DNA of 64,000 nt from Tahibacter soli (lineage in GTDB: Bacteria; Pseudomonadota; Gammaproteobacteria; Xanthomonadales; Rhodanobacteraceae), in NCBI RefSeq assembly GCF_025717065.2, contig NZ_JAOVZO020000001.1, positions 434,001 through 498,000 on the forward strand, written 5' to 3'. Positions 1 to 64,000 of this stretch are shown piece by piece. How positions within the stretch are numbered: the stretch's first letter is position 1; each line of letters opens with the position of its first letter. The position numbers and the translations under genes are program-made. The notes beneath the pieces were generated by a model. It saw only the letters and a list, made by a program, of their open reading frames with translations, searched no databases and was not told the DNA's origin.

Positions 1-1352
1 GCATCGTCGCGACGCCGCTCGCCGGCGGCCCCGTGCGCGAACTCGGCGCGTGCGGCCGTGAAGTTGCGACGCTGTACTCGTGGACGCCCGACGGCGGCGC
101 GATCGTGAGTTCGGGCCTCGACGGACCCGACGGCTTCGGCACGCGGCCGGTCGTCCAGCATCCGGGCCGGGCGCCGCAGGAGATCGTGTATCCGCGCGCG
201 CAGACGAGCTACGACCTCGACCCGAAATATTCGCCGGACGGCCGCCGCCTCGCGTTCCGGCGCGGCACGATTCCGTTCAGCGACCTGTACGTCATGGAGG
301 TCGGCGATCCGGACAGCGTGCGCCGGCTGACGCGGCTCGCGTCGACGATGTTCGGCTACGACTGGACGCGCGACGGCGCCGCGCTGGTGTTCTCGTCCGA
401 TCACGAAGGGCCGCCGGCGCTCTACGCGGTCGACGTCGCCGACGCGCGTCTGACCGCGCTCGGCATCGCGCCGGCGACCTGGCCCGATCTCGCGCTGCAT
501 GCCGACGTCGGCGTCTACGAAATTCCCGAGCACCACATCCAGATGCGCCGTCTCGATCTGGCGCGCGCGGACAAGCCCGCGCCGCTCGCGGCGTCGAGCG
601 CGAACGACGTCGGCGCGCGGATTTCGCCGGACGGCAAGCGCGTCGCGCTGCTGTCGGATCGTTCGGGCAGCTGGCAGGTGTGGATACACGATCTGACGAC
701 CGGCGACGCCTTCGCGATTTCGAATCTCGCCAGGCGCATGCCGGAATTTCCCGAATGGCGGCCGGACGGACGCGCGGTCGGCTTCATCACGCACGGCAGC
801 GGTCCGGGCGACGCGCGCGAAATCGAAATCGACTCGCGCGTCGAACGCCGGCTGGGTTCGGCCGGCCTCGACGCGCGCCGCGTGACGTATGCCGCCGACG
901 GCGCCGTGCTGCTCGTCGCCGTGAAGAACGGCGCCGCGGCGCTCTATCGCGTCGAGGCCGATCGCGAAACCGAACTCGTCGCCGGCGCGAGTTTCGCGCG
1001 CGAAGCGGCCGGCGGCGACGTGCTGTTCAACTACGCCGACCGCGACGGCCTGTTTCGTCGCAGCGCGCGCGACGGCGCGATCGCGCTGCTGACGCCCGAC
1101 GTATCGAACCGGCTGCGGCGCGGCTGGGACATCGTCGGCAACCACGTCTACTACGTCGAACCGATGCGCGAGCACGCGCCGGTCATGCGCTACGACCTTG
1201 CGAGCGGCGCGCTCGACGAAGTCGCCGCGACGCGGTGCGGCGTGTCGGCCCACAGCCTGTCGGTGTTCGCCGACGAGCGCGCGGCGATCGCCTCGTGCAG
1301 CGAAAGCTACGAATCCGACGTGGGGCTGTTGCGGATCGATCGCGGCGGGTGA
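1..1352 (+). CDS. PD40/TolB-type beta-propeller protein, C-terminal part (5' truncated)
   Basis: The reading frame is open from the left edge of the window, so the N-terminus lies outside; the residues just inside the edge (PLAGGPVRELGA) already belong to a repeat blade. About 440 residues are visible. They carry repeated WD40-like beta-propeller (PD40) blades with motifs such as YSPDGRRLAF, ISPDGKRVALLSDRSG and WRPDGRAVGF. In this group such propellers commonly follow a CadC-like winged-helix DNA-binding domain and a transmembrane segment, making membrane-anchored transcriptional sensors; that N-terminal half is inferred and not seen. A free TolB-like periplasmic protein is the alternative. 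The stop is TGA at 1350-1352, and a long non-coding stretch follows. Confidence 0.75.
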   Translation, partial: IVATPLAGGPVRELGACGREVATLYSWTPDGGAIVSSGLDGPDGFGTRPVVQHPGRAPQEIVYPRAQTSYDLDPKYSPDGRRLAFRRGTIPFSDLYVMEVGDPDSVRRLTRLASTMFGYDWTRDGAALVFSSDHEGPPALYAVDVADARLTALGIAPATWPDLALHADVGVYEIPEHHIQMRRLDLARADKPAPLAASSANDVGARISPDGKRVALLSDRSGSWQVWIHDLTTGDAFAISNLARRMPEFPEWRPDGRAVGFITHGSGPGDAREIEIDSRVERRLGSAGLDARRVTYAADGAVLLVAVKNGAAALYRVEADRETELVAGASFAREAAGGDVLFNYADRDGLFRRSARDGAIALLTPDVSNRLRRGWDIVGNHVYYVEPMREHAPVMRYDLASGALDEVAATRCGVSAHSLSVFADERAAIASCSESYESDVGLLRIDRGG

Positions 1353-1410
1353 TGCGAGGGACGCCGCACGCATCCGGCGAAAACCGTCACTCGACGCGAT
1401 CGACGCGTCG

Positions 1411-1460
1411 CCCCCTCACCCCCGACCCTCTCCCCCAAGCGAGCTTGGGGGAGAGGGAGC
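1411..1460. repeat. REP-like CCCTCTCCCCC hairpin element (copy 1)
   Basis: A perfect 14-bp stem (1427-1440 with 1445-1458, arms beginning CCCTCTCCCCCAAG) closes on a CGAG tetraloop. A pyrimidine-rich flank with CCCTCACC lies to its left. The same core and flank occur at 1486, 18631 and 18734, which marks it as a dispersed intergenic element. Confidence 0.8.
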
Positions 1461-1485
1461 AAAGCGCCGACGCCACTGCTTGAGC

Positions 1486-1515
1486 CCTCTCCCCCAACCG
1501 CGTCGGGGGAAAGGA
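1486..1515. repeat. REP-like CCCTCTCCCCC element, degenerate (copy 2)
   Basis: This is a second, imperfect copy 28 bp after copy 1. The left arm CCCTCTCCCCCAA is intact. The right arm (GGGGGAAAGG) has lost pairing at one position. Confidence 0.65.
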
Positions 1516-1658
1516 TTGGCCGCTCCTGCGCATCCTGCGCCCGCGGCATTAGTACATCCATGTACGTCATGGTGAGCGGGCGACGCCGAGACGTGCGTTG
1601 CATCAGTCGCTGCGCGTCGACCGCTACGTCGATAGCCTCTCCATCGGCAAACTCGATC

Positions 1659-1682
1659 AAGCCGGCCTCGCGCCGGCTTTTT
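1659..1682 (+). terminator. Intrinsic terminator with no adjacent gene
   Basis: AAGCCGGC and GCCGGCTT pair around a CTCGC loop and are followed by a T run. It faces the + strand, about 300 bp beyond the nearest upstream stop codon. Confidence 0.7.
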
Positions 1683-1727
1683 CGTTGCGGCCGTTCGAAA
1701 AGCGCGCCGCGCTCGCCCGACGTAGCC

Positions 1728-1748
1728 CGAAAGTCACCGTGACTTTCG
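1728..1748. repeat. 21-bp inverted repeat (CGAAAGTCAC-C-GTGACTTTCG)
   Basis: Two perfect 10-bp arms flank a single central base. It lies 150 bp upstream of the AraC-type gene. It could be an operator for a dimeric regulator or a short RNA hairpin; the sequence alone does not decide. Confidence 0.5.
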
Positions 1749-1897
1749 TTGCGGCGATGCGCGCGGACTTCGCAAAAAAAGATGAAAGACATCTGAAACC
1801 GCGGCTTTCATGAAAATCTGCCGCCGAATTAAGGCGGGTCTCAGGACTAAATCACGAAGCGCGTCGTACTTAAGGGCCTCGTTCAAGGAGGTCCGCC

Positions 1898-2800
1898 ATG
1901 CAACTCGCCCACGACATCACTGCTCCCGTTCGCACGCCGGCCCGGTCGGTCGATCGCATCGCCGCCGCGCGCCGCGATCTCGAATTCACGGCCGGTGTCG
2001 GCCAGCGCCATGGCTTCGACAGCGGCGCGACGCTCGTCGTCGTCGGCCGCGGTCGCGTCTGCGTACGCACCGCCGACGGGGTGCTCGCCCTGCGCGGCGG
2101 CGAGGCCGGCGCGTTTCACGGCGCGGTCGAAGTATTTCCGGTGCGCGTCGGCAGCGGCATCTGGGGCATGGTCAACGGCACCGACGATGCCTGGCTGCGC
2201 GCGCTGCAGCGCGCGACCAGCGAGCTGACGCCGGCCGCGCTGCTGCCCGGTTTCGGCGCATGCCCGCCGCGCGTGCGCCGCAGCCTGTTTCGCGCGCTGC
2301 GCGCCGGCGGCGAGGGCAACGCGCTCGCCGCGTCGCTGCGCCGCGAATTCCTGCAGGAGCTGATCGACTGGCAGGAGCCGCGCCGCGTGCAGGTCGAGGC
2401 GTGTCCCGGCCGCACGCTGCAGCAGCGGCGCAACGTCTACGCGCGGCTGCAGCGCGTGCGGCACTACATGGTCGCCAACAGCAGCGTCGATCTCGACACG
2501 CGTGCGCTGGCCGCGGTCGTGAGCTATTCGCCGTGGCACTTCATCCGCATCTTCGACGCCGTGTTTGGCGAAACGCCGCACGATTTCCTGATGCGCCGCC
2601 GGCTCGACGAAGCGCGCCGCCTGCTGCGCGAAAGCCGTCTCGCGATTGCCGAGATCGCGCTCGTCGCCGGCTTCGACAACCGCTGCACGTTCGCGCGCCT
2701 GTTTCGCCGCCGCTACGGCATCACCGCCGGCGACTACCGCCGCGAGCACGCGCCGGCCGCGGCGATGTCCGCACGCGAATGCGCATCCGACGCCGCATGA
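1898..2800 (+). CDS. AraC-family transcriptional regulator
   Basis: A 300-residue DNA-binding protein. The C-terminal third (about residues 185-290) is an AraC/XylS double helix-turn-helix: the first helix pair surrounds SYSPWHFIRIFDAVFGETP and the second surrounds IAEIALVAGFDNRCTFARLFRRR, ending in the usual YGITAGDYRR. The N-terminal two-thirds is an unassigned sensory region with no recognisable cupin motif. The ATG is fixed by a strong AAGGAGGT at 1885-1892. It reads in the same direction as the TonB receptor that starts 120 bp later, so control of that receptor is possible but only inferred from position. The inducer is unknown. Confidence 0.88.
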   Translation: MQLAHDITAPVRTPARSVDRIAAARRDLEFTAGVGQRHGFDSGATLVVVGRGRVCVRTADGVLALRGGEAGAFHGAVEVFPVRVGSGIWGMVNGTDDAWLRALQRATSELTPAALLPGFGACPPRVRRSLFRALRAGGEGNALAASLRREFLQELIDWQEPRRVQVEACPGRTLQQRRNVYARLQRVRHYMVANSSVDLDTRALAAVVSYSPWHFIRIFDAVFGETPHDFLMRRRLDEARRLLRESRLAIAEIALVAGFDNRCTFARLFRRRYGITAGDYRREHAPAAAMSARECASDAA

Positions 2801-2920
2801 GTTCTGCCGCACAGCCTCCGCGCGCGGCGGCTGCGCGTCGTAACGTTCCGTTCACATTGACATTGCGTTTCACCCCGACTGCCGGACCACCGGAAACGTC
2901 CCAAAGAGGATTGTAGAAGT

Positions 2921-5836
2921 ATGAGAAATTACAACACATCGCGGCGCCCCCGCGTTCGCCGCACGCTGCTCGCGCTGGCTCTCGGCTTCGCGCTCGCGCA
3001 GCCGACGTTCGCGCAGACGAGCGCCGGTTCGATCTTCGGCCAGGCCAGCGGCAAGGTCACGATCGAGAACCTCGACACCGGTTTCACGCGCGAGGTCGAA
3101 GCCGACGCGCAGGGCCGCTTCCGCGTCACGGCGCTGCCGACCGGCAAGTACAAGGTGAGCTCCGGCGGCAACGAAAAGACCGTCACCGTCAACGCCGGCG
3201 TCGGTAGCGAAGTGCAGTTCGCGAACGACGCGGCGACGCTCGACAGCATCGTCGTCACCGGCAGCGCGGTGAACCCGATCGACGTGTCGTCGGTCGAATC
3301 GGTCACCGTGCTCACGGCCGAACAGGTCAACACGCTGCCGGTTGCGCGCGACGTCACGTCGGTCGCGCTGCTCGCGCCGGGTACGACCAAGGGCGACGCC
3401 GCGTTCGGCAACCTCGCATCGTTCGGCGGCTCGTCGGTGGCCGAGAACGCGTATTTCGTCAACGGCTTCAACGTGACGAACATCTTCAAGGGCGTCGCCT
3501 ATGCGCAGCTGCCGTTCGAGGCGATCGCCGAAACGCAGGTCAAGACCGGCGGCTACGGCGCCGAGTTCGGTCGCTCTACCGGCGGCGTCGTCAACATCGT
3601 GACGAAGCGCGGCAGCAACGAGTGGAAGGCCGGCGGCAGTCTCTACTTTGCGCCCGATTCGCTGCTGTCGGACAACCCGAACATCTACGATCGCGACGGC
3701 GAGCTTTACAACCGCAACGACAACGAGAGCAACACCGCGCTCACGTACGCCGGCTACGTCAGCGGCCCGATCGTCAAGGACAAACTGTTCTTCTACGCGC
3801 TGTACCAGGAGCGCAGCGCCGACACCGACCGGAGCCTGAGCCGCTCGTTCGGTCAATACTACAAGTACGAGGACAAGGATCCGCTCTGGCTGACCAAGTT
3901 CGACTGGAACCTCACCGACAACCAGATCCTCGAATTCACCGGCTTCTCCGACAAGCGCACGTCCGACGTCGAAGTGCTCAATCACGACGACTTCCAGGGC
4001 GCCGGAACGCCGCGCGGAAATCTGCGCCTCAAAGAGGGCGGCGACAACTACATCGCCAAGTACACGGGCTACTTCGGCGACGACTTCACGCTGTCGGCGC
4101 TGTACGGCTACGGCAAGTACCAGCGCTACGGCGCCGGCACCGGCGCGACCGGCGGCAACTGCCCGCTCGTGATCGATCAGCGCACCGGCGTCGATCACGT
4201 GTCGGGCTGCTGGGTCGACGACGACGGCCTCGCCGAGCGCCTCGACTCCGGCGACCGTCGCCGCCAGTTCCGCGTCGACGGCGAATGGGTGCTCGGCGAT
4301 CACAGCATCGGCTTCGGCTACGACAGCGAAGACTGGAACACCGTCGGCGGCCAGGAATACGTCGGCGGCATCTACTACCGCTACAACGACGCGACGCCGG
4401 GCGGCGTGGCGCCGAACGGCGCGCCGATTCCCGACGGCGTGACGCAGATCGTGCGTCGCCGCTTCACGCAGAACGGCGGCTCGGTCGACATCAAACAGGG
4501 CGCGCTGTACGTGCAGGACGACTGGAAAGTCAACGACAACCTGCTCGTCTACGCGGGCCTGCGCAACGAGGCGTTCGACAACAAGAACCCGGCCGGCCAG
4601 ACGTTCGCGAAGCTCTCGACGCAGATCGCGCCGCGCCTGGGCTTCTCGTGGGACACGAACGGCGACTCCACGCGCAAGGTGTTCGGCAGCGCGGGCCGCT
4701 ACCACCTGCCGATCGCCGCGAACACCAACGTGCGCGCGTCGGGCAGCGAAACCGGCTGGAACGAGTACTACACGTTCACCGGCATCGACCCGGTCACCGG
4801 CGTGCCGATCATCGGGCAGCAGCTCGGCGACCGCGTCTACACGTCCAACGGCGTCGTGCCGAACCCGCGCTCGGTGGCCGACCGCAACCTCAAGGCGATG
4901 TACCAGGACGAGCTGATCCTGGGCTTCCAGCAGCAGCTCGCGAACAACTGGTCGGTCGGCGTGCGCGCGATCCACCGCAATCTCGGCAGCGCGATCGACG
5001 ACTTCTGCTCGAAGCTGCCGTTCGCGCGCTGGGCAGACCGCAACAATGTCGAATACAGCGCCGTCAACGTTCCCGGCTGCGTCGTATTCAATCCGGGCGA
5101 AGACGTCAGCGTCGACGTCGACATCGACAACGACGGCGATCTCGACCGCGTCGATCTGTCGGCCGCCGACCTGCGCTTCGACAAGGCCAAGCGCAAGTAC
5201 AACGCGCTGGAAGTGTTCTTCGAGCGCGGCTGGGACGACAAGTGGTTCCTGCAGGGCTCGTACACCTGGGGCCACAGCTACGGCAACACCGAAGGCTACG
5301 TGAAGTCGGACATCGGTCAGGACGACGCCGGCGTCACGCAGGACTTCGATTTCCCGCAGCTGATGAACGGCGCCTACGGCAATCTGCCGAACGACCGCCG
5401 CCACACGTTCAAGGTATTCGGCGCGTACAAGCCGGCCGAAGAGTGGACGATCGGCGGCAACTTCCTGTTGCAGTCGGGCCGGCCGAAGAACTGCCTCGGC
5501 TACTACCCGGACCTCGACGATCCGGATCTCGAACCGGCGGCGGCGAGCTACGAGGCGGCGTTCTTCTACTGCAACGGCAAGCTCACGCCGCGCGGTTCGA
5601 TCGGCACGACGCCGTGGATCACCAACTTCGACGTCAACCTCGAATACCGTCCGCGCTTCGCCGACGGCCGTCTGGCGCTCAAACTCGACGTGTTCAACCT
5701 GTTCAACCGGCACACGGTCACGTCGGTCAACGACACGGGCGAAGACGCGCCGGGCCAGATCTCGTCGACCTACGGCGTCCCGCTGTCGTTCCAGGCGCCG
5801 CGTTCGGCCCGCTTCTCGGTGCGTTACGATTTCTGA
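2921..5836 (+). CDS. TonB-dependent receptor, Oar-like, with carboxypeptidase-regulatory-like N-terminal domain
   Basis: A 971-residue outer-membrane receptor. A signal peptide (to about residue 30, ending in PTFAQ) precedes a short CarboxypepD_reg-like beta domain (about 35-105), a plug starting near SIVVTGSAVN, and a beta-barrel that closes on the aromatic C-terminus RFSVRYDF, the usual Bam signal. A plug feature GYGAEFGRSTGGVVN is typical of Oar-like receptors. One extracellular loop, about residues 727-745, carries DIDNDGDLDRVD, which resembles a calcium-binding dockerin-type loop. The start is supported by AGAGGA upstream. It would import or bind a large ligand using TonB/ExbBD energy; the ligand cannot be told. 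It ends at an intrinsic terminator. Confidence 0.9.
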   Translation: MRNYNTSRRPRVRRTLLALALGFALAQPTFAQTSAGSIFGQASGKVTIENLDTGFTREVEADAQGRFRVTALPTGKYKVSSGGNEKTVTVNAGVGSEVQFANDAATLDSIVVTGSAVNPIDVSSVESVTVLTAEQVNTLPVARDVTSVALLAPGTTKGDAAFGNLASFGGSSVAENAYFVNGFNVTNIFKGVAYAQLPFEAIAETQVKTGGYGAEFGRSTGGVVNIVTKRGSNEWKAGGSLYFAPDSLLSDNPNIYDRDGELYNRNDNESNTALTYAGYVSGPIVKDKLFFYALYQERSADTDRSLSRSFGQYYKYEDKDPLWLTKFDWNLTDNQILEFTGFSDKRTSDVEVLNHDDFQGAGTPRGNLRLKEGGDNYIAKYTGYFGDDFTLSALYGYGKYQRYGAGTGATGGNCPLVIDQRTGVDHVSGCWVDDDGLAERLDSGDRRRQFRVDGEWVLGDHSIGFGYDSEDWNTVGGQEYVGGIYYRYNDATPGGVAPNGAPIPDGVTQIVRRRFTQNGGSVDIKQGALYVQDDWKVNDNLLVYAGLRNEAFDNKNPAGQTFAKLSTQIAPRLGFSWDTNGDSTRKVFGSAGRYHLPIAANTNVRASGSETGWNEYYTFTGIDPVTGVPIIGQQLGDRVYTSNGVVPNPRSVADRNLKAMYQDELILGFQQQLANNWSVGVRAIHRNLGSAIDDFCSKLPFARWADRNNVEYSAVNVPGCVVFNPGEDVSVDVDIDNDGDLDRVDLSAADLRFDKAKRKYNALEVFFERGWDDKWFLQGSYTWGHSYGNTEGYVKSDIGQDDAGVTQDFDFPQLMNGAYGNLPNDRRHTFKVFGAYKPAEEWTIGGNFLLQSGRPKNCLGYYPDLDDPDLEPAAASYEAAFFYCNGKLTPRGSIGTTPWITNFDVNLEYRPRFADGRLALKLDVFNLFNRHTVTSVNDTGEDAPGQISSTYGVPLSFQAPRSARFSVRYDF

Positions 5837-5860
5837 TACGAGTGGCGGTTGTGGAAAAAG

Positions 5861-5887
5861 AAAGGCCGGCGCAAGCCGGCCTTTTCG
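5861..5887 (+). terminator. Terminator of the Oar-like receptor gene
   Basis: AAAGGCCGGC and GCCGGCCTTTT form a perfect GC-rich hairpin with a short GCAA loop and a T run, 25 bp after the receptor stop codon. Confidence 0.85.
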
Positions 5888-5937
5888 TTTGCGTGCGATC
5901 GGCGCATGCTCTTCCGATCGTTCCCGGAGAAACCGCG

Positions 5938-6591
5938 ATGACGCCGCTGCTGTACGCCCATCCGTTCGCGTCGTACTGCCAGAAGGTGCTGATCGCGCTG
6001 TACGAGAACGCCACACCGTTCGATTTCAAGCTCGTCGCCACGCCCGACGACTTCGACGAACTCGGCAAGCTCTGGCCGTTCCGGCAGTTCCCGGTGCTCG
6101 TCGACGGCGACATGACGCTGATCGAGGCGACGATCGTCATCGAATACCTCGATACGTTCCGCCGCGGCGCGACGCGCTTCGTGCCGGATGACGCGAAGGC
6201 CGCGCTCGACGTGCGCTTCATGGACCGCTTCTTCGACAACTACGTGCACACGCCGATGCAGGCGGTGGTGTACGACGCGCTGCGCGCGGAACACGAGCGC
6301 GACCCGAAAGGCGTCGCCGACGCGCGCGACAAACTCGAGGCCGCGTATCGCTGGCTCGATCAGCGCATGGCCGGCCGCGAATGGGCGAGCGGCGAGACGT
6401 TCACGCTGGCCGACTGCGCGGCGGGCCCGGCGCTGTTCTACGCCGACTGGGTGCACCGGATCGATCCGGCGCACGCGAACGTCGTAGCGTATCGCGAGCG
6501 GCTCAATGCGAGGCCGTCGTTCAAGCGCGCGATCGACGAGGCGCGGCCGTTTCGGCCGTACTTTCCGTTGGGGGCGCCGGAGAGGGATTAG
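5938..6591 (+). CDS. Glutathione S-transferase family protein
   Basis: A 217-residue cytoplasmic GST. The N-terminal thioredoxin-like domain runs from LLYAHPFASYCQKVLIALYE through the cis-proline segment FRQFPVLVDGDMTLIEATIVIEYL. The all-helical C-terminal domain includes FTLADCAAGPALFYADWV, the conserved GST C-terminal core. In classes of this sort Ser or Cys near residues 11-13 (SYCQ) contacts glutathione. The ATG at 5938 sits after CCCGGAGAAA. The same frame is open far upstream through the receptor gene, so the start rests on this ribosome-binding site and on domain alignment. It lies beyond the receptor terminator, so it needs its own promoter. The substrate is unknown. Confidence 0.88.
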   Translation: MTPLLYAHPFASYCQKVLIALYENATPFDFKLVATPDDFDELGKLWPFRQFPVLVDGDMTLIEATIVIEYLDTFRRGATRFVPDDAKAALDVRFMDRFFDNYVHTPMQAVVYDALRAEHERDPKGVADARDKLEAAYRWLDQRMAGREWASGETFTLADCAAGPALFYADWVHRIDPAHANVVAYRERLNARPSFKRAIDEARPFRPYFPLGAPERD

Positions 6592-6649
6592 AGACCGCGC
6601 GTCACGTCGACCAAGGGATGGCAGAAACCGGATCGATCGCGTCGGCTCC

Positions 6650-7702
6650 CTACGTGATCGGCCCGCGCTTCGGATCGTGACGCCCGATCCCTCGTTCTCG
6701 ACAGAATGCCTCCAGCGGTCCCGTCAGCGCTGCGCGTATCGCCTCGCGCGCACCCGGCGACACGTACTCGTCGCGCGTCGGATGCGCATAGCGCGGATCG
6801 TGCGCGATCACGTGCAGCATCGCCGACGCCGGCTGCCAGCCCACTGCGGCGAGCGCGTCTCCAAAGCCATTGCGGTGTTCGCCGTGCAACGGCGTCTCGC
6901 GGCCATTGATCCACGTGTGCCAATACGTGTCGACGCCGCGCCAGCCGCTCGCCGCCGCATCGATCTCGTAGTCGCCGCAGCGGCCGTGCCAGTGGAACGT
7001 TTGCGGCGGACCTTGTTCTGCGCGTCGGATCATCGCGGTGTCGTCGTGCAGTTGCGCAAGGTCGCGCAGGCCCTCGCGGGCGATGAACACCTCGTCGTTG
7101 CAGTGCACCCGGAGTCCCGCGAACAGATGGGCGGCTTGCCATAGGCTTGCGCGCAGCGGCGCCGGTGCCGGCGACGCGGCTTCGACGAGATCGACATCGG
7201 GTCGCATGACGATCGACGTGCCGCGGCCGTCGCCGCGCACGACGACGCGCGGCGCGTCGACCGGCTCGCCGATCGCGAACGCCTGTTCCCACTGCGCGCC
7301 GTCGCGCCAGCTGCGGCAGACGAGCGACGTGCAGCAGTGCGAGACGAGCGCAAGGCCGACGCCCGAGCGGTTGTGCAGATGCACGTGCGGCGCGTGATCG
7401 TCGGCGCGCGCGGTGTAATGCGGCGTCGTGAACCAATGCGTGGCGAGGCTCGCGCTGCCGCCGGGCGCCGGTTCGTCGAACGGCAGGCCGGGGCCGTCGT
7501 CGGTCACTTCGATGCCGCCGTCGTCGTGCACGCGCACGCCGACGAACGACGCGCGTCCCATCAGGAACTGGTCGATCGCGTTCGACACGAGTTCGTCGAT
7601 CAGATGCTGCAACGCTTCCGGCCCCGGATCGCCGAGATACATGCCGGGGCGCCGGCGGATCGCTTCGCCGAACGTCAACGGCTTCGAAGGTGTGGCATCC
7701 AT
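6650..7702 (-). CDS. Standalone GyrB/ParE-like GHKL ATPase (ATPase plus transducer domains only)
   Basis: A 350-residue protein that aligns by eye to the N-terminal 43-kDa region of DNA gyrase B. It has the opening RRRPGMYLGDPGPEALQHLIDEL, the ATP/Mg motif ELVSNAIDQ, the GHKL box DDGPGLP, and a transducer-like segment INGRETPLHGEHRNGF matching the GyrB EGGTHxxGF region. The QTK-loop region reads HPTRDEY, with Arg where gyrase has Lys. No TOPRIM domain follows, so it cannot be a complete topoisomerase subunit. The start is the ATG at 7702, after GGAGAGG; an upstream extension lacks such a site. It is divergent from the alpha-2-macroglobulin gene. Its role is unknown. Confidence 0.8.
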   Translation of the reverse strand: MDATPSKPLTFGEAIRRRPGMYLGDPGPEALQHLIDELVSNAIDQFLMGRASFVGVRVHDDGGIEVTDDGPGLPFDEPAPGGSASLATHWFTTPHYTARADDHAPHVHLHNRSGVGLALVSHCCTSLVCRSWRDGAQWEQAFAIGEPVDAPRVVVRGDGRGTSIVMRPDVDLVEAASPAPAPLRASLWQAAHLFAGLRVHCNDEVFIAREGLRDLAQLHDDTAMIRRAEQGPPQTFHWHGRCGDYEIDAAASGWRGVDTYWHTWINGRETPLHGEHRNGFGDALAAVGWQPASAMLHVIAHDPRYAHPTRDEYVSPGAREAIRAALTGPLEAFCRERGIGRHDPKRGPIT

Positions 7703-7950
7703 CGGCCTCTCCGCCTGTCGGTTCCCTATTTTACGGGCCGCGTTCGGCGAACGCTCGGGCGGCGCCAGCACCCGCACCGACTCCTTCCACGAACCGTCAT
7801 CGCGCCGCCCGCAAACCGCCATGCCCGAACGATGTCATTGTCGCGCGGCACGCGCAGCTTGCGGGTTTGCGTTCGTTTCCCGACCATTGCCGCGTTTGTC
7901 GCTGTTTTCGGCGCCGCCTTGCGGCGCGGTTCGTTCACTCGGGGGAAGAC

Positions 7951-10900
7951 ATGGATTTCCTGCGCGCGTTGGTTCGCCTGCCGGTCGCATTGATCGTCGG
8001 GCTGTGGCGCTTCGTCGTTTTTCTGCTGCGCATGCTCGGTGTGGCGTTGTCGTTCGTCGTCGGACGCGTCAACTGGCAGGCGCCCGCATGGATGCTCGCG
8101 ATCGAACGCGGCGGCGTCGCCGGCGCGAACGCGGTCCGCGCGAATCCGGGCCGCGCCGCGGCCGTCGTCGGTACGCTCGCGCTGGTCGTCGGCGGCGGCT
8201 GGTTCGGCTATCGCGCCTGGCGCGACCGCCCGCGACCGCCCGAACCCGTCGCCGTGACGTTCGCCGTCACGGCGCCGCGCACGACGAACTACGAGTCCGA
8301 GCCGACCGACGTCGCGCCGCTGCAGGTGCAGTTCAGCGGTTCCGTCGCGCCGATCGACAAGGTCGGCAAGGAAGTCGCCGACGGCATCGCGATGACGCCG
8401 CCGGTCGCCGGCACGTGGACGTGGAACGGCGACAAGGCGCTCACTTTCGCGCCGAAGGAAGACTGGCCGGTCGGTCAGGCGTTCAAGGTGCGTTTCGACA
8501 AGGCCAAGCTGTTCGCGCCGCAGGTGCGCGTGCCCGAAGACCACTTCGACTTCTCCAGCGCGCCGTTCGTCGTGTCGGTCGCGAACGCGGAGTTCTACCA
8601 GGACCCGCAGGACGCCGCGGCGAAGAAGACGATCATGCAGCTGCACTTCACGCACCCGGTCGACACCGCCGAGTTCGAGAAGCGCCTGTCGCTCGAGCTG
8701 GTGAACGCCAAGGGCAAGCCCGAGCCGCGCAAGTTCGTCGTCAATTACGACAAGCTCAAGCTCAACGCGTTCGTGCATTCCGAACCGCTGGCCGTGCCGA
8801 AGGATCCGACCAGCGTGCGCCTGACCGTCGCCGAAGGCGTGCGCGCCGCGCGCGGCGGCACCGGCAGCGTCGGTGCGATCACCGCGAACGCCTCGGTGCC
8901 GGGGCTGTACAGCCTGGGCCTGGCGAGCGCCGATCTTACCCTCGTGGACAATGCGAGATTCGAGCCCGAGCAGGTGCTGCTGCTCGAACTCACGCGCGCC
9001 GTCGGCGAGAAGGAAATCGTCGGCGCGACGAAGGCGTGGCTGTTGCCCGTGTACAACCCGAAGACGCCGGAGGCCGAACGCAACGGGCCGTGGAGCTGGT
9101 CGTACGACGAGGTCGACGAGAAGGTGCTCAAGGAATCGGAGCCGCTCGCGCTCGATCCGGTCGCGGCCGAACTCGAATACTCGACGACGCAGAGTTTCAA
9201 ATATCGCGCCGATCCCGGCCGCTACGTCTACGTGCAGGTCGGCAAGGGCCTGCGCGCGTTCGGCGGCTACCAGCTCGCCGACGCGCAGCGCAACGTGCTG
9301 CGCGTGCCGGACTACGCGCGCATGCTGCGCTTCATGGCCGACGGCGCGCTGCTGTCGCTGTCGGGCGAGAAGCGCGTGGCGGTCGTGTCGCGCAACGTGC
9401 CGGGCATGAAGCTCGAGATCGCGCGCGTGCTGCCGGACCAGCTGCAGCACCTCGTCACGTTCAACCAGAACACGTTCGCGAAACCCGAACTCGGCGCGCT
9501 GTCGCCCGACCAGATCACCGACCGCTTCGAACAGAAGATCGCGTTTTCGACCGACGATCCGGTGAAGGCGCACTACGAGGGCGTCGATCTCGGCCGCTAT
9601 CTCGCCGACGGCAAGCGCGGCGTGTTCCTGCTCAAACTCTCCGACTACGATCCGGCGAGCGACCAGCCGGCCGAGGCGAAGCCGGACGAATACAGCGCGC
9701 CGGACGAGTCGGCCGGCGACGAAGGCGAGGGCGAGGAATTCGAAGGCGCGGGCGAAGAGGTCTACGCCGAAGAAAATCCGGAGGTCAGCGACAAGCGCTT
9801 CATCGTCGTCACCGACCTCGGCCTCATCGTCAAGAAGAACATGGACGGCACGCTCGACGCGTTCGTGCAGTCGATCGCGAACGGCCGGCCGGTCGACGGC
9901 GCGTCGATCGAAGTGCTCGGCAAGAACGGCCAGACCTTGCTGCGCGAAGCGACCGACCACGACGGCCGTGCGCATTTCGGCGCGCTCGACGGCTACACGC
10001 GCGAGAAGTCGCCGGCGCTGTTCGTGGTCAAGAAGGGCGACGACCTGTCGTTCCTGCCGGTCAACGGCCACGACCGCCGTCTCGACTTTTCGCGCTTCGA
10101 CGTCGGCGGCATCAAGAACGCGCGCAACGCGGGACAGCTCAGCGCGTACCTGTTCTCCGACCGCGGCCTGTACCGGCCCGGCGACACGTTCCACATCGGC
10201 ATGATCGTGCGCGCGGCCGACTGGACCAAGCCGATCGTCGGCGTGCCCCTCGAAGCGGAAATCCTCGACGCGCGCGGCCTGTCGGTCGAACGCCGCAAGC
10301 TGCGTCTGGGCGAGGTCGGTTTCGAGGAACTCGCGTACACGACGCAGGAAACCTCGCCGACCGGTTCGTGGACGATCAACCTGTCGCTCGTCAAGGACGA
10401 CGGCCTGACGCAGCCGATCGGTTCCACGACGGTACAAGTGAAAGAATTTCTGCCGGACCGCATGAAGGCGACGGCGCGGCTGTCGCAGGAAGTGATCGAA
10501 GGCTGGATCAAGCCCGAGAACCTGTCGGCGCGCGTGAGCCTGATGAACCTCTTCGGCACGCCGGCGCAGAACCGCCGCGTCGAAGCGACGCTGACCTTGT
10601 CGCCGGTGCTGCCGGTGTTCCGCAGCTACCCGCAGCACGTGTTCCACGATCCGCAGCGCGCGAAGGAAGGCTATAGCGAACCGCTCGGCGAGCAGACGAC
10701 GAACGACAAGGGCGAGGCCGAGTTCCCGCTCGATCTCGCCAAATACGGCACGGCGAGCTATCGCCTGCACTTCCTCGCCAAGGGCTACGAGCCCGAGGGC
10801 GGTCGCAGCGTGTCGGCCGAGGCGGCGAGCCTCGTGTCGTCGCTCGACTATCTCGTCGGCGCGAAGGTGATCGACAACCTCGACTACGTCAATCGCGGCG

Positions 10901-13900
10901 ACGTGCGCACGGTCAACCTCATCGCGATCGATCCGAGCGCGAAGCGCACGGCGGTCGAAGGACTCAAGGCCGTGCTCGTCGAGCGCCGCTACGTGTCGGT
11001 GCTGACGAAGCAGGATTCGGGCGTCTACAAATACGAATCGCGCCTGAAAGAGATTCCGGTCAAGGAAGAACCGCTGACGATTCCGGCAGCCGGCATCGAC
11101 TTCAAGCTCGCGACCGGCGAGCCCGGCGACTACTCGCTCGTGGTCAAGAACAACCGTGGCGAAGCGCTGAACCAGGTGAGCTACTCCGTCGCCGGCGAAG
11201 CGAACCTCGCGCGTTCGCTCGAACGCAACGCCGAGCTGCAGCTGGCGCTGTCGAAGAAGGACTACGCGCCGGGCGAAGACGTCGAAATCGCCGTGCGCGC
11301 GCCGTACGCGGGTTCGGGCCTGATCACGATCGAACGCGACAAGGTGTACGCGCACGCGTGGTTCACGTCGAAGACGACGGGTTCGGTGCAGAAGATCCGC
11401 GTGCCGGCCGACTTCGAGGGCAACGGCTACGTCAACGTGCAGTACGTGCGCGACGCGGCGTCGAACGAAGTGTTCATGAGCCCGATGTCGTACGGCGTCG
11501 CGCCGTTCTCGGTCAATCGCGACGCGCGCCGCAACGCGTTCTCGGTGGCGTCGCCTGCGTGGGTCAAACCCGGAGACACGCTGACGATGAAGGTGACGGC
11601 CGGCACGCCGTCGCGCGTGGCGGTGTTCGCGGTCGACGAGGGCATCCTGCAGGTCGCGCGCTACAAGCTCGGCGATCCGCTCGATCACTTCTTCCAGAAG
11701 CGCATGCTGGAAGTGTCCACGAGCCAGATTCTCGATCTGATCCTGCCCGAGTTCGCGCGCCTCGCCGGCATGGCCGCGCCCGGCGGCGACGCCGACGGGC
11801 TGCTCGGCAAGCATCTCAACCCGTTCAAGAAGAAGCGCAAGCCGCCGGTCGCGTACTGGTCGGGCATCGTCGAGGTCAGCGGCGAGCACGAGTTCAAGTA
11901 CGCGATTCCCGACGAGTTCAACGGCAAGCTGCGCGTGATGGCCGTGGCCGTCGCGCCCGACCGCATCGGCACGTTCGAAACCTCGACCACGGTGCGCGGC
12001 GACTTCGTGCTGAGCCCGAACGTGCCGAGCATGGTCGCGCCGGGCGACGAGTTCGAAGTGAGCGTCGGCGTCGCGAACAATCTCACGGGCCTCGCCGGCA
12101 AGGAACTGCCGGTCGCCGTGAAGCTCGAGCCGACGAAGGACGTCGAAGCGGTCGGCGAACCGGCGCAGACGCTCAATCTCGGTGAAGGCCGCGAAGGCGT
12201 CGTCGTGTTCCGCCTGCGTGCGAAGGGCGAGCCGGGTGCGGCGGCGCTGAAGTTCACCGCATCGAGCGGCGAGAAGGCCGCGCGCATGTCGGTCGACCTG
12301 TCGGTGCGTCCGGCAGTGCCGTATCGCACCGAAGTCGCCGTCGGCAACATCGGCAAGGGCGACGCGCAGGTCAAGCCGCTGCGCACGATGTTCGACGCGT
12401 ACGCCAAGCGCGACGCGTCGGCGTCGTACGTGCCGCTGGTGCTCGCGCGCGGCCTCGCGAGCTATCTCGACAGCTTCCCGCACAAATGCACCGAGCAGCT
12501 GCTGAGCGCGGCGATTCCGGCGATGGTGTTCGACAAGCGGCCGGAATTCGGCAAGCTCGTGACGCGCGGCGACGACGTGCGCACGCCGGCCGAGGCGTTC
12601 AAGGTGATCGTCGCGGTGCTGCGCTCGCGCCAGAACGCCGAGGGCGGCTTCGGCCTGTGGAGCGCCTCGCCGGATGCGGTGCGCTACGTGTCGGTGTACG
12701 CGACGCTGTTCCTGCTCGAAGCGAAGGAGCGCGGTTTCGTCGTGCCGCAGGATCTTGTCGACCGCGCGAACAACTACGTGGCGCAGCTCGCTGCCGACGA
12801 AAGCGACGGCAGCCTCGAAGGGCTGCGCGAGCGCGCGTTCGCGGTGTACGTGCTGACGCGCCAGGGCAAGGTGACGACGAACGCGCTCGCGACGCTGCGC
12901 CAGCGCCTGGAAGATCGCTACGCGCAGGTGTGGAAGACCGACATCGCCGCGTCGTACGTCGCCGCAACTTTGCAACTTCTGAAAGAAGAGAAAGAAGCGG
13001 CGAAGCTGATCGCCGGTCCCGAAGGCGTGCTCAAGCGCACCGCCGAGGAATCGGGCTGGCACTACGCGCGCTACTACGATCCGCTGATTCGCGACACCGG
13101 CACGCTGTATCTCGTGGCCAGGCACTTCCCGGAACGCGCCAAGGCGCTGCCGCCGCAGGCGCTCGCCAACATCGTGCGCGCGCTGCAGAAGGGCTGGTTC
13201 AACACGCTGTCGTCGGCGACGACGATTCTCGCGCTCGACACGTACGCGACGAGCGTCGGCAGTCTCGGCGGCGACAATCTCGCGCTCGCGGAAGTCGCGG
13301 CCGACGGCAAGAGCAAGCCGCTCGGCAAGGCCGAAGGTCTCGTGGTGCGCGGCGCGTTCGGCGCGGGCGCGGCGGCGGTGTCGATCGCGAATGCGGCCGA
13401 TCTCTCGGCGTGGTACACGGTCGCGCAGACCGGCTACGACCGCACGCTGCCCGACAAGGAAATCAAGGAAGGCATCGAGATCGTGCGCGAGCTGACCGAC
13501 GCGAACGGCCGCGCGGTCGCCAAGGTGGGCCTCGGCGACGAGGTGTACGTGCACATCAAGATCCGCTCGACGCGCGGCGACGGCATCGGCAGCGTCGCGA
13601 TCGTCGACCTGCTGCCCGGCGGCTTCGAGCCGGTGCAGGAGATACCGGCGGCGCCGAATCCCGACGAGAACGCCGACGGTGCCGAAGCGACGGAAGCGGC
13701 GACGAACGCGCAGACGGTCTGGCGCGGTTCCGTCGGCCTGCCGACGTCGACGTGGATGCCCGAGTACGCCGACGTGCGCGACGACCGCGTCGTCATCTAC
13801 GGCACCGCGACCACCGACGTGCGCGAGTTCGTGTATCGCATCAAGGCGACGAACGCCGGCAGCTTCGTCGTGCCGCCGCCGTACGGCGAGTCGATGTACG

Positions 13901-13959
13901 AGCGAACCGTGCAGGCGCAGGGCAAGGGCGGGCGTATCACGGTGGAGCGTCCGCAATGA
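7951..13959 (+). CDS. Alpha-2-macroglobulin family protein (YfhM/ECAM type), membrane-anchored
   Basis: A 2002-residue periplasmic protease trap. Two hydrophobic segments (about residues 9-38 and 69-87) anchor the N-terminus in the inner membrane; there is no lipobox. Macroglobulin-like beta domains follow, with the MG2-type motif DRGLYRPGDTFHIG. Then come a bait/A2M region and the thioester motif KCTEQ with Cys1513, which would couple covalently to attacking proteases. The C-terminal half carries the alpha-alpha toroid of complement-like domains. An acidic, low-complexity insert (about residues 571-614) separates N-terminal domains. The start has GGGGGAAG at good distance. The adjoining pbpC gene is the known partner of bacterial A2Ms, which are thought to protect the cell where peptidoglycan is repaired. 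Confidence 0.93.
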   Translation: MDFLRALVRLPVALIVGLWRFVVFLLRMLGVALSFVVGRVNWQAPAWMLAIERGGVAGANAVRANPGRAAAVVGTLALVVGGGWFGYRAWRDRPRPPEPVAVTFAVTAPRTTNYESEPTDVAPLQVQFSGSVAPIDKVGKEVADGIAMTPPVAGTWTWNGDKALTFAPKEDWPVGQAFKVRFDKAKLFAPQVRVPEDHFDFSSAPFVVSVANAEFYQDPQDAAAKKTIMQLHFTHPVDTAEFEKRLSLELVNAKGKPEPRKFVVNYDKLKLNAFVHSEPLAVPKDPTSVRLTVAEGVRAARGGTGSVGAITANASVPGLYSLGLASADLTLVDNARFEPEQVLLLELTRAVGEKEIVGATKAWLLPVYNPKTPEAERNGPWSWSYDEVDEKVLKESEPLALDPVAAELEYSTTQSFKYRADPGRYVYVQVGKGLRAFGGYQLADAQRNVLRVPDYARMLRFMADGALLSLSGEKRVAVVSRNVPGMKLEIARVLPDQLQHLVTFNQNTFAKPELGALSPDQITDRFEQKIAFSTDDPVKAHYEGVDLGRYLADGKRGVFLLKLSDYDPASDQPAEAKPDEYSAPDESAGDEGEGEEFEGAGEEVYAEENPEVSDKRFIVVTDLGLIVKKNMDGTLDAFVQSIANGRPVDGASIEVLGKNGQTLLREATDHDGRAHFGALDGYTREKSPALFVVKKGDDLSFLPVNGHDRRLDFSRFDVGGIKNARNAGQLSAYLFSDRGLYRPGDTFHIGMIVRAADWTKPIVGVPLEAEILDARGLSVERRKLRLGEVGFEELAYTTQETSPTGSWTINLSLVKDDGLTQPIGSTTVQVKEFLPDRMKATARLSQEVIEGWIKPENLSARVSLMNLFGTPAQNRRVEATLTLSPVLPVFRSYPQHVFHDPQRAKEGYSEPLGEQTTNDKGEAEFPLDLAKYGTASYRLHFLAKGYEPEGGRSVSAEAASLVSSLDYLVGAKVIDNLDYVNRGDVRTVNLIAIDPSAKRTAVEGLKAVLVERRYVSVLTKQDSGVYKYESRLKEIPVKEEPLTIPAAGIDFKLATGEPGDYSLVVKNNRGEALNQVSYSVAGEANLARSLERNAELQLALSKKDYAPGEDVEIAVRAPYAGSGLITIERDKVYAHAWFTSKTTGSVQKIRVPADFEGNGYVNVQYVRDAASNEVFMSPMSYGVAPFSVNRDARRNAFSVASPAWVKPGDTLTMKVTAGTPSRVAVFAVDEGILQVARYKLGDPLDHFFQKRMLEVSTSQILDLILPEFARLAGMAAPGGDADGLLGKHLNPFKKKRKPPVAYWSGIVEVSGEHEFKYAIPDEFNGKLRVMAVAVAPDRIGTFETSTTVRGDFVLSPNVPSMVAPGDEFEVSVGVANNLTGLAGKELPVAVKLEPTKDVEAVGEPAQTLNLGEGREGVVVFRLRAKGEPGAAALKFTASSGEKAARMSVDLSVRPAVPYRTEVAVGNIGKGDAQVKPLRTMFDAYAKRDASASYVPLVLARGLASYLDSFPHKCTEQLLSAAIPAMVFDKRPEFGKLVTRGDDVRTPAEAFKVIVAVLRSRQNAEGGFGLWSASPDAVRYVSVYATLFLLEAKERGFVVPQDLVDRANNYVAQLAADESDGSLEGLRERAFAVYVLTRQGKVTTNALATLRQRLEDRYAQVWKTDIAASYVAATLQLLKEEKEAAKLIAGPEGVLKRTAEESGWHYARYYDPLIRDTGTLYLVARHFPERAKALPPQALANIVRALQKGWFNTLSSATTILALDTYATSVGSLGGDNLALAEVAADGKSKPLGKAEGLVVRGAFGAGAAAVSIANAADLSAWYTVAQTGYDRTLPDKEIKEGIEIVRELTDANGRAVAKVGLGDEVYVHIKIRSTRGDGIGSVAIVDLLPGGFEPVQEIPAAPNPDENADGAEATEAATNAQTVWRGSVGLPTSTWMPEYADVRDDRVVIYGTATTDVREFVYRIKATNAGSFVVPPPYGESMYERTVQAQGKGGRITVERPQ

Positions 13960-13996
13960 AAAAAGCCGCCGCCTCGCGCAGCGCCTCACGCGGTTC

Positions 13997-16336
13997 GTGC
14001 CGCGCTGGCACAACGCGCTGGCGGCGGCGTCGTTCGTTCTCGTCGTGCTCGCCGCGTTCCGGCTGTGGCCGCACGAGCCGCTGTCGGCCGCGCTGCCTTC
14101 GTCGACCGCGCTGTACGACGATCAGGGCAAGTTGTTGCGCCTGACGCTGTCGGCCGACGACAAGTACCGGCTGTGGGTGCCGCTGGCCGACATGCCGGCG
14201 GCGCTCGTCGACGGCGTGCTGCTGCACGAGGACGCGTGGTTCCGCTGGCATCCCGGGTTCAATCCGGTGAGTCTCGCGCGCGGCGCGTTCGTCACCTACG
14301 TCCAAGGCGGCAACCGGCAGGGCGGCTCGACGATCACGATGCAGCTCGCGCGCCTGAAGTACCGCCTGAACACGCGCACGCCGGCCGGCAAGGCCGAGCA
14401 GGTGGCGCGCGCGTTCTGGCTCGAATTGCGGTATTCCAAGAATGAAATATTGGAAGCGTATCTCAACAGCGCGCCGTACGGCCGCAACGTCGAAGGCGTG
14501 GCCGCGGCGAGCCTCGTGTACTTCGGCAAGGCGCCGGACCGGCTGAGCCTGCCCGAGGCGCTGACGCTCGCGGTGATTCCGCAGGACCCGACGCGCCGCC
14601 TGCGCGAAACGCTCGCCGACGACGACGGCCTCGGCGCGGGCCTCGCCGCCGCGCGCGACCGGCTGTACGCGCGCTGGCGCGACGCGCACGGCGCCGACGC
14701 GGCGAACGATGCGCTGTTTCGCCTGCCGCTCGCGCTGAAGCATCCGTCGGAACTGCCGTTCGCGGCGCCGCATGCGATCGACCAGATCGTGCGCGAAAAC
14801 CGCATGGCCGGCGGCGAGGCGCCGCGCATCGACACGACGCTGGATCTGGCGTTGCAGCGCACGCTCGAACGGCAGCTGCGCGAAGCCGTCAAGCGCCTCG
14901 GCGAACGCGGCGTCGGCAATGCCGCGGCGATGCTCGTCGACACGCGCGACCTCGGCATCAAGGCGATGGTCGGTTCGGCCGACTACTTCAACGCCGGCAT
15001 CGCGGGGCAGGTGAACGGCACGGCCGCGAAGCGTTCGCCGGGTTCCACGCTGAAGCCGTTCATCTACGCGCTCGGCATCGACCAGGGCGTGCTGCATCCG
15101 CGCACGGTGCTGCGCGACGTGCCGAGTTCGTTCGGCCCGTTCACGCCGGAGAACTACGACGGACGGTTTCTCGGACCGGTGACCGCGACCGACGCGCTCG
15201 TGCGCAGCCGCAATATTCCGGCCGTGTGGGTGGCGTCGCAGCTGGCGAGTCCCGATCTGTACGATTTCCTGAAGTCGGCCGGCGTCGCGCGCATGGCGAG
15301 CCAGGCGCACTACGGCCTCGCGCTCGTGCTCGGCGGCGGCGAAGTGACGATGCAGGAACTCGCCACGCTGTACGCGATGCTCGCCAACCGCGGCGTGTTG
15401 AAACCCCTGCGCTTGCGCGCCGACGCGCCGCGAGCCGCCGGCGTGCGCCTGCTGAGCGAGGAGGCGAGCTTCATGACGCTCGACATGCTGCGCCAGAATC
15501 CGCGCCCGGACGAGGCGACGACCGCTACGCCCGCGCGCCTGCCGATCTACTGGAAGACCGGCACGTCGTGGGGCTTTCGCGACGCATGGACGGCCGGCAG
15601 CTTCGGGCCGTACGTGCTCGTGGTGTGGCTCGGCAATTTCGACGGCGCCGGCAACCCGGCGCTGATCGGCGTCGAAGCCGCGGCGCCGCTGTTCTTCCGC
15701 ATCGCCGACGCGATCCTCGCGCAGGATCGCACGCTCGCCGAACCCGCGTGGACCGTGCCCGCGCACGTCAAGCGCGTGGAGGTGTGCCTGGCGAGCGGCG
15801 ACCTGCCGAACGCGTGGTGTCCGCAGCGCGGCATGACGTGGTTCATTCCGGGCAAGTCGCCGATCCGCGTCAGCGACGTGCATCGGCCGGTCGCGATCGA
15901 CACGCGCACCGGCCTTGCCGCGTGCGCGCCGTACGATCCGGCGACGACGCGTACAGAAGTGTACGAATTCTGGCCGTCGGACCTCGCGCGCGTATTCGCG
16001 CAGGCGGGCATTCCGCGACGCAAGCCGCCGGCACAGGGCGACTGCGGCGAACTCGTGGCCGGCGACGGCCAGGCGCCGCGCATCACGTCGCCGGTGCGCG
16101 GCGCGGCCTACACGCTGCGCGGCGCGCACGCGGACGAGCGCGTGGCGTTCAACGTCACCGTCGACGCCGGCGTGCGCCAGGTGTACTGGTTCGTCGACGA
16201 TGCGTACGTCGGCGCCGCGGCGCCCGGCGAAACGCTGTTCTGGCAGGCGCAGACGCCGGGCAGACACGTCGCGCGCGCGGTCGACGATCGCGGCCGCGGC
16301 GACGCGCGCGAGTTGCGGATCGTCGCGGTCGACTAG
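13997..16336 (+). CDS. pbpC: Penicillin-binding protein 1C (transglycosylase/transpeptidase)
   Basis: A bifunctional peptidoglycan synthase of about 780 residues. The N-terminal membrane helix ALAAASFVLVVLAAF leads into the GT51 glycosyltransferase (EDAWFRWHPGFNP, GGSTITMQLAR), then a transpeptidase with the active-site STLK, SRN and KTGTS motifs, then a C-terminal PBP1C-specific beta domain. The start is uncertain. The frame has only GTG at 13997. A perfectly placed ATG at 13956 overlaps the A2M stop (ATGA) but is one base out of frame because it is followed by six A residues; a seventh A would give a natural N-terminus beginning MKKSRRLAQR. The downstream stop overlaps the convergent oxyR stop in CTAG. 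Confidence 0.88.
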   Translation: MPRWHNALAAASFVLVVLAAFRLWPHEPLSAALPSSTALYDDQGKLLRLTLSADDKYRLWVPLADMPAALVDGVLLHEDAWFRWHPGFNPVSLARGAFVTYVQGGNRQGGSTITMQLARLKYRLNTRTPAGKAEQVARAFWLELRYSKNEILEAYLNSAPYGRNVEGVAAASLVYFGKAPDRLSLPEALTLAVIPQDPTRRLRETLADDDGLGAGLAAARDRLYARWRDAHGADAANDALFRLPLALKHPSELPFAAPHAIDQIVRENRMAGGEAPRIDTTLDLALQRTLERQLREAVKRLGERGVGNAAAMLVDTRDLGIKAMVGSADYFNAGIAGQVNGTAAKRSPGSTLKPFIYALGIDQGVLHPRTVLRDVPSSFGPFTPENYDGRFLGPVTATDALVRSRNIPAVWVASQLASPDLYDFLKSAGVARMASQAHYGLALVLGGGEVTMQELATLYAMLANRGVLKPLRLRADAPRAAGVRLLSEEASFMTLDMLRQNPRPDEATTATPARLPIYWKTGTSWGFRDAWTAGSFGPYVLVVWLGNFDGAGNPALIGVEAAAPLFFRIADAILAQDRTLAEPAWTVPAHVKRVEVCLASGDLPNAWCPQRGMTWFIPGKSPIRVSDVHRPVAIDTRTGLAACAPYDPATTRTEVYEFWPSDLARVFAQAGIPRRKPPAQGDCGELVAGDGQAPRITSPVRGAAYTLRGAHADERVAFNVTVDAGVRQVYWFVDDAYVGAAAPGETLFWQAQTPGRHVARAVDDRGRGDARELRIVAVD

Positions 16337-17244
16337 GATTTGTGCTTGGGCAGCAGGCCCGACGAGAGTTTCTTCATCGTCTGCGAAAAGTGCTCGAGAA
16401 ACGGCACCGCGGCCGAACTCTTGCGCCACACGAGCGCGATGCGCCGGCTCGGCGGATCGCCGCGGAAGGACAACAGATGGATCGCGTCCGACTGCACCAC
16501 CGGCGGCCGCACCGAGAGCATCGGCAAGAGCGTGATGCCGACGTTCGCGGCCACCATCTGCCGCAGCGTTTCCAGGCTCGTCGCGCGAAAGCCGTCGCGC
16601 TCGTTCGCGCCGGCGAGCTGGCACACGTCGAGTGCCTGGTCGCGCAGGCAATGGCCGTCTTCGAGCAGCAGCAGACTCTCGTTGGCGAGATCGTCGATCG
16701 TGAGCGACTTGCGCTTCGCCAGCGCGTGCTCGGCCGGCACGGCGAGCAGAAACGGTTCGTCGAACAGGAACTCGGCATGCAACTGGTCGTCGTGCAGCGG
16801 CAGGGCGAGCACGGCCGCGTCGAGGCGGCCCTCGCGCAGCCGTTCGAGCAGCACTTCGGTCTTCTCTTCGATCAGCAGCAGTTCGAGGCGCGGAAAGCGC
16901 TCGCGCAGGCCCGGCACCACATGCGGCAGCAGGTACGGTGCGAGCGTCGGAAAAATACCGAGGCGCAAGGTGCCGGCTTCCGGGTCCTTGGTTCGGCGCG
17001 CGATGGCCCTTATTTCGTCGATCTGGTGCAGGACGCCGCGCGCGCGCGTCGCGATCTCGCGTCCGACGTCGGTCAGCAGTATCTTGCGCGGGGTGCGTTC
17101 GACCAGCGCGACCTCGAGCTCGTCTTCGAGCTTCTTGATCTGCGTCGACAGCGTGGGCTGGCTGACGAAGCTGGCGTCGGCGGCCTTGCCGAAATGCTTG
17201 TGCTCGGCCAGTGCCACGAGATAGCGGAGATCGCGCAGGTTCAT
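16333..17244 (-). CDS. oxyR: Hydrogen peroxide-sensing LysR-type regulator OxyR
   Basis: A 303-residue LysR-family regulator, close to the 305 residues of E. coli OxyR. The N-terminal winged helix-turn-helix begins MNLRDLRYLVALAEHKHFGKAA. The effector domain holds the redox pair in GHC-LRDQALDV-C: two cysteines eight residues apart, as in Cys199/Cys208, which form a disulfide on peroxide exposure. It is divergent from ahpC across 153 bp, the classic arrangement for OxyR control of its target. Its stop codon overlaps the pbpC stop (CTAG). The start is the ATG at 17244; longer open reading upstream runs antisense through ahpC and is not credible. Confidence 0.94.
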   Translation of the reverse strand: MNLRDLRYLVALAEHKHFGKAADASFVSQPTLSTQIKKLEDELEVALVERTPRKILLTDVGREIATRARGVLHQIDEIRAIARRTKDPEAGTLRLGIFPTLAPYLLPHVVPGLRERFPRLELLLIEEKTEVLLERLREGRLDAAVLALPLHDDQLHAEFLFDEPFLLAVPAEHALAKRKSLTIDDLANESLLLLEDGHCLRDQALDVCQLAGANERDGFRATSLETLRQMVAANVGITLLPMLSVRPPVVQSDAIHLLSFRGDPPSRRIALVWRKSSAAVPFLEHFSQTMKKLSSGLLPKHKS

Positions 17245-17253
17245 GGCGGTGTC

Positions 17254-17319
17254 ATCGACAGAATCTATCGTGCTGATGCTATCAATTGATTGGACGCATG
17301 GGAACCCGGCTCGTAGAAT
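17254..17319 (+). promoter_or_regulatory. Shared oxyR/ahpC control region: probable ahpC promoter and OxyR site
   Basis: TTGGAC at 17290 and TAGAAT at 17314, 18 bp apart, fit a sigma-70 promoter for ahpC. Just upstream, tetranucleotides at 11-bp steps (ATCG 17254, CTAT 17265, ATGC 17276, TGAT 17287) partly match the OxyR pattern ATAG-N7-CTAT-N7-ATAG-N7-CTAT. An additional CTATC lies at 17279. The match is partial, so the site is a candidate. Confidence 0.45.
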
Positions 17320-17397
17320 TCGCCCATCGTTTCCGCCCGCAACCTTCCGCATCACCCCTTCCGCTGAAGGGATTCTTTGGAAAAAAGGAGAAATCGC

Positions 17398-17937
17398 ATG
17401 CTTTCCGTTGGTGAAAAGTTCCCGCAGTTCAACCTCAAGGCGACCGTTTCGACCGATCTCAAGAACGCGTTCGTCGACATCACGAACGACACCTACAAGG
17501 GCAAGTGGCTGGTCGTGTTCTTCTACCCGAAGGACTTCACGTTCGTCTGCCCGACCGAAATCACCGGCTTCGCCAAGCACAACCAGGCGTTCGTCGACCG
17601 CGACGCGCAGCTCCTGACCGGTTCGACCGACTCCGAGTTCGTGCATCACGCGTGGCGCACGCACCACAAGGACCTCAACAACCTGCCGTTCCCGATGCTG
17701 GCCGACATCAAGCGCGAGCTGACCTCGTCGCTCGGCATCCTCGACAAGGAAGCGGGCGTGGCGCAGCGCGCGACGTTCATCGTCGACCCGCAGGGCATCA
17801 TCCGTTTCGTGTACGTGACCGACCTGTCGGTCGGCCGCAACCCGGAAGAAGTGCTGCGCGTGCTCGACGCGCTGCAGACCGACGAGCTGTGCCCGTGCAA
17901 CTGGCACCAGGGCGAAGACACCCTGAAGGTCGCGTAA
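17398..17937 (+). CDS. ahpC: Alkyl hydroperoxide reductase C (2-Cys peroxiredoxin, AhpD-dependent type)
   Basis: A 179-residue cytoplasmic peroxiredoxin that reduces hydrogen peroxide and organic hydroperoxides. The peroxidatic Cys51 lies in FVCPTE, after the FYPKDFTF segment. The C-terminus carries a double cysteine CPCNW (Cys165 and Cys167). Three-cysteine AhpCs of this form, as in Mycobacterium tuberculosis, are recycled by AhpD rather than AhpF, and ahpD follows here. The start has AAGGAG at 17386-17391. A perfect hairpin separates ahpC from ahpD. Induction by OxyR is expected from the divergent oxyR gene. Confidence 0.96.
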   Translation: MLSVGEKFPQFNLKATVSTDLKNAFVDITNDTYKGKWLVVFFYPKDFTFVCPTEITGFAKHNQAFVDRDAQLLTGSTDSEFVHHAWRTHHKDLNNLPFPMLADIKRELTSSLGILDKEAGVAQRATFIVDPQGIIRFVYVTDLSVGRNPEEVLRVLDALQTDELCPCNWHQGEDTLKVA

Positions 17938-17942
17938 GACCT

Positions 17943-17978
17943 GGCCTTGCGAGCCCGCATCGGCGGGCTCGCAAGGCC
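17943..17978 (+). other. Perfect 16-bp hairpin between ahpC and ahpD
   Basis: The arms GGCCTTGCGAGCCCGC (17943-17958) and its exact complement (17963-17978) enclose an ATCG tetraloop, five bases after the ahpC stop. No T run follows, so it is more likely a transcript-stabilising or partial-termination hairpin that would raise AhpC over AhpD than a strong terminator. Confidence 0.7.
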
Positions 17979-18093
17979 CTCGCGCGCGGCGCGGTCGCGC
18001 CGCGCGCTTCGTATACCCGTCACGCCGTTTCGAACCTGCACGCCGCGTTTGCGCCGGCGTAACGAACCGCCGTGTCCGTCACTGGAGAACGCA

Positions 18094-18621
18094 ATGAACC
18101 TCGCCGAACTCAAGGCTTCCATTCCCGACTACGCCAAGGACCTGCGCCTGAATCTGGACTCGGTGCTGACCGAGGGCGGCGCGCCGGGCCTTTCGCGCAA
18201 GCAGATCGCGCTGGTCGCGCTCGCCTCGGCGATCGCTTCGCGTTACGAACCGCTCGTCGCCGCGCTGGCCGCCGACGGCGCCGCGCACGCCAGCGAAGCC
18301 GAACTCAACGGCGCGCGCACCGCGGCCGCGATCATGGCCATGAACAATGTGTACTACCGCTTCACGCATCTCGTGAGCGAGCCGGAATACGCGACGCTGC
18401 GCGCGGGCCTGCGCATGAACGCGATGGCGAATCCGGGCTGCGACAAGATCGACTTCGAGCTGTGTTCGCTCGCGGTGTCGGCGATCAACGGCTGCGGCAT
18501 GTGCATGGACTCGCACGAAAAGACGCTGCGCAAGCACGAGCTGACCGCGCAGACGGTGCAGAGCGCGGTGCGCATCGCCTCGGCGGTGCACGCGGCGGCG
18601 GTGACGCTGGAACAGAAGTAA
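18094..18621 (+). CDS. ahpD: Alkyl hydroperoxidase AhpD
   Basis: A 175-residue all-helical CMD-family protein. The catalytic CxxC is CGMC (Cys134 and Cys137), with the relay histidine His141 in CGMCMDSHEK. It recharges oxidised AhpC, receiving electrons from a lipoamide-type donor in the characterised mycobacterial system. The start ATG follows CTGGAGAAC. It lies 156 bp after ahpC behind the hairpin, so it probably forms the second, less expressed cistron of the same operon. The transcript ends in a pair of REP-like hairpins. Confidence 0.95.
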   Translation: MNLAELKASIPDYAKDLRLNLDSVLTEGGAPGLSRKQIALVALASAIASRYEPLVAALAADGAAHASEAELNGARTAAAIMAMNNVYYRFTHLVSEPEYATLRAGLRMNAMANPGCDKIDFELCSLAVSAINGCGMCMDSHEKTLRKHELTAQTVQSAVRIASAVHAAAVTLEQK

Positions 18622-18630
18622 ACAATGCCT

Positions 18631-18676
18631 CCCTCTCCCCCGCAGGCTTGCGGGGGAGAGGGCTGGGGTGAGGGGG
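18631..18676. repeat. REP-like CCCTCTCCCCC element (copy 3)
   Basis: A perfect 14-bp stem (18631-18644 with 18649-18662) is followed by the flank CTGGGGTGAGGGGG. It is inverted relative to copy 4, which lies 58 bp further on. Together they form a pair like the bacterial interspersed mosaic elements of other proteobacteria. Confidence 0.8.
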
Positions 18677-18720
18677 CATGCGCTGCGTACTTCGTCGAGG
18701 TTGAAGAAGTGCACGGCGTC

Positions 18721-18764
18721 GCCCCTCACCCAACCCTCTCCCCCAGGCGAGTTGGGGGAGAGGG
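18721..18764. repeat. REP-like CCCTCTCCCCC element (copy 4)
   Basis: A 12-bp stem (18734-18745 with 18753-18764) carries the CCCCTCACC flank on its left. It is the mirror image of copy 3 and has the same orientation as copy 1. Confidence 0.8.
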
Positions 18765-18831
18765 CTTTCGGTCCTTGGGCGCACGGGCCGCGGGTGCTAG
18801 CCTTTCGCGGATTCCCCGACAGGAACCCGCC

Positions 18832-21513
18832 ATGCGTCCGTTGCTCGCCGCCTGCCTGCTGATTTTCGCCGCGTCCGCGCTCGCCGACGACGCTCCCCGC
18901 GGACGTTTGCCGAAAACCGCCGAACCGCTGCACTACGCGCTGCAGTTTCGCATCGACCCGGCCGCGGACGGTTTCGCCGGCGTCACGACGATCCGGGTGC
19001 GCCTGAACGAGGCCGCCGATCACCTGTGGCTGCACGGCGATTCGCTCTCCGTCGAAAAGGTCGACGTGACCGACGCGGCCGGCACCGCGCACACCGGCAA
19101 ATATGCGCAGGCGAAAGACGCCGACGGCGTCGCGCGCATCGACTTCGGCAAGACGCTGCCCGCGCAGACGATCGACCTGCGCATCGTCTACCGTTCCAGG
19201 TACGACGAGCATCTGGAAGGTTTGTACAAAGCCAGGCACGCGGACAAGCCGTACGTCGTCACGCAGATGGAACCGATCAGCGCGCGCCGCGCGTTTCCCG
19301 GTTTCGACGAGCCGGTGTTCAAGACGCCGTACGACGTCACGCTCGAAGTGCCGCCCGGCCAGAAGGGCGTGACCAACGCCGCGCAGAAGAGCGCGGTCAA
19401 GCTCGCCGACGGCTGGACGCGGCTGACGTTCGAAACCACCGCGAAACTGCCGACGTACCTGATCGCGATCGGCGTCGGGCCGTGGGACGTCGTCGACGCG
19501 CCGCCGATCGCGGCGAGCCGCTGGCGCGACAAGCCGGTGCCGCTGCGCGCGATCGCGGCGGCCGGCGAAGGCCCGCGGCTCAAGGAAATTCTCGGCGCGA
19601 CGCCGCAGATCGTCGCGGCGCTCGAAGACTATTTCGGCTACCCGTACGCGTTCGGCAAGCTCGACCTGCTCGCCGCGCCGGACTTCAGCGCCGGCGCGAT
19701 GGAAAACGCGGGACTCATCATCTATCGCGACACGCTGATGCTGCTCGACGCGAACTCGCCGACGCAGCTGCGCCGCTCGTCGTTCGAGGTCAATACGCAC
19801 GAACTGGCGCACCAGTGGTTCGGCGACACGGTGACGATGCAGTGGTGGGACGACATCTGGCTCAACGAAGCGTTCGCGACGTGGCTGGAAAACCGCATCA
19901 CGGGCCGGCTGCGGCCGGAGAATCGCGCCGATCTCGGCATGGTCGAGGGCGCGCAGTACGCGATGCGCGCCGACAGCCTCGCGAGCGCGCGGCGCGTGCG
20001 CCAGCCGATCAGCGGCGTCGGCGACATCGAAGACGCGTTCGACAGCCTCACGTACCAGAAAGGCGCGGCGGTGCTCGGCATGTTCGAGGCATGGCTCGGC
20101 GAAGAAACGTTCCGTAGTGGAATTCGCAACTATGTGCGCGAGCACGAGTTCGGCAATGCGACGTCGGACGATCTGATCGCCGCGCTGGCGAAGGCCGGCG
20201 ACCGCGACGAGCGTTTCGGCAAGGCGATGAAGAGCTTTCTCGACCAGCCCGGCGTACCGCAGGTGACGACGTCGCTTTCGTGCGACGGCGGCAAGGCGAC
20301 GCTCGCGCTGTCGCAGCAGCGCTATTTTCCGGCGGGCTCCAAAGGCGACGCGGCGCAGCGCTGGGGCGTGCCGGTATGCGTGCGCCTGGGTTACGGCGAC
20401 AAGACGTCGGTGCAGTGCGAACTGCTCGACCAGGCGTCGGGCACGATGACGCTCGCCGACGGCTGTCCCGACTGGTATCTGCCGAACGCCGATTCGCGCG
20501 GCTACTACCGCATCGCGATGCCGGCGGCGGAACTCGGCAAGCTCACGGCGGCCGTCGACAAGCTTGCCGAACGCGAACAGCTCGGCTTCGCCGATGCGAT
20601 CCGCGCCGGCTTCGAGCGCGGCGACGTCGACGTCGCCGCGGCGCTCGCCGCGATGCGGCAACTGGCGCCGTCGAAGACGCGCGAGATCTCGACGTCGCTG
20701 TTCGGCACGTTCAACTGGATACGCGACTATCTGTCCGACGCGACGACGCGCCCGGCGCTCGATGCGTTCGCGACGTCGCTGTACCTGCCGCGCCTGCGCG
20801 AACTCGGCTATGCGCAGCGCGCCGGCGAGAACAGCGACGATGCGCTGATGCGCTCGGCGCTCGCCGAATTTCTCGCGCGCGACGTCGAAAACGCGCAGGT
20901 GCGCGCCGCGCTGGTGGAGCAGGGCCGCGCGGTGCTCAAGATCGGCGACAACGGACACCTGACGTTCAGCGCGGCGAACTACGACCTGCTCGGCACCACG
21001 CTGTCGATCACGGTGCAGGAACTCGGCGCGCCCGCGATCGACGCGCTCGTCGCCGAGATCGGCCGGCAGAGCGATCCGACGCTGCGCGCGTCGATGATCG
21101 GCGCGCTCGGCGCGACGCGCGACGGCAAGCTCGGCGACCGCGTGCGCAACTACGTGCTGACCGACGCGGTGAAGCTCGGCGAGGTGTCGCGCCTGCTCGG
21201 CGTCAACCAGTCGCACCCGGAGAATCACGCCGCGTACTGGACGTGGCTCAAGGCGAATTTCGACGCGCTGGTCAAGCGCATGCCGGCGAAGGGCGAGGGA
21301 CGTCTGGTCGAGCGCGCGTCGGACGGCTGGTGCGCCGCGGCGCAGGAAAAGGAACTCGTGGAATTTTTCGCGCCGCGCGCGGCGAGCCTCACCGGCGGCG
21401 ACACGGCGCTGGCGCGGGCGCGCGAGAAGATCGCGCTGTGCGTCGCCCGGCGCGAAAAGCAGGGTACGGCCGGCCTCGCGGCGTGGGCGAAAGCGAACCC
21501 GCCGGCGCTATGA
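18832..21513 (+). CDS. M1 family metallopeptidase (secreted aminopeptidase N-like)
   Basis: An 893-residue zinc aminopeptidase. A clear signal peptide (MRPLLAACLLIFAASALA) sends it to the periplasm or beyond, unlike cytoplasmic E. coli PepN. The exopeptidase motif GAMEN is at residues 288-292. The zinc site is HELAH with His323, His327 and distal Glu346 in WLNEAF. The C-terminal half is the helical ERAP1-like domain. It removes N-terminal residues from peptides. The start at 18832 is chosen for the signal peptide; the frame is open further upstream but runs into the repeat pair. The Pycsar-like gene follows 28 bp later, possibly in the same transcript. Confidence 0.93.
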   Translation: MRPLLAACLLIFAASALADDAPRGRLPKTAEPLHYALQFRIDPAADGFAGVTTIRVRLNEAADHLWLHGDSLSVEKVDVTDAAGTAHTGKYAQAKDADGVARIDFGKTLPAQTIDLRIVYRSRYDEHLEGLYKARHADKPYVVTQMEPISARRAFPGFDEPVFKTPYDVTLEVPPGQKGVTNAAQKSAVKLADGWTRLTFETTAKLPTYLIAIGVGPWDVVDAPPIAASRWRDKPVPLRAIAAAGEGPRLKEILGATPQIVAALEDYFGYPYAFGKLDLLAAPDFSAGAMENAGLIIYRDTLMLLDANSPTQLRRSSFEVNTHELAHQWFGDTVTMQWWDDIWLNEAFATWLENRITGRLRPENRADLGMVEGAQYAMRADSLASARRVRQPISGVGDIEDAFDSLTYQKGAAVLGMFEAWLGEETFRSGIRNYVREHEFGNATSDDLIAALAKAGDRDERFGKAMKSFLDQPGVPQVTTSLSCDGGKATLALSQQRYFPAGSKGDAAQRWGVPVCVRLGYGDKTSVQCELLDQASGTMTLADGCPDWYLPNADSRGYYRIAMPAAELGKLTAAVDKLAEREQLGFADAIRAGFERGDVDVAAALAAMRQLAPSKTREISTSLFGTFNWIRDYLSDATTRPALDAFATSLYLPRLRELGYAQRAGENSDDALMRSALAEFLARDVENAQVRAALVEQGRAVLKIGDNGHLTFSAANYDLLGTTLSITVQELGAPAIDALVAEIGRQSDPTLRASMIGALGATRDGKLGDRVRNYVLTDAVKLGEVSRLLGVNQSHPENHAAYWTWLKANFDALVKRMPAKGEGRLVERASDGWCAAAQEKELVEFFAPRAASLTGGDTALARAREKIALCVARREKQGTAGLAAWAKANPPAL

Positions 21514-21541
21514 TGGCGCCAGGCGCCGCGGGGAGGTGGCC

Positions 21542-22099
21542 ATGAGCGAAACGCAGACCGAAACGACGCGCGCCGCATACGCGCAGGTGCCCGAACGCAA
21601 CACGTCGGACAACATCCTGCGCACGGCGCAGCAGCATCACGTGCAGCTCTCGGCGATGGCCGACACGAAGGCGAACATCATCATCACGGTGTCGTCGATC
21701 GTGCTGACGCTGTCGCTCGGCAAGCTCAACGACCCGGCGCTGCGCATCGCGGTGCTGATCCTGACGGTGTTCACGCTCGGCGCGCTGCTGCTCGCGATAC
21801 TCGCGGTGTTGCCGAAGTACCGGCCGCTCAAGCTCGACAGCGAGGTGCTGCCGCCGCATTTCAACCTGCTGTTCTTCGGCCACTTCTCGGAGATTTCGCG
21901 AGAACGCTTTCTCGACGAGATCGCGCGGCTGCTGCAGCCCGACGGTTCGATCTATCGGACGCAGGCGAACGACCTCTACTCGCTCGGCATCTATCTCGCG
22001 CGGCACAAGTACCGCTATCTGCGGCTGTCGTATCTGTTCTTTCTCACGGGTTTCGTGCTCGCCTGCGGCGAACAGGCCGTGCGGATGTTGTTCGCCTAG
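21542..22099 (+). CDS. Pycsar-type transmembrane effector family protein (DUF5706-like)
   Basis: A 185-residue protein with two hydrophobic helices in the first half (around IIITVSSIVLTLSLG and IAVLILTVFTLGALLLAILAVL) and one near the C-terminus (LSYLFFLTGFVLACG). The segment AMADTKANIIITVSSIVL is the hallmark of the DUF5706/PycTM family. In Pycsar phage defence, members of this family respond to cCMP or cUMP and disrupt the membrane. No pyrimidine cyclase gene lies nearby, so it is an orphan and a defence role is inference. The start follows GGGAGG. Its stop overlaps the convergent hotdog gene in CTAG. Confidence 0.78.
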   Translation: MSETQTETTRAAYAQVPERNTSDNILRTAQQHHVQLSAMADTKANIIITVSSIVLTLSLGKLNDPALRIAVLILTVFTLGALLLAILAVLPKYRPLKLDSEVLPPHFNLLFFGHFSEISRERFLDEIARLLQPDGSIYRTQANDLYSLGIYLARHKYRYLRLSYLFFLTGFVLACGEQAVRMLFA

Positions 22100-22563
22100 C
22101 CTTTCTTCGGCGACACCCACATCGTGATGTCGGCGTCGAACACGACGTCGCCGGCCGCGTCGCGCACTTCGACGATCGCATGCAGATCCTGCGCGACGCT
22201 CGCGTCGGCGACGGCCGCCACGCGTGCGGTCGCGGTCATCGTGCCGGTCGCCTTCTTGAGGTAGCGCACGCTCATGCCCTTGGGAATCCAGCGCGTCGTG
22301 GCCGGGATCGTCGCGTCGGTCGCGAGACCGCCGGCCATCTCGGCCATGTTGCACAGCGCGATCGCGTGCACCGTGCCGATATGGTTCTGCACGCGGCGGC
22401 GATGGCGGATCGTCACGACGCAGCGCCCCGGCTCGAGCATCTGCACGGTCGGCCCGATGCTGCCGAAATACGGCGCGCGCAGACAGATCAGCCGCGAGTA
22501 GAGCCACCGGCCGAAGCCGGACTTGCCGTGCTTTTCGAACAGGCGCAGCGCTTGCGAAGCCAA
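22096..22563 (-). CDS. Hotdog-fold DUF4442-type protein (putative thioesterase)
   Basis: A 155-residue protein with the DUF4442/YiiD-C hotdog core. The region HIGTVHAIALCNMAEMAGGLA holds the helix that in this fold lines the acyl-CoA pocket. Such proteins are assumed to handle acyl-CoA thioesters, and the FadE gene just upstream fits. The start is probably TTG at 22563, preceded by GGAG. A longer ATG start at 22608 would begin inside the palindromic hairpin that ends the fadE transcript and has no ribosome-binding site. Co-transcription with fadE by read-through is possible. No catalytic residue is assigned. Confidence 0.72.
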   Translation of the reverse strand: MASQALRLFEKHGKSGFGRWLYSRLICLRAPYFGSIGPTVQMLEPGRCVVTIRHRRRVQNHIGTVHAIALCNMAEMAGGLATDATIPATTRWIPKGMSVRYLKKATGTMTATARVAAVADASVAQDLHAIVEVRDAAGDVVFDADITMWVSPKKG

Positions 22564-22579
22564 GGCGTGTCTCCGGGCG

Positions 22580-22605
22580 AACGTCCCGGCCGCGGCCGGG
22601 ACGTT
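22580..22605 (-). terminator. 26-bp perfect palindromic hairpin after fadE
   Basis: AACGTCCCGGCCG and its complement abut without a loop, 18 bp past the fadE stop on the minus strand. No T run follows, so termination would be partial or the hairpin may protect the 3' end. Confidence 0.5.
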
Positions 22606-22623
22606 CAAGGTCGGTACGGGCGT

Positions 22624-25092
22624 TTAAGCGACGGAGCGCAGTACGGTCTTGCCGTGCTTGACCGCGGCTTCGAGTTCGCGCGGGTCGAAATCGTCGACGC
22701 TGATGAATTCGAACGTCGCGGCGCGCACGCGTTCGAGCAGCTTGCGCTCCTCTTCGGTGATGCCGCCCAGCGCTTCGACTTCGGCGAGCTGCTGCACGTA
22801 ATCGTGCGACTTGATCTCGCCGCTCTTGAGGGCCTTCAGGAACTTGCGCTCGACCGGCTCGGCCGCGATCACGTCCGGCAGAATCGCGTTCATGCGGCCG
22901 ATCGCGTTGTTCGGGTTCGGCGTGAGATAGACGTATTCGCCGAGACGGTCGCGCGTTTCGTTCGGCGCGCACAGGATCGCGGCGACGCGGCGGCCGAGGC
23001 GGTCCGACGGCGGCACTTCGCGGCGGCCGAGCGGAAACACCAGCGCGCGCAGCAGCCACGCGACCGGACGCACGGGGAAGTTGCGCAGCACGCCGTCGAG
23101 CGCCATCTGCATGCGCCAGACGCTGTCGTGGAACGCCCACGCGAGCATCGGCTGGTCCGCGGCGGGGTGGCCCTGGTCTTCGTAGCGCTTCAACATGCTC
23201 GATGCGATGTACAGGTTCGACAGCACGTCGCCGAGGCGCGCGGAGATCTTTTCCTTGAACTTGAGTTTGCCGCCGAGCACGAGCATCGACGTATCGGCGA
23301 CGAGCGCGAGCGCCGCGGCATAGCGGTTCAATTTGCGGAAATAGCGCTTGGTATACTTGTCGCCCGGCGCCGAGCCGATCTTCGCATGCGTCAGGCCCAG
23401 CACGAAGCTGCGCACGGCGTTGGACACGGCAAAGCCGATATGGCCGAACAGCGCGCGGTCGAACGCGCGCAGGCGTTCGGCGTAGTCGGGCAGCTGCGCC
23501 GCTTCGAGTTCCTTGAGCACGTACGGATGGCAGCGGATCGCGCCCTGGCCGAAGATCATCATGCTGCGCGTGAGGATGTTCGCGCCCTCGACCGTGATCG
23601 CGATCGGCGCGCCCTGCCAGGCGCGGCCGGCGTAGTTTTTCGGTCCCAGGATCACGGCCTTGCCGCCGTGGATGTCCATGACGTCTTTCGCGATTTCGCG
23701 GCCGAGTTCGGTCGCGTGGTATTTGGCGATCGCCGACGGCACCGACGGCTTCTCGCCGCGGTCGACCGCCGCGGCGGTCGCACGCGACAGCGCGCTGATC
23801 GCGTAGGTGTAGCCGCCGACGCGCGCGAGCGCTTCCTCGATGCCTTCGAAGCGGCCGATCGCCATGCCGAACTGCTTGCGGATGCGCGCGTAGGCGCCGG
23901 TGGCGAGTGAGCCGATGCGCGCGGCGCCGGTCGCGTTCGACGGCAGCGAGATCGAGCGGCCGACCGACAGGCATTCGACGAGCATGCGCCAGCCCTGGCC
24001 GGCCATTTCCGGTCCGCCGATCAGCTGCGACAGCGGCACGAACACGTCCTTGCCGCGCACCGGGCCGTTCTGGAACGGCACGTTCAGCGGGAAATGACGG
24101 CGGCCGGCTTCCAGGCCCTTGGTGTCGCGCGGCAGCAGCGCGAGCGTGATGCCGAGGTCTTCGACGTCGCCGAGCAGTTTTTCCGGGTCGTACATGCGGA
24201 ACGCGAGGCCGATCACCGTCGCGATCGGCGCGAGCGTGATGTAGCGCTTGTCGAACGTCAGCCGCACGCCGACGACGTTGGCGCCGTTCCATTCGCCCTT
24301 GCAGACGATGCCGTAGTCGGGAATCGACGTCGCGTCCGAACCGGCGTAGGGGCCGGTCAGCGCGAAGCACGGAATTTCGCGTCCGTCGGCGAGGCGCGGC
24401 AGGTAGTGGTCTTTCTGCTCCTTCGTGCCGTAGTGCAGCAGGAGCTCGGCCGGGCCGAGCGAGTTCGGCACCGCGACGGTCGAGCCGACCGTCGTGGAGA
24501 TGCTCGCGATCTTCTGCAGCACCGCCGAATGCGCCAGCGCCGAGAACTGCAGGCCGCCGTATTCCTTCGGAATGATCATGCCGAAGAACTTGTTCTTCTT
24601 GAGGAACTCCCACACGGGCGGCGGCAGGTCGGCCAGCTCGTGCGTGATTTCCCAGTCGTTCGTCATGCGGCACAGTTCTTCGACCGGACCGTCGAGAAAC
24701 GCGCGTTCTTCGATCGACAACTGCGGCACCGGCTGGCGCAACAGCTGGTTCCAGTCCGGCTTGCCGCTGAAGAGCTGCCCCTCGAAACCGACCGTGCCCG
24801 CTTCGAGCGCGACTTTCTCGGTATCGGAGAGCTGCGGCGTGATCTTCTGGTAGATCGACAGGAGCGGCGCGGTGATGCGGCGCCGGCGGAAGTCGACGAG
24901 GTTCAAGGGCGCGGCGACGAGCGCGAACAGCGTCAGCGTCGCCAGCGTTGCGAGCCAGTGCGCGCCGCCGAACCCGCCGGCGGCGAGAATCGCGACGGCG
25001 ACGGCGCCGGTCCAGACGATCAGCCCCGCGCGGCGATAGGCGCAGATCACGCTGACGAGGATCGCGGCGATCAATGGCAGCCAGTGTTGCAT
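22624..25092 (-). CDS. fadE: Acyl-CoA dehydrogenase FadE (YafH type)
   Basis: An 822-residue flavoprotein that performs the first oxidation of fatty-acid beta-oxidation, giving 2-enoyl-CoA. The length and layout match E. coli FadE (814 residues): two N-terminal hydrophobic segments (residues 1-70), an acyl-CoA dehydrogenase core with the FAD/substrate stretch FALTGPYAGSDATSIPDYG, the helical segment DVMDIHGGKAVILGP and a long FadE-specific C-terminal extension. The ATG at 25092 has AAGGAGT. It lies 10 bp after the alpha/beta hydrolase gene and is surely co-transcribed with it. Control by the divergent TetR regulator is inferred. Confidence 0.95.
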   Translation of the reverse strand: MQHWLPLIAAILVSVICAYRRAGLIVWTGAVAVAILAAGGFGGAHWLATLATLTLFALVAAPLNLVDFRRRRITAPLLSIYQKITPQLSDTEKVALEAGTVGFEGQLFSGKPDWNQLLRQPVPQLSIEERAFLDGPVEELCRMTNDWEITHELADLPPPVWEFLKKNKFFGMIIPKEYGGLQFSALAHSAVLQKIASISTTVGSTVAVPNSLGPAELLLHYGTKEQKDHYLPRLADGREIPCFALTGPYAGSDATSIPDYGIVCKGEWNGANVVGVRLTFDKRYITLAPIATVIGLAFRMYDPEKLLGDVEDLGITLALLPRDTKGLEAGRRHFPLNVPFQNGPVRGKDVFVPLSQLIGGPEMAGQGWRMLVECLSVGRSISLPSNATGAARIGSLATGAYARIRKQFGMAIGRFEGIEEALARVGGYTYAISALSRATAAAVDRGEKPSVPSAIAKYHATELGREIAKDVMDIHGGKAVILGPKNYAGRAWQGAPIAITVEGANILTRSMMIFGQGAIRCHPYVLKELEAAQLPDYAERLRAFDRALFGHIGFAVSNAVRSFVLGLTHAKIGSAPGDKYTKRYFRKLNRYAAALALVADTSMLVLGGKLKFKEKISARLGDVLSNLYIASSMLKRYEDQGHPAADQPMLAWAFHDSVWRMQMALDGVLRNFPVRPVAWLLRALVFPLGRREVPPSDRLGRRVAAILCAPNETRDRLGEYVYLTPNPNNAIGRMNAILPDVIAAEPVERKFLKALKSGEIKSHDYVQQLAEVEALGGITEEERKLLERVRAATFEFISVDDFDPRELEAAVKHGKTVLRSVA

Positions 25093-25102
25093 GTCCGACT
25101 CC

Positions 25103-26002
25103 TTAAATATTCAGCGAGTCCCGGCGTGCGCCGAGAGATCGTACGAAGGTGAGAACGGCGTCGGTGAACGCTTCGTTGCGGTCGCCGACGACCATATGCG
25201 TCGCACGCGGCACGACGACGTGCTGCGCATGCGGCACGAGCGAGAGGAACTCGCCGATCGTCGTTTGCGAGACGACGTCGCTTTCGCTGCCCGAGAGCAG
25301 CAGCGTCGGCACGTCGATGCGTGCCGCGGCGCCGAGCAGGCGTTCCTGGTGCCGCTCGAAGCCCTCGGCGATCGCATCGAGCAGCCGGGGATCCCAGTGC
25401 CAGCGATAGCGCCCGTTGTCCTGTCTGACCAGGAGCGCGCGCAGGCGTTCGGGCGACCGCGGTTCGCGACGGTGGGGCAGATAGTCCGAAATCGCCTGCG
25501 AAGCGTCGGCGAGCGACTCGAAACCGTCCGGGTGCGCGCGCATGAACGCGAGGATGCGTTCGACGCCGGCGGTTTCCCAACGCGGCGTCACGTCGACGAG
25601 CACGAGCGCGCGGAACAGCGGACCGAGGTCGGCCTGCGCCAGGAGGCCCACCAGCCCGCCGAACGACGCACCGACGAGAACGGCGTTCGGACCTGCGTAG
25701 CGTGCAATCTGCAATAGATCGGTCGTGAACTGTTCGATCGCGTAGTTGCCGTCGGCGCGCCACCCGCTGTCGCCATGACCGCGCGCGTCGGCGAGCACGC
25801 AGCGAAAGCCGACGCCGGCAAGGCGCTCGGCACTGCCGCTCCAGGCGAGTCGGGTCTGGCCGAAGCCGTGCGCGAAAACGAGCGGCGGTCCGCCGATGCC
25901 GCCGTGCGTCCGGACAGCCAATTTCACCCCGTCGTCACCGACGAGTCGGATCTCGACGGTCGCATCGGGGCGTTGCGGACGGGGTGTGGGGCTGGCGGAC
26001 AT
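25103..26002 (-). CDS. Alpha/beta hydrolase
   Basis: A 299-residue cytoplasmic serine hydrolase. The oxyanion segment HGFGQTR precedes the nucleophile elbow GASFGG (Ser113). The probable acid is Asp242 in SGSESDVV and the base is His269 in RATHMVVGD. There is no signal peptide. It is the first gene of a two-gene operon with fadE (10-bp gap), which suggests an esterase or thioesterase acting on a lipid or acyl-CoA. The substrate is not determined. The start is the ATG at 26002, facing the TetR gene across 159 bp. Confidence 0.88.
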   Translation of the reverse strand: MSASPTPRPQRPDATVEIRLVGDDGVKLAVRTHGGIGGPPLVFAHGFGQTRLAWSGSAERLAGVGFRCVLADARGHGDSGWRADGNYAIEQFTTDLLQIARYAGPNAVLVGASFGGLVGLLAQADLGPLFRALVLVDVTPRWETAGVERILAFMRAHPDGFESLADASQAISDYLPHRREPRSPERLRALLVRQDNGRYRWHWDPRLLDAIAEGFERHQERLLGAAARIDVPTLLLSGSESDVVSQTTIGEFLSLVPHAQHVVVPRATHMVVGDRNEAFTDAVLTFVRSLGARRDSLNI

Positions 26003-26057
26003 GCCTTCGAGTATCTGTGCCGAAATAGAGCAATCAATCCGTTAGCGCACGGAAAGT

Positions 26058-26076
26058 TCAATTCTTTCTCAATTGA
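26058..26076. promoter_or_regulatory. Candidate operator between the hydrolase-fadE operon and the TetR gene
   Basis: TCAATT and AATTGA form a perfect 6-bp inverted repeat with a 7-bp spacer, in the AT-rich centre of the divergent intergenic region. The size and symmetry suit a TetR-family dimer. No measurement supports it. Confidence 0.5.
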
Positions 26077-26161
26077 CCATTTCCTAAGTTCGCCGCGGAA
26101 CGGCGGTGCTTCAATCGATCCCGGGTCGGCCCAATCCCCCCACTTCAAACCCCCTATCGAT

Positions 26162-26749
26162 ATGAATAGCGAAGCAGCAGTCGTCACTCAATTCAATCCT
26201 CGCGGCCGCTTGACGCCGGTCGACTGGGAGCAGGCAGGACTCGATACGCTCGGCGAACTCGGCGTCAGCGCCGTCGCCGTGGAACCGCTCGCCCGCAGGC
26301 TGGGCGTGACCAAGGGCAGCTTCTATTGGCACTTCCCCAGCCGAGAAGCGCTGCTCAAGATCATTCTCGAGCGCTGGGAGCTGCAGGACGAGGAAGAATT
26401 CGCCCTGGTCGAGGCGATCACCGATCCGAAGGAACGCATGCGCAGCCTGTTCCGCCGCACCGGCGAAACCGCCATGAAATCCCATGCGATCTACGCGTCG
26501 CTGCTCAGATCGCCGGAGCACCCGATCGTTCAGCCCGTGCTGACGCGGGTTACCAATCGCCGGCTCGCCTTCCTGACCGACGCTTATCGCCAGGCCGGCT
26601 ACGAGGCGGACTCCGCGTTCCGTGCGCGCCTCGCCTATGCCGCCTACGCCGGTTTCCTGCAGCTCTCGTGGCAGGTCGGCCAGCAACTGGAAAACGCCGA
26701 ATTCGACGCGTACACCGAGCACACGATCCAGGCTTTGATTCCCGATTGA
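26162..26749 (+). CDS. TetR/AcrR-family transcriptional regulator
   Basis: A 195-residue regulator with an N-terminal helix-turn-helix at about residues 18-62 (LGELGVSAVAVEPLARRLGVTKGSFYWHF split over helices 1-3) and a helical ligand-binding domain. The recognition helix VTKGSFYWHF is typical of TetR proteins. It is divergent from the hydrolase-fadE operon, so it probably represses fatty-acid oxidation until an acyl-CoA binds, as PsrA or FadR-type TetR proteins do; this is inferred from position. The start at 26162 is chosen because the frame upstream runs through the operator region. A strong terminator follows. Confidence 0.88.
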   Translation: MNSEAAVVTQFNPRGRLTPVDWEQAGLDTLGELGVSAVAVEPLARRLGVTKGSFYWHFPSREALLKIILERWELQDEEEFALVEAITDPKERMRSLFRRTGETAMKSHAIYASLLRSPEHPIVQPVLTRVTNRRLAFLTDAYRQAGYEADSAFRARLAYAAYAGFLQLSWQVGQQLENAEFDAYTEHTIQALIPD

Positions 26750-26839
26750 AGCGTCGGCACCGATGCGCGCGACGAACGCGGAGGAGGCGCGGTTCGACGT
26801 GATGCAGCCACGCGCAAGTTATTGAAACCACTTGGCTTT

Positions 26840-26877
26840 GAACAGGCGCCCGGGCCGTCCGGGCGCCTGTTCTTTTT
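26840..26877 (+). terminator. Strong intrinsic terminator after the TetR gene
   Basis: A perfect 14-bp stem (GAACAGGCGCCCGG with its complement) encloses a GCCGT loop and is followed by TTTTT. It lies 90 bp after the TetR stop and isolates pckG. Confidence 0.9.
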
Positions 26878-26979
26878 CCGCCGGGCTATTTGCGTTTTGT
26901 TGCAATACCACGCGTCGGCGGCTAACGTGAGGCGCCTGACTCATGAGCATAGGGCCTTGGCTGGCCCGGGACCGAGGAC

Positions 26980-28758
26980 ATGGCAAGCAAGCTAGAAGCG
27001 TTGAACCGATGGGTCGACGAAGTCGCCCGTCTGACGCAGCCCGACCGAATACATTGGTGCGACGGTTCCGAGGCGGAATACCAGGCTCTCGTCGAACTGA
27101 TGCTCGACACCGGCGACCTGATCGAACTGAACCCGTCGACGCACCCGAACTGCTATCTGCACCGCTCGAATCCGTCGGACGTCGCACGCGTCGAGCACCT
27201 CACCTTCGTGTGCACGCAGGAGGCCGACGATGCCGGCCCGAACAATCACTGGATGGCGCCCGACGAGGCGCACCGGAAGATCGACGCCCTGTTCGCCGGC
27301 TGCATGAAGGGCCGCACGCTGTACGTGATCCCGTATTGCATGGGCCCGATCGACTCTCCGATCGCCCGCTGCGGCGTCGAAATCACCGACAGCCCGTACG
27401 TCGTCGCCAATATGCGCATCATGACGCGCATGGGCGTCAAGGCGCTCGAACGCATCGAGCGCGACGGAACGTTCGTCCGCGGTCTGCACTCGACCGGCGA
27501 TCTCGACCCGGCCAAGCGTTTCATCATGCATTTCCCCGAAGAACGGGCCATCAAATCGATCGGTTCGGGCTACGGCGGCAATGCGCTGCTCGGCAAGAAG
27601 TGCCATGCGCTGCGTATCGCCTCGCATCAGGCGCGCCAGGAAGGCTGGCTCGCCGAGCACATGTTGATTCTCGGCATCGAAAACCCGCAGGGCGAAACGC
27701 ACTACGTCGCCGCGGCGTTCCCCTCGGCGTGCGGCAAGACGAATCTGGCCATGCTGATTCCGCCGAAGGCATACCCGGGCTGGAAGATCTGGACGATCGG
27801 CGACGACATCTGCTGGATGCAGCCGGGCCCGGACGGCCGCTTGTGGGCGATCAATCCGGAGGCGGGCTTCTTCGGCGTCGCGCCGGGCACCAGCGCCAAG
27901 ACGAATCCGAACGCGCTCGCGATGCTCGACCGCGATGCGATCTTCACCAACGTCGCCGAAACCGCCGACAACCAGCCGTGGTGGGAAGGCCTGCCCGACG
28001 GCAAGCCGGCCAAGGACTGGCAGGGCCGCGACTACGACCCCGCGAACGGCCCGGCCGCGCACCCGAATTCCCGCTTCACGGTCAGCGCGCGCCAGTGTGC
28101 GAGCTGGTCGCCGCGCGCCGAAGATCCGCAGGGCGTGCCGATTTCCGCGATCGTGTTCGGCGGCCGGCGCGAATCGCTGGTGCCGCTCGTGTTCGAATCG
28201 CGCGACTGGACGCACGGCGTTCTCGTCGGTGCGGCGATGGGCTCGGAAACGACCGCCGCGGCGACCGGCGCGGTCGGCGTGCTGCGCCGCGATTCGATGG
28301 CGATGAAACCGTTCTGCGGCTACAACTTCGCCGACTACTTCGCCCACTGGCTGAGCTTCGACAAGGCCGGCGCGAAGCTGCCGAAGATCTTCCACGTCAA
28401 TTGGTTTCGCAAGGGCGCCGACGGCAAGTTCGTATGGCCGGGTTTCGGCGACAACATGCGCGTACTCGAATGGGTCATCGAGCGCTGCAAGGGTACGGCC
28501 GGCGCGAACGAAACGCCGATCGGCAACCTGCCGCGCGCGCAGGATCTCAATCTCGCCGGCCTCGACCTTTCGCCGGCCGACCTCGAGCTGCTGCTCACGG
28601 TCGACCGTGACGGCTGGGCGAGCGAATACGCGAGCATCGGCGAATATCTCGACTCGTTCGGCGCGCGCACGCCCGATGCGCTGCGCCAGGAGCACGCGCG
28701 CACGAGCGCCGCGCTCGCGCAGGCCGAACCGGCCGCGCCGAAGGTCGCGGTCGGCTGA
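26980..28758 (+). CDS. pckG: Phosphoenolpyruvate carboxykinase (GTP)
   Basis: A 592-residue cytoplasmic enzyme that converts oxaloacetate and GTP to phosphoenolpyruvate, the entry to gluconeogenesis. The kinase P-loop [13 protein letters not shown] lies near residue 251. The metal/substrate segment IGDDICWM follows, and the guanine-binding region [10 protein letters not shown], typical of the GTP class, is towards the C-terminus. The opening [20 protein letters not shown] is also family-typical. The start is the ATG at 26980, with AGGAC upstream. A GC-rich palindrome follows the stop. Confidence 0.97.
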
Positions 28759-28765
28759 TGCTTTC

Positions 28766-28791
28766 GCGGCGCTCCCGCGCGGGAGCGCCGC
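28766..28791 (+). other. 26-bp perfect palindrome between pckG and the deacetylase-family gene
   Basis: GCGGCGCTCCCGC and its exact complement abut. The palindrome starts eight bases after the pckG stop and ends eight before the next start codon, so in RNA it would crowd or hide the downstream ribosome-binding site. It has no T run. Confidence 0.55.
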
Positions 28792-28798
28792 GGCTTCG

Positions 28799-29725
28799 AT
28801 GAAGGCGTTCTACTGCCACCATTTCGTGCTGCCGCTGCCGCCGGAACATCGTTTTCCGATGGCGAAATACGCGCGGCTCGTCGAACGCGTGGCGGCGTCG
28901 GCGTGCGAGTCGGGCATCGAACTCGTCGAGCCGGCCGCCGCGAGCGACGAGCAGTTGTGCCGCGCGCACGACCGCGCCTACGTCGAACGCGCCGCGCGCG
29001 GCGAACTCGACGCGGCGGAACTGCGAAAGATCGGCTTTCCGTGGTCGCCGGCGATGATCGAGCGCTCGCGGCGCTCGTCCGGCGGCACGATCGGCGCGCT
29101 CGCGGCGGCGTTGTCGGGCGACGGCGTCGCGGTCAATCTCGCGGGCGGCACGCACCATGCGTTCGCCGACCACGGCGCCGGCTATTGCGTGTTCAACGAC
29201 TCGGTCGTCGCGGCGCGCGACGCCCAGGCGCGCGGACTCGCGCGCCGCGTGCTGATCGTCGACCTCGACGTGCACCAGGGCAACGGCACCGCGGCGATCG
29301 TGCGCGGCGATCCGAGCATTTTCGCGTTTTCGATGCACGGCGAGCGCAACTATCCGGCGATCAAGGAAGCCGGCGATCTCGACGTCGAGCTGCCCGACGG
29401 CTGCGACGACGCGCACTATCTCGCCGAGCTTGCGCGGCATCTGCCGGTCGCGATCGGCCGGGCGGCGCCCGATGCCGTGATCTACCTCGCCGGCGCCGAT
29501 CCGTACGAAAACGACCGCCTCGGACGGCTCAAGCTGACCAAGCAGGGCCTGCGCGAACGCGATCGCATGGTCTTCCAGGCCTGCCTCGGGCATGATTTTC
29601 CCGTTGCCGTGACGATGGCGGGCGGATACGCGAGCGATGTTGCCGATATCGTGGACATTCACTACGCGACGGTCAGCGAGGCGGCGGCGTTCGCCAGGGT
29701 TCGTGCGGGAATCGTTCAGGTTTAA
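28799..29725 (+). CDS. Histone deacetylase superfamily protein (class IV-like)
   Basis: A 308-residue zinc-dependent deacylase of the arginase/deacetylase fold. It shows GGTHHAFADHGAGYCVFND, which has the catalytic histidine pair and the glycine-rich loop; DLDVHQGNGTA, which has the zinc ligands Asp and His; and AGADPYENDRLG, with the third zinc ligand Asp. Bacterial homologues deacetylate proteins or small molecules such as acetoin-related, polyamine or acetyl-lysine substrates; which one applies here is unknown. The start at 28799 begins MKAFYCHHFVLPLP, the usual N-terminus. It lies 40 bp after pckG and may be partly co-transcribed with it. Confidence 0.9.
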   Translation: MKAFYCHHFVLPLPPEHRFPMAKYARLVERVAASACESGIELVEPAAASDEQLCRAHDRAYVERAARGELDAAELRKIGFPWSPAMIERSRRSSGGTIGALAAALSGDGVAVNLAGGTHHAFADHGAGYCVFNDSVVAARDAQARGLARRVLIVDLDVHQGNGTAAIVRGDPSIFAFSMHGERNYPAIKEAGDLDVELPDGCDDAHYLAELARHLPVAIGRAAPDAVIYLAGADPYENDRLGRLKLTKQGLRERDRMVFQACLGHDFPVAVTMAGGYASDVADIVDIHYATVSEAAAFARVRAGIVQV

Positions 29726-29760
29726 ACGCTCCGCGGGTACGGTGCATCCAAGCGTGCACC

Positions 29761-30342
29761 ATGAATACTGCCTGCCTGCCCATGAGCTTTGCGATGCCTG
29801 AATCGGCGCCGGTGCCAGCGGACGATGTCGCCCTGGTCGAGCGTTCGATGGCGGGCGACATGCGTGCCTTCGAGCTGCTCTACCGCAAGCACGTCGGCCG
29901 CGTGTACGGCGCGATCCTGCGCATCGTCGGAATGAACCACGCGCGCGCCGAAGAACTGACGCAGGACGCGTTCATCCGCGCCTGGCAGAAACTCGCCGGC
30001 TTCCGGTTCGAAAGCGCGTTCTCGACGTGGCTGTATCGCCTGGGCGTCAATGTCGCGCTGATGGACGTGCGCGGTGCGGCACCCGAGCAGAACGTCGAAG
30101 ACGACGCGCTCGAGTACGCGGCCGGCGGCGACGTGCCGTTCTGCGCCGGCGAGCGTTCGGACCTCGAACAGGCCGTCGCGAAGCTGCCGCCGCGCGCGCG
30201 CGCCGTGCTGGTGCTGCACGATGTCGAAGGGTGGAAGCACGAGGAGATCGCCAAAGAGCTGGGCATGGCGGTAGGCTCGTCGAAGGCGCAATTGCATCGC
30301 GCGCGCGGCTTGATGCGGCGCGTGCTCGGAGATGCGGCATGA
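29761..30342 (+). CDS. ECF RNA polymerase sigma factor
   Basis: A 193-residue extracytoplasmic-function sigma factor. Region 2 (about residues 25-95) includes FELLYRKHVGRVYGAILRI and the promoter-melting stretch AEELTQDAFIRAWQKLAGF. Region 4 (about 130-185) ends in HEEIAKELGMAVGSSKAQLHRAR, the -35 recognition helix. The stop overlaps the next start as ATGA, so the two are translationally coupled. It directs RNA polymerase to a small regulon, probably envelope-related given its operon partners. Confidence 0.93.
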   Translation: MNTACLPMSFAMPESAPVPADDVALVERSMAGDMRAFELLYRKHVGRVYGAILRIVGMNHARAEELTQDAFIRAWQKLAGFRFESAFSTWLYRLGVNVALMDVRGAAPEQNVEDDALEYAAGGDVPFCAGERSDLEQAVAKLPPRARAVLVLHDVEGWKHEEIAKELGMAVGSSKAQLHRARGLMRRVLGDAA

Positions 30343-30824
30343 GCGATCACGAATTCCAATGGCGGCGCGGCATGCGCGAGCTCGGCGGACCGGTGCAACC
30401 CGGCCGCGACCTGTGGCTCGACATCGCGGCCCGCATCGAGGCCGAAGCGGCCGCCGCGCAACCCGCGATCGCGCCGCCGGCGCGACGCCGCTGGGCGCTG
30501 CCGCTTGCGGCCGCCGCGAGCATCGCGGCCGGCGTGCTGATCGCCTCGCACTGGCTCGCCGGCGTGCCGGGAACGGCCACGACGACACTCGCGCAAGCGA
30601 CATCGGATCCGGGTCCGGCGCTCGAACGCGCCAACCGCGATTTCAAACAGGTGCGGCCGCAGGATCCGCGCCTTGCCGGGGCCGTCGCCGAACTCGACGC
30701 CGCCGCGGCCGAGCTGCAACAGATGCTGCAACATCAACCCGACGCGGTGTTCCTCGTCGGCCTGCTCAACCGTACCAACGAACGTCGCATGAAACTCGCG
30801 CGCATGGGGCTTGCTTCGAGCTGA
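30339..30824 (+). CDS. Single-pass membrane protein, probable anti-sigma factor
   Basis: A 161-residue protein with a cytoplasmic N-terminus, one transmembrane helix (residues 52-70, ALPLAAAASIAAGVLIAS) and a periplasmic helical tail. It starts in ATGA overlap with the sigma-factor gene, the usual place and shape for a cognate anti-sigma factor. No zinc-binding HxxxCxxC motif is present, so it is not of the ZAS type. It would hold the sigma factor at the membrane; this is inferred from context and topology. Confidence 0.72.
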   Translation: MSDHEFQWRRGMRELGGPVQPGRDLWLDIAARIEAEAAAAQPAIAPPARRRWALPLAAAASIAAGVLIASHWLAGVPGTATTTLAQATSDPGPALERANRDFKQVRPQDPRLAGAVAELDAAAAELQQMLQHQPDAVFLVGLLNRTNERRMKLARMGLASS

Positions 30825-30844
30825 TGCCGACACGTGGAGAAACC

Positions 30845-31747
30845 ATGAAAGTGAAATTGTTGCCACTGATCGCGTTCCTTGCCCCGGGCGCCGTGTTCGC
30901 CGGAACGCCGATCAACGAAACGCGCAGCGTCGACGACGACGTGCGCATCGACGTTTCCAACGTCAAGGGCGCAGTCAACGTCACCGCCTGGGAGAAGGAC
31001 GAGGTCTCGATCTCCGGCACGCTCGGCAACGGCGCCAAGCGTCTGGCCGTCGACGGCGAGGGCGGCCACCTGTCGGTCAAGGTGGAAGGCCCCGACAAGT
31101 CGAAGGGCTGGCTCAACTGGGGTTCCGACTCGTCGATGGAAGAGTCGGTGCTGAATCTCAAGGTGCCGCGCAAGGCGTCGCTCGAAATCAACGTCGTCAG
31201 CGCCGCAGTGGTCGTGAGCGACCTCGCCGGCGGCGACGTGACGGTCGACAGCGTCTCCGGGCGCGTGCGCGTCGGATCCGACAGCCGCCGCGTCCGCATC
31301 GAAAGCGTCAGCGGCGACGTCGAGTTCGACGGCAAGGCCGGCGAGGCCGAAGTGCAGACGGTCAGCGGCGACGTGCGCGCCCGCGGCGTCGGCGGACGCA
31401 CGCGCTTCGAAACGGTATCGGGCGCCGTGCGCGTCGTGGCCAGCGCGCCGCTGTCAGACACGTCGGCCGGCACGGTGTCGGGCGACATCGAAATCAGCGG
31501 CGAACTCGGCAAAGGCGGTCGCATGCACGTTGAAACGATGAGCGGCGACGTACGCATCGGCTTTGGGTCGAACCTGTCGGCGCGCATCCAGGCCGAAAGC
31601 TTCAGCGGCACGCTGCGCAGCGACTTCGGTACGGTCGAGAAGCGCGAGCACGGGCCCGGTTCGAGCCTCGACGTGCGCGTCGGCGACGGCGAGGGCGACG
31701 TCGATGTCGATAGTTTCAGCGGCGACGTGACGCTGCGCCGCGATTGA
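30845..31747 (+). CDS. DUF4097-type beta-solenoid protein, exported
   Basis: A 300-residue exported protein with the signal peptide MKVKLLPLIAFLAPGAVFA. The mature part is built of repeated short strands with the motif V-x-S-V-S-G-D/R-V (for example RIESVSGDVEFDG, VQTVSGDVRARG, VETMSGDVRIGF), the DUF4097 pattern of a right-handed solenoid. Members of this family often sit beside sigma/anti-sigma pairs, as here, 20 bp after the anti-sigma gene. The function is unknown; a scaffold or sensing role in the periplasm is a guess. The ATG at 30845 follows GTGGAG. Confidence 0.85.
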   Translation: MKVKLLPLIAFLAPGAVFAGTPINETRSVDDDVRIDVSNVKGAVNVTAWEKDEVSISGTLGNGAKRLAVDGEGGHLSVKVEGPDKSKGWLNWGSDSSMEESVLNLKVPRKASLEINVVSAAVVVSDLAGGDVTVDSVSGRVRVGSDSRRVRIESVSGDVEFDGKAGEAEVQTVSGDVRARGVGGRTRFETVSGAVRVVASAPLSDTSAGTVSGDIEISGELGKGGRMHVETMSGDVRIGFGSNLSARIQAESFSGTLRSDFGTVEKREHGPGSSLDVRVGDGEGDVDVDSFSGDVTLRRD

Positions 31748-31797
31748 CTGCCGCGCCCGCGACGATCGCGCGGGCCGAGCTGCGGAAACGCAAGATT

Positions 31798-32376
31798 CTA
31801 GAACAATAGATAAGTAGACAGAATGTACTTGTCGCCGGAGCGCGGCGGCGGTGCCTCGTGCTGGTACATCCAGTACGGCGGAAACATCAGCAGGCGTCCG
31901 GCGCGCGGACGCACGACGACGTCGAGATCGGGAAAGCGCGTTTCGCCGCCTTCGGCGATGTCGTTGAGATACCACAGAAACACGAGATAGCGGTTCGCCG
32001 CTTCGTTGATCGAATCGAAGTGCAGCTGAAAGCGTTCCTCGCGGTCGGGCCGGTAGCGTTTGATCACGAGCTCGGCGATGCGCGGCGACGGCGGCACCGG
32101 AATGGACAGTCCGATATCGGCGTTGTAGCGCGCGAGCGCTTCCTGCATGCGGCCCAGCAGAAAACCCTTGAAGCCGGCATCGGACAGCGGCGAGATGTCG
32201 AGTTCGGTCCACGCGCTGTCGTCCAGGCCCGCACGGATGCCGCGCCCGTTGCCGCGCTGGAAGCGCGCGAGTCCTTCGAACGATGCGATCAGCTGCGCGC
32301 ACAGGTTCGCGTCGAACGCGTCGTCGTAAACCCGCAGATAGTGGCGCAGATCGCGCCGGTCGGCCTGTGCGTTCAC
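31798..32376 (-). CDS. 2OG-Fe(II) oxygenase, prolyl-4-hydroxylase-like
   Basis: A 192-residue oxygenase of the P4Hc type. The iron ligands are HFD (His119 and Asp121) and His173 in YQHEAPPP; Lys183 in SGDKYILSTYL is placed to bind the 2-oxoglutarate carboxylate. There is no signal peptide, so it acts in the cytoplasm. The GTG start overlaps the stop of the TPR-sulfotransferase gene (GTGA), so both are translated together. Homologues hydroxylate prolines or other peptide residues, but small-molecule substrates are also possible. It is the last gene of the minus-strand modification operon. Confidence 0.85.
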   Translation of the reverse strand: MNAQADRRDLRHYLRVYDDAFDANLCAQLIASFEGLARFQRGNGRGIRAGLDDSAWTELDISPLSDAGFKGFLLGRMQEALARYNADIGLSIPVPPSPRIAELVIKRYRPDREERFQLHFDSINEAANRYLVFLWYLNDIAEGGETRFPDLDVVVRPRAGRLLMFPPYWMYQHEAPPPRSGDKYILSTYLLF

Positions 32377-34199
32377 GGCGGGTCGAGGTCGCGATAGCCC
32401 CAGCGTTCGAAATACGGTCGCAGCACGGGCAGCGCCGGCGCGAGCCATGCGGCATAGGCCTGCGCGCGGCCGACCGCGCGCGCGTTGATCGGTTCGATCA
32501 CCTGGGTATAGCTCGGCGTCGAGATGTAGCCGCGCTTGCGCGCGTGCTCGTGGAAGCGCAGTACGGCGTCGTCCCACGGAAGGTCGAGGAACTCGATGAG
32601 GCGTCGCGCGTGCGTTTCGACGTCGGCGACGAGGTCTTCGTAGCGCAGTTCGAACACGTCGGGCTGCAGCACCTCGCGCTGACCGATCCAGAAATCCATC
32701 GCGTCGGCATAGCCGCGCGCGGTGGATTCGACCGTCTCGCACATCGCGACGAACGCCGGCGAGTTGAACGACTGCATGTAGTTGCTGACGACCGCGTCGG
32801 CCGGATGGCGCAGCATCAGGACGATCTTCGCGTGGGGCCAGAGTCGGCGGATCAGCGGCAGCTTCAGGAGATTGAGCGGGTTCTTGTCGACGAGCCGCTG
32901 GCCGTCGGCGAGCGTGACGTGGCGCGCGACGCGCTCGGCGTAGACCGCGCGCAGCGCGTCGCACTGCGCGGCGGTGAGCCGGCCGAGATCTTCGGGATAC
33001 TCGAGCTTCTGCGCCTGCATGTCCTCGATCACGCGCTGCAGGAACGGCCGTTCGTCCATGCTCGCGAGCATCGGATGCGCGTCGAGCATCGTTTCGAGCA
33101 TCGTGGTGCCGGAGCGCGGGAAACCGACGATGAAGATCGGGCTCGCCCCGCGCGCGGGCGCGCCGGCGTCGTCGGCCGGCCATTGCGCGTACTGCTCGGG
33201 CGTGAGGCTGTGGCGCGTGATGCGAAACGGCGAGCGGCCTTCGAACATGTAGGGCATGCGCTCGCGCAGCGGTGCCGCCTGCAGCCGGTGCGCCGTTTCG
33301 AGCGCGCGCATCGCCGCGGCATGGTCGCCGAGCTTGTCGCAGACTTTCGCGAGCGAAAAGTTCAGATGGAAGTTCGCGAACGCCACCGTGCCGGTCGAGA
33401 TCAGCTCTTCGTGCAGGCGCCGCGCGGCCGGCAGGTCGTCGCCGCGCGACGCGAGCGACGCGCGCAGGATCGCGAGGTCCTCGCCGACCGCCGACGGCAG
33501 CGCCGGATGCCGCGACAGTTCGTGGACGATCGCCCACGCCTGGTCGAGACGATTGGAGCGCTCGTGGATCGCGCCCTGGCGCACGAGGACGCGCGGATGA
33601 TCGGGCGAGGCGGCGGCGGCCTGCGCGAGTGCGAGCTCCGCGTCGGCGATCTTGCCGAGACGAAACATCAGCCACGCCGCTTCGGCGAACGTCGACGGAT
33701 CGGCCTCGCGCCATTCGCGCCAGTTGTCGGTGAGCGTTCGCGCCAACCGCTTGTCGTTGTTTTCGAGCGCGGCGATCGCGCAGTAGGTGCGGATTTCCGG
33801 ATCGTCAGGTTCGAGCGCGATCGCCTGCTCGAGCGCACGGAGCGCGTCGGCCGCGTTGCCGGCATCGAGGTCGTTCAAGCCGATGTTGAAGAGCAGGCCT
33901 GCCTGTGGGCCGGTGAGCCGGAGCGCGCGGGCGAAGGCCGCGGTGGCATCTTCGAACCGGCGCACGTCTCGTAGCGCGTTGCCGAGGTTGCTCCAGTATT
34001 CGTAGACGTCCGGTTCGTTCTGCGCGAGCTGCGACAGTAGCGGAATCGCTTCGCGCGAGCGGCCCTGCGCCTGCAGCGACAGCGCGAGCACGAGCGCCGC
34101 GTCGACGTTGCCGTCGTCCTGCGCGAGCAGCTGCCGGCACGCGTGTTCGGCGCGCGCAAACTGGCCGTTCTGGAAAAATGCGAAAGCCGCTTGCGACAT
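32373..34199 (-). CDS. TPR-containing sulfotransferase (first paralog)
   Basis: A 608-residue two-part protein. Residues 1 to about 310 are tetratricopeptide repeats (for example YWSNLGNALRDVRRFEDATAAFARAL). Residues 340-600 are a PAPS-dependent sulfotransferase with the phosphosulfate loop FIVGFPRSGTTMLE, the 3'-phosphate segment KIVLMLRHPADAVVSNYMQ, and a terminal TPSYTQVIEPINARAVGRA typical of this bacterial family. It would transfer sulfate to a substrate recruited by the TPRs. The ATG at 34199 has GGAG at a workable spacing; an in-frame ATG 30 bases earlier lacks one. A diverged paralog lies at 36069. Confidence 0.9.
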   Translation of the reverse strand: MSQAAFAFFQNGQFARAEHACRQLLAQDDGNVDAALVLALSLQAQGRSREAIPLLSQLAQNEPDVYEYWSNLGNALRDVRRFEDATAAFARALRLTGPQAGLLFNIGLNDLDAGNAADALRALEQAIALEPDDPEIRTYCAIAALENNDKRLARTLTDNWREWREADPSTFAEAAWLMFRLGKIADAELALAQAAAASPDHPRVLVRQGAIHERSNRLDQAWAIVHELSRHPALPSAVGEDLAILRASLASRGDDLPAARRLHEELISTGTVAFANFHLNFSLAKVCDKLGDHAAAMRALETAHRLQAAPLRERMPYMFEGRSPFRITRHSLTPEQYAQWPADDAGAPARGASPIFIVGFPRSGTTMLETMLDAHPMLASMDERPFLQRVIEDMQAQKLEYPEDLGRLTAAQCDALRAVYAERVARHVTLADGQRLVDKNPLNLLKLPLIRRLWPHAKIVLMLRHPADAVVSNYMQSFNSPAFVAMCETVESTARGYADAMDFWIGQREVLQPDVFELRYEDLVADVETHARRLIEFLDLPWDDAVLRFHEHARKRGYISTPSYTQVIEPINARAVGRAQAYAAWLAPALPVLRPYFERWGYRDLDPP

Positions 34200-34308
34200 G
34201 CCGTGGGACTCCGATGGATGCGTCGGCAATTATCGCGACGGGACGATCGATGCGCCAACGCAAAGCGTCGCGGCCGATCCGGATTGCGCGTTCGGGCAAC
34301 GCACGGCG

Positions 34309-35292
34309 CTACATCGCGGCGCCGGCGCGGCCCGAGCGCTCGTCCGCGAGGTTCGTGCGGCTCTCGTCGATCACCGCGACGTCGCAGACGAGATGCTGGA
34401 TCGCGAGCTGCGCGCCGATGCCGTTGTGGAGGAAGATGTTCGGCGCGAGATTGCGCAGTTCGACGCGAAAGCGGTCGACTTCGGCCCGATATTCGGGCCA
34501 GCCCGCGCGATCTTCGCCGTAGCACGCCCACAACGCCCGCCAGCGGCGGCAAAAATCGGCAATGTGGAAATGCAGCACGTCGAGCTGCGGGTGATCGCGC
34601 GCATCCTCGAGCACGAAGATCAGATGCTCGCGCACTTCCCACGGCGTCATGACGGCGGGCAGATTGACCGATTCGTACCGCAGTTCGGCCGGCCCCCCGT
34701 CAGGCGCGACATGGCGCGCGCGCCAGCCGGGCTGGTCGAGGCCCGGCACGCGTCCGGCGCTCACCAGCGGCCAGAAGCCCGGGCCGCCGACCGTGTCGGC
34801 GACGAGGTGGATGCGTGCGCGCGTGTCCGAATTGACCACCTTGTGACGGCGCCACGTGTCGAAGATCCAGCATTCGCCCGCAGCCATGTGCAGGTCGCTG
34901 TCGCCGCAATGAAACCGCACTTCCGGCTGCGTCACGATCGGCACGTGGACCCGAATGTGTTCGCGCCAGTAGTAGTCGATGTCGACGTGCGGCGTGACCT
35001 CGGCCTGGCCCGACAGGCGCATCAGGCGCGAGCGGCCGAGCGTCGCGCCGAACGATGCGAGCACCTGGCGCAGGTACGGAAGCCGCGCCAGATGCGGCGT
35101 CGGCCGCATCGGGCCGCGCACGGCGTCGTCGCCGGGGTCGCCGCCGACCGCGATCAGCGGCACCGCGGAATTGCCGGCGAAGCCCTGCGGGTGAGGCCGC
35201 CATGCCGATTCGCCGAGCTGCTCGATCTCAGCCGCGAGCGCCGCCGCGTCGAAGCTCAACGGAAGTTGCAGAAACGGAACCTGGAGTTTCAT
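34309..35292 (-). CDS. Aspartyl/asparaginyl beta-hydroxylase-like oxygenase
   Basis: A 327-residue protein of the AspH/PF05118 double-stranded beta-helix. Its motifs are EVTPHVDIDYYWREHIRVHV (His102), RFHCGDSDLHMAAGECWIFD and RRHKVVNSDTRARIHLV (His150, with an Arg for 2-oxoglutarate). This family uses two histidines and no carboxylate to hold iron, as seen here. An extra C-terminal region of about 130 residues is not assigned. It lies between the two TPR-sulfotransferases in a run of modification enzymes. The start is the ATG at 35292, divergent from the small sulfotransferase. The substrate is unknown. Confidence 0.85.
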   Translation of the reverse strand: MKLQVPFLQLPLSFDAAALAAEIEQLGESAWRPHPQGFAGNSAVPLIAVGGDPGDDAVRGPMRPTPHLARLPYLRQVLASFGATLGRSRLMRLSGQAEVTPHVDIDYYWREHIRVHVPIVTQPEVRFHCGDSDLHMAAGECWIFDTWRRHKVVNSDTRARIHLVADTVGGPGFWPLVSAGRVPGLDQPGWRARHVAPDGGPAELRYESVNLPAVMTPWEVREHLIFVLEDARDHPQLDVLHFHIADFCRRWRALWACYGEDRAGWPEYRAEVDRFRVELRNLAPNIFLHNGIGAQLAIQHLVCDVAVIDESRTNLADERSGRAGAAM

Positions 35293-35460
35293 GGCGCGTG
35301 CGTTCGGTAACGTTCGGGTCGAACGCCGATAGTAGTGCGCCGACCCGCAGGTCGTCGAACGTTCCCGCGGGCGCCGCGCAGCGGGATCGATGCGCACGGG
35401 CTCCGCCCCATCGCGGAGCCTGTGCGAGAATTCGCCGATTGCCCCGATTCGCCGCCGCCC

Positions 35461-36087
35461 GTGATCATTTCGCACAGTTCCCGCTACGTTTTTTTCGCGG
35501 TGCCGAAAACCGGCACGCATTCGATCCGCCGCGCGCTGCGACCGCAGCTCGCCGATGGCGACATGGAGCAGGTCGGCCTGTTCGTCGACAAGCGCTTTCC
35601 GTATCCGGCGCTGGCGAGCCTGGGCCACGGCCATGTGAGCTATCTGCAGGTCGCGCCGGTGCTCGGTTCGGTGCTCGACGACTATTTCAAGTTCGCGTTC
35701 GTGCGCAATCCGTACGACCGCTTCGTGTCGTACTGCGCGTTCATGGCGCGCAACGGCGACGCGTTCGCGCAGCGGCCCGGAGACGTCATGCGTTTCTTCA
35801 TCCGCGACAATCCGCAGCTCGATCATCTGCTGTTTCGCCCGCAGTACGAGTTGCTGGCCGACGAGAGCGGGCAGGTGCGCATGGATTTCATCGGCCGCAG
35901 CGAGCGCTCGCAGGCCGATTTCGACGCGATCTGCGCGAAGGTCGGCATCGCCTCGTCGCCGCTGGAGCAGGTCAACAGCACGCAGCACCGGCACTACGCC
36001 GACTACTACGACGACGAACTGCGCGGTCTGGTCGCGCGATTCTACGCACGCGACCTCGAGGCCTTCGGCTACGGGTTCGACGGGTAG
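35461..36087 (+). CDS. Small sulfotransferase-family protein
   Basis: About 208 residues. It carries the PAPS loop YVFFAVPKTGTHSIRRAL and the 3'-phosphate motif KFAFVRNPYDRFVSYCAFM of the sulfotransferase-2 (carbohydrate/HNK-1-like) family, so it is a different subfamily from the two TPR-sulfotransferases. The start is uncertain: GTG 35461 places the PAPS loop near the N-terminus as usual, but its ribosome-binding site is weak, and an upstream GTG at 35335 would add 42 residues. Its 3' end overlaps the convergent TPR-sulfotransferase by 19 bp. The acceptor is unknown. Confidence 0.82.
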   Translation: MIISHSSRYVFFAVPKTGTHSIRRALRPQLADGDMEQVGLFVDKRFPYPALASLGHGHVSYLQVAPVLGSVLDDYFKFAFVRNPYDRFVSYCAFMARNGDAFAQRPGDVMRFFIRDNPQLDHLLFRPQYELLADESGQVRMDFIGRSERSQADFDAICAKVGIASSPLEQVNSTQHRHYADYYDDELRGLVARFYARDLEAFGYGFDG

Positions 36088-37874
36088 TTCCAGCGTCGCA
36101 GATACGGTTCGAGCGTCGGCAGCACGCGCTCGAAATGGCTGCGGTAGCGCGTCCAGCGGCCGACGCCCTTGCGGTTGACCGGCTCGACCACCTGGCTGTA
36201 GCTCGGCGTGCCGATGAAGCCGCGCGTACGGGCGTGCTCGTGGAACGCCGTCATCGCGGGGTGGCGCGCAACGCCGAGAAAATCGGCCAGCGCGACAGCC
36301 GCGGCGTCGATATCGTCGACGAGGTCTTCGTGGCGCAGTTCGAACACGGCCGGTTCGAGCAGCCGGCAGTGGTCGAGCCACGCGTCGAACGCGTCGGCGT
36401 AGCCGCGCGCGGTCGATTCGAGCGTCGCGCACAGCGGCACGTACAGCGGTTCGCTGAACATCTGAAGGTAGTTGCTCAGCACGACGTCGCACGGGTGGCG
36501 CAGCGCGAGCACGATCCGCGCGTGCGGAAACACGCGCGCGATCATCGGCAGGCGCAGGAGGTTCAACGGATTCTTGTCGACGAGACGGCGCGACGCGTCG
36601 GCCTGCGTGCGGCTCGCGACGGTCGCGAAGTACTGCGCGCGCAATGCATCGAGGTCCGCGCGCGTCAACGCGCCGAGATCCTGCGGGTAGCGCAGCCCGC
36701 GCTGCTCGACCGCCGCGATCAGGTTCTGCACGAAAGGCTGTTCGTCCATCGTCGTCAGCGCGGGATGCGCGTCGAGCATGGTTTCGAGCAGCGTCGTTCC
36801 GGAGCGCGGAAAACCGACGACGAAGATCGGCGATGCCGCCGCGTCGGGCGCGCCGTCGTGCTGCCAGGTCGCGACGAGTTCCGGCGTCAGCCGGCGGCGT
36901 GTGATCGTCATCGTGTCGAACGACACGGCCTGCGGATGATCGATCGCGAGCTGCTTCATCTGCGCGGCGTGCGCGCGGTCCAGCATCGCCATCGCCGCGT
37001 CGGGCCTGCGCGCGCGGTCGTACAGGCGTGCGAGGCCGAACGCGATCGTCAGGTGGCGTTCGAGCGCGCCGGGCGCTTCGAGTATCGCCTCGTGCCGGCG
37101 TATCGCGTCGTCGACGTCGTCGCCGCGTGTGGCGACGAGCGCACGCACGACGGCGGCCTGTTCGCTCAGTTCCGCGGTATCGAGCGGACCCAGTCGCTCC
37201 AGCGCGGCTCGCGCTTCGGGTATGCGGTTGATGCGTTCGTACAGTTCGGCCTGGCGCAGCCGCACGCGCGGATCGTCGGGCAGTCGCCGCGCCGCGAGAT
37301 CGAGCGCGGCTTCGGCATCGGCCGTGCGCTCGACGCGCATCAGCGTCCATGCGACGTCGAGCAGCTCGCCGGGTTCGTTCGCGCACCACGTGCGCCAGCC
37401 GTCGAGCAGGCGCCGGGCCGAAGCGTCGTCGCCGACCGCGTGGCTCGCCTTCGCGGCCTGCGCGCGAATCAATGCGTCGTCCGGCGCGAGTTCGTAGGCG
37501 CGCATCAGAAATTCGAAAGCTTCCGGGTTGCGCTGTTGCGACAGCGCGATCAGTCCGAGATTGCGCAGCGCTTCAGATTGCGCCGGATCGATCGAGAGCG
37601 CGTCGCGATAGACGCGCTCGGCGTCGGCGTCGCGTCCGAGCAGGCGCAGCATCGCGCCTTGATTGATCCGATATTCCGCGACGCCGGGGCTCACGACCGC
37701 CAGCCGCTCGAAAGCGGCGAGCGCGTCGTCGTAGCGCGATTGCGCATCGAGACTCAGTGCGAGGACCAGCAAGGCTTCCTCGTCGTCGGGCAGGGTGGCG
37801 AGGGCGCGCCGCGCCGCCGCTTCGGCGGCGCGCGCATCGCCGGACTGGAGCGCGTTGAAAGCGGATTGGAGCAT
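36069..37874 (-). CDS. TPR-containing sulfotransferase (second paralog)
   Basis: About 601 residues with the same order as the paralog at 32373. An N-terminal TPR array (to about 310) comes first. The sulfotransferase domain has VVGFPRSGTTLLE, RIVLALRHPCDVVLSNYLQ and TPSYSQVVEPVNRKGVGRW. Conserved intervening phrases (LVDKNPLNLL, STARGYADA) show the two arose by duplication and diverged well. The ATG at 37874 is preferred; a start 21 codons earlier would begin inside the receptor terminator. It follows the TonB receptor on the same strand, 84 bp on, separated by that terminator. Confidence 0.9.
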   Translation of the reverse strand: MLQSAFNALQSGDARAAEAAARRALATLPDDEEALLVLALSLDAQSRYDDALAAFERLAVVSPGVAEYRINQGAMLRLLGRDADAERVYRDALSIDPAQSEALRNLGLIALSQQRNPEAFEFLMRAYELAPDDALIRAQAAKASHAVGDDASARRLLDGWRTWCANEPGELLDVAWTLMRVERTADAEAALDLAARRLPDDPRVRLRQAELYERINRIPEARAALERLGPLDTAELSEQAAVVRALVATRGDDVDDAIRRHEAILEAPGALERHLTIAFGLARLYDRARRPDAAMAMLDRAHAAQMKQLAIDHPQAVSFDTMTITRRRLTPELVATWQHDGAPDAAASPIFVVGFPRSGTTLLETMLDAHPALTTMDEQPFVQNLIAAVEQRGLRYPQDLGALTRADLDALRAQYFATVASRTQADASRRLVDKNPLNLLRLPMIARVFPHARIVLALRHPCDVVLSNYLQMFSEPLYVPLCATLESTARGYADAFDAWLDHCRLLEPAVFELRHEDLVDDIDAAAVALADFLGVARHPAMTAFHEHARTRGFIGTPSYSQVVEPVNRKGVGRWTRYRSHFERVLPTLEPYLRRWNYPSNP

Positions 37875-37895
37875 GAAGAGTTGCCGGATCGTCAA

Positions 37896-37928
37896 TGAAA
37901 AAGCCGCGTGGCTTGCGCCACGCGGCTT
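37896..37928 (-). terminator. Terminator of the second TonB receptor gene
   Basis: A perfect 12-bp stem (AAGCCGCGTGGC and complement) encloses TTGC. On the minus strand it is followed by TTTTT, 30 bp after the receptor stop. Confidence 0.85.
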
Positions 37929-37957
37929 GTATAGCACTACGAACTACGTTGCGGCGC

Positions 37958-40837
37958 TTAGAACTTCACGCCGACGCGAGCCCAGAAGTAGCGGCCCACG
38001 GTGTCGTACGTACGCTCGTCGGTATTGCCGTTGAAGCCGTACTGCCACAGCACCGGCGCCTGCTTGTCGAACACGTTGTCGATACCGAGTTCGACGTGCG
38101 TGTTGATCGGCTCGATGTTATAGCCGAGCTGCAGGTTGTGGTACGTGTAGGCGCCCGTACGGAACGAGTTGTGGCCGGCGTCGATCACCGGAGCGATGAC
38201 GTTGTAGCCCGACGGCGTCGAGATCGTATCGCCGAAGCGCGACGGACCGATGTAGCGAACGCGCCAGGACGCATCGAACGCGCCGAGGTTCCAGTTCAAC
38301 GCCGCGAGAGCGCGCCAGCGGGCAAAGTTGCCGTTGCCGCCGGTCGACGACGACTGGTACGAACCCGCGTAGTTGATCTGCGTCTCGATCACGCCCTGGA
38401 TGCTCTGCACGTTGTACTTCTGCAGATAGGTCGCATCGAGGCTCGCGCGGAAGTTGCCCCACGCGGTTTCCGGCAGACGGTACTTGAAGCCGATGTCGAT
38501 ACCCGAAGTGTCGATGCGGCCGACGTTCTGCGTCGTGTTGTTGACGAAGTTGACGTCGCCTGTCTGCGCTTCGCGCGTGAACAGGTTGCAGTAGTTGCCG
38601 TTGATGAAGCACTGGTCGAGGATGTTCTGCGTACCGAGCGCACCGATGGTGTCGGTGAGGTAGATGCGCCACACGTCGACCGACGTCGAGAAGCCTTCGA
38701 GCCAGTTCGGATCGTAGACGAAGCCCCACGTGAACGACTTGCCCTGTTCCGGCAGGACGTTGACGTTGCTGCCCTGCAGGGACTGCGTCTGCTGCGTCAG
38801 CTGCTGGAAGCCCGGCTGCAGGCCCTGGCAGGCCGGGTTGTTGACGTCGGCGGCGCTGAGGTTGTCGCAGGGATCGCGGTAGGTGTCGGCGCTCGGGGTG
38901 ATGCCGCCGTACAGGTCGGAGATCGTCGGCGAGCGGAACACTTCGGCGATCGTGCCGCGAATCAGCAGGTCGTCGATCGGGCGCCATTCGAGGCCGAGCT
39001 TCGAGTTCGTCGTATCGCCGAACGCGGAGTAGTCGGAATAGCGGCTGCCGAGCGTGAAGTTCAGCGACTTGGCGAGGAACACGTCACGCAGAACCGGGAT
39101 GAAGAACTCGGCGTAGACTTCCTTGACCGACAGTTCGCCGCTGTTCGGCGACGCGCACGCGTCGGTCGACGTCAAGCACTCGCCCGTGTTCGGGTTCGTG
39201 ATGAGCGAGGCGAAGTCCGGCTGGAAGTACTGATAGTCCTTGCGGTATTCGCCGCCGAGCGCGAGGCTCACGGCGCCGGCCGGCAGTTCGAACAGTTCGC
39301 CGGTGAGGTTGAACTGAGCGGTCTTCTCGGTCGCGTACGAGTGCGCGAACGGGGTGATCGCCAGCGCCTGCAGCGCTTCGAGGTTCGCACGGCCTTCCGG
39401 CGAGGTGCCGTCGGTCACGTTGAAGATGTTGATCGGCACGCAACCGGCGATGACCGCGCCCGGACGGCCGCAGCGCGCGACGCCGTCGGCGTCGTAGAAC
39501 GACGGGCCGACAGCGGCGGCCAGACCCGGCTTGTAGTAGTAGCCCGAGGACGAACGCGTCTGGTCGGTGCGCGCCCAGGTGATGCCCGCGTCCCACTGCC
39601 ACGTGTCGCCGAAGCTGCCGCGCAGGCCCGTGCTGATCTGGTCGGCCTGCGTCGAGAAGCGGCCTTCGCGATTGCCCGCGAGGACCGTACGCGTGCCGCC
39701 CGACGAGACGTTGACGCCGAACGGGTTGTAGATGCTGTCGGCCGAGACGATCGCGCCCGAGTTGATGCCGAGGATCAGCGGCAGCGGGGCGATGACGAAC
39801 TTCGAACGCGTCTTGTTCGTGAACGCTTCGACGTAGGCTTCGACGTTGTCGGTGATGCGGTAGTTGCCCGCCGCGAACAGGCCGGCGCGTTCGGTCGGCG
39901 TCAGTTCGAGGTTGTACGGCGAGTAGTCGTACGAGTCGTTGTTCGCGCCGCTGGCGACGTAGCAGCGGTAGTCGGTGGCGGCGGTGCCGCGCGTGCCGGA
40001 GATGCGCGTCACGTTGACGGTGGCCGACGTGCCCGGGCAGTTGATGCCCAGAGCGACGGCGCGCGAACGCGGAATGACCAGACGGCCGTTCGGCACGGAG
40101 CCCGAACCCAGCGCGAAGATGCTGGTGTTGCGGTAGTTGTACAGCGCCGGCGACGAGAACTCGCGCTCGCCCGCGCCGACCTGGCGCTGGCGGTTGTAGG
40201 TCATGCCGACCACGACGCTGCCGCGGTCGCTGGCATGGCCGAGGGTCATGCTGACGCCCTTGCGCTCGCCGTCGTCACGATCCGAGACGCCGTAGTCGAA
40301 CGAGGCTTCCAGGCCCTGGAAGTCGCGACGCGTGATGAAGTTGACCACGCCGCCGATCGCGTCGGAGCCGTACACGGCGGACGCGCCGTCCTTCAGGATT
40401 TCGATGCGCTCGACCATGTTGATGGGGATCGAGTTCACGTCGTTGTAGAACACGCGGTGGCCGTTGAGCAGCAGCAGCGTGCGCTGCGAGCCCAGGCCGC
40501 GCAGCGAAACGGTCGCCGCGCCGGAGCCGCCGCCGTTGTTCACGGACGGGTTGGTCGCCGCGCCGGCGATCGACGGGGCTTCCTGGAGCAGGTCGCCGAT
40601 CGTGACCTTACCGGTCTTTTCGATCGCGGACTTGTCGATGACGAAGACCGGGCTCGACGTTTCGAGATCGACGCGACGAATGCGCGAACCGGTGACGACG
40701 ATCGTTTCCAGCTTGTCGGTGTTCTCGCCGGCGTCCTGCGCGAATACCGGTGCGGCGCTGAGGCCTACAGCGGCCGTCGTGCCCACGTACAGGGCATAGC
40801 GCACGGCGCGCAGAAGCTCGTTGCTGTTTTGTCTCAT
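37958..40837 (-). CDS. TonB-dependent receptor (plug plus barrel)
   Basis: A 959-residue outer-membrane receptor. The signal peptide ends near APVFAQ, and a TonB-box-like LETIVVTGSRI follows. The plug contains VSLRGLGSQRTLLLLNGHRV and RIEILKDGASAVYGSDAIGG. The barrel closes on RVGVKF. The ATG at 40837 has GGAGAG at good spacing. It belongs to the class of large receptors that recognise sugars, peptides or other large molecules rather than classic siderophores. It stands next to the sulfotransferase/hydroxylase genes on the same strand, so its ligand may be what those enzymes act on; this is inference. The 5' region is AT-rich. Confidence 0.93.
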   Translation of the reverse strand: MRQNSNELLRAVRYALYVGTTAAVGLSAAPVFAQDAGENTDKLETIVVTGSRIRRVDLETSSPVFVIDKSAIEKTGKVTIGDLLQEAPSIAGAATNPSVNNGGGSGAATVSLRGLGSQRTLLLLNGHRVFYNDVNSIPINMVERIEILKDGASAVYGSDAIGGVVNFITRRDFQGLEASFDYGVSDRDDGERKGVSMTLGHASDRGSVVVGMTYNRQRQVGAGEREFSSPALYNYRNTSIFALGSGSVPNGRLVIPRSRAVALGINCPGTSATVNVTRISGTRGTAATDYRCYVASGANNDSYDYSPYNLELTPTERAGLFAAGNYRITDNVEAYVEAFTNKTRSKFVIAPLPLILGINSGAIVSADSIYNPFGVNVSSGGTRTVLAGNREGRFSTQADQISTGLRGSFGDTWQWDAGITWARTDQTRSSSGYYYKPGLAAAVGPSFYDADGVARCGRPGAVIAGCVPINIFNVTDGTSPEGRANLEALQALAITPFAHSYATEKTAQFNLTGELFELPAGAVSLALGGEYRKDYQYFQPDFASLITNPNTGECLTSTDACASPNSGELSVKEVYAEFFIPVLRDVFLAKSLNFTLGSRYSDYSAFGDTTNSKLGLEWRPIDDLLIRGTIAEVFRSPTISDLYGGITPSADTYRDPCDNLSAADVNNPACQGLQPGFQQLTQQTQSLQGSNVNVLPEQGKSFTWGFVYDPNWLEGFSTSVDVWRIYLTDTIGALGTQNILDQCFINGNYCNLFTREAQTGDVNFVNNTTQNVGRIDTSGIDIGFKYRLPETAWGNFRASLDATYLQKYNVQSIQGVIETQINYAGSYQSSSTGGNGNFARWRALAALNWNLGAFDASWRVRYIGPSRFGDTISTPSGYNVIAPVIDAGHNSFRTGAYTYHNLQLGYNIEPINTHVELGIDNVFDKQAPVLWQYGFNGNTDERTYDTVGRYFWARVGVKF

Positions 40838-41203
40838 TGCACTCTCCAACGTCAGAGTTGTGACACGGTTCGGGACTTTGCTTTTCCTTCCTGGAAATGG
40901 CCAAGGAACTACCTACCTATGCCTCGGCAGCGGCCGATACTAGCAACATTCGCAACGTGTTGGAATCCCTGTTGTATTCTTGCAACGAGTGTCTCGCGTT
41001 AACCGAAATTCAACCTTTACATGGTTGATGTTAAAAGGAAATTCTGCTTTTTCGCGTTGTTGCAAATGCGCCGTTTGCGGCGACGGTACGATACCGAAAT
41101 TGCGCAGTCGAGTGATCGGGCATGCGTCGGCCGGCGGCGTTTCGGAAGGCCGTCCGGACATCTTTCGAGGGGCTTGCGCGAGCGCGCGGAATATGCGTGG
41201 GGC
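40838..41203. other. AT-rich intergenic region upstream of the receptor
   Basis: I see no gene in these 366 bp. Base composition falls well below that of the surroundings from about 40860 to 41070, as expected of a promoter region for the minus-strand receptor. TTGCAAC (40980) and GTTGCAA (41059) form a separated inverted pair, and several CAAC/GTTG words lie between 40950 and 40990. No box can be assigned with confidence. Confidence 0.4.
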
Positions 41204-41228
41204 AAAAAAACCGGCGCGTCGGCGCCGG
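41204..41228 (-). terminator. Terminator of the outer-membrane-like protein gene
   Basis: CCGGCGC and GCGCCGG pair around GTCG. On the minus strand seven T residues follow, only four bases after the stop codon. Confidence 0.88.
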
Positions 41229-41231
41229 GGG

Positions 41232-42305
41232 TTACAGATCCTGGTGGTACTGCACGTAGGGGATACGTGCCTGCGCTTCGGCTTCCTCGCCGGTCAGCGG
41301 CGGGCTGGTCCACAGGTTCTGCGCACCGATGCTCAGGTCTGCGCGCCACGGCGTACGCCAGGTGACGCCGAGATCGAAGCCGGTCCAGCGCTGGCCCGGC
41401 GTGCCGCCGGGCGTCAGCGTGTTCGGGTTGTACAGGCGGCCGGTGATGCTCGTGCTCAGCGAATTGCTGGACAGGCCGAGGCTCAACGCGGTCTGCTGCC
41501 ATTCGGTGCGCGTGCCGGCGGCGTCGGGATTGAGGCGGATGCGGCCGAAGCTCGCGCCGAGATCTAGCGACTGCTCCGGCGAGAACGACCAGCGCCCGTG
41601 CGCACCGATCGCGCTCGAATCGCTGAAGCGCCACGCGTCGCGGGCCGGAATCACGAGACTCGGCAGCGTGCTGCCCGGCACGCTCAGCGTCGGCAGCGCG
41701 GAACTCAGGACCGGCGCGAACGTCGACGGAAGCGTCGGTTCGAGCCAGCTCAGGCCGAGCCCGAGGTCGAACGCGAAATCGTCGTTGGCCCAGCCGGCAT
41801 TGAGGGTGCCGGCATACCAGGCGCCGGCCGAATACGTTGCGGGTGCGGTGCCGGCGAGGCAGTCGCCCGCATACGCGAGCTGCTCGAACCGCAGGGCGCC
41901 GCAGCCGGAAAAGCCGGCCTGGTCGGGTTCGGCCAGAATCAGCGGGGAAACGCCGAATCCGACCGAAACGTGGGAGTTCGCACCGATTCTCGCCGCGCCG
42001 ACCAGCGCCGTCGCGTCGACGAGCTGCCAGTCGAGCGCGCCGCCGACCTGCGGCGCTACCGGCTGCGCCAGCGGCGTCTGGCCGGGATTGGCTTTCGCCG
42101 CGGCGATCAGGATGCGGCCGTCGGGCGTGCTCCACATCGGCGTCAGGGACAGGTCGGCCGCGCCGCCGCCGGGACGCAGCAGGCTGTCGAGCAGCGCCTG
42201 GCGGGTCTGCTGTTGCGGATGGTCCGGCTCGAGCGCAAGCGACTGCGCCGCGGCCACGGAGGGCAGCAGAGCGGTCAGACTGGCGAAGAGCAGGGCCTTG
42301 CGCAT
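41232..42305 (-). CDS. Putative outer-membrane beta-barrel protein, hypothetical
   Basis: A 357-residue exported protein of no family I recognise. The signal peptide is MRKALLFASLTALLPSVAAAQ. The mature chain alternates short amphipathic strands rich in Gly, Ser, Trp and Leu (for example LGASFGRIRLN, WTGFDLGVTWRTPWRADLSIGAQNLW), which suggests a small beta-barrel. It does not end in the usual aromatic residue. It has two cysteines that could pair (GCGALRFEQLAYAGDC). The ATG at 42305 is chosen for the signal peptide. It has its own terminator and reads towards the receptor, so a link to the modification cluster is possible only by position. Confidence 0.65.
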   Translation of the reverse strand: MRKALLFASLTALLPSVAAAQSLALEPDHPQQQTRQALLDSLLRPGGGAADLSLTPMWSTPDGRILIAAAKANPGQTPLAQPVAPQVGGALDWQLVDATALVGAARIGANSHVSVGFGVSPLILAEPDQAGFSGCGALRFEQLAYAGDCLAGTAPATYSAGAWYAGTLNAGWANDDFAFDLGLGLSWLEPTLPSTFAPVLSSALPTLSVPGSTLPSLVIPARDAWRFSDSSAIGAHGRWSFSPEQSLDLGASFGRIRLNPDAAGTRTEWQQTALSLGLSSNSLSTSITGRLYNPNTLTPGGTPGQRWTGFDLGVTWRTPWRADLSIGAQNLWTSPPLTGEEAEAQARIPYVQYHQDL

Positions 42306-42659
42306 CGAATACAGGTTCCCGGGGCCGCGGTTGAGACTGTCGGGGCTGGCGTGAGTTCCGTACGGGCGACACACGGTTTACGGCCCGCAGTTTACAAAAA
42401 AATAACGTGCGCGTCTTGTGTTGCGTAGCACAGTTCGCGAAAGATCGGAACAGGCGTCCGCCGCAGTTCGCGATCCCGTTCATGGTCGCGACATCTGCGA
42501 CGACGCGCGATCACCCAGGTTCCCCTAACGCGGCAATCCGGCGCCGGGCGCGCGCGATTTCGGGCTCGCCGGCTGAACCGAATCGCCGATTTGTTCAGCA
42601 CTTCGCCGCATTGCACTACACTGCGCCCTGCGCTTTGCTCCGCCGAGATCCGTCGTCGC
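42306..42659. other. Divergent intergenic region between the outer-membrane-like gene and the c-di-GMP gene
   Basis: Nothing coding is supported in these 354 bp. An AT-rich patch at 42376-42415 is probably the promoter of the minus-strand gene. TTGCAC...TACACT words near 42610-42625 may belong to the promoter of the + strand gene, but the spacing is not convincing. Confidence 0.4.
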
Positions 42660-45641
42660 ATGTCGATCCCCAAGCCGCCCAGTGCCGGAGCCAGCCTGCG
42701 CCAGTTGCCGGCCAATCGTGCCGATCTCGTCGACGCGGCGCTCAAACGATTGCTGCAAGCCGTCGGTTGGGACGACGTAGGGCACGCCGGCGTCGCACTC
42801 TGCGGCGCGCTGCTCGGCGACGGGCAGTTTCGCCTGGTCGACAGCGCCGCTGCGGCGGTGCTGATGGCCGGTCACGTCAATGCGCGCCAGGACGCGCTGA
42901 CCGCGCCGTCGGTGCTCGCGCCGCCGATCGTGCTCGTGGAACCGGCCGCTTACGGCGTTCGCGTGCTGCAGCCGCTCGGCAACCCCGGTGCGACGACGGG
43001 CCTCCTCGATGCGCGCGTCGGCGCCGAGGCGTGGTCGAGCCCCGACTGGCAGGAAAACTGGGCGCGCTGCGTGATGCTGCTCGACGCGAAGCTCGTCAGC
43101 GTGCGCGCGGCCGACAGCCTGCAGCGCGCGGTCGACCGCCTGGAGCGCGCCGAACGCCTGCAGCGCGCGCTGTTCGCGATCGCCGACCAGGCGAACACCG
43201 ACCGCGAGATGCCCGAAGTGATGGCGGCGCTGCATCGCATCGTCGGCAGCCTGATGTACGCCGAGAACTTCTACATCGCGCTGTACGAGCCCAAGACCCG
43301 CACGCTGCGTTTTCCGTATTTCGTCGACATCGCCGACCAGGACGTTCCCTCGCCGCAGCGCGAGTTCAGCCTCGACGAGCTGCATCGGAGCATGACCTGG
43401 CATCTCGTCGTCGGCGGTCGCGCGCTGCGCGGGCCGCCGGGCGCGCTCGCGGCGCAGGTCGACGGCAAGATCGTCGAGGTCGGCCCCGAATGCGTCGACT
43501 GGCTCGGCGTGCCGCTGTTGCGCGCCGGCAGCGTCGTCGGCGGGATTGTTGTACAAAGCTACAAGGACAGCGAGCGCTTTTCGGAGCAGGACCAGGCGCT
43601 GCTCACCTACGTCGCGCAGCATATTCTGACGGCGCTCGAACGCCGCCGCGTGCACGAGGAGCTCGAACGCCGCGTCGAGGAGCGCACCGACGCGCTGCGC
43701 GAGGCCAATCGCGTGCTGCAGCAGCAGGTGCTCGAACGCCAGCGCGGCGAGCGGCTGCAGGCGGCGCTGTTTCGCATCGCCGAACTCGCCAACACCACCG
43801 ACAGTCTCGACGAGTTCTACGCCGCCGTGCACCGCGTCGTGGGCGGCCTGCTCAACGCGCGCAATTTCTACATCGCGCTCGCGTCGGACGATCGCGGCGA
43901 GCTCGGTTTTCCGTATTCGGTCGACGAATTCGACCACGAGCGCAAGGCGCGCAAGCCCGGCCGCGGCCTGACCGAATACGTGCTCAATCACGGCACCGCG
44001 CTGCTCGTCGACCGCGACGGCATCGAGCGGCTGCGCATGAGCGGCGACGTCGTGAGCTTCGGTTCGCAGTCGGTGTGCTGGCTCGGCGTGCCGCTGATCT
44101 GCGCCGACAAGCCGGTCGGCGTGCTCGCGGTGCAGAGCTATTCCGAAGACTACCGCTATACCGCGCGCGACCAGGAACTGCTCACGTTCGTGTCGTACCA
44201 CATCGCCAACGCGCTCGAACGCAAGCGCAGTGCCGAATCGCTCAAGCACGCGTACGCCGAACTCGAACAGCGCGTGGCCGAGCGCACCGGCGAACTCGCC
44301 GCCGCGAACCGCGACCTGCGCGAGCAGATCGCCTATCGCGAAAGCATCGAGCGCCAGTTGAAGCACGAAACGCTGCACGATTCGCTGACCGGCCTGCCCA
44401 ATCGCACGCTGTTCCTCGAACGGCTGGAGCTTGCGCTGGATCGTTACCGGCGCGACGCGCAGCGGCCGTTCGCGGTGCTGTTTCTCGATCTCGATCGCTT
44501 CAAGATCATCAACGACTCGGTCGGCCATCTCGTCGGCGACGATCTTCTGTATGAAGTCGGCGGGCGCATCGCGGGCTGCCTGAACCCGGGCGACGTCGCC
44601 GCGCGCCTCGGCGGCGACGAGTTCGCGATCCTGCTGCACGACGTGCCGCAGCCCGACACCGCGATGGCGTTCGCCGCGCGCATCATCGACGCGCTCAACG
44701 CGCCGATCCGGCTGGGCCCGAAGGAAGTGTTCACCTCGACCTCGATCGGCATCGCGCTCGCATCGTCGCGTTACGCGAAGGCCGAAGAGCTGCTGCGCGA
44801 CGCCGACGTCGCGATGTACCGCGCCAAGGCCGAAGGCCGCCACCGCTACGCGCTGTTCGACGAGCGCCTGCACCAGGAGGCGCTGCGCCTGCTCGAGGTC
44901 GAGAACGACCTGCGCCGCGCCGTCGCGCGCGGCGAACTCGAGCCGTATTTCCAGCCGATCGTGCGACTCTCGGACCGCGGCATCGTCGGCTACGAGGCGC
45001 TCGTGCGCTGGCGCCATCCCGAGCGCGGCGTGCTGCTGCCGGCGGAGTTTCTCGGGGTGGCCGAAGAGGGCGGCCTCGCCGAGCAGATCGACTGGCAGAT
45101 GTTCGAGCGCGTGTGCGCGATCGCGCCGGCGCTGACGGCGCAGGGCGGTTTCGTCAGCATCAATCTCACGGCGCGTCATTTCCGCCTGTCGGAGCTCGAC
45201 CGCGAACTGTTCGCGATTCTCGACCGCAACGGCGTGCTGCCGAGCCGCATTCGTATTGAAGTGACCGAACGCGCACTTCTGGAAAATCCCGCACAGGTCA
45301 AGCAGATACTGGTCAACCTGCGCCGCCGCGGCGTCAGCGTCGCGCTCGACGATTTCGGCACCGGCTACTCGTCGCTGAGCTATCTGCACCAGTATCCGCT
45401 GCAGGCGCTCAAGATCGACCGCTCGTTCGTCGCCGAGCTCAAGCCGCGCGAAGACGCCAGTTCCAGCGCGGTGGTGCGCGCGATCCTCGCGCTGGCCGGT
45501 TCGCTCGGCATGCAGGTGATCGCCGAGGGCATCGAAACCGAAACGCAGCACGAGGCGCTCGAGGTGCTCGGCTGCGAATTCGGCCAGGGCTTTCTGTTCG
45601 GCCGGCCGCAACCGGCGGAGCATTGGCTCGCGGGAGGCTAG
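42660..45641 (+). CDS. GAF-GAF-GGDEF-EAL cyclic-di-GMP turnover protein
   Basis: A 993-residue cytoplasmic signalling protein. After an unassigned N-terminus (1-160) come GAF 1 (about 165-330), a coiled coil, GAF 2 (about 365-525) and a second coiled coil (about 520-570). The two GAF/coiled-coil blocks resemble each other (ENFYIALYE against ARNFYIALAS). The diguanylate cyclase domain keeps GGDEF (651-655). The RxxD inhibitory site is missing (NPGD in its place), so product inhibition is unlikely. The phosphodiesterase domain keeps EAL (779-781) and DDFGTGYSSLSYL. Both activities look possible; which dominates cannot be told. The ATG at 42660 is chosen over an upstream one for spacing. Confidence 0.92.
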   Translation: MSIPKPPSAGASLRQLPANRADLVDAALKRLLQAVGWDDVGHAGVALCGALLGDGQFRLVDSAAAAVLMAGHVNARQDALTAPSVLAPPIVLVEPAAYGVRVLQPLGNPGATTGLLDARVGAEAWSSPDWQENWARCVMLLDAKLVSVRAADSLQRAVDRLERAERLQRALFAIADQANTDREMPEVMAALHRIVGSLMYAENFYIALYEPKTRTLRFPYFVDIADQDVPSPQREFSLDELHRSMTWHLVVGGRALRGPPGALAAQVDGKIVEVGPECVDWLGVPLLRAGSVVGGIVVQSYKDSERFSEQDQALLTYVAQHILTALERRRVHEELERRVEERTDALREANRVLQQQVLERQRGERLQAALFRIAELANTTDSLDEFYAAVHRVVGGLLNARNFYIALASDDRGELGFPYSVDEFDHERKARKPGRGLTEYVLNHGTALLVDRDGIERLRMSGDVVSFGSQSVCWLGVPLICADKPVGVLAVQSYSEDYRYTARDQELLTFVSYHIANALERKRSAESLKHAYAELEQRVAERTGELAAANRDLREQIAYRESIERQLKHETLHDSLTGLPNRTLFLERLELALDRYRRDAQRPFAVLFLDLDRFKIINDSVGHLVGDDLLYEVGGRIAGCLNPGDVAARLGGDEFAILLHDVPQPDTAMAFAARIIDALNAPIRLGPKEVFTSTSIGIALASSRYAKAEELLRDADVAMYRAKAEGRHRYALFDERLHQEALRLLEVENDLRRAVARGELEPYFQPIVRLSDRGIVGYEALVRWRHPERGVLLPAEFLGVAEEGGLAEQIDWQMFERVCAIAPALTAQGGFVSINLTARHFRLSELDRELFAILDRNGVLPSRIRIEVTERALLENPAQVKQILVNLRRRGVSVALDDFGTGYSSLSYLHQYPLQALKIDRSFVAELKPREDASSSAVVRAILALAGSLGMQVIAEGIETETQHEALEVLGCEFGQGFLFGRPQPAEHWLAGG

Positions 45642-45648
45642 CCTCGGC

Positions 45649-46536
45649 CTAGTGCGCCGTCGGCGACGACGGCGCGTCGGGCAGTGCGCGGAACACCTGC
45701 TCCAGATCGATGCGGTCGAAGTGGTAGCGCGTATTGCAAAATTCGCAGGTGACTTCGACGCGTCCGTCGTCCTGGATCGCGGCCATCGCCTCGTCGCGGC
45801 CGAGATTGCGCAGCACCGCGGCCACGCGTTCGCGGCTGCATTGACAGCCAAAGCGCAGAGGGCGCGATTCGATGAGGCGCGCGCCCTCTTCGTGAAACAG
45901 CCGGCGCAGCACCTCGACGGCCGGCAGGTCGAGCAATTCGGCGTCGGTCAGCGTCGCGAACAGGTGCTGCGCGCGATTCCAGCCGTCGGGATCGGCATCG
46001 CCGATGCCGCCGCCGCTCGCGATCGGCTGCAGGAGGATCGCGGCGCAGCGCCTTCCGTCGCTGGCGAGGCGGATGCGCGTGGGCAGCTGTTCGGATTGTT
46101 CGAAGTAGTTTTCGATCAGCTGCGACAGCTCGCCGTGCTCGACGGGCACCAGCCCTTGATAGCGATGGCCGGTCGCGGCGTTCTCGATCGTGATCGCGAG
46201 TATCGGGTTGACGAGGTCGGCAAGGTCGCGCACGCCGTCGAGCGAATCGGCGTACTGCGCCAGGCCGCGCAACTGCCCCTCGTCGGTGCATTGCGCGAAC
46301 AACAGGCGCACCGGACCGTCGCTCTTGAGCTGTATCGACAGGCTGCCGCGAAATTTCGTGTTGCCGGTGAGCACCGCGCAGGCGGCGAGCGCCTGGCCGA
46401 GCCAGGCCGCCACGCGCGGCGGATAGTCGTCGCGGCCGACGACCTCCTGCCAGCTTTCCTCCAGCTGCACGATCACGCCGCCGGCACCGGCGCGTTCGAG
46501 CAGGAAACGGTGCAATTGGTCGTTCGCGTCGATCAC
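45649..46536 (-). CDS. hslO: Redox-regulated chaperone Hsp33
   Basis: A 295-residue holdase activated by oxidative unfolding. The N-terminal part has IDANDQLHRFLLE and LLTGNTKFRGSLSIQLKSDGPV-like core segments. The C-terminal zinc switch is CQC followed about 30 residues on by CEFC, the family's C-x-C...C-x2-C pattern, which binds zinc when reduced and forms disulfides on bleach or peroxide stress. The GTG start at 46536 follows CCGGAG; no ATG fits. Its stop lies seven bases from the convergent stop of the c-di-GMP gene. It complements the OxyR/AhpC module as oxidative-stress defence. Confidence 0.95.
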   Translation of the reverse strand: MIDANDQLHRFLLERAGAGGVIVQLEESWQEVVGRDDYPPRVAAWLGQALAACAVLTGNTKFRGSLSIQLKSDGPVRLLFAQCTDEGQLRGLAQYADSLDGVRDLADLVNPILAITIENAATGHRYQGLVPVEHGELSQLIENYFEQSEQLPTRIRLASDGRRCAAILLQPIASGGGIGDADPDGWNRAQHLFATLTDAELLDLPAVEVLRRLFHEEGARLIESRPLRFGCQCSRERVAAVLRNLGRDEAMAAIQDDGRVEVTCEFCNTRYHFDRIDLEQVFRALPDAPSSPTAH

Positions 46537-46656
46537 GTCGGCTCCGGGTCGCGGGTTGTTGCCTTGCGTTGCAGGCGTTGTCGATAGGCGCCGGGACGCT
46601 GGCTGCGCCCCGGGCGGGTTCTCTACAGTCCGGCACATCGACCGGAGGGCGGAATC

Positions 46657-47520
46657 ATGAACTGCGTATTGTGGCAGCGCGCGGCGCTGTTGTGCATCGG
46701 CTTTTCGATGGCGGGCGCCGCAGGCGCCGCCAACACCGCGCAGGCGCGTGTCGACGATCTCGCGGCGGCCGAGCGCGCGTTCGCGGCCGAGGCGCAGGTC
46801 GTCGGCGTTCGCGGCGCGTTCGTGAAGCATCTCGCGGCCGACGCGTGGCTGCTGCGCCCGCAGCCGGTACGCGCCAAGGCCTGGTTCGACGCGCATCCGG
46901 GCGGCCCGGGCACCCTTCGATGGGGCCCCGAATACGCCGAAATCGCCGCGTCCGGCGACTTCGGCTACACGTACGGTCCGTGGAACAGCGAGACGCCGGA
47001 AGGCGAGAAGGCCGCCGGGCATTTCTTCAGCGTGTGGAAGCGCGGTGCCGACGGCGTGTGGAGGAACGCGCTCGATCACGGCGTCTCGCACGGCCCGGTC
47101 GTGCTGGACGCGTCGTTGACGCTGCGCGCCCCGGGCGCCGCGTTGCCCGAACGGCTCGCGATCGACGCGCTCGATGCGGCGCGCACGTCGTTGCACGCGG
47201 CCGACGACGCACTCAACGGCGACACGGCGCAGGCCGCGCTCGCGCAGTGCAGTAGTGCAGAAGTGCGCTTGTTCGAAGAGGGGAAAATGCCGCAGGTGAC
47301 CTCCGCGCCGCCCGCCGCGAGCGTCGCGCCGTCGGGACTGCGCCGGGTGGGAAGCGATCTCGCCGCGAGCGGCGATCTCGCCTATACCGTCGGCGGCCGG
47401 GCGGACGCGCGCGCCGATGCGCCGGGCGGTTATGTGCGCATGTGGCGGCGCGACGCGGCGCGCGGCTGGTTGCTGGTCGCGGCGCTGGCGACGGCGCCGG
47501 ACGAGCCGCGGAAGCGCTGA
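46657..47520 (+). CDS. Secreted NTF2/DUF4440-like protein
   Basis: A 287-residue exported protein with a signal peptide (MNCVLWQRAALLCIGFSMAGAAGA). The first half (about 28-150) has the SnoaL/DUF4440 pattern: AERAFAAEAQVVGVRGAFVKHLAAD, GDFGYTYGPWN and FFSVWKRGADGVWRNALDHG. The second half repeats elements of it (SDLAASGDLAYTVGG, GGYVRMWRRDAARGWLLVAAL), suggesting two fused NTF2-like domains. This cone-shaped fold serves as enzyme, binding or unknown-role module; no catalytic residues are obvious. The ATG at 46657 is followed by a sensible signal peptide. Confidence 0.75.
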   Translation: MNCVLWQRAALLCIGFSMAGAAGAANTAQARVDDLAAAERAFAAEAQVVGVRGAFVKHLAADAWLLRPQPVRAKAWFDAHPGGPGTLRWGPEYAEIAASGDFGYTYGPWNSETPEGEKAAGHFFSVWKRGADGVWRNALDHGVSHGPVVLDASLTLRAPGAALPERLAIDALDAARTSLHAADDALNGDTAQAALAQCSSAEVRLFEEGKMPQVTSAPPAASVAPSGLRRVGSDLAASGDLAYTVGGRADARADAPGGYVRMWRRDAARGWLLVAALATAPDEPRKR

Positions 47521-47723
47521 GCGGCGAGAGACCGTACGGGCGGCCGGCGCGTCGGCATCGCGAAATGTCAACAGTTCGGCCATCCAGTTGCGCATGGATA
47601 TCGCGCGCCGGGACTATCGGCGCGCGGGACCGCGAAGCGCCCTGACGCCCCGACCGGCGTGGACTCCCGTCATCGCAGTGCAGCCGTTGCAGCCGGCCGC
47701 ACCGCTCAACAGGGAGAACGCGA

Positions 47724-50700
47724 ATGAAACGTCATCGCCTTGCCGCGGCGATATCGCTGCTGACCGCGGCCGATATCGCGGGCGCCGCCACGCCGCGCGC
47801 GGTCGACGCGCAACCGGTCGAATCCGCCGCGCTGTCGGATGCGCGCATCGCCGATCCGAACCGGCTGCTGCTGCGCGCCGGTCTGATCGATCCGACGGTC
47901 GAGCGCGTCGACTACGCGCGCACCGGCGCCGCGGCCGACGTCGCGAGCGGCCGTTACGCACTCGTGCAGTTCGACGCCGGCGACACCGACGCGCGGGCGC
48001 GGCTCGAAAAGCGCGGCTATCGCATCGTCGGATACGTACCCAATCACGCGTACGTCGTCGAACTTGGGGGCGCGGCGCTCGACGCGCTGCGCACCGACGC
48101 GCGCGTGCGCTGGGCGGGCTGGTACCAGCCCGGCATGAAGCTCGATCCCGCGCTGTACGCCGACCGGCTCGCGTCGCTCGCGCGTGCGCCGCACGGCGGC
48201 TACGACATCGTCGTGTACGGGTTCGCGGGCGTCGCGGCCGAAGCGCTCGCCGGCGCCGCCGCGAAAATCGCCGGCGCGAACATCCTGCTCGTTTCCGCGC
48301 ACGAGACGTTGCCGAGCGTTCGCGTGAATATTCAACAAGCGCAGTTGCCCGCGCTGATCCGTGCGATGACGGGCGTCGAGGGCGTCGCGCACGTCGGCCA
48401 TTACCTGCAGCCCGAACCGTTCAACGCGGCATCCATCCCGACGATTCAAGGAAACAGCACGAGCACGTCCGCGTCGGGCACCGGCACGGTCGGGACGCCG
48501 ACGCCGCTGTGGGATCACGGCATCTTCGGCTCGGGCCAGATCGTCGCGGTTTCCGATTCGGGCGTCGATGCGAACGAGGCATGGTTCGTCGCGCTGAACA
48601 AGGGCGCCGGCACGGTCGCGGCGATCACGCCGTCGTCGTCGCCGCTGCCGCCGGCCGTGGGGCCGCTGTTTCCGGACAACAAGATCGTCGGGTACTGGGT
48701 GCAGCCCGGCGCTACCGCGAACGACAACACCGCGACGTGCCCGGGCGGCAATCCGACCGGCTATCACGGCACGCACGTCGCCGGGACGCTGGCCGGCGAC
48801 GCCGCCGGCACGTTCGGTGCGACGACGTACGTCGCTTCGACGCCGACCGCCGCCAATCACGAACTGGCCGACGGCATGGCGCCGAACGCGCAGATCCTCG
48901 TGCAGGACATCGGCAACGACACGACCGGCTGCCTCGCGGGCGGCGCGCTCAACGCGATGCTGACCCAGACGGTGCGTGGCGGCGCGTACGTTCACAACGC
49001 GAGCTGGGGCTTCGCATCGGGCGGCGCGTACGGCGGGAACGATGTCGAAGCCGACCGCGGGCTGCGCGACAACGAAGATCTCCTGTTCGTCGTTGCGGCC
49101 GGCAACAGCGGGTCGGCCGCCGGCACGACCGGTTCGCCCGGCAACGCCAAGAACACCCTGACCGTCGCCGCGCTCGGCCATGCCGGCAGCACGTCGGTCG
49201 CGGGTTTCAGCAGCCGCGGGCCGACCGACGACGGCCGGCGCAAGCCCGATATCGCCGCCCCGGGCGTCAGCATCGTGTCCGCCGCGGGCGACTCGAGCAC
49301 GACGGCGACGATCGAGGCGCCGGTCGAATCGACGAAGCAGGGCACGTCGATGGCATCGCCGACGATCGCCGGCAACGCCGTGCTCGCGCGCCAGTTTTTC
49401 GCCGACGGCTGGTACCCGCGCGGCGTCAGGACCGTCGCCGATGCCTACAAGCCGAGCGGCATGGCGATGAAGGCGGTGCTGCTGAACGGCACGAACGCGA
49501 TCAGCGCGACGAACTGGAACAGCAACAGCCACGGCTGGGGCCGTGCGTGGCTCGATTCGAACCTGTGGTTCGCAACGACGCTGGCCGGCGGGAACGACGC
49601 GCGCCGGCTGCGTCTGTTCGAGCGGACGAACGCGGCCGGACTGCGCAGCGGCGAAACGCACGAATACCGCATCGAGGCCGTTGCGGCGGGCCAGGAACTG
49701 CGCGCGACGCTGGCCTGGTACGACGCGCCGTCGACGCTCGCGGCCGCCCTCGCGCTGACGAACAATCTCGACCTGGAAGTTGTCGGTCCGACCGGCACGA
49801 GCTACCTCGGCAACGTCTTCGCGAGCGGGGTATCGACCGCCGGCGGGACGGCCGACGTACGCAACACGGTCGAGCAGGTGCGTTTCACCGCGCCGGCGGC
49901 AGGCGCGTATACCTTTCGCGTGAAAGGCGCGAGCGTGCCGGGCGACGCCGGGGGCAACGGCGCCTCGGCCGTGCGGCAAGGCTACGCGCTGGCGGTTTCC
50001 GGCGCGTTCGGCCTGCCGAATCCCGCTGCGTTTCCGGCACCGGTGCCGACCGCGGCGACGACGGTCGGCGACACGGCGCAGATCGCGTTCACCGCCGCGG
50101 CCGGCGCGCAGGGCTTTCAGCTGTACCGCGCGAACGGCACCTGCGCGACCGCCGGCGCGGGCGACTTCCGCCTCGTCGCGACCGGCGCTGCGAGCCCGCT
50201 CGTCGACACGGCGGTCTACGGCGGCTACGCGTACGCATACAAGCTGCGCGGCGTATCGGGCGATGTCGAAGGAGACGCCTCCGCGTGCATCGATCACGTG
50301 TCTACCGCCGCCTGCGCGCTGGCGCCGACGTTCGACCGCAACGGCGTTGCGGTGACCGATACGCAGGGCGCGAACTGTCACGTGGCGCTCGCCTGGTCCG
50401 CGGGTGCTTCGAACTGTCCCGCCCAGTCGCTCGCCTATCGCATCACGCGCGATACGAGCCTGGCGTTCGCGGCGCCGACCACGCTCGCGGCGAACCACCC
50501 GGTGCCGTCCTATGACGATACGAGCGTCGCGTTCGGCACGCCGTACTACTACCGCGTGGAAGCCGTCGATGCCGGCGGCAACGCGTCGGCGCCCGGCCCG
50601 GTGCTGGCGACGTCCGCGATCGGTCCGAACGGGCTGGCCGGCGACGCCTATCGCGACGACGCCGAAACCGCGATCTATGCGCTGAGCCGGCATCCCTGGC

Positions 50701-51257
50701 ACGTCAGCGCCGCACAGGCGTCCACGGCGGGCGGACGCAGCTACTTCGCCGGCACCGAAGGTTCGACGTACCCGGCCAACGTCTGCGCGGCGATCACCAC
50801 GCCGAGCCTGCGGGTGCCTTCCGGCGCGACGCTGAGCTTCAAGGCGCGGTACGACCTCGAGTTCGAATGGGACGGCATGGTCATGGAGATTTCGACCGAC
50901 GGCGGCACGACCTGGACCGACCTTCCGCCGGACGGCGGCTATCCGAGTTCGTTCCGGCAGACGGTCGACAACAACGCCTGCGGCTTCCCGACGACGCAGG
51001 GCGCGTTCAGCGGCGTTTCGACGGCCGCGAACAACGCCGATCCCGGCAACGGCACGGCGGCCGCGGTATTCAAGCCGTTCGCGCGTTCGCTGTCGGCGTA
51101 TGCGGGGCAGACCGTGAAGATCCGTTGGCGCCTGTCGACCGACGGTGCCAGCGAATACGAGGGCGCGTACCTCGACGACATCTCGCTCGGCGGCACCGTC
51201 GTCGACCGGCTGTTCTCCGACGGATTCGACAGCGGCGGGATGCCGGCTTGCCACTAG
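47724..51257 (+). CDS. Secreted S8 subtilisin-like peptidase with C-terminal modules (copy A)
   Basis: A 1177-residue extracellular protease. After the signal peptide (about 1-22) and a propeptide-like domain (to about 250) comes the subtilase domain, with Asp278 (SDSGVD), His348 (YHGTHVAG) and Ser542 (GTSMASP). Next come a jelly-roll P/pre-peptidase-like part, a fibronectin-III-like domain (about 760-860) and a MAM/immune-inhibitor-A-like domain with FEWDGMVMEISTDGGTTW. The chain ends in RLFSDGFD plus a short tail. It is followed by a near end-to-end paralog, with catalytic residues offset by one. The ATG at 47724 follows AGGGAGAA. It probably degrades external proteins. Confidence 0.92.
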   Translation: MKRHRLAAAISLLTAADIAGAATPRAVDAQPVESAALSDARIADPNRLLLRAGLIDPTVERVDYARTGAAADVASGRYALVQFDAGDTDARARLEKRGYRIVGYVPNHAYVVELGGAALDALRTDARVRWAGWYQPGMKLDPALYADRLASLARAPHGGYDIVVYGFAGVAAEALAGAAAKIAGANILLVSAHETLPSVRVNIQQAQLPALIRAMTGVEGVAHVGHYLQPEPFNAASIPTIQGNSTSTSASGTGTVGTPTPLWDHGIFGSGQIVAVSDSGVDANEAWFVALNKGAGTVAAITPSSSPLPPAVGPLFPDNKIVGYWVQPGATANDNTATCPGGNPTGYHGTHVAGTLAGDAAGTFGATTYVASTPTAANHELADGMAPNAQILVQDIGNDTTGCLAGGALNAMLTQTVRGGAYVHNASWGFASGGAYGGNDVEADRGLRDNEDLLFVVAAGNSGSAAGTTGSPGNAKNTLTVAALGHAGSTSVAGFSSRGPTDDGRRKPDIAAPGVSIVSAAGDSSTTATIEAPVESTKQGTSMASPTIAGNAVLARQFFADGWYPRGVRTVADAYKPSGMAMKAVLLNGTNAISATNWNSNSHGWGRAWLDSNLWFATTLAGGNDARRLRLFERTNAAGLRSGETHEYRIEAVAAGQELRATLAWYDAPSTLAAALALTNNLDLEVVGPTGTSYLGNVFASGVSTAGGTADVRNTVEQVRFTAPAAGAYTFRVKGASVPGDAGGNGASAVRQGYALAVSGAFGLPNPAAFPAPVPTAATTVGDTAQIAFTAAAGAQGFQLYRANGTCATAGAGDFRLVATGAASPLVDTAVYGGYAYAYKLRGVSGDVEGDASACIDHVSTAACALAPTFDRNGVAVTDTQGANCHVALAWSAGASNCPAQSLAYRITRDTSLAFAAPTTLAANHPVPSYDDTSVAFGTPYYYRVEAVDAGGNASAPGPVLATSAIGPNGLAGDAYRDDAETAIYALSRHPWHVSAAQASTAGGRSYFAGTEGSTYPANVCAAITTPSLRVPSGATLSFKARYDLEFEWDGMVMEISTDGGTTWTDLPPDGGYPSSFRQTVDNNACGFPTTQGAFSGVSTAANNADPGNGTAAAVFKPFARSLSAYAGQTVKIRWRLSTDGASEYEGAYLDDISLGGTVVDRLFSDGFDSGGMPACH

Positions 51258-51265
51258 CCTGACTT

Positions 51266-51297
51266 GCCGACGACCGCCGTTTGCGGCGGTCGTCGGC
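51266..51297 (+). terminator. GC-rich hairpin after subtilase copy A
   Basis: A perfect 14-bp stem (GCCGACGACCGCCG with complement) encloses TTTG, nine bases after the stop. No T run follows, so termination strength is uncertain. Confidence 0.55.
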
Positions 51298-51593
51298 ACG
51301 TTGCGGCGACGAACATCCGTCCATGGGCGTATGTATCAATGCGCACAAATCAGTCTAGAGAAATAGTGAGGAAGGGCGCGGGGTTGAGCCCCGTGGTCTG
51401 AAGAAAAATTCACGTACTTTTTAGTCGGGAATGTTCTTGCTTAACCCGTTCCGGCTCACCGATGATCGATGGTGCGTTTGCTGACCGTTGACCGGACCGG
51501 GGGTGGTTCGGCCGCGGATCGATTCGCAGTGCCGCGGTGCTACGCGTTCGCGACAGCGCCGTAAATCGTCATTACCCCCCGGGAGGGTCTTGC
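51298..51593. promoter_or_regulatory. Leader region of subtilase copy B
   Basis: About 300 bp without a gene. AT-rich patches at 51340-51370 and 51398-51440 are likely promoter elements. The segment GGGGTTGAGCCCC near 51380 could fold in RNA. The untranslated leader could be 100-200 bases long, longer than usual here, but I recognise no known riboswitch. Confidence 0.4.
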
Positions 51594-54500
51594 ATGAACC
51601 GTCATCGCCTTGCAGCGGCGATATCGTTGCTTATTGTCGCCGGCGCGGCCTCCGCCGCTTCCGTGCGCGTCGTCGCTCCGCAGATTTCCGGCCCCGACCA
51701 GTTGACCGACGCGCGCGTCGCCGACAAGCGCCTGTTGCTGTTGCGCTCGGGTCTCGTCGATCCCGTTTCCGAAAGAGTGGATTATTCGCTCACGGGCGCC
51801 GCCGCCGACGTCACGGTCGGCCGCTACGCCATCGTGCAGTTCAACGAAGGCGACATCGCGGCGCGCTCGCGTCTTGAGAAGCGCGGCGTGCGCATCGTCG
51901 GCTACGTGCCGAACAGCGCGTACATCGTCGCGCTCGACGACGCGCATCCGCTGACCTCGGTCTCCGAGGATTCCGGCGTGCGCTGGACGGGTCTTTACCA
52001 GCCCGGCATGAAGCTCGACCCGTCGCTGTACGCCGACGCGCGCGCGAACCTCAAGCAGGCGCCGCAGGGCGGCTACGAGGTCGACGTATACGGCTTCGCC
52101 GGCGAATCGGCCGAAGGTCTCGCCAAGGGCTTCAAGAAGGTCGCCGGGGTTTCGGTCGTCGTCGTCAACGAACGCGTCGAAGCGCCGTACGTGCGCCTGC
52201 ACGTGGGCGATCTCGCGCAGCTCGCCGCGCTCGTGCGCGCAGCGACCGCGCAGGAAGGCGTGTCGTGGGTCGGCCACTACCTGCAGCCCTACAACGACAA
52301 CGCCGGCGCCGTCGCCGCGATGCAGGGCAACTCGACCGCCGCCACCGCCGGCAGCGGCACCGTCGGCTCGCCGACGCCGCTGTGGGACCACAACATCTTC
52401 GGCAGCGGTCAGGTCGTCGCGATTTCCGACTCGGGTCTCGACAACAACGAAGCGTGGTTCACGACGCTCGACAAGGGCGCGGGCCCGGTGACCGCGATCA
52501 CCGCGTCGCAGAACGCGACGCCGCCGGCACTCGGCACGCCCAGCCCGAACAACAAGCTGTACGGCTACTGGGTGCAGCCGGGCGCGACCGCGTACGACAA
52601 CAACAACACCTGTCCGGGCGGCTCGCCGACGAGCTTCCACGGCACGCACACCAGCGGCACGATCGCCGGCGACGCGGCCGGCACGTTCGGCGCGACGACG
52701 TATCTGGCGTCCACCCCGACCGCGGCGAACCACGACCTCTCGGACGGCATGGCGCCGAACGCGCAGCTCTTGTTCCTCGACATCGGCAACGATACGTCGG
52801 GCTGCCTGTCGATCCAGGATCTTCCGGGCACGATCAAGCAGGGCTACGACGCCGGCACGCGCATTCACAGCGCCAGCTGGGGCGCGCCGAGCGGCGGCGT
52901 GTATTCGGGCAACGACTTCGACGCCGACTTCTCGCTTTCGCAGGCCGAAGACATGATCTTCGTCGTGTCGGCCGGCAACGAGGGCTCCGCCGCGCAGACG
53001 ATCGGCTCGCCGGGCAACGCGAAGAACACGATCACGGTCGGCGCGCTCGGTCACGCGGGCAGCACGACCGTCGTGGGCTTCTCCAGCCGCGGCCCGACCG
53101 CCGACGGCCGCCGCAAGCCGGACATCATGGGGCCGGGCAGCTCGACGATCTCGGCGCTCGGCGACACGACCAACAACGGCACGCCCGAAGCGCCGTTGAC
53201 GCAGGCCCTCAGCGGCACGTCGATGTCCGCGCCGACGATCTCGGGCAACATGGCGCTGATGCGGCAGTTCTTCGTCGACGGCTTCTATCCCGGCGGCGCG
53301 AGCAACGCGGCGAACACGTACAACCCGACCGGCCCCGCGCTCAAGGCCGTCGCGCTCAACGGCACGAACGCCATCAGCACGGCGAACTGGAACAGCAACG
53401 CGTACGGCTGGGGCCGCATGTGGCTCGATTCGAACCTGTGGTTCTCGACCACGCTGACCGGCGGCAACGATACGCGCCGTCTGCGCCTGTTCGAACGCAC
53501 GAACGCGGCGGGCATCAAGACCGGCGAGCAGCACGAGTACACGATCGCGAACGTCGCGGCCAGCCAGGAACTGCGCGCGACGCTGACGTGGTATGACATC
53601 GAGGCCCAGCCGGGCAACGCGCTGTCGCTCGTCAACAATCTCGATCTCGAAGTGATCGGTCCGGGCGGCACGTATCTCGGCAATGTGTTCACGACCGGCG
53701 TGTCGACGACCGGCGGCACCGCCGACGTGCGCAACACCGTCGAACAGTTCCGCCTGACGGCGCCGACCGCGGGCAGCTATACGTTCCGCGTCAAGGGCAC
53801 GAACGTCCCGGGCGGCTCGCGCGCGAACACGGACCGCCAGGGCTACGCGCTCGCGGTGTCGGGTGCGTTCGGTCTGCCGGCGGCGGCCGCGTTCCCGGCG
53901 CCCACGGCGGTGTCGGCGACCAATGCCGGCGGCGCCGTCAACGTCGCGTTTACCGCGGCGGGCGGGGCGCAGGGCTTCCAGCTGTATCGCGCCAACGGCA
54001 CGTGCGCGGCGGCGGCGGCGGGCGACTTCCGCCTCGTCGGCACCGGTGCGGGCAGTCCGCTCGTCGATACCACGAGCCAGGGCGGCCTGACCTACGCGTA
54101 CAAGGTCCGCGGCGTTTCGGGCGATGTCGAAGGCGACGTGTCGAACTGCGTCGACGTGTCGTCGAGCGCCGCGTGCACGCTGCAGCCGAACTTCAACCAC
54201 GACGGCGTCGCGGTGACGAACACGACGGGCTCGAACTGCCACATCGCGCTCGGCTGGCAGGCCGCGCCGGCGGTGTGCCCCGGCGCGTCCGGCGTGACGT
54301 ACTCGATCGCGCGCGACAGCTCGCCGTACTTCACGGGTCCGTCGACGATCGCCACGGCGCTCGCCGTCACGACGTACGACGACACCGACGTGGCGCTCGG
54401 CCAGCCGAAGTACTACCGCGTGACCGCGACCGACTCGCTCGGCAATTCGGCGCCGGCGAGTGCGATCGTCGCGGGTTCCCCGGTCGGCCCCAACGGCGTC

Positions 54501-55124
54501 GACGGCAACGACTACGTCGAGAATGCCGATCCGACGGTGTACTCGACGCTCGAGTCGCCGTGGCGCGTCACCAACACGGCAGCCGCGAGCGGCACCTACA
54601 GCTTCCACGCGGGTCCGGACGGCACCACGTATCCGGCGAACGTCTGCACGACGATGACGTCGCCGACGATCGCGGTGCAGGCGGGCGCGGTGCTGAGCTT
54701 CAAGGCGCGCTACGACATCGAGTACCAGTGGGACGGCCTCGTCATGGAAATCTCGACCGACGGCGGCACGACGTGGAACGATCTGCCGCCCGACGGCGGC
54801 TATCCGAGCAACTTCTCGCAGACCGGCAGCCCGCCGGGCAATGCGTGCGGTTACCTCGCGTCGCACGGCGCCTTCAACGGCGTCAGCACGGCGGCGAGCA
54901 ACGCCGACCCGAACAACGGTACGGCGACGTCGGTGTTCAAGCCGTTCACGCGCACGCTCGCCAGCTACGCGGGTCAAAACGTGAAGATCCGCTTCCGCTT
55001 CTCGACCGACGGCGGCGCCGAGTTCTCCGGCGTGTGGCTCGACGACATCAACCTCGGCGGCAGCGGCATCGAGAAAATCTTCCGCAACGGATTCGAGACG
55101 CCGGGACCGTTCGAGTGCCAGTAA
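51594..55124 (+). CDS. Secreted S8 subtilisin-like peptidase with C-terminal modules (copy B)
   Basis: A 1176-residue protease with the same build as the preceding copy: signal peptide MNRHRLAAAISLLIVAGAASA, propeptide-like domain, subtilase domain with Asp279 (SDSGLD), His349 (FHGTHTSG) and Ser543 (GTSMSAP), fibronectin-III-like and MAM-like parts, and the tail KIFRNGFE near the C-terminus. Near-equal length and a one-residue offset of the catalytic triad show tandem duplication. Codons look more biased towards C/G-ending forms than in copy A, which hints at higher expression. GGGAGG precedes the ATG at 51594. An intrinsic terminator follows. Confidence 0.92.
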   Translation: MNRHRLAAAISLLIVAGAASAASVRVVAPQISGPDQLTDARVADKRLLLLRSGLVDPVSERVDYSLTGAAADVTVGRYAIVQFNEGDIAARSRLEKRGVRIVGYVPNSAYIVALDDAHPLTSVSEDSGVRWTGLYQPGMKLDPSLYADARANLKQAPQGGYEVDVYGFAGESAEGLAKGFKKVAGVSVVVVNERVEAPYVRLHVGDLAQLAALVRAATAQEGVSWVGHYLQPYNDNAGAVAAMQGNSTAATAGSGTVGSPTPLWDHNIFGSGQVVAISDSGLDNNEAWFTTLDKGAGPVTAITASQNATPPALGTPSPNNKLYGYWVQPGATAYDNNNTCPGGSPTSFHGTHTSGTIAGDAAGTFGATTYLASTPTAANHDLSDGMAPNAQLLFLDIGNDTSGCLSIQDLPGTIKQGYDAGTRIHSASWGAPSGGVYSGNDFDADFSLSQAEDMIFVVSAGNEGSAAQTIGSPGNAKNTITVGALGHAGSTTVVGFSSRGPTADGRRKPDIMGPGSSTISALGDTTNNGTPEAPLTQALSGTSMSAPTISGNMALMRQFFVDGFYPGGASNAANTYNPTGPALKAVALNGTNAISTANWNSNAYGWGRMWLDSNLWFSTTLTGGNDTRRLRLFERTNAAGIKTGEQHEYTIANVAASQELRATLTWYDIEAQPGNALSLVNNLDLEVIGPGGTYLGNVFTTGVSTTGGTADVRNTVEQFRLTAPTAGSYTFRVKGTNVPGGSRANTDRQGYALAVSGAFGLPAAAAFPAPTAVSATNAGGAVNVAFTAAGGAQGFQLYRANGTCAAAAAGDFRLVGTGAGSPLVDTTSQGGLTYAYKVRGVSGDVEGDVSNCVDVSSSAACTLQPNFNHDGVAVTNTTGSNCHIALGWQAAPAVCPGASGVTYSIARDSSPYFTGPSTIATALAVTTYDDTDVALGQPKYYRVTATDSLGNSAPASAIVAGSPVGPNGVDGNDYVENADPTVYSTLESPWRVTNTAAASGTYSFHAGPDGTTYPANVCTTMTSPTIAVQAGAVLSFKARYDIEYQWDGLVMEISTDGGTTWNDLPPDGGYPSNFSQTGSPPGNACGYLASHGAFNGVSTAASNADPNNGTATSVFKPFTRTLASYAGQNVKIRFRFSTDGGAEFSGVWLDDINLGGSGIEKIFRNGFETPGPFECQ

Positions 55125-55165
55125 TCGTCAGTTAGGCAGGGCGCGCCGGCGAAGGCCGGCGCAAC

Positions 55166-55201
55166 CGGCACGGGCGCGGCTTGCCGCGCCCGTGCCGTTT
55201 T
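55166..55201 (+). terminator. Intrinsic terminator after subtilase copy B
   Basis: CGGCACGGGCGCGGC and its complement form a long stem with a very small TT loop, followed by TTTT, 41 bp past the stop codon. Confidence 0.8.
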
Positions 55202-55237
55202 GCGAGGCTCGCATTCCGCTCTCCGACCGGCGAATTC

Positions 55238-55960
55238 GTGGCTCCCAGGAAAAATGCGTTCAAGCGCGTCGCGCGTGCTCTGTGGCGCTGGAGCTGGCGG
55301 CTCGCCGTCGCCTTCGTCGCACTGAGCATCGCGTTCGTGCTGGTGTTCCGCTTCGCGCCGGTGCCGTATTCGGCGTTCATGCTCGAGCGCCAGATGGATG
55401 CGTGGGGCGGCGGCGAACGCGGCTTTCGCCTGCGCCAGACGTGGACGCCGATCGACAACGTATCGCCCGAGCTGCCGATCGCGCTGGTCGCCGCCGAAGA
55501 CCAGAAGTTTCCGCTGCATCACGGCTTCGACGTCGAAGCGATTCGCGATGCGCTGGAAGACGCCGAAGACGGCGAGCGCCTGCGCGGCGCCAGCACGATC
55601 AGCCAGCAGACCGCGAAAAACCTCTTCCTGTGGAGCGGCCGCAGCTTTCTGCGCAAGGGCGCCGAAGCCTATTTCACGGTGCTGATCGAAGCGCTGTGGC
55701 CGAAGCGGCGCATTCTCGAGGTGTATCTGAACATCGCCGAATTCGGCGACGGCGTGTACGGCGCCGCCGCGGCGAGCCACGCATTCTTCGGCAAGTCGCC
55801 CGGTGCGCTCAATGCGCGCGAATCGGCGTTGCTCGCCGCCGTGCTGCCGAATCCGAAGCGCTACCGAGCCGACAAGCCGTCGGGCTACGTGCTGCGCCGC
55901 GCCGCGTGGATCGAGCGGCAGGTGCGCCAGCTCGGCGGGCGGGACTATCTGCTGCGCTAA
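55238..55960 (+). CDS. mtgA: Monofunctional biosynthetic peptidoglycan transglycosylase
   Basis: A 240-residue inner-membrane glycosyltransferase (E. coli MtgA has 242) that polymerises lipid II glycan strands. A single N-terminal helix (SWRLAVAFVALSIAFVLVF) anchors a GT51 domain with the catalytic motifs AAEDQKFPLHHGFD and GASTISQQTAKNLFLW, then RSFLRKGAEAYFT and EVYLNIAEFGDGVYG. Unlike PbpC there is no transpeptidase domain. The GTG at 55238 gives the family length but has a weak ribosome-binding site; an ATG-type start 19 codons earlier runs into the terminator hairpin. Confidence 0.92.
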   Translation: MAPRKNAFKRVARALWRWSWRLAVAFVALSIAFVLVFRFAPVPYSAFMLERQMDAWGGGERGFRLRQTWTPIDNVSPELPIALVAAEDQKFPLHHGFDVEAIRDALEDAEDGERLRGASTISQQTAKNLFLWSGRSFLRKGAEAYFTVLIEALWPKRRILEVYLNIAEFGDGVYGAAAASHAFFGKSPGALNARESALLAAVLPNPKRYRADKPSGYVLRRAAWIERQVRQLGGRDYLLR

Positions 55961-55974
55961 TACTGCGGTCAGCT

Positions 55975-56002
55975 TTGAAACGTCACATTGCCCCGGTAGC
56001 AT
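55975..56002 (+). promoter_or_regulatory. Candidate sigma-70 promoter of the glycosyltransferase gene
   Basis: TTGAAA (55975-55980) and TAGCAT (55997-56002) are 16 bp apart, 30 bp before the start codon. This is a plausible promoter in the gap after mtgA. Confidence 0.4.
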
Positions 56003-56031
56003 CGTGCGGTTTTGGGTCCGGAGAAACGTCG

Positions 56032-56973
56032 ATGACCTCGCTGTCCGTGGTCGTGCCCGCCTACAACGAAGGCGAGGGCCTGCGCGAATTCCAGCGCCGC
56101 GTCGCCGCGGTCTTCGATACGCTCGACCTCGACTGCTCGGTGCTGTACGTCGACGACGGCAGCCGCGACGACACCTGGAGCGTCATGGAATCGCTGCGCG
56201 CCGCCGACGGCCGCGTCGCGACGCTCAAGCTCAGCCGCAACTTCGGCAAGGAACTCGCGTTGACGGCGGGGCTCGACCACGTCGACGCCGATGCGGTCGT
56301 CGTCATCGACGCCGACCTGCAGGACCCGCCCGAACTCATCGCCGACTTCGTCGCCAAATGGCGCGAAGGCTACGACGTGGTGTACGGCACGCGTGCGAGC
56401 CGCGCCGGCGAAACGGCGTTCAAGAAATTCACGTCGGCCGCGTTCTACCGCGTGATGGAACGCATGACCGACCTGCCGATCCCGCGCGACACCGGCGACT
56501 TCCGCCTGATGTCGCGCCGCGCGATCGACGCGTTGAAGCAGCTGCGCGAACGCCAGCGCTTCATGAAGGGGTTGTTCACCTGGGTGGGCTTTCCGCAGGC
56601 CTCGATCGTCTACGACCGCGATCCGCGCTTCGCCGGCGACAGCAAATGGAACTATTGGCGCTTGTGGAATTTCGCGCTGGAAGGCATCACGTCGTTTTCG
56701 TCGTTCCCGCTGCGTCTGGCCACCTACGTCGGCGTCGTCGCCGCGCTCGTCGCGTTCGTATTCGGCATCGTCGTGTTCGCCAAGGCGCTGATCTTCGGCG
56801 ATCCGGTACGCGGCTATCCGTCGCTGATGGTCGTCGTGCTGTTCCTGGGCGGCGTGCAGCTGATGGCGCTCGGCGTCATCGGCGAATACCTCGGCCGCAC
56901 GTACGTCGAGTCGAAGCAGCGGCCGCTGTATCTGATCGACCGGCATCATCCGCCGCGCTCGGGCGACCGCTGA
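56032..56973 (+). CDS. Glycosyltransferase family 2, polyprenyl-phosphate type (GtrB/ArnC-like)
   Basis: A 313-residue membrane glycosyltransferase. The GT-A domain (about 1-225) shows VVVPAYNEGEG, YVDDGSRDDTW, the metal-binding DADLQDPPE and DTGDFRLMSRRAID. Two C-terminal transmembrane helices (about 230-252 and 265-290) place it in the inner membrane. Enzymes of this shape transfer a sugar from a nucleotide donor to undecaprenyl phosphate, feeding O-antigen, lipid A or glycan decoration; the sugar is unknown. The ATG at 56032 follows CCGGAG. It lies downstream of mtgA but probably has its own promoter. Confidence 0.9.
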   Translation: MTSLSVVVPAYNEGEGLREFQRRVAAVFDTLDLDCSVLYVDDGSRDDTWSVMESLRAADGRVATLKLSRNFGKELALTAGLDHVDADAVVVIDADLQDPPELIADFVAKWREGYDVVYGTRASRAGETAFKKFTSAAFYRVMERMTDLPIPRDTGDFRLMSRRAIDALKQLRERQRFMKGLFTWVGFPQASIVYDRDPRFAGDSKWNYWRLWNFALEGITSFSSFPLRLATYVGVVAALVAFVFGIVVFAKALIFGDPVRGYPSLMVVVLFLGGVQLMALGVIGEYLGRTYVESKQRPLYLIDRHHPPRSGDR

Positions 56974-57241
56974 CCGCGCCATCATTGGAACGCCGGCGTC
57001 GAAACGTACAGTCGCAGTATCTGCAACCCTAGACGCAGGTTTTTGCGTCGTGCATAGTTCTTAAGGCGGGGACTGATCGGGCTTCAGGGTCGATTCGGCG
57101 CCGTATCAGGGCTGCGTGCGAGGGAGGCTGCGTCAGCCCGGCCTGATCGTATCGATCCGGTTTCGACGGGGGCGCCAAGCGCCCGGTGGGGTGTGCACGG
57201 ATGTGCGCCCGCACGCCAGCGCAACCTGCGGAGATCGACTG

Positions 57242-59914
57242 ATGTTGACCATGCAACTGCTGCGGGGGCCGGTACGGCTCGCGCTGGCCGCCTCGTTGTT
57301 GTTCGCGCTCGGCGCCTGCCAGACGACGGGCACGCGCGTCGCCGCCGAACATGAGGAAGAAGAAGGCGAGAGCTGGAACGGCTGGGCCAAGGCGCCGTCG
57401 GGCGACTATTGGGCGATCCGCGCGGCGTATCCGACCGGCGTGTTCAAGCAGGAATGGCTCGTCGAAGCCGCCGCGCACGAAAAATCGATCGCGCAGGGCG
57501 TGCCGTCCGGCGACAAGTCGTATCGCAAGTCGGGCGTCTCGCCGCTCGCGCTCGATCCGTCGACGTTCACGCTGCTCGGACCCAAGCCGCTCAACGACAC
57601 CGAATTCGGTTTCGGCCACGTTTCAGGGCGCGTCAACGTGCTGGTCGTCGACCCGGTCGACACGTCGATCGCGTACCTCGGCTCGGACGGCGGCGGCGTC
57701 TGGAAGACGACGAACTGCTGCTCGAACGCGACCACCTGGTCGATCAAGACCGACAACTTCGCCGAGATCTCGAACATCGCGATCGGCGACATCGCGCTCG
57801 ATCCGAACGATCACAACGTCGTCTATGCCGGCACCGGCGACCTGCGCTACGGATCGTTCTCGTTCGGTTCGGCCGGCGTGCTGCGCAGCACCGACGCCGG
57901 CGAAACGTGGAACGTGATCGGCGCGAGCGTGTTCGGCCCGCTGTACACGCCCTCGTCGGGCGGCTTTCCGCAGTACCAGGCGATCGGCAAGGTCGTCGTC
58001 GATCCGAACGACTCGACCAACCTCGTCGTCGGCACGAAGACGGGCCTGTTCTTCTCGTACGACACCGGCGCGACGTGGTCGGGCCCGTGCTACACGAACG
58101 CGTTCTCGAGCGGGCCGAACGCGCAGCGCCAGGACATGACCGGCCTCATCGCGATCAACGACGCCGGCACGACGCGCCTCGTCGCCGCGGTCGGCACGCG
58201 CGGCACCGCGACGCCGGTGCAGCCCGATCTCGGCAAGAACGGTGCGAACGGTGTCTACAAGGCGACGATGCCGGCGAGCGGCTGCCCCGCGCTCGCCGAC
58301 TGGACGCTGCTCAACAGCGGCTGGCCGGCCGGGACCGGCAACGGCACGCCGAGCACCAGCCTGGGTCGCATCGAACTGGCGGTCGCGCCGTCGAACAACC
58401 AGATCCTCTACGCGATGGCCGCCGACGTCACGACGCGCGGCGTGCTCGGCGTGTGGAAGTCGATCAACGGCGGCACGACCTGGACGCAGACGACGACCGG
58501 CTCGGGCTTCACCGGCTGCGGCGACGCCGGCACGCAGATGTGGTACGACGCCGGCCTGACCGTCTCGCCGACGAATCCGGACGTCGTGTTCGCGAGCGCG
58601 GTCGATCTGTTTCGTTCGACCAACGGCGGCACGGGTTTCACGAACCTGACCTGCGGCTATGCCGGCGGCTCGACGCACGTCGACCACCACGCGCGCGCGT
58701 TCGTCGGCACCGACCAGAACCGCATGCTCATCGGCTCGGACGGCGGCGCGTATTACACGGCCAACGCGCAGGCCGCGACGCCGACGCTCACGCCGATCAA
58801 CGATTCGCTGACGACGATCGAGTTCTATTCCGGCGACATCACCGCGAACTTCGCGACGTCGGCGAACCCCGGCGCGTCCGGCGGCGCGCAGGACAACGGC
58901 AGCTCGGCCGTGCAGTTCGGCGCGAATCCCGGCGCGATGCTGTGGGAGTCGACGAACAGCGGCGACGGCACGTATTCGCGCATCGAGCCGCTCAACGGGC
59001 AGCGCTGGTACTACCAGTCGCAGAACGGCAACTTGCGCGTGTCGACGACGGGTCCGTTCGGCGCGACCGTGAACGCGCGCGGCGGCTGGACCTCCGACCG
59101 CGTGAGCTTTCTGATGCCGCTGGAAATCTACAAGCACGGCGATCCGGCCGTCGCCAACAGCGGCTGCGCGGCCGGCGTCAACGGCTGCGGCCGCATGCTC
59201 GCGGGCACCTACCGTCTGTGGGAGACGCTGACCGGCGCGGTGCCGTCGTCGAGCTGGCAGGCCAAGACCGGCGACCTGACCAAGAACAATCTCGTGCTCG
59301 GCACCGACAACCGCTCTTTCATCAATCAGATGGCGTATGCGTTCACCGATCCGACCGTCGCGATCGTCGGCACGAACGACGGCAACGTGCAGTACGTGTT
59401 CGGCCTGGGCGTTTCCGGCACGAACAACGCGACGGCGGTGAACGTCACCGGTGCGAACGCGGTGCTGCCGAACCGGCCGGTCCAGGACGTCGTGATCGAC
59501 GCTGCGAACCCGCTGGTCGGCTACGCCGCGATCGCCGGCTTCGACGAGAACACGCCGACGACGCCGGGCCACGTTTTCCGCATCGCCTGTACGGCGAACT
59601 GCGCGACGTTCGTGTGGGAAAACAAGACCGGCAACCTGCCGAACATTCCGGTCAACGCGATCATGGTCAATCCGAAAGTGCCGGGCCAGGTGTTCGCGGG
59701 TACCGACTGGGGCCTGTACTACACCGACGACATCACTGCGGCCAATCCGGTGTGGCAGCGCTTCGCGAGCCTGCCGCGCGCGATGATCTGGGATCTCGTC
59801 GTCGATCGCGGCTACACGACGCTCGCGGTGTTCACGCGTTCGCGCGGCGCCTGGGCTTGGCCGCTGCCGAGCGGCACCGACGTCATCTTCAAGAACGGGT
59901 TCGAGCTGCCGTAG
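57242..59914 (+). CDS. Asp-box/BNR-repeat lipoprotein, sialidase- or sortilin-like propeller
   Basis: An 890-residue lipoprotein. The signal peptide ends in LFALGAC (Cys26), a clear lipobox. The mature chain carries several Asp-boxes (GVLRSTDAGETWN, GVWKSINGGTTWT, LFRSTNGGTGF, GVWKTTNCC) that mark a multi-bladed beta-propeller of the BNR/VPS10/photosystem-assembly type. No sialidase catalytic set is recognisable. The C-terminus reads VIFKNGFELP, matching the tail of the two subtilases. The ATG at 57242 has GGAG at eight bases. A role in surface binding or glycan handling is possible but not shown. About 270 bp upstream hold no gene. Confidence 0.8.
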   Translation: MLTMQLLRGPVRLALAASLLFALGACQTTGTRVAAEHEEEEGESWNGWAKAPSGDYWAIRAAYPTGVFKQEWLVEAAAHEKSIAQGVPSGDKSYRKSGVSPLALDPSTFTLLGPKPLNDTEFGFGHVSGRVNVLVVDPVDTSIAYLGSDGGGVWKTTNCCSNATTWSIKTDNFAEISNIAIGDIALDPNDHNVVYAGTGDLRYGSFSFGSAGVLRSTDAGETWNVIGASVFGPLYTPSSGGFPQYQAIGKVVVDPNDSTNLVVGTKTGLFFSYDTGATWSGPCYTNAFSSGPNAQRQDMTGLIAINDAGTTRLVAAVGTRGTATPVQPDLGKNGANGVYKATMPASGCPALADWTLLNSGWPAGTGNGTPSTSLGRIELAVAPSNNQILYAMAADVTTRGVLGVWKSINGGTTWTQTTTGSGFTGCGDAGTQMWYDAGLTVSPTNPDVVFASAVDLFRSTNGGTGFTNLTCGYAGGSTHVDHHARAFVGTDQNRMLIGSDGGAYYTANAQAATPTLTPINDSLTTIEFYSGDITANFATSANPGASGGAQDNGSSAVQFGANPGAMLWESTNSGDGTYSRIEPLNGQRWYYQSQNGNLRVSTTGPFGATVNARGGWTSDRVSFLMPLEIYKHGDPAVANSGCAAGVNGCGRMLAGTYRLWETLTGAVPSSSWQAKTGDLTKNNLVLGTDNRSFINQMAYAFTDPTVAIVGTNDGNVQYVFGLGVSGTNNATAVNVTGANAVLPNRPVQDVVIDAANPLVGYAAIAGFDENTPTTPGHVFRIACTANCATFVWENKTGNLPNIPVNAIMVNPKVPGQVFAGTDWGLYYTDDITAANPVWQRFASLPRAMIWDLVVDRGYTTLAVFTRSRGAWAWPLPSGTDVIFKNGFELP

Positions 59915-60006
59915 CGGGACGTGCGAAACGGGTTTGCGGCGGCGCCGTGCCGACGGCGCCGCCGCGCAGTAGACTTGAACCTCCCGGATTCGCGAAGGGA
60001 GCAACC

Positions 60007-60435
60007 ATGCGACAGGTCAAGCATCTGCTGTCGGAGAAGGGCGGCCAGATCTACGCGATCGAACCGGAAGAACCCGTGCTCAGCGCAATCCAGGCGATGG
60101 CCGACCACCACGTCGGCGCGCTCCTGGTCATGCGCGGCGACGAGCTCGCCGGCATCGTTTCGGAGCGCGACTACGCGCGCAAAGTCATCCTGCTCGGCCG
60201 CTCGTCGGCCGAAACGCCGGTCTGGCAGATCATGTCGGCGCCGGTGCAGACGGTCGATCCCGGTCAGACGGTCGAAGACTGCATGCGCCTTTGCACCGAA
60301 CGGCGCATCCGGCATCTGCCGGTCGTCGAGCAGGGGCGCGTCGTCGGCGTCGTGTCGATCGGCGATCTCGTCAAGGCCGTGATCGAGGCGCAGGCCGAGG
60401 AACTCGCGCAGTACCAGCGCTATATCGCGGGCTGA
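60007..60435 (+). CDS. CBS-domain-pair protein
   Basis: A 142-residue cytoplasmic protein made of two CBS domains (about 5-60 and 75-135): VLSAIQAMADHHVGALLVM, LAGIVSERDYARKVIL, TVEDCMRLCTERRIRHLPVV and VVGVVSIGDLVKAVIE. Tandem CBS pairs bind adenosine-containing nucleotides (AMP, ATP, S-adenosylmethionine) and act as energy sensors; the partner here is unknown. The ATG at 60007 follows GGGAGCAACC. It lies 92 bp after the lipoprotein gene. Confidence 0.92.
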   Translation: MRQVKHLLSEKGGQIYAIEPEEPVLSAIQAMADHHVGALLVMRGDELAGIVSERDYARKVILLGRSSAETPVWQIMSAPVQTVDPGQTVEDCMRLCTERRIRHLPVVEQGRVVGVVSIGDLVKAVIEAQAEELAQYQRYIAG

Positions 60436-60521
60436 AGCGGTTGCGCGTCGGCGCGGCACAGGTCCGCGGCTGTACGGAATGGCCGAAAGCGGGATTGCCA
60501 CGTCCGCCGCTTTCGCGGACG

Positions 60522-61103
60522 ATGCGCGGCTCCCCAATCCACCGGTGTCACGTGGGCCGCAGTTCCGACCCGAATCACGAGCGCCTGCAACGCCTTCTGG
60601 CCGATTTCGGTGCGAAGGTGCGCATCCTGGTCGCCACGCACGGCCTGGCCCAGCACGGGATCGATCCGGAGGACGTCGAGCAGGAAGTTCGCATCCGGCT
60701 GTGGCGTGCGGTCGAGCGTGACCGGTCTGCGGCCTTTCATGCGTCTTATATCCAGCGAGTCGTTGCCAGCACCGTGATCGACGCCCTGCGTCGGGCTCAG
60801 GTGAGGGCAGCGGAGCCGCTGCCGGACGAACACGACGAGGGCCCGGCCCTCCCGGACGAGTCCGTCGGCCCCGAACAAAGCGCCAGCGGCACGCAGCACG
60901 TCGAGCAGCTCAAGGCCTGTCTCGACGCGCTGCCGGAACGCCGGCGCCTGCCGATCTCCCTGCATCTGCAAGGCTTCGCCCTGCAGGAAATCGCGGATCT
61001 GATCGGCACGTCGGCCGAAGCGGCACGAAAACTGGTTTCGCGCGGGCTGGACGAACTCAAGACCCGTCTGCGCGACATGGGAGCTGGAGACTACGATGAC
61101 TGA
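60522..61103 (+). CDS. Sigma-70 family RNA polymerase sigma factor
   Basis: About 193 residues. Region 2 includes GIDPEDVEQEVRIRLWRAVER and YIQRVVASTVIDALRRAQV. Region 4 ends in LQEIADLIGTSAEAARKLVSRGLDELK, the -35 recognition helix. It is more distant from classic ECF factors than the one at 29761. The start is uncertain: the ATG at 60522 gives this length, while GTG 60552 would remove ten residues; neither has a strong ribosome-binding site. It overlaps the next gene by 8 bp, which suggests a sigma/anti-sigma pair. Confidence 0.85.
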   Translation: MRGSPIHRCHVGRSSDPNHERLQRLLADFGAKVRILVATHGLAQHGIDPEDVEQEVRIRLWRAVERDRSAAFHASYIQRVVASTVIDALRRAQVRAAEPLPDEHDEGPALPDESVGPEQSASGTQHVEQLKACLDALPERRRLPISLHLQGFALQEIADLIGTSAEAARKLVSRGLDELKTRLRDMGAGDYDD

Positions 61104-61653
61104 GCGCAGCCTTTCGGAGCTGTACCGCCAACTCAACGCCCACGCGCCGCTGTCGTCGCGGGCGCTGATCGACAGCGAAACCGCCGTTCGCGCTTCGCGC
61201 GGCCGTGTCGTGCCGCACGAGCGCCTGGAAGTTGCCGGCGCCCTCGCGGCATCGACCGCCCACGCCGATCTCGTGCGCCTGCTGCGCGCGCTCGAACCGG
61301 CCTCGACCGAGCTTGCGCAGTCGCTCGCGCAGTCCGCGCCGGTGCACGAGCATCGCGAACGGCACCAGCGCGTGGCGCACGGCCGCCGTCACGGCGAGCG
61401 CGGCTGGCAGTGGGGCGCGCTGGCGGCGAGTCTGGTGGCGGCGGTCGCGCTGTTCGCGGCCCGCGGCAACATCCATGGCATGGGCGAAGAAGCGGCGCTG
61501 GCCAAGCTCCACGACGCGCCCGTCGACGGCATCTTCGGCAACGCCCTGGAAACCCGTTTCGCGCACCACGACAAGAGCGACACGATCTCGCGCGCCGATT
61601 TCAACGGCGACCGACCCGACCACATCTTCAGCGGCAGACTCGGCGGCGGCTGA
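61096..61653 (+). CDS. Single-pass membrane protein, probable anti-sigma partner
   Basis: A 185-residue protein with a long cytoplasmic N-terminus, one transmembrane helix (residues 106-123, WGALAASLVAAVALFAA) and a short periplasmic tail. It starts inside the sigma-factor gene (8-bp overlap) and is its likely regulator. No ZAS zinc motif is seen; the N-terminal part is helical and may clamp the sigma factor. No family is recognised, so the role rests on the overlap and topology. A bidirectional terminator follows. Confidence 0.7.
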   Translation: MTERSLSELYRQLNAHAPLSSRALIDSETAVRASRGRVVPHERLEVAGALAASTAHADLVRLLRALEPASTELAQSLAQSAPVHEHRERHQRVAHGRRHGERGWQWGALAASLVAAVALFAARGNIHGMGEEAALAKLHDAPVDGIFGNALETRFAHHDKSDTISRADFNGDRPDHIFSGRLGGG

Positions 61654-61675
61654 CGCGCCGGATCGACGGTTTGCG

Positions 61676-61704
61676 AAAAAGCCCGGCTTCGCGCCGGGCT
61701 TTTT
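61676..61704. terminator. Bidirectional terminator between convergent genes
   Basis: GCCCGGC and GCCGGGC pair around TTCGC, flanked by AAAAA on the left and TTTTT on the right, so it can end transcripts from both the anti-sigma gene and prfC. Confidence 0.88.
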
Positions 61705-61724
61705 CGTTAGCGAAGCCGTCGTCG

Positions 61725-63332
61725 TCAGACCTCGACCGCCGTCGCGTGCTCGCGCGTCGCGGCAAAGCGGATATCGGGCCAGCGTTCCTGCGTCAGCTGC
61801 AGGTTCACGCGGCTCGGCGCGAGATAGACGAGTTCGCCGGCTGCGTCGATCGCGAGGTTCATCGCCGCCTTGTCGCGGAATTCCTCGAGCTTCTTCGCGT
61901 TCGTCGCGTGCACCCAGCGCGCGGTCGCCACGGCGATCTGCTCGAACAGGCACTCGACGCCGTATTCGTCCTTCAGGCGATACGCGACCACGTCGAACTG
62001 CAGCACGCCGACCGCGCCCAGGATCAGGTCGTTCGACATCAGCGGGCGGAAGAACTGCGTCGCGCCTTCTTCCGACAGCTGCGCCAGGCCCTTCTGCAGC
62101 TGCTTGATCTTGAGCGGATCGCGCAGGCGCGCGCGGCGGAAGAGTTCCGGCGCGAAGTTCGGGATGCCGGTGAACGACAGCGCTTCGCCTTCGCTGAACG
62201 TGTCGCCGATCGAGATCGTGCCGTGGTTGTGGATGCCGATCACGTCGCCGGGATACGCCTCGGCGACGATTTCACGGTCGGACGCCATGAACGTGAGCGC
62301 GTTCGCGAGCTTCATTTCCTTGCCGCTGCGCACGTGAAACGCCTTCATGCCGGCCTCGAAGCGGCCCGAGCACACGCGCATGAACGCCACGCGGTCGCGG
62401 TGCATCGGGTCCATGTTCGCCTGGATCTTGAACACGAAACCGGTCATGCGCGGTTCGGATGCGGCGACCTCGCGCGTCGTCGTCGAGCGCGACTTCGGCG
62501 ACGGCGCGTGCTCGACGAAGAAGTCGAGCAGCGGCTGCACGCCGAAGTTGTTCACGGCCGAGCCGAAGAACACCGGCGCCTGGCGCCCGGCGAGATATTC
62601 GGCCGGGTCGAACGGGTGCGACGCGCCTTCGACGAGTTCGAGCTCGTCGCGCAGTTCGCGCAGCATGTCCGCGCCGATGCGCGATGCGAGTTCCGGCGCG
62701 TCGAGCGATGCGTAGATCGTCGAATCCTGGCGCGTGAAGTTGCGGCCCGGTTCGTACAGGTGCACCTCGCCGGTCACGAGGTGATACACGCCCTTCAGGC
62801 GCGAGCCCATGCCGATCGGCCAGGTGATCGGCGCGCACTGGATCTTGAGTACCGATTCCACTTCGTCGAGCAGCTCGATCGGCGAGCGGCCCTCGCGGTC
62901 GAGCTTGTTGATGAAGCTCATGATCGGCGTGTCGCGCAGGCGGCACACCTCCATCAGCTTGATCGTTCGCTCTTCGACGCCCTTGGCGCAGTCGATCACC
63001 ATCAGCGCCGAGTCGACCGCGGTCAGCACGCGATAGGTGTCTTCCGAGAAGTCGGCATGGCCCGGCGTGTCGAGCAGGTTGACGATGCTGTCCTCGTACG
63101 GGAACTGCATCACCGACGAGGTGACCGAAATGCCGCGTTCCTTTTCCAGTGCCATCCAGTCGGATGTCGCGTGCTTGGCGGCCTTGCGCGACTTCACGCT
63201 GCCGGCCATCTGGATCGCGCCGCCGAACAGCAGCAGCTTTTCGGTCAACGTCGTCTTGCCGGCGTCGGGATGGGAAATGATGGCGAACGTGCGGCGTCGC
63301 CGGGTTTGCGTCAGTTGGTCGGTCATGAGCAT
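61725..63332 (-). CDS. prfC: Peptide chain release factor 3
   Basis: A 535-residue translational GTPase that removes RF1 and RF2 from the ribosome after peptide release. The G domain shows the P-loop [12 protein letters not shown], switch segment [26 protein letters not shown] and [10 protein letters not shown]. The domain-3 stretch [13 protein letters not shown] is typical of RF3. Length agrees with E. coli (529). The start may be the first ATG at 63332 or an in-frame ATG six bases later; neither has a clear ribosome-binding site. Confidence 0.97.
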
Positions 63333-63378
63333 CGCGCCGGTCGGACGAGCCGCGGCGCCGGCAGGGAAAGACCGGCGA

Positions 63379-64000
63379 TTATAGCGGGCGCGGGGCGCCG
63401 ACCGCGGCGGACTGCGTGGGAATCGCGATCGGACCGTCCGAACCCGCCAGGCGAAACGGCACCGAAACGAGCTTGAGACCGCGGTTCACCTGCACGCAGA
63501 AGTGCAGATGCGGCCCGGTCGAAAAGCCGGTATTGCCCGATTCGCCGAGCTTCTGGCCGACGTAGACGTGCCGGCCGGCCTGGATCACGACGCTTTCGGG
63601 CCTCAGATGCGCGTAGATCGCCATGCTGCCGTCCGCGTGCAGCACGCGCACGACGTTGGCGCGCGTGCCGAACTTCTCGCGGTCGAGGCCGGCGCCGTAA
63701 TAGTCGTCCTCCACCTGCATCACCACGCCGTCGCGCGCGGCGAGCACCGGCGTGCCTTCGTCCGCGGCGATGTCGATCGCGTAGCGCGACTCGTCGTCGG
63801 TATGGCTGAACGAGCCGCCGAAGCCCTGGCCGATCGCGACCTGGGACGTGCCGAGCGGCCAGCGGTACTCGACGTCGCTGGCCTGCGCGCGCGGATCGCC
63901 CGGCATCGCGCGCATGGCGAGTTCGAACGACGCGCGCCGCGACGGATCGGTCTGCACGAGGTTCGCCAGCACGCGCTCCTCGTTCGCCTGCAGCACCACC
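63379..64000 (-). CDS. M23 family metallopeptidase (5' truncated by window edge)
   Basis: Only the C-terminal 206 residues are visible; the gene continues past the right edge. The M23 zinc site is seen as [28 protein letters not shown], with the first His and Asp, and YAHL...[10 protein letters not shown], with the HxH pair. This lysostaphin/LytM-type domain cleaves peptidoglycan peptide crosslinks or acts as a non-catalytic activator of amidases when the site is broken; here the ligands look intact. It is divergent from no visible gene and ends 46 bp before prfC on the same strand. A signal peptide cannot be checked. Confidence 0.9.

What the first reader, a model, noticed from the sequence alone, without database searches (positions are those of the whole stretch)
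31798..42305. Hydroxylase and sulfotransferase cluster beside a TonB receptor: candidate undescribed modification system
Five unusual enzymes sit together: a P4H-like 2OG oxygenase (GTGA-coupled to a TPR-sulfotransferase), an AspH-like oxygenase, a small sulfotransferase and a second TPR-sulfotransferase. A TonB receptor and an orphan outer-membrane-like protein follow. Iron and PAPS motifs look intact. The set suggests hydroxylation followed by sulfation of a peptide, glycan or receptor-linked ligand. The joint role is inference; individual families are established.
Basis: partly seen in the sequence, partly recalled or inferred. Interest (0 to 1): 0.82.

Follow-up and report, generated by a model that had tools for sequence, protein, structure and literature searches.

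The report
Receptor-linked hydroxylase and sulfotransferase gene module
Next to a gene for an outer-membrane uptake receptor, this bacterium carries enzymes that look built to add hydroxyl and sulfate groups to a protein, and many related bacteria keep the same kinds of genes together, so they probably form one working system whose target is still unknown.

Summary
The genes are as described: a P4H-type oxygenase GTGA-coupled to a TPR-sulfotransferase, an AspH-like oxygenase, a second TPR-sulfotransferase, a TonB receptor (TBDR) and an outer-membrane-type protein on the minus strand; a small sulfotransferase on the plus strand. The set recurs. Of 80 loci fetched with a P4H profile (itself built mostly from sulfotransferase-linked P4Hs), 76 have a TPR-sulfotransferase within 6 kb and 67 a TBDR within 5 kb; of the 57 with 5 kb on both sides, 56 and 53, and 30 carry an AspH-type gene too. 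Hydroxylases and sulfotransferases pair in three ways, including AspH-sulfotransferase fusions. The TPR-sulfotransferase's catalytic domain matches protein-tyrosine sulfotransferases best (E about 1e-19); the TPR-AspH of related loci matches AspH chains (about 1e-27). TBDR and TPR-sulfotransferase distances correlate (r = 0.85, 74 pairs). I infer TPR-guided hydroxylation/sulfation of a protein, most likely the TBDR itself. The substrate is not shown: no residue is exclusive to linked TBDRs and no shared peptide gene was found. Ten searches of open-licence papers found no description of the module.

The parts
31798..32376 (-). P4H-type 2-oxoglutarate/Fe(II) oxygenase, 192 aa, GTG start, GTGA-coupled to the upstream TPR-sulfotransferase
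   Evidence: PF13640 E 3.7e-11; H119-x-D121, H173, K183 invariant in 16 of 16; best solved relative a prolyl 4-hydroxylase chain, 3itq, E 2.7e-8
32373..34199 (-). TPR-sulfotransferase 1, 608 aa; N-terminal TPR repeats, C-terminal protein-tyrosine-sulfotransferase-like domain
   Evidence: PF13469 E 1.4e-40 plus TPR; C-terminal domain best hits are protein-tyrosine sulfotransferases, E 9.6e-20 to 5.1e-18; PRSGTT, E383, R464, S472, S563 in 40-41 of 41
34309..35292 (-). AspH-like (PF05118) oxygenase, 327 aa; in related genomes the same family is fused to a sulfotransferase domain
   Evidence: PF05118 E 5e-15; H102-x-D104, H150, R160 invariant in 12 of 12; fusions
35461..36087 (+). small sulfotransferase, about 208 aa, GTG start by homology
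   Evidence: PF03567 E 8e-14; PKTGTHS and RNP invariant in 5 of 5
36069..37874 (-). TPR-sulfotransferase 2, 601 aa, directly downstream of the TonB receptor (83-base gap)
   Evidence: PF13469 E 4.8e-36 plus TPR; same gene order in genus-mates G001, G002, G003, G006 and beside the receptor in G005, G007
37958..40837 (-). TonB-dependent receptor, 959 aa, of the kind most often found beside these TPR-sulfotransferases
   Evidence: PF07715 E 1.1e-24, PF00593 E 1.2e-35
41232..42305 (-). outer-membrane-type protein related to XOO1806_fam, an optional neighbour
   Evidence: NF052276 E 7.7e-24, below cut-off; within 8 kb of P4H in 13 of 80 loci

Best explanation
It is a conserved gene module that pairs a TonB-dependent receptor with TPR-guided modifying enzymes. 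SHOWN by sequence and synteny: the genes recur together, the enzymes keep their catalytic residues, and the receptor and its TPR-sulfotransferase have parallel histories. INFERRED: the enzymes act in the cytoplasm; the TPR superhelix of the sulfotransferase (and, in relatives, of the TPR-AspH oxygenase) holds an extended protein segment; the P4H and AspH-type oxygenases hydroxylate side chains; the TPST-like domain transfers sulfate from PAPS to a tyrosine or to a newly made hydroxyl. INFERRED, less certain: the client is the receptor pre-protein, modified before export, which would put sulfated or hydroxylated residues on its plug or surface loops and tune ligand recognition.
For: TPR-sulfotransferase within 6 kb of P4H in 76 of 80 loci and TBDR within 5 kb in 67 of 80; 56 and 53 of the 57 with 5 kb on both sides. 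With the window's P4H alone as query, 18 of 29 P4H places in 200 genomes of the order lie within 5.1 kb of a TPR-sulfotransferase match (18 of the 22 that score over 200 bits, 0 of the other 7; hit lists, a lower bound). From the sulfotransferase side, 29 of 40 fetched loci have a TBDR within 600 bp (28 on the same strand), 33 of 40 within 3.5 kb. In the window's genome, 8 of the 13 other TBDR matches were looked at: none has a TPR-sulfotransferase next to it. TBDR/TPR-sulfotransferase distances correlate at r = 0.852 over 74 pairs (largest of 2000 permutations 0.099) and paralogue matching agrees in 31 of 36 comparisons. The catalytic domain is TPST-like, while the sulfotransferase half of an AspH fusion is not (polyketide-type chains first, TPST at 3.7e-4). 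The hydroxylase domain of TPR-AspH matches AspH chains at about 1e-27. Three hydroxylase-sulfotransferase pairings. PAPS supply: two strong APS-kinase matches, E 3.5e-58 and 6.8e-58.
Against: No column is exclusive to linked receptors (98 linked, 26 unlinked): of 22 columns that differ, none is Tyr or Asp; six could be hydroxylated or carry a hydroxyl (T79, P88, N101, N135, T343, S717; 90-95% of linked), but 27-50% of unlinked receptors have them too. The window's AspH-like enzyme resembles free-proline hydroxylases, and TPR-AspH also resembles the lipid hydroxylase models OlsC and LpxO (107.8 and 71.1 bits, far below cut-off). P4H with TPR-sulfotransferase occurs without a nearby TBDR in L214, L215 and L256, and P4H without either in L282. 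One genus-mate (G004) has the OMP-TBDR pair with no TPR-sulfotransferase within 1.5 kb. In other classes, 11 of 16 fetched stretches have no TBDR match and one has it 7.4 kb away. The P4H profile was built mainly from P4Hs taken from sulfotransferase loci, which favours linked copies. Modifying a 960-residue barrel before export has no precedent that I know of.
Confidence: 0.42

Rival explanations
1. The enzymes make a hydroxylated and sulfated peptide or secreted protein that is the ligand or signal read by the TonB receptor, in the manner of RaxST in Xanthomonas oryzae.
For: TPST-like domain; RaxST is reported as an active tyrosine sulfotransferase in vitro (PMC4216712, passages seen); receptors often sit beside genes for their ligands (general knowledge).
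Against: No small peptide gene shared by the loci: the one recurrent small secreted family is in 6 loci, and the 4 of these shown are Steroidobacter-type records. No exporter or peptidase among the seven genes.
Confidence: 0.22
2. The enzymes modify a small molecule or lipid: either one imported by the receptor (trapping or detoxifying it) or a membrane lipid such as lipid A or an ornithine lipid.
For: PF05118 relatives include free-proline, OlsC and LpxO hydroxylases; the AspH-fused sulfotransferase is nearest to polyketide-type enzymes.
Against: TPR repeats on the sulfotransferases and on TPR-AspH point to protein clients; the main sulfotransferase is TPST-like, not CurM-like.
Confidence: 0.22
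3. The genes are unrelated neighbours gathered by chance.
For: In G002 the set is split: OMP-TBDR-TPR-sulfotransferase-AspH on one contig, P4H, TPR-sulfotransferase and small sulfotransferase on another. AspH-family proteins of fusion size also occur without TBDR or TPR-sulfotransferase around them (L039-L044; fusion shown by Pfam in L039, L040, L041).
Against: Counts, and the mirror-tree result.
Confidence: 0.05

Closest known systems
Protein-tyrosine sulfotransferases TPST1/TPST2 (animal enzymes, recalled)
   Same: Best solved relatives of the catalytic domain, over about 225-250 residues; PRSGTT loop and an aligned invariant Glu (E383) kept, S-x-x-Q-V-x-x-P motif mostly kept
   Different: Bacterial, no signal peptide seen by eye, fused to N-terminal TPR repeats, beside a TonB receptor; activity not tested
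RaxST-RaxX-RaxAB of Xanthomonas oryzae (RaxX recalled)
   Same: A Xanthomonadales sulfotransferase with reported tyrosine-sulfating activity in vitro (PMC4216712, passages seen)
   Different: The present module has TPR repeats, 2OG oxygenases and a TonB receptor, and no shared small gene or exporter; RaxST itself was not aligned here
AspH (TPR plus PF05118; acts on EGF-like domains)
   Same: The TPR-AspH partner in related loci has both kinds of domain, and its hydroxylase domain matches AspH chains at about 1e-27
   Different: It lies in related loci; in the window's genome its counterpart is on another contig (L380:9541-10902), and the window's own AspH-like gene is a more distant family
TPR~sulfotransferase architecture listed in 2005 (PMC554113, one passage seen)
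   Same: Same domain kinds, in M. loti and X. axonopodis (XAC3051)
   Different: Listed only as an architecture; no receptor or hydroxylase link in the passage seen

Membership tests
Protein-tyrosine sulfotransferase (TPST type) | PAPS 5'-loop PRSGTT and 3' Arg/Ser | tested here: met
   P361 R362 S363 G364 T366 R464 S472 in 41 of 41, T365 in 40
Protein-tyrosine sulfotransferase (TPST type) | Catalytic Glu and the C-terminal Ser of TPST (roles recalled) | tested here: met
   E383 and S563 align with a Glu and a Ser of the TPST chains and are in 41 of 41
Protein-tyrosine sulfotransferase (TPST type) | Sulfates tyrosine in proteins | not testable with these tools
   needs an assay
Prolyl 4-hydroxylase family | H-x-D...H iron site and 2OG-binding Lys | tested here: met
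   H119, D121, H173, K183 invariant in 16 of 16
Prolyl 4-hydroxylase family | Hydroxylates proline in peptides | not testable with these tools
   needs an assay; nearest solved relatives are P4H and LH3 chains
AspH (aspartyl/asparaginyl beta-hydroxylase) | PF05118 domain | tested here: met
   56.1 bits over the 22.6-bit cut-off
AspH (aspartyl/asparaginyl beta-hydroxylase) | Closest to true AspH by sequence | tested here: not met
   Window protein: 1e5r and 4p7w first. The TPR-AspH of a related locus does meet it
RaxST-RaxX-type peptide system | Small precursor peptide gene in the cluster | tested here: not met
   No small family shared by the loci among 969 ATG-started ORFs of 25-160 aa
RaxST-RaxX-type peptide system | RaxAB-like peptidase/ABC exporter | tested here: inconclusive
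   None among the seven Pfam-scanned genes; genes farther out were not Pfam-scanned
TonB-dependent receptor | Plug and beta-barrel | tested here: met

The most novel reading that the evidence does not exclude
Bacteria of several orders (and some of another class) carry a cytoplasmic counterpart of the eukaryotic secretory-pathway trio (prolyl hydroxylase, AspH, tyrosine sulfotransferase) that decorates outer-membrane TonB receptors, so that a receptor surface is chemically tuned by hydroxylation and sulfation before export.
Probability: 0.28. Interest if true: 0.9.

Novelty: new variant of a known kind. Interest (0 to 1): 0.7.

Why it matters
To my knowledge sulfation of bacterial proteins rests on very few cases and TPR-sulfotransferases mostly lack assigned substrates. 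A module that ties TPST-like, P4H-like and AspH-like enzymes to one receptor type, in common environmental and plant-associated genera, gives a concrete candidate client and a simple test (receptor mass spectrometry with and without the neighbour gene). If the receptor is modified, this is a new layer of control of outer-membrane uptake; if a ligand is, it is a new class of sulfated signal or nutrient handle.

Tried and rejected
Chance clustering: rejected for TBDR, TPR-sulfotransferase and P4H. Peptide precursor: 969 ATG-started small ORFs around 80 loci gave families that I read as antisense of known genes, as ordinary neighbours, or (6 loci) as one small secreted family of which the 4 loci shown are Steroidobacter-type. 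Receptor acceptor site: no exclusive column, no Tyr; six partly discriminating Thr/Pro/Asn/Ser columns remain as weak candidates (98 linked of 860-1020 aa against 26 unlinked: 7 from the window's genome, L213 dropped by length, and 19 judged unlinked only within 1.5 kb). Mirror-tree set: 89 pairs, cut to 74 by dropping receptors under 8% different. One search used a wrong reading frame and is ignored; one search replaces it. In one search the AspH and TPR-AspH counts were mixed (one query held antisense of the small sulfotransferase, others were methyltransferases); one search replaces them. My gene caller missed some sulfotransferase genes, so counts come from tblastn or six-frame HMM searches. 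In one search locus G139a was scored on another ORF; its receptor is adjacent. Of the 47 sulfotransferase matches, 40 were fetched as wide stretches; the window's two, G002:C7 and G050 were seen elsewhere; G070, G145 and G178 were not looked at. Of 37 sulfotransferase matches in other classes, 26 were held as short loci (2 show a TBDR within 1.5 kb) and 16 were fetched wider, chosen by me and including the three that had already shown a TBDR or oxygenase neighbour.

Literature: ten searches (one search was rejected for a sign in a term) in open-licence PMC papers gave no description of the module; subscription papers and preprints were not covered. Papers seen: passages only of PMC554113, PMC9346353 and PMC4216712; all others as search listings.
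Full report
OBSERVATION. The seven genes exist as reported and their families are confirmed by Pfam and NCBIfam. Order on the minus strand: OMP-type protein, TonB receptor (TBDR), TPR-sulfotransferase 2, AspH-like oxygenase, TPR-sulfotransferase 1, P4H-type oxygenase; the small sulfotransferase lies on the plus strand between TPR-sulfotransferase 2 and the AspH-like gene and starts, by homology, at GTG 35461. The P4H start overlaps the sulfotransferase stop (GTGA). Catalytic residues are kept: P4H H119-x-D121/H173/K183 in 16 of 16; AspH-like H102-x-D104/H150/R160 in 12 of 12; TPR-sulfotransferase PRSGTT, E383, R464, S472 and S563 in 40-41 of 41; small sulfotransferase PKTGTHS and RNP in 5 of 5.

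RECURRENCE FROM THE P4H SIDE. A scan of one genome per species (84,980 species) with a 16-sequence P4H alignment gave 116 relatives; the best 80 were kept with up to 10 kb on each side. Fourteen of the 16 sequences came from loci fetched round TPR-sulfotransferases, so the scan favours linked copies. Record titles name Xanthomonas, Stenotrophomonas, Pseudoxanthomonas, Lysobacter, Luteimonas, Dokdonella, Dyella, Tahibacter, Steroidobacter, Peristeroidobacter, Solimonas, Nevskia and Hydrocarboniphaga among others. By tblastn: TPR-sulfotransferase within 6 kb in 76 of 80 (within 1.5 kb in 72 of 80), TBDR within 5 kb in 67 of 80; of the 57 loci with at least 5 kb on both sides, 56 and 53. Any PF05118-type oxygenase within 8 kb: 42 of 80 (31 of 57). 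P4H, TPR-sulfotransferase, TBDR and AspH-type together: 35 of 80 (30 of 57). The small sulfotransferase of the window: 3 of 80, a fourth at 8.05 kb. XOO1806-type protein within 8 kb: 13 of 80. Well-flanked loci without TBDR: L214, L215, L256, L282; without TPR-sulfotransferase: L282.

A LESS SELECTED COUNT. With the window's P4H alone, 24 of 200 genomes of the order have a match at E <= 1e-20, in 29 places. Set against the sulfotransferase matches in the same 200 genomes (E <= 1e-60, six candidates scored per genome, so a lower bound), 18 of the 29 lie within 5.1 kb of one: 18 of the 22 that score over 200 bits and 0 of the 7 weaker ones. Linkage thus belongs to the close P4H relatives.

RECURRENCE FROM THE SULFOTRANSFERASE SIDE. 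In 200 genomes of the order, 33 have a match at E <= 1e-60, 47 places. Forty loci were fetched as stretches of up to 20 kb: TBDR within 600 bp in 29 of 40, 28 of them on the same strand; within 3.5 kb in 33 of 40; P4H within 4.5 kb in 15 of 40. The shortest form is therefore TBDR plus TPR-sulfotransferase, with P4H and other oxygenases added in part of the loci. Controls: the window's genome has 13 other TBDR matches; the 8 strongest were looked at and none has a TPR-sulfotransferase next to it, though one has a weaker relative with five genes between. In 30 TBDR loci from the window's genome and 24 relatives, 8 (the window's included) have a strong TPR-sulfotransferase match within 1.5 kb and one more a weak match. 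A close receptor paralogue of the genus (about 55% identical) has none in the 6 genus-mate loci looked at, nor in the window's genome, so linkage looks like a clade property. One genus-mate (G004) has the OMP-TBDR pair with no TPR-sulfotransferase within 1.5 kb.

CO-INHERITANCE. For 74 adjacent pairs, TBDR and TPR-sulfotransferase distances correlate at r = 0.852 (2000 permutations: sd 0.027, largest 0.099). Nine genomes with two such pairs allow 36 comparisons; the receptor and the sulfotransferase prefer the same matching in 31. Shared descent inflates the first number; the second is less affected but its comparisons are not independent. In a number of Xanthomonadaceae-type loci the set lies beside the same flanking genes as in the window (labelled by eye as PEPCK and HslO types), which speaks for vertical inheritance. 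In G002 the set is split over two contigs.

HYDROXYLASE-SULFOTRANSFERASE PAIRING. Three forms: (a) P4H beside TPR-sulfotransferase; (b) AspH-like domain joined to a Sulfotransfer_3 domain, shown by Pfam in L039, L040, L041, L045, L046 and L248 and, as fused or abutting on one strand, in 20 of 80 P4H loci; (c) a small AspH beside a small sulfotransferase in 16 of 80 loci (the 230-aa sulfotransferase is so named from its motifs by eye, since Pfam gave no hit). A further partner of about 421-437 aa is TPR plus PF05118 (E 1e-38 to 1e-48 in 5 of 5 scanned); its hydroxylase half finds a match within 8 kb in 41 of 80 loci. In L266 a 636-aa protein joins methyltransferase, TPR and AspH domains.

WHAT THE ENZYMES RESEMBLE. 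The catalytic domain of TPR-sulfotransferase 1 has seven protein-tyrosine sulfotransferase chains as its best PDB matches (E 9.6e-20 to 5.1e-18), then CurM at 1.4e-7. As a contrast, the AspH-sulfotransferase fusion of L248 has polyketide-type chains first (4gox 2.8e-8, CurM 4.2e-6) and TPST at 3.7e-4, so TPST likeness is not a property of every sulfotransferase here. The hydroxylase domain of the L224 TPR-AspH matches AspH chains at about 1e-27 but the protein also matches OlsC and LpxO models below cut-off. The window's AspH-like protein matches free-proline hydroxylases. The P4H matches a prolyl 4-hydroxylase (2.7e-8) and LH3 (2.3e-4). The genome has APS kinase to make PAPS.

BEYOND THE GROUP. 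In 299 genomes of the phylum, 35 match the TPR-sulfotransferase profile at E <= 1e-60; 37 of the 45 places listed are in other classes. Sixteen of these, chosen by me, were fetched with wider flanks: 4 (L357, L358, L359, L363) have TPR-sulfotransferase, a PF13759 or PF05118 oxygenase (TPR-linked in L357 and L358; no TPR hit seen in L359 and L363) and a TBDR together; 11 have no TBDR match and one has it 7.4 kb away. The module therefore recurs in part outside the class, but the sulfotransferase also lives without it.

MECHANISM. Shown: intact enzyme motifs, TPST-like and AspH-like relationships, recurrent linkage to one receptor type. Inferred: cytoplasmic action on an extended protein, because TPR repeats recur on sulfotransferases and on several oxygenases and I saw no signal peptide by eye (no predictor was run); hydroxylation and sulfation acting on one client, because of the three pairings. 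The client is most likely the receptor, being the commonest non-enzyme partner and the sole one in the two-gene form. Against this, no column is exclusive to linked receptors and none of the 22 that differ is Tyr; T79, P88, N101, N135, T343 and S717 are commoner in linked ones (90-95% against 27-50%) and are only weak candidates. No peptide gene is shared. I put about 0.42 on TPR-guided protein modification with the receptor as client.

NOVELTY. The single families are known and a TPR~sulfotransferase architecture was listed in 2005 (PMC554113, one passage). Ten searches of open-licence papers found no description of the module. I rate it a new variant of a known kind (enzymatic protein sulfation/hydroxylation), with a bolder reading left open.

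Noticed in passing
L381 (own genome, C23:353000-372900), 768-11465: A 2461-aa ORF that reads like a peptide synthetase (by eye) is followed by oxygenase-size genes; three PF05118 matches of the genome lie in this stretch, so this is a separate use of the family.
   Followed up: partly
L380 (own genome, C9:68000-87900), 9541-14375: A TPR-AspH of the window's genome (PF05118 E 1.2e-46) sits beside a long TPR-rich ORF, away from the receptor locus.
   Followed up: partly
L266:10584-12494: Methyltransferase, TPR and AspH domains in one 636-aa protein; a similar 680-aa protein in L272 was not scanned.
   Followed up: partly
L045:7422-10433, L046:9479-12655, L048:8211-10445: AspH-like and sulfotransferase domains fused to DUF4915 (L045, L046); in L048 Pfam shows only DUF4915, behind a BLAST-level AspH-like match.
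   Followed up: partly
L222:6430-6846, L224:6434-6871, L223:6424-6855: Small secreted-looking proteins with a C-terminal Cys motif beside AspH-sulfotransferase fusions in Steroidobacter-type loci; a possible client.
   Followed up: no
window 47724-51257 and 51663-55124: Two neighbouring ORFs of about 1150 aa with similar N-terminal stretches (DARIADPNRLLLRAGLIDP and DARVADKRLLLLRSGLVDP), perhaps a tandem pair.
   Followed up: no
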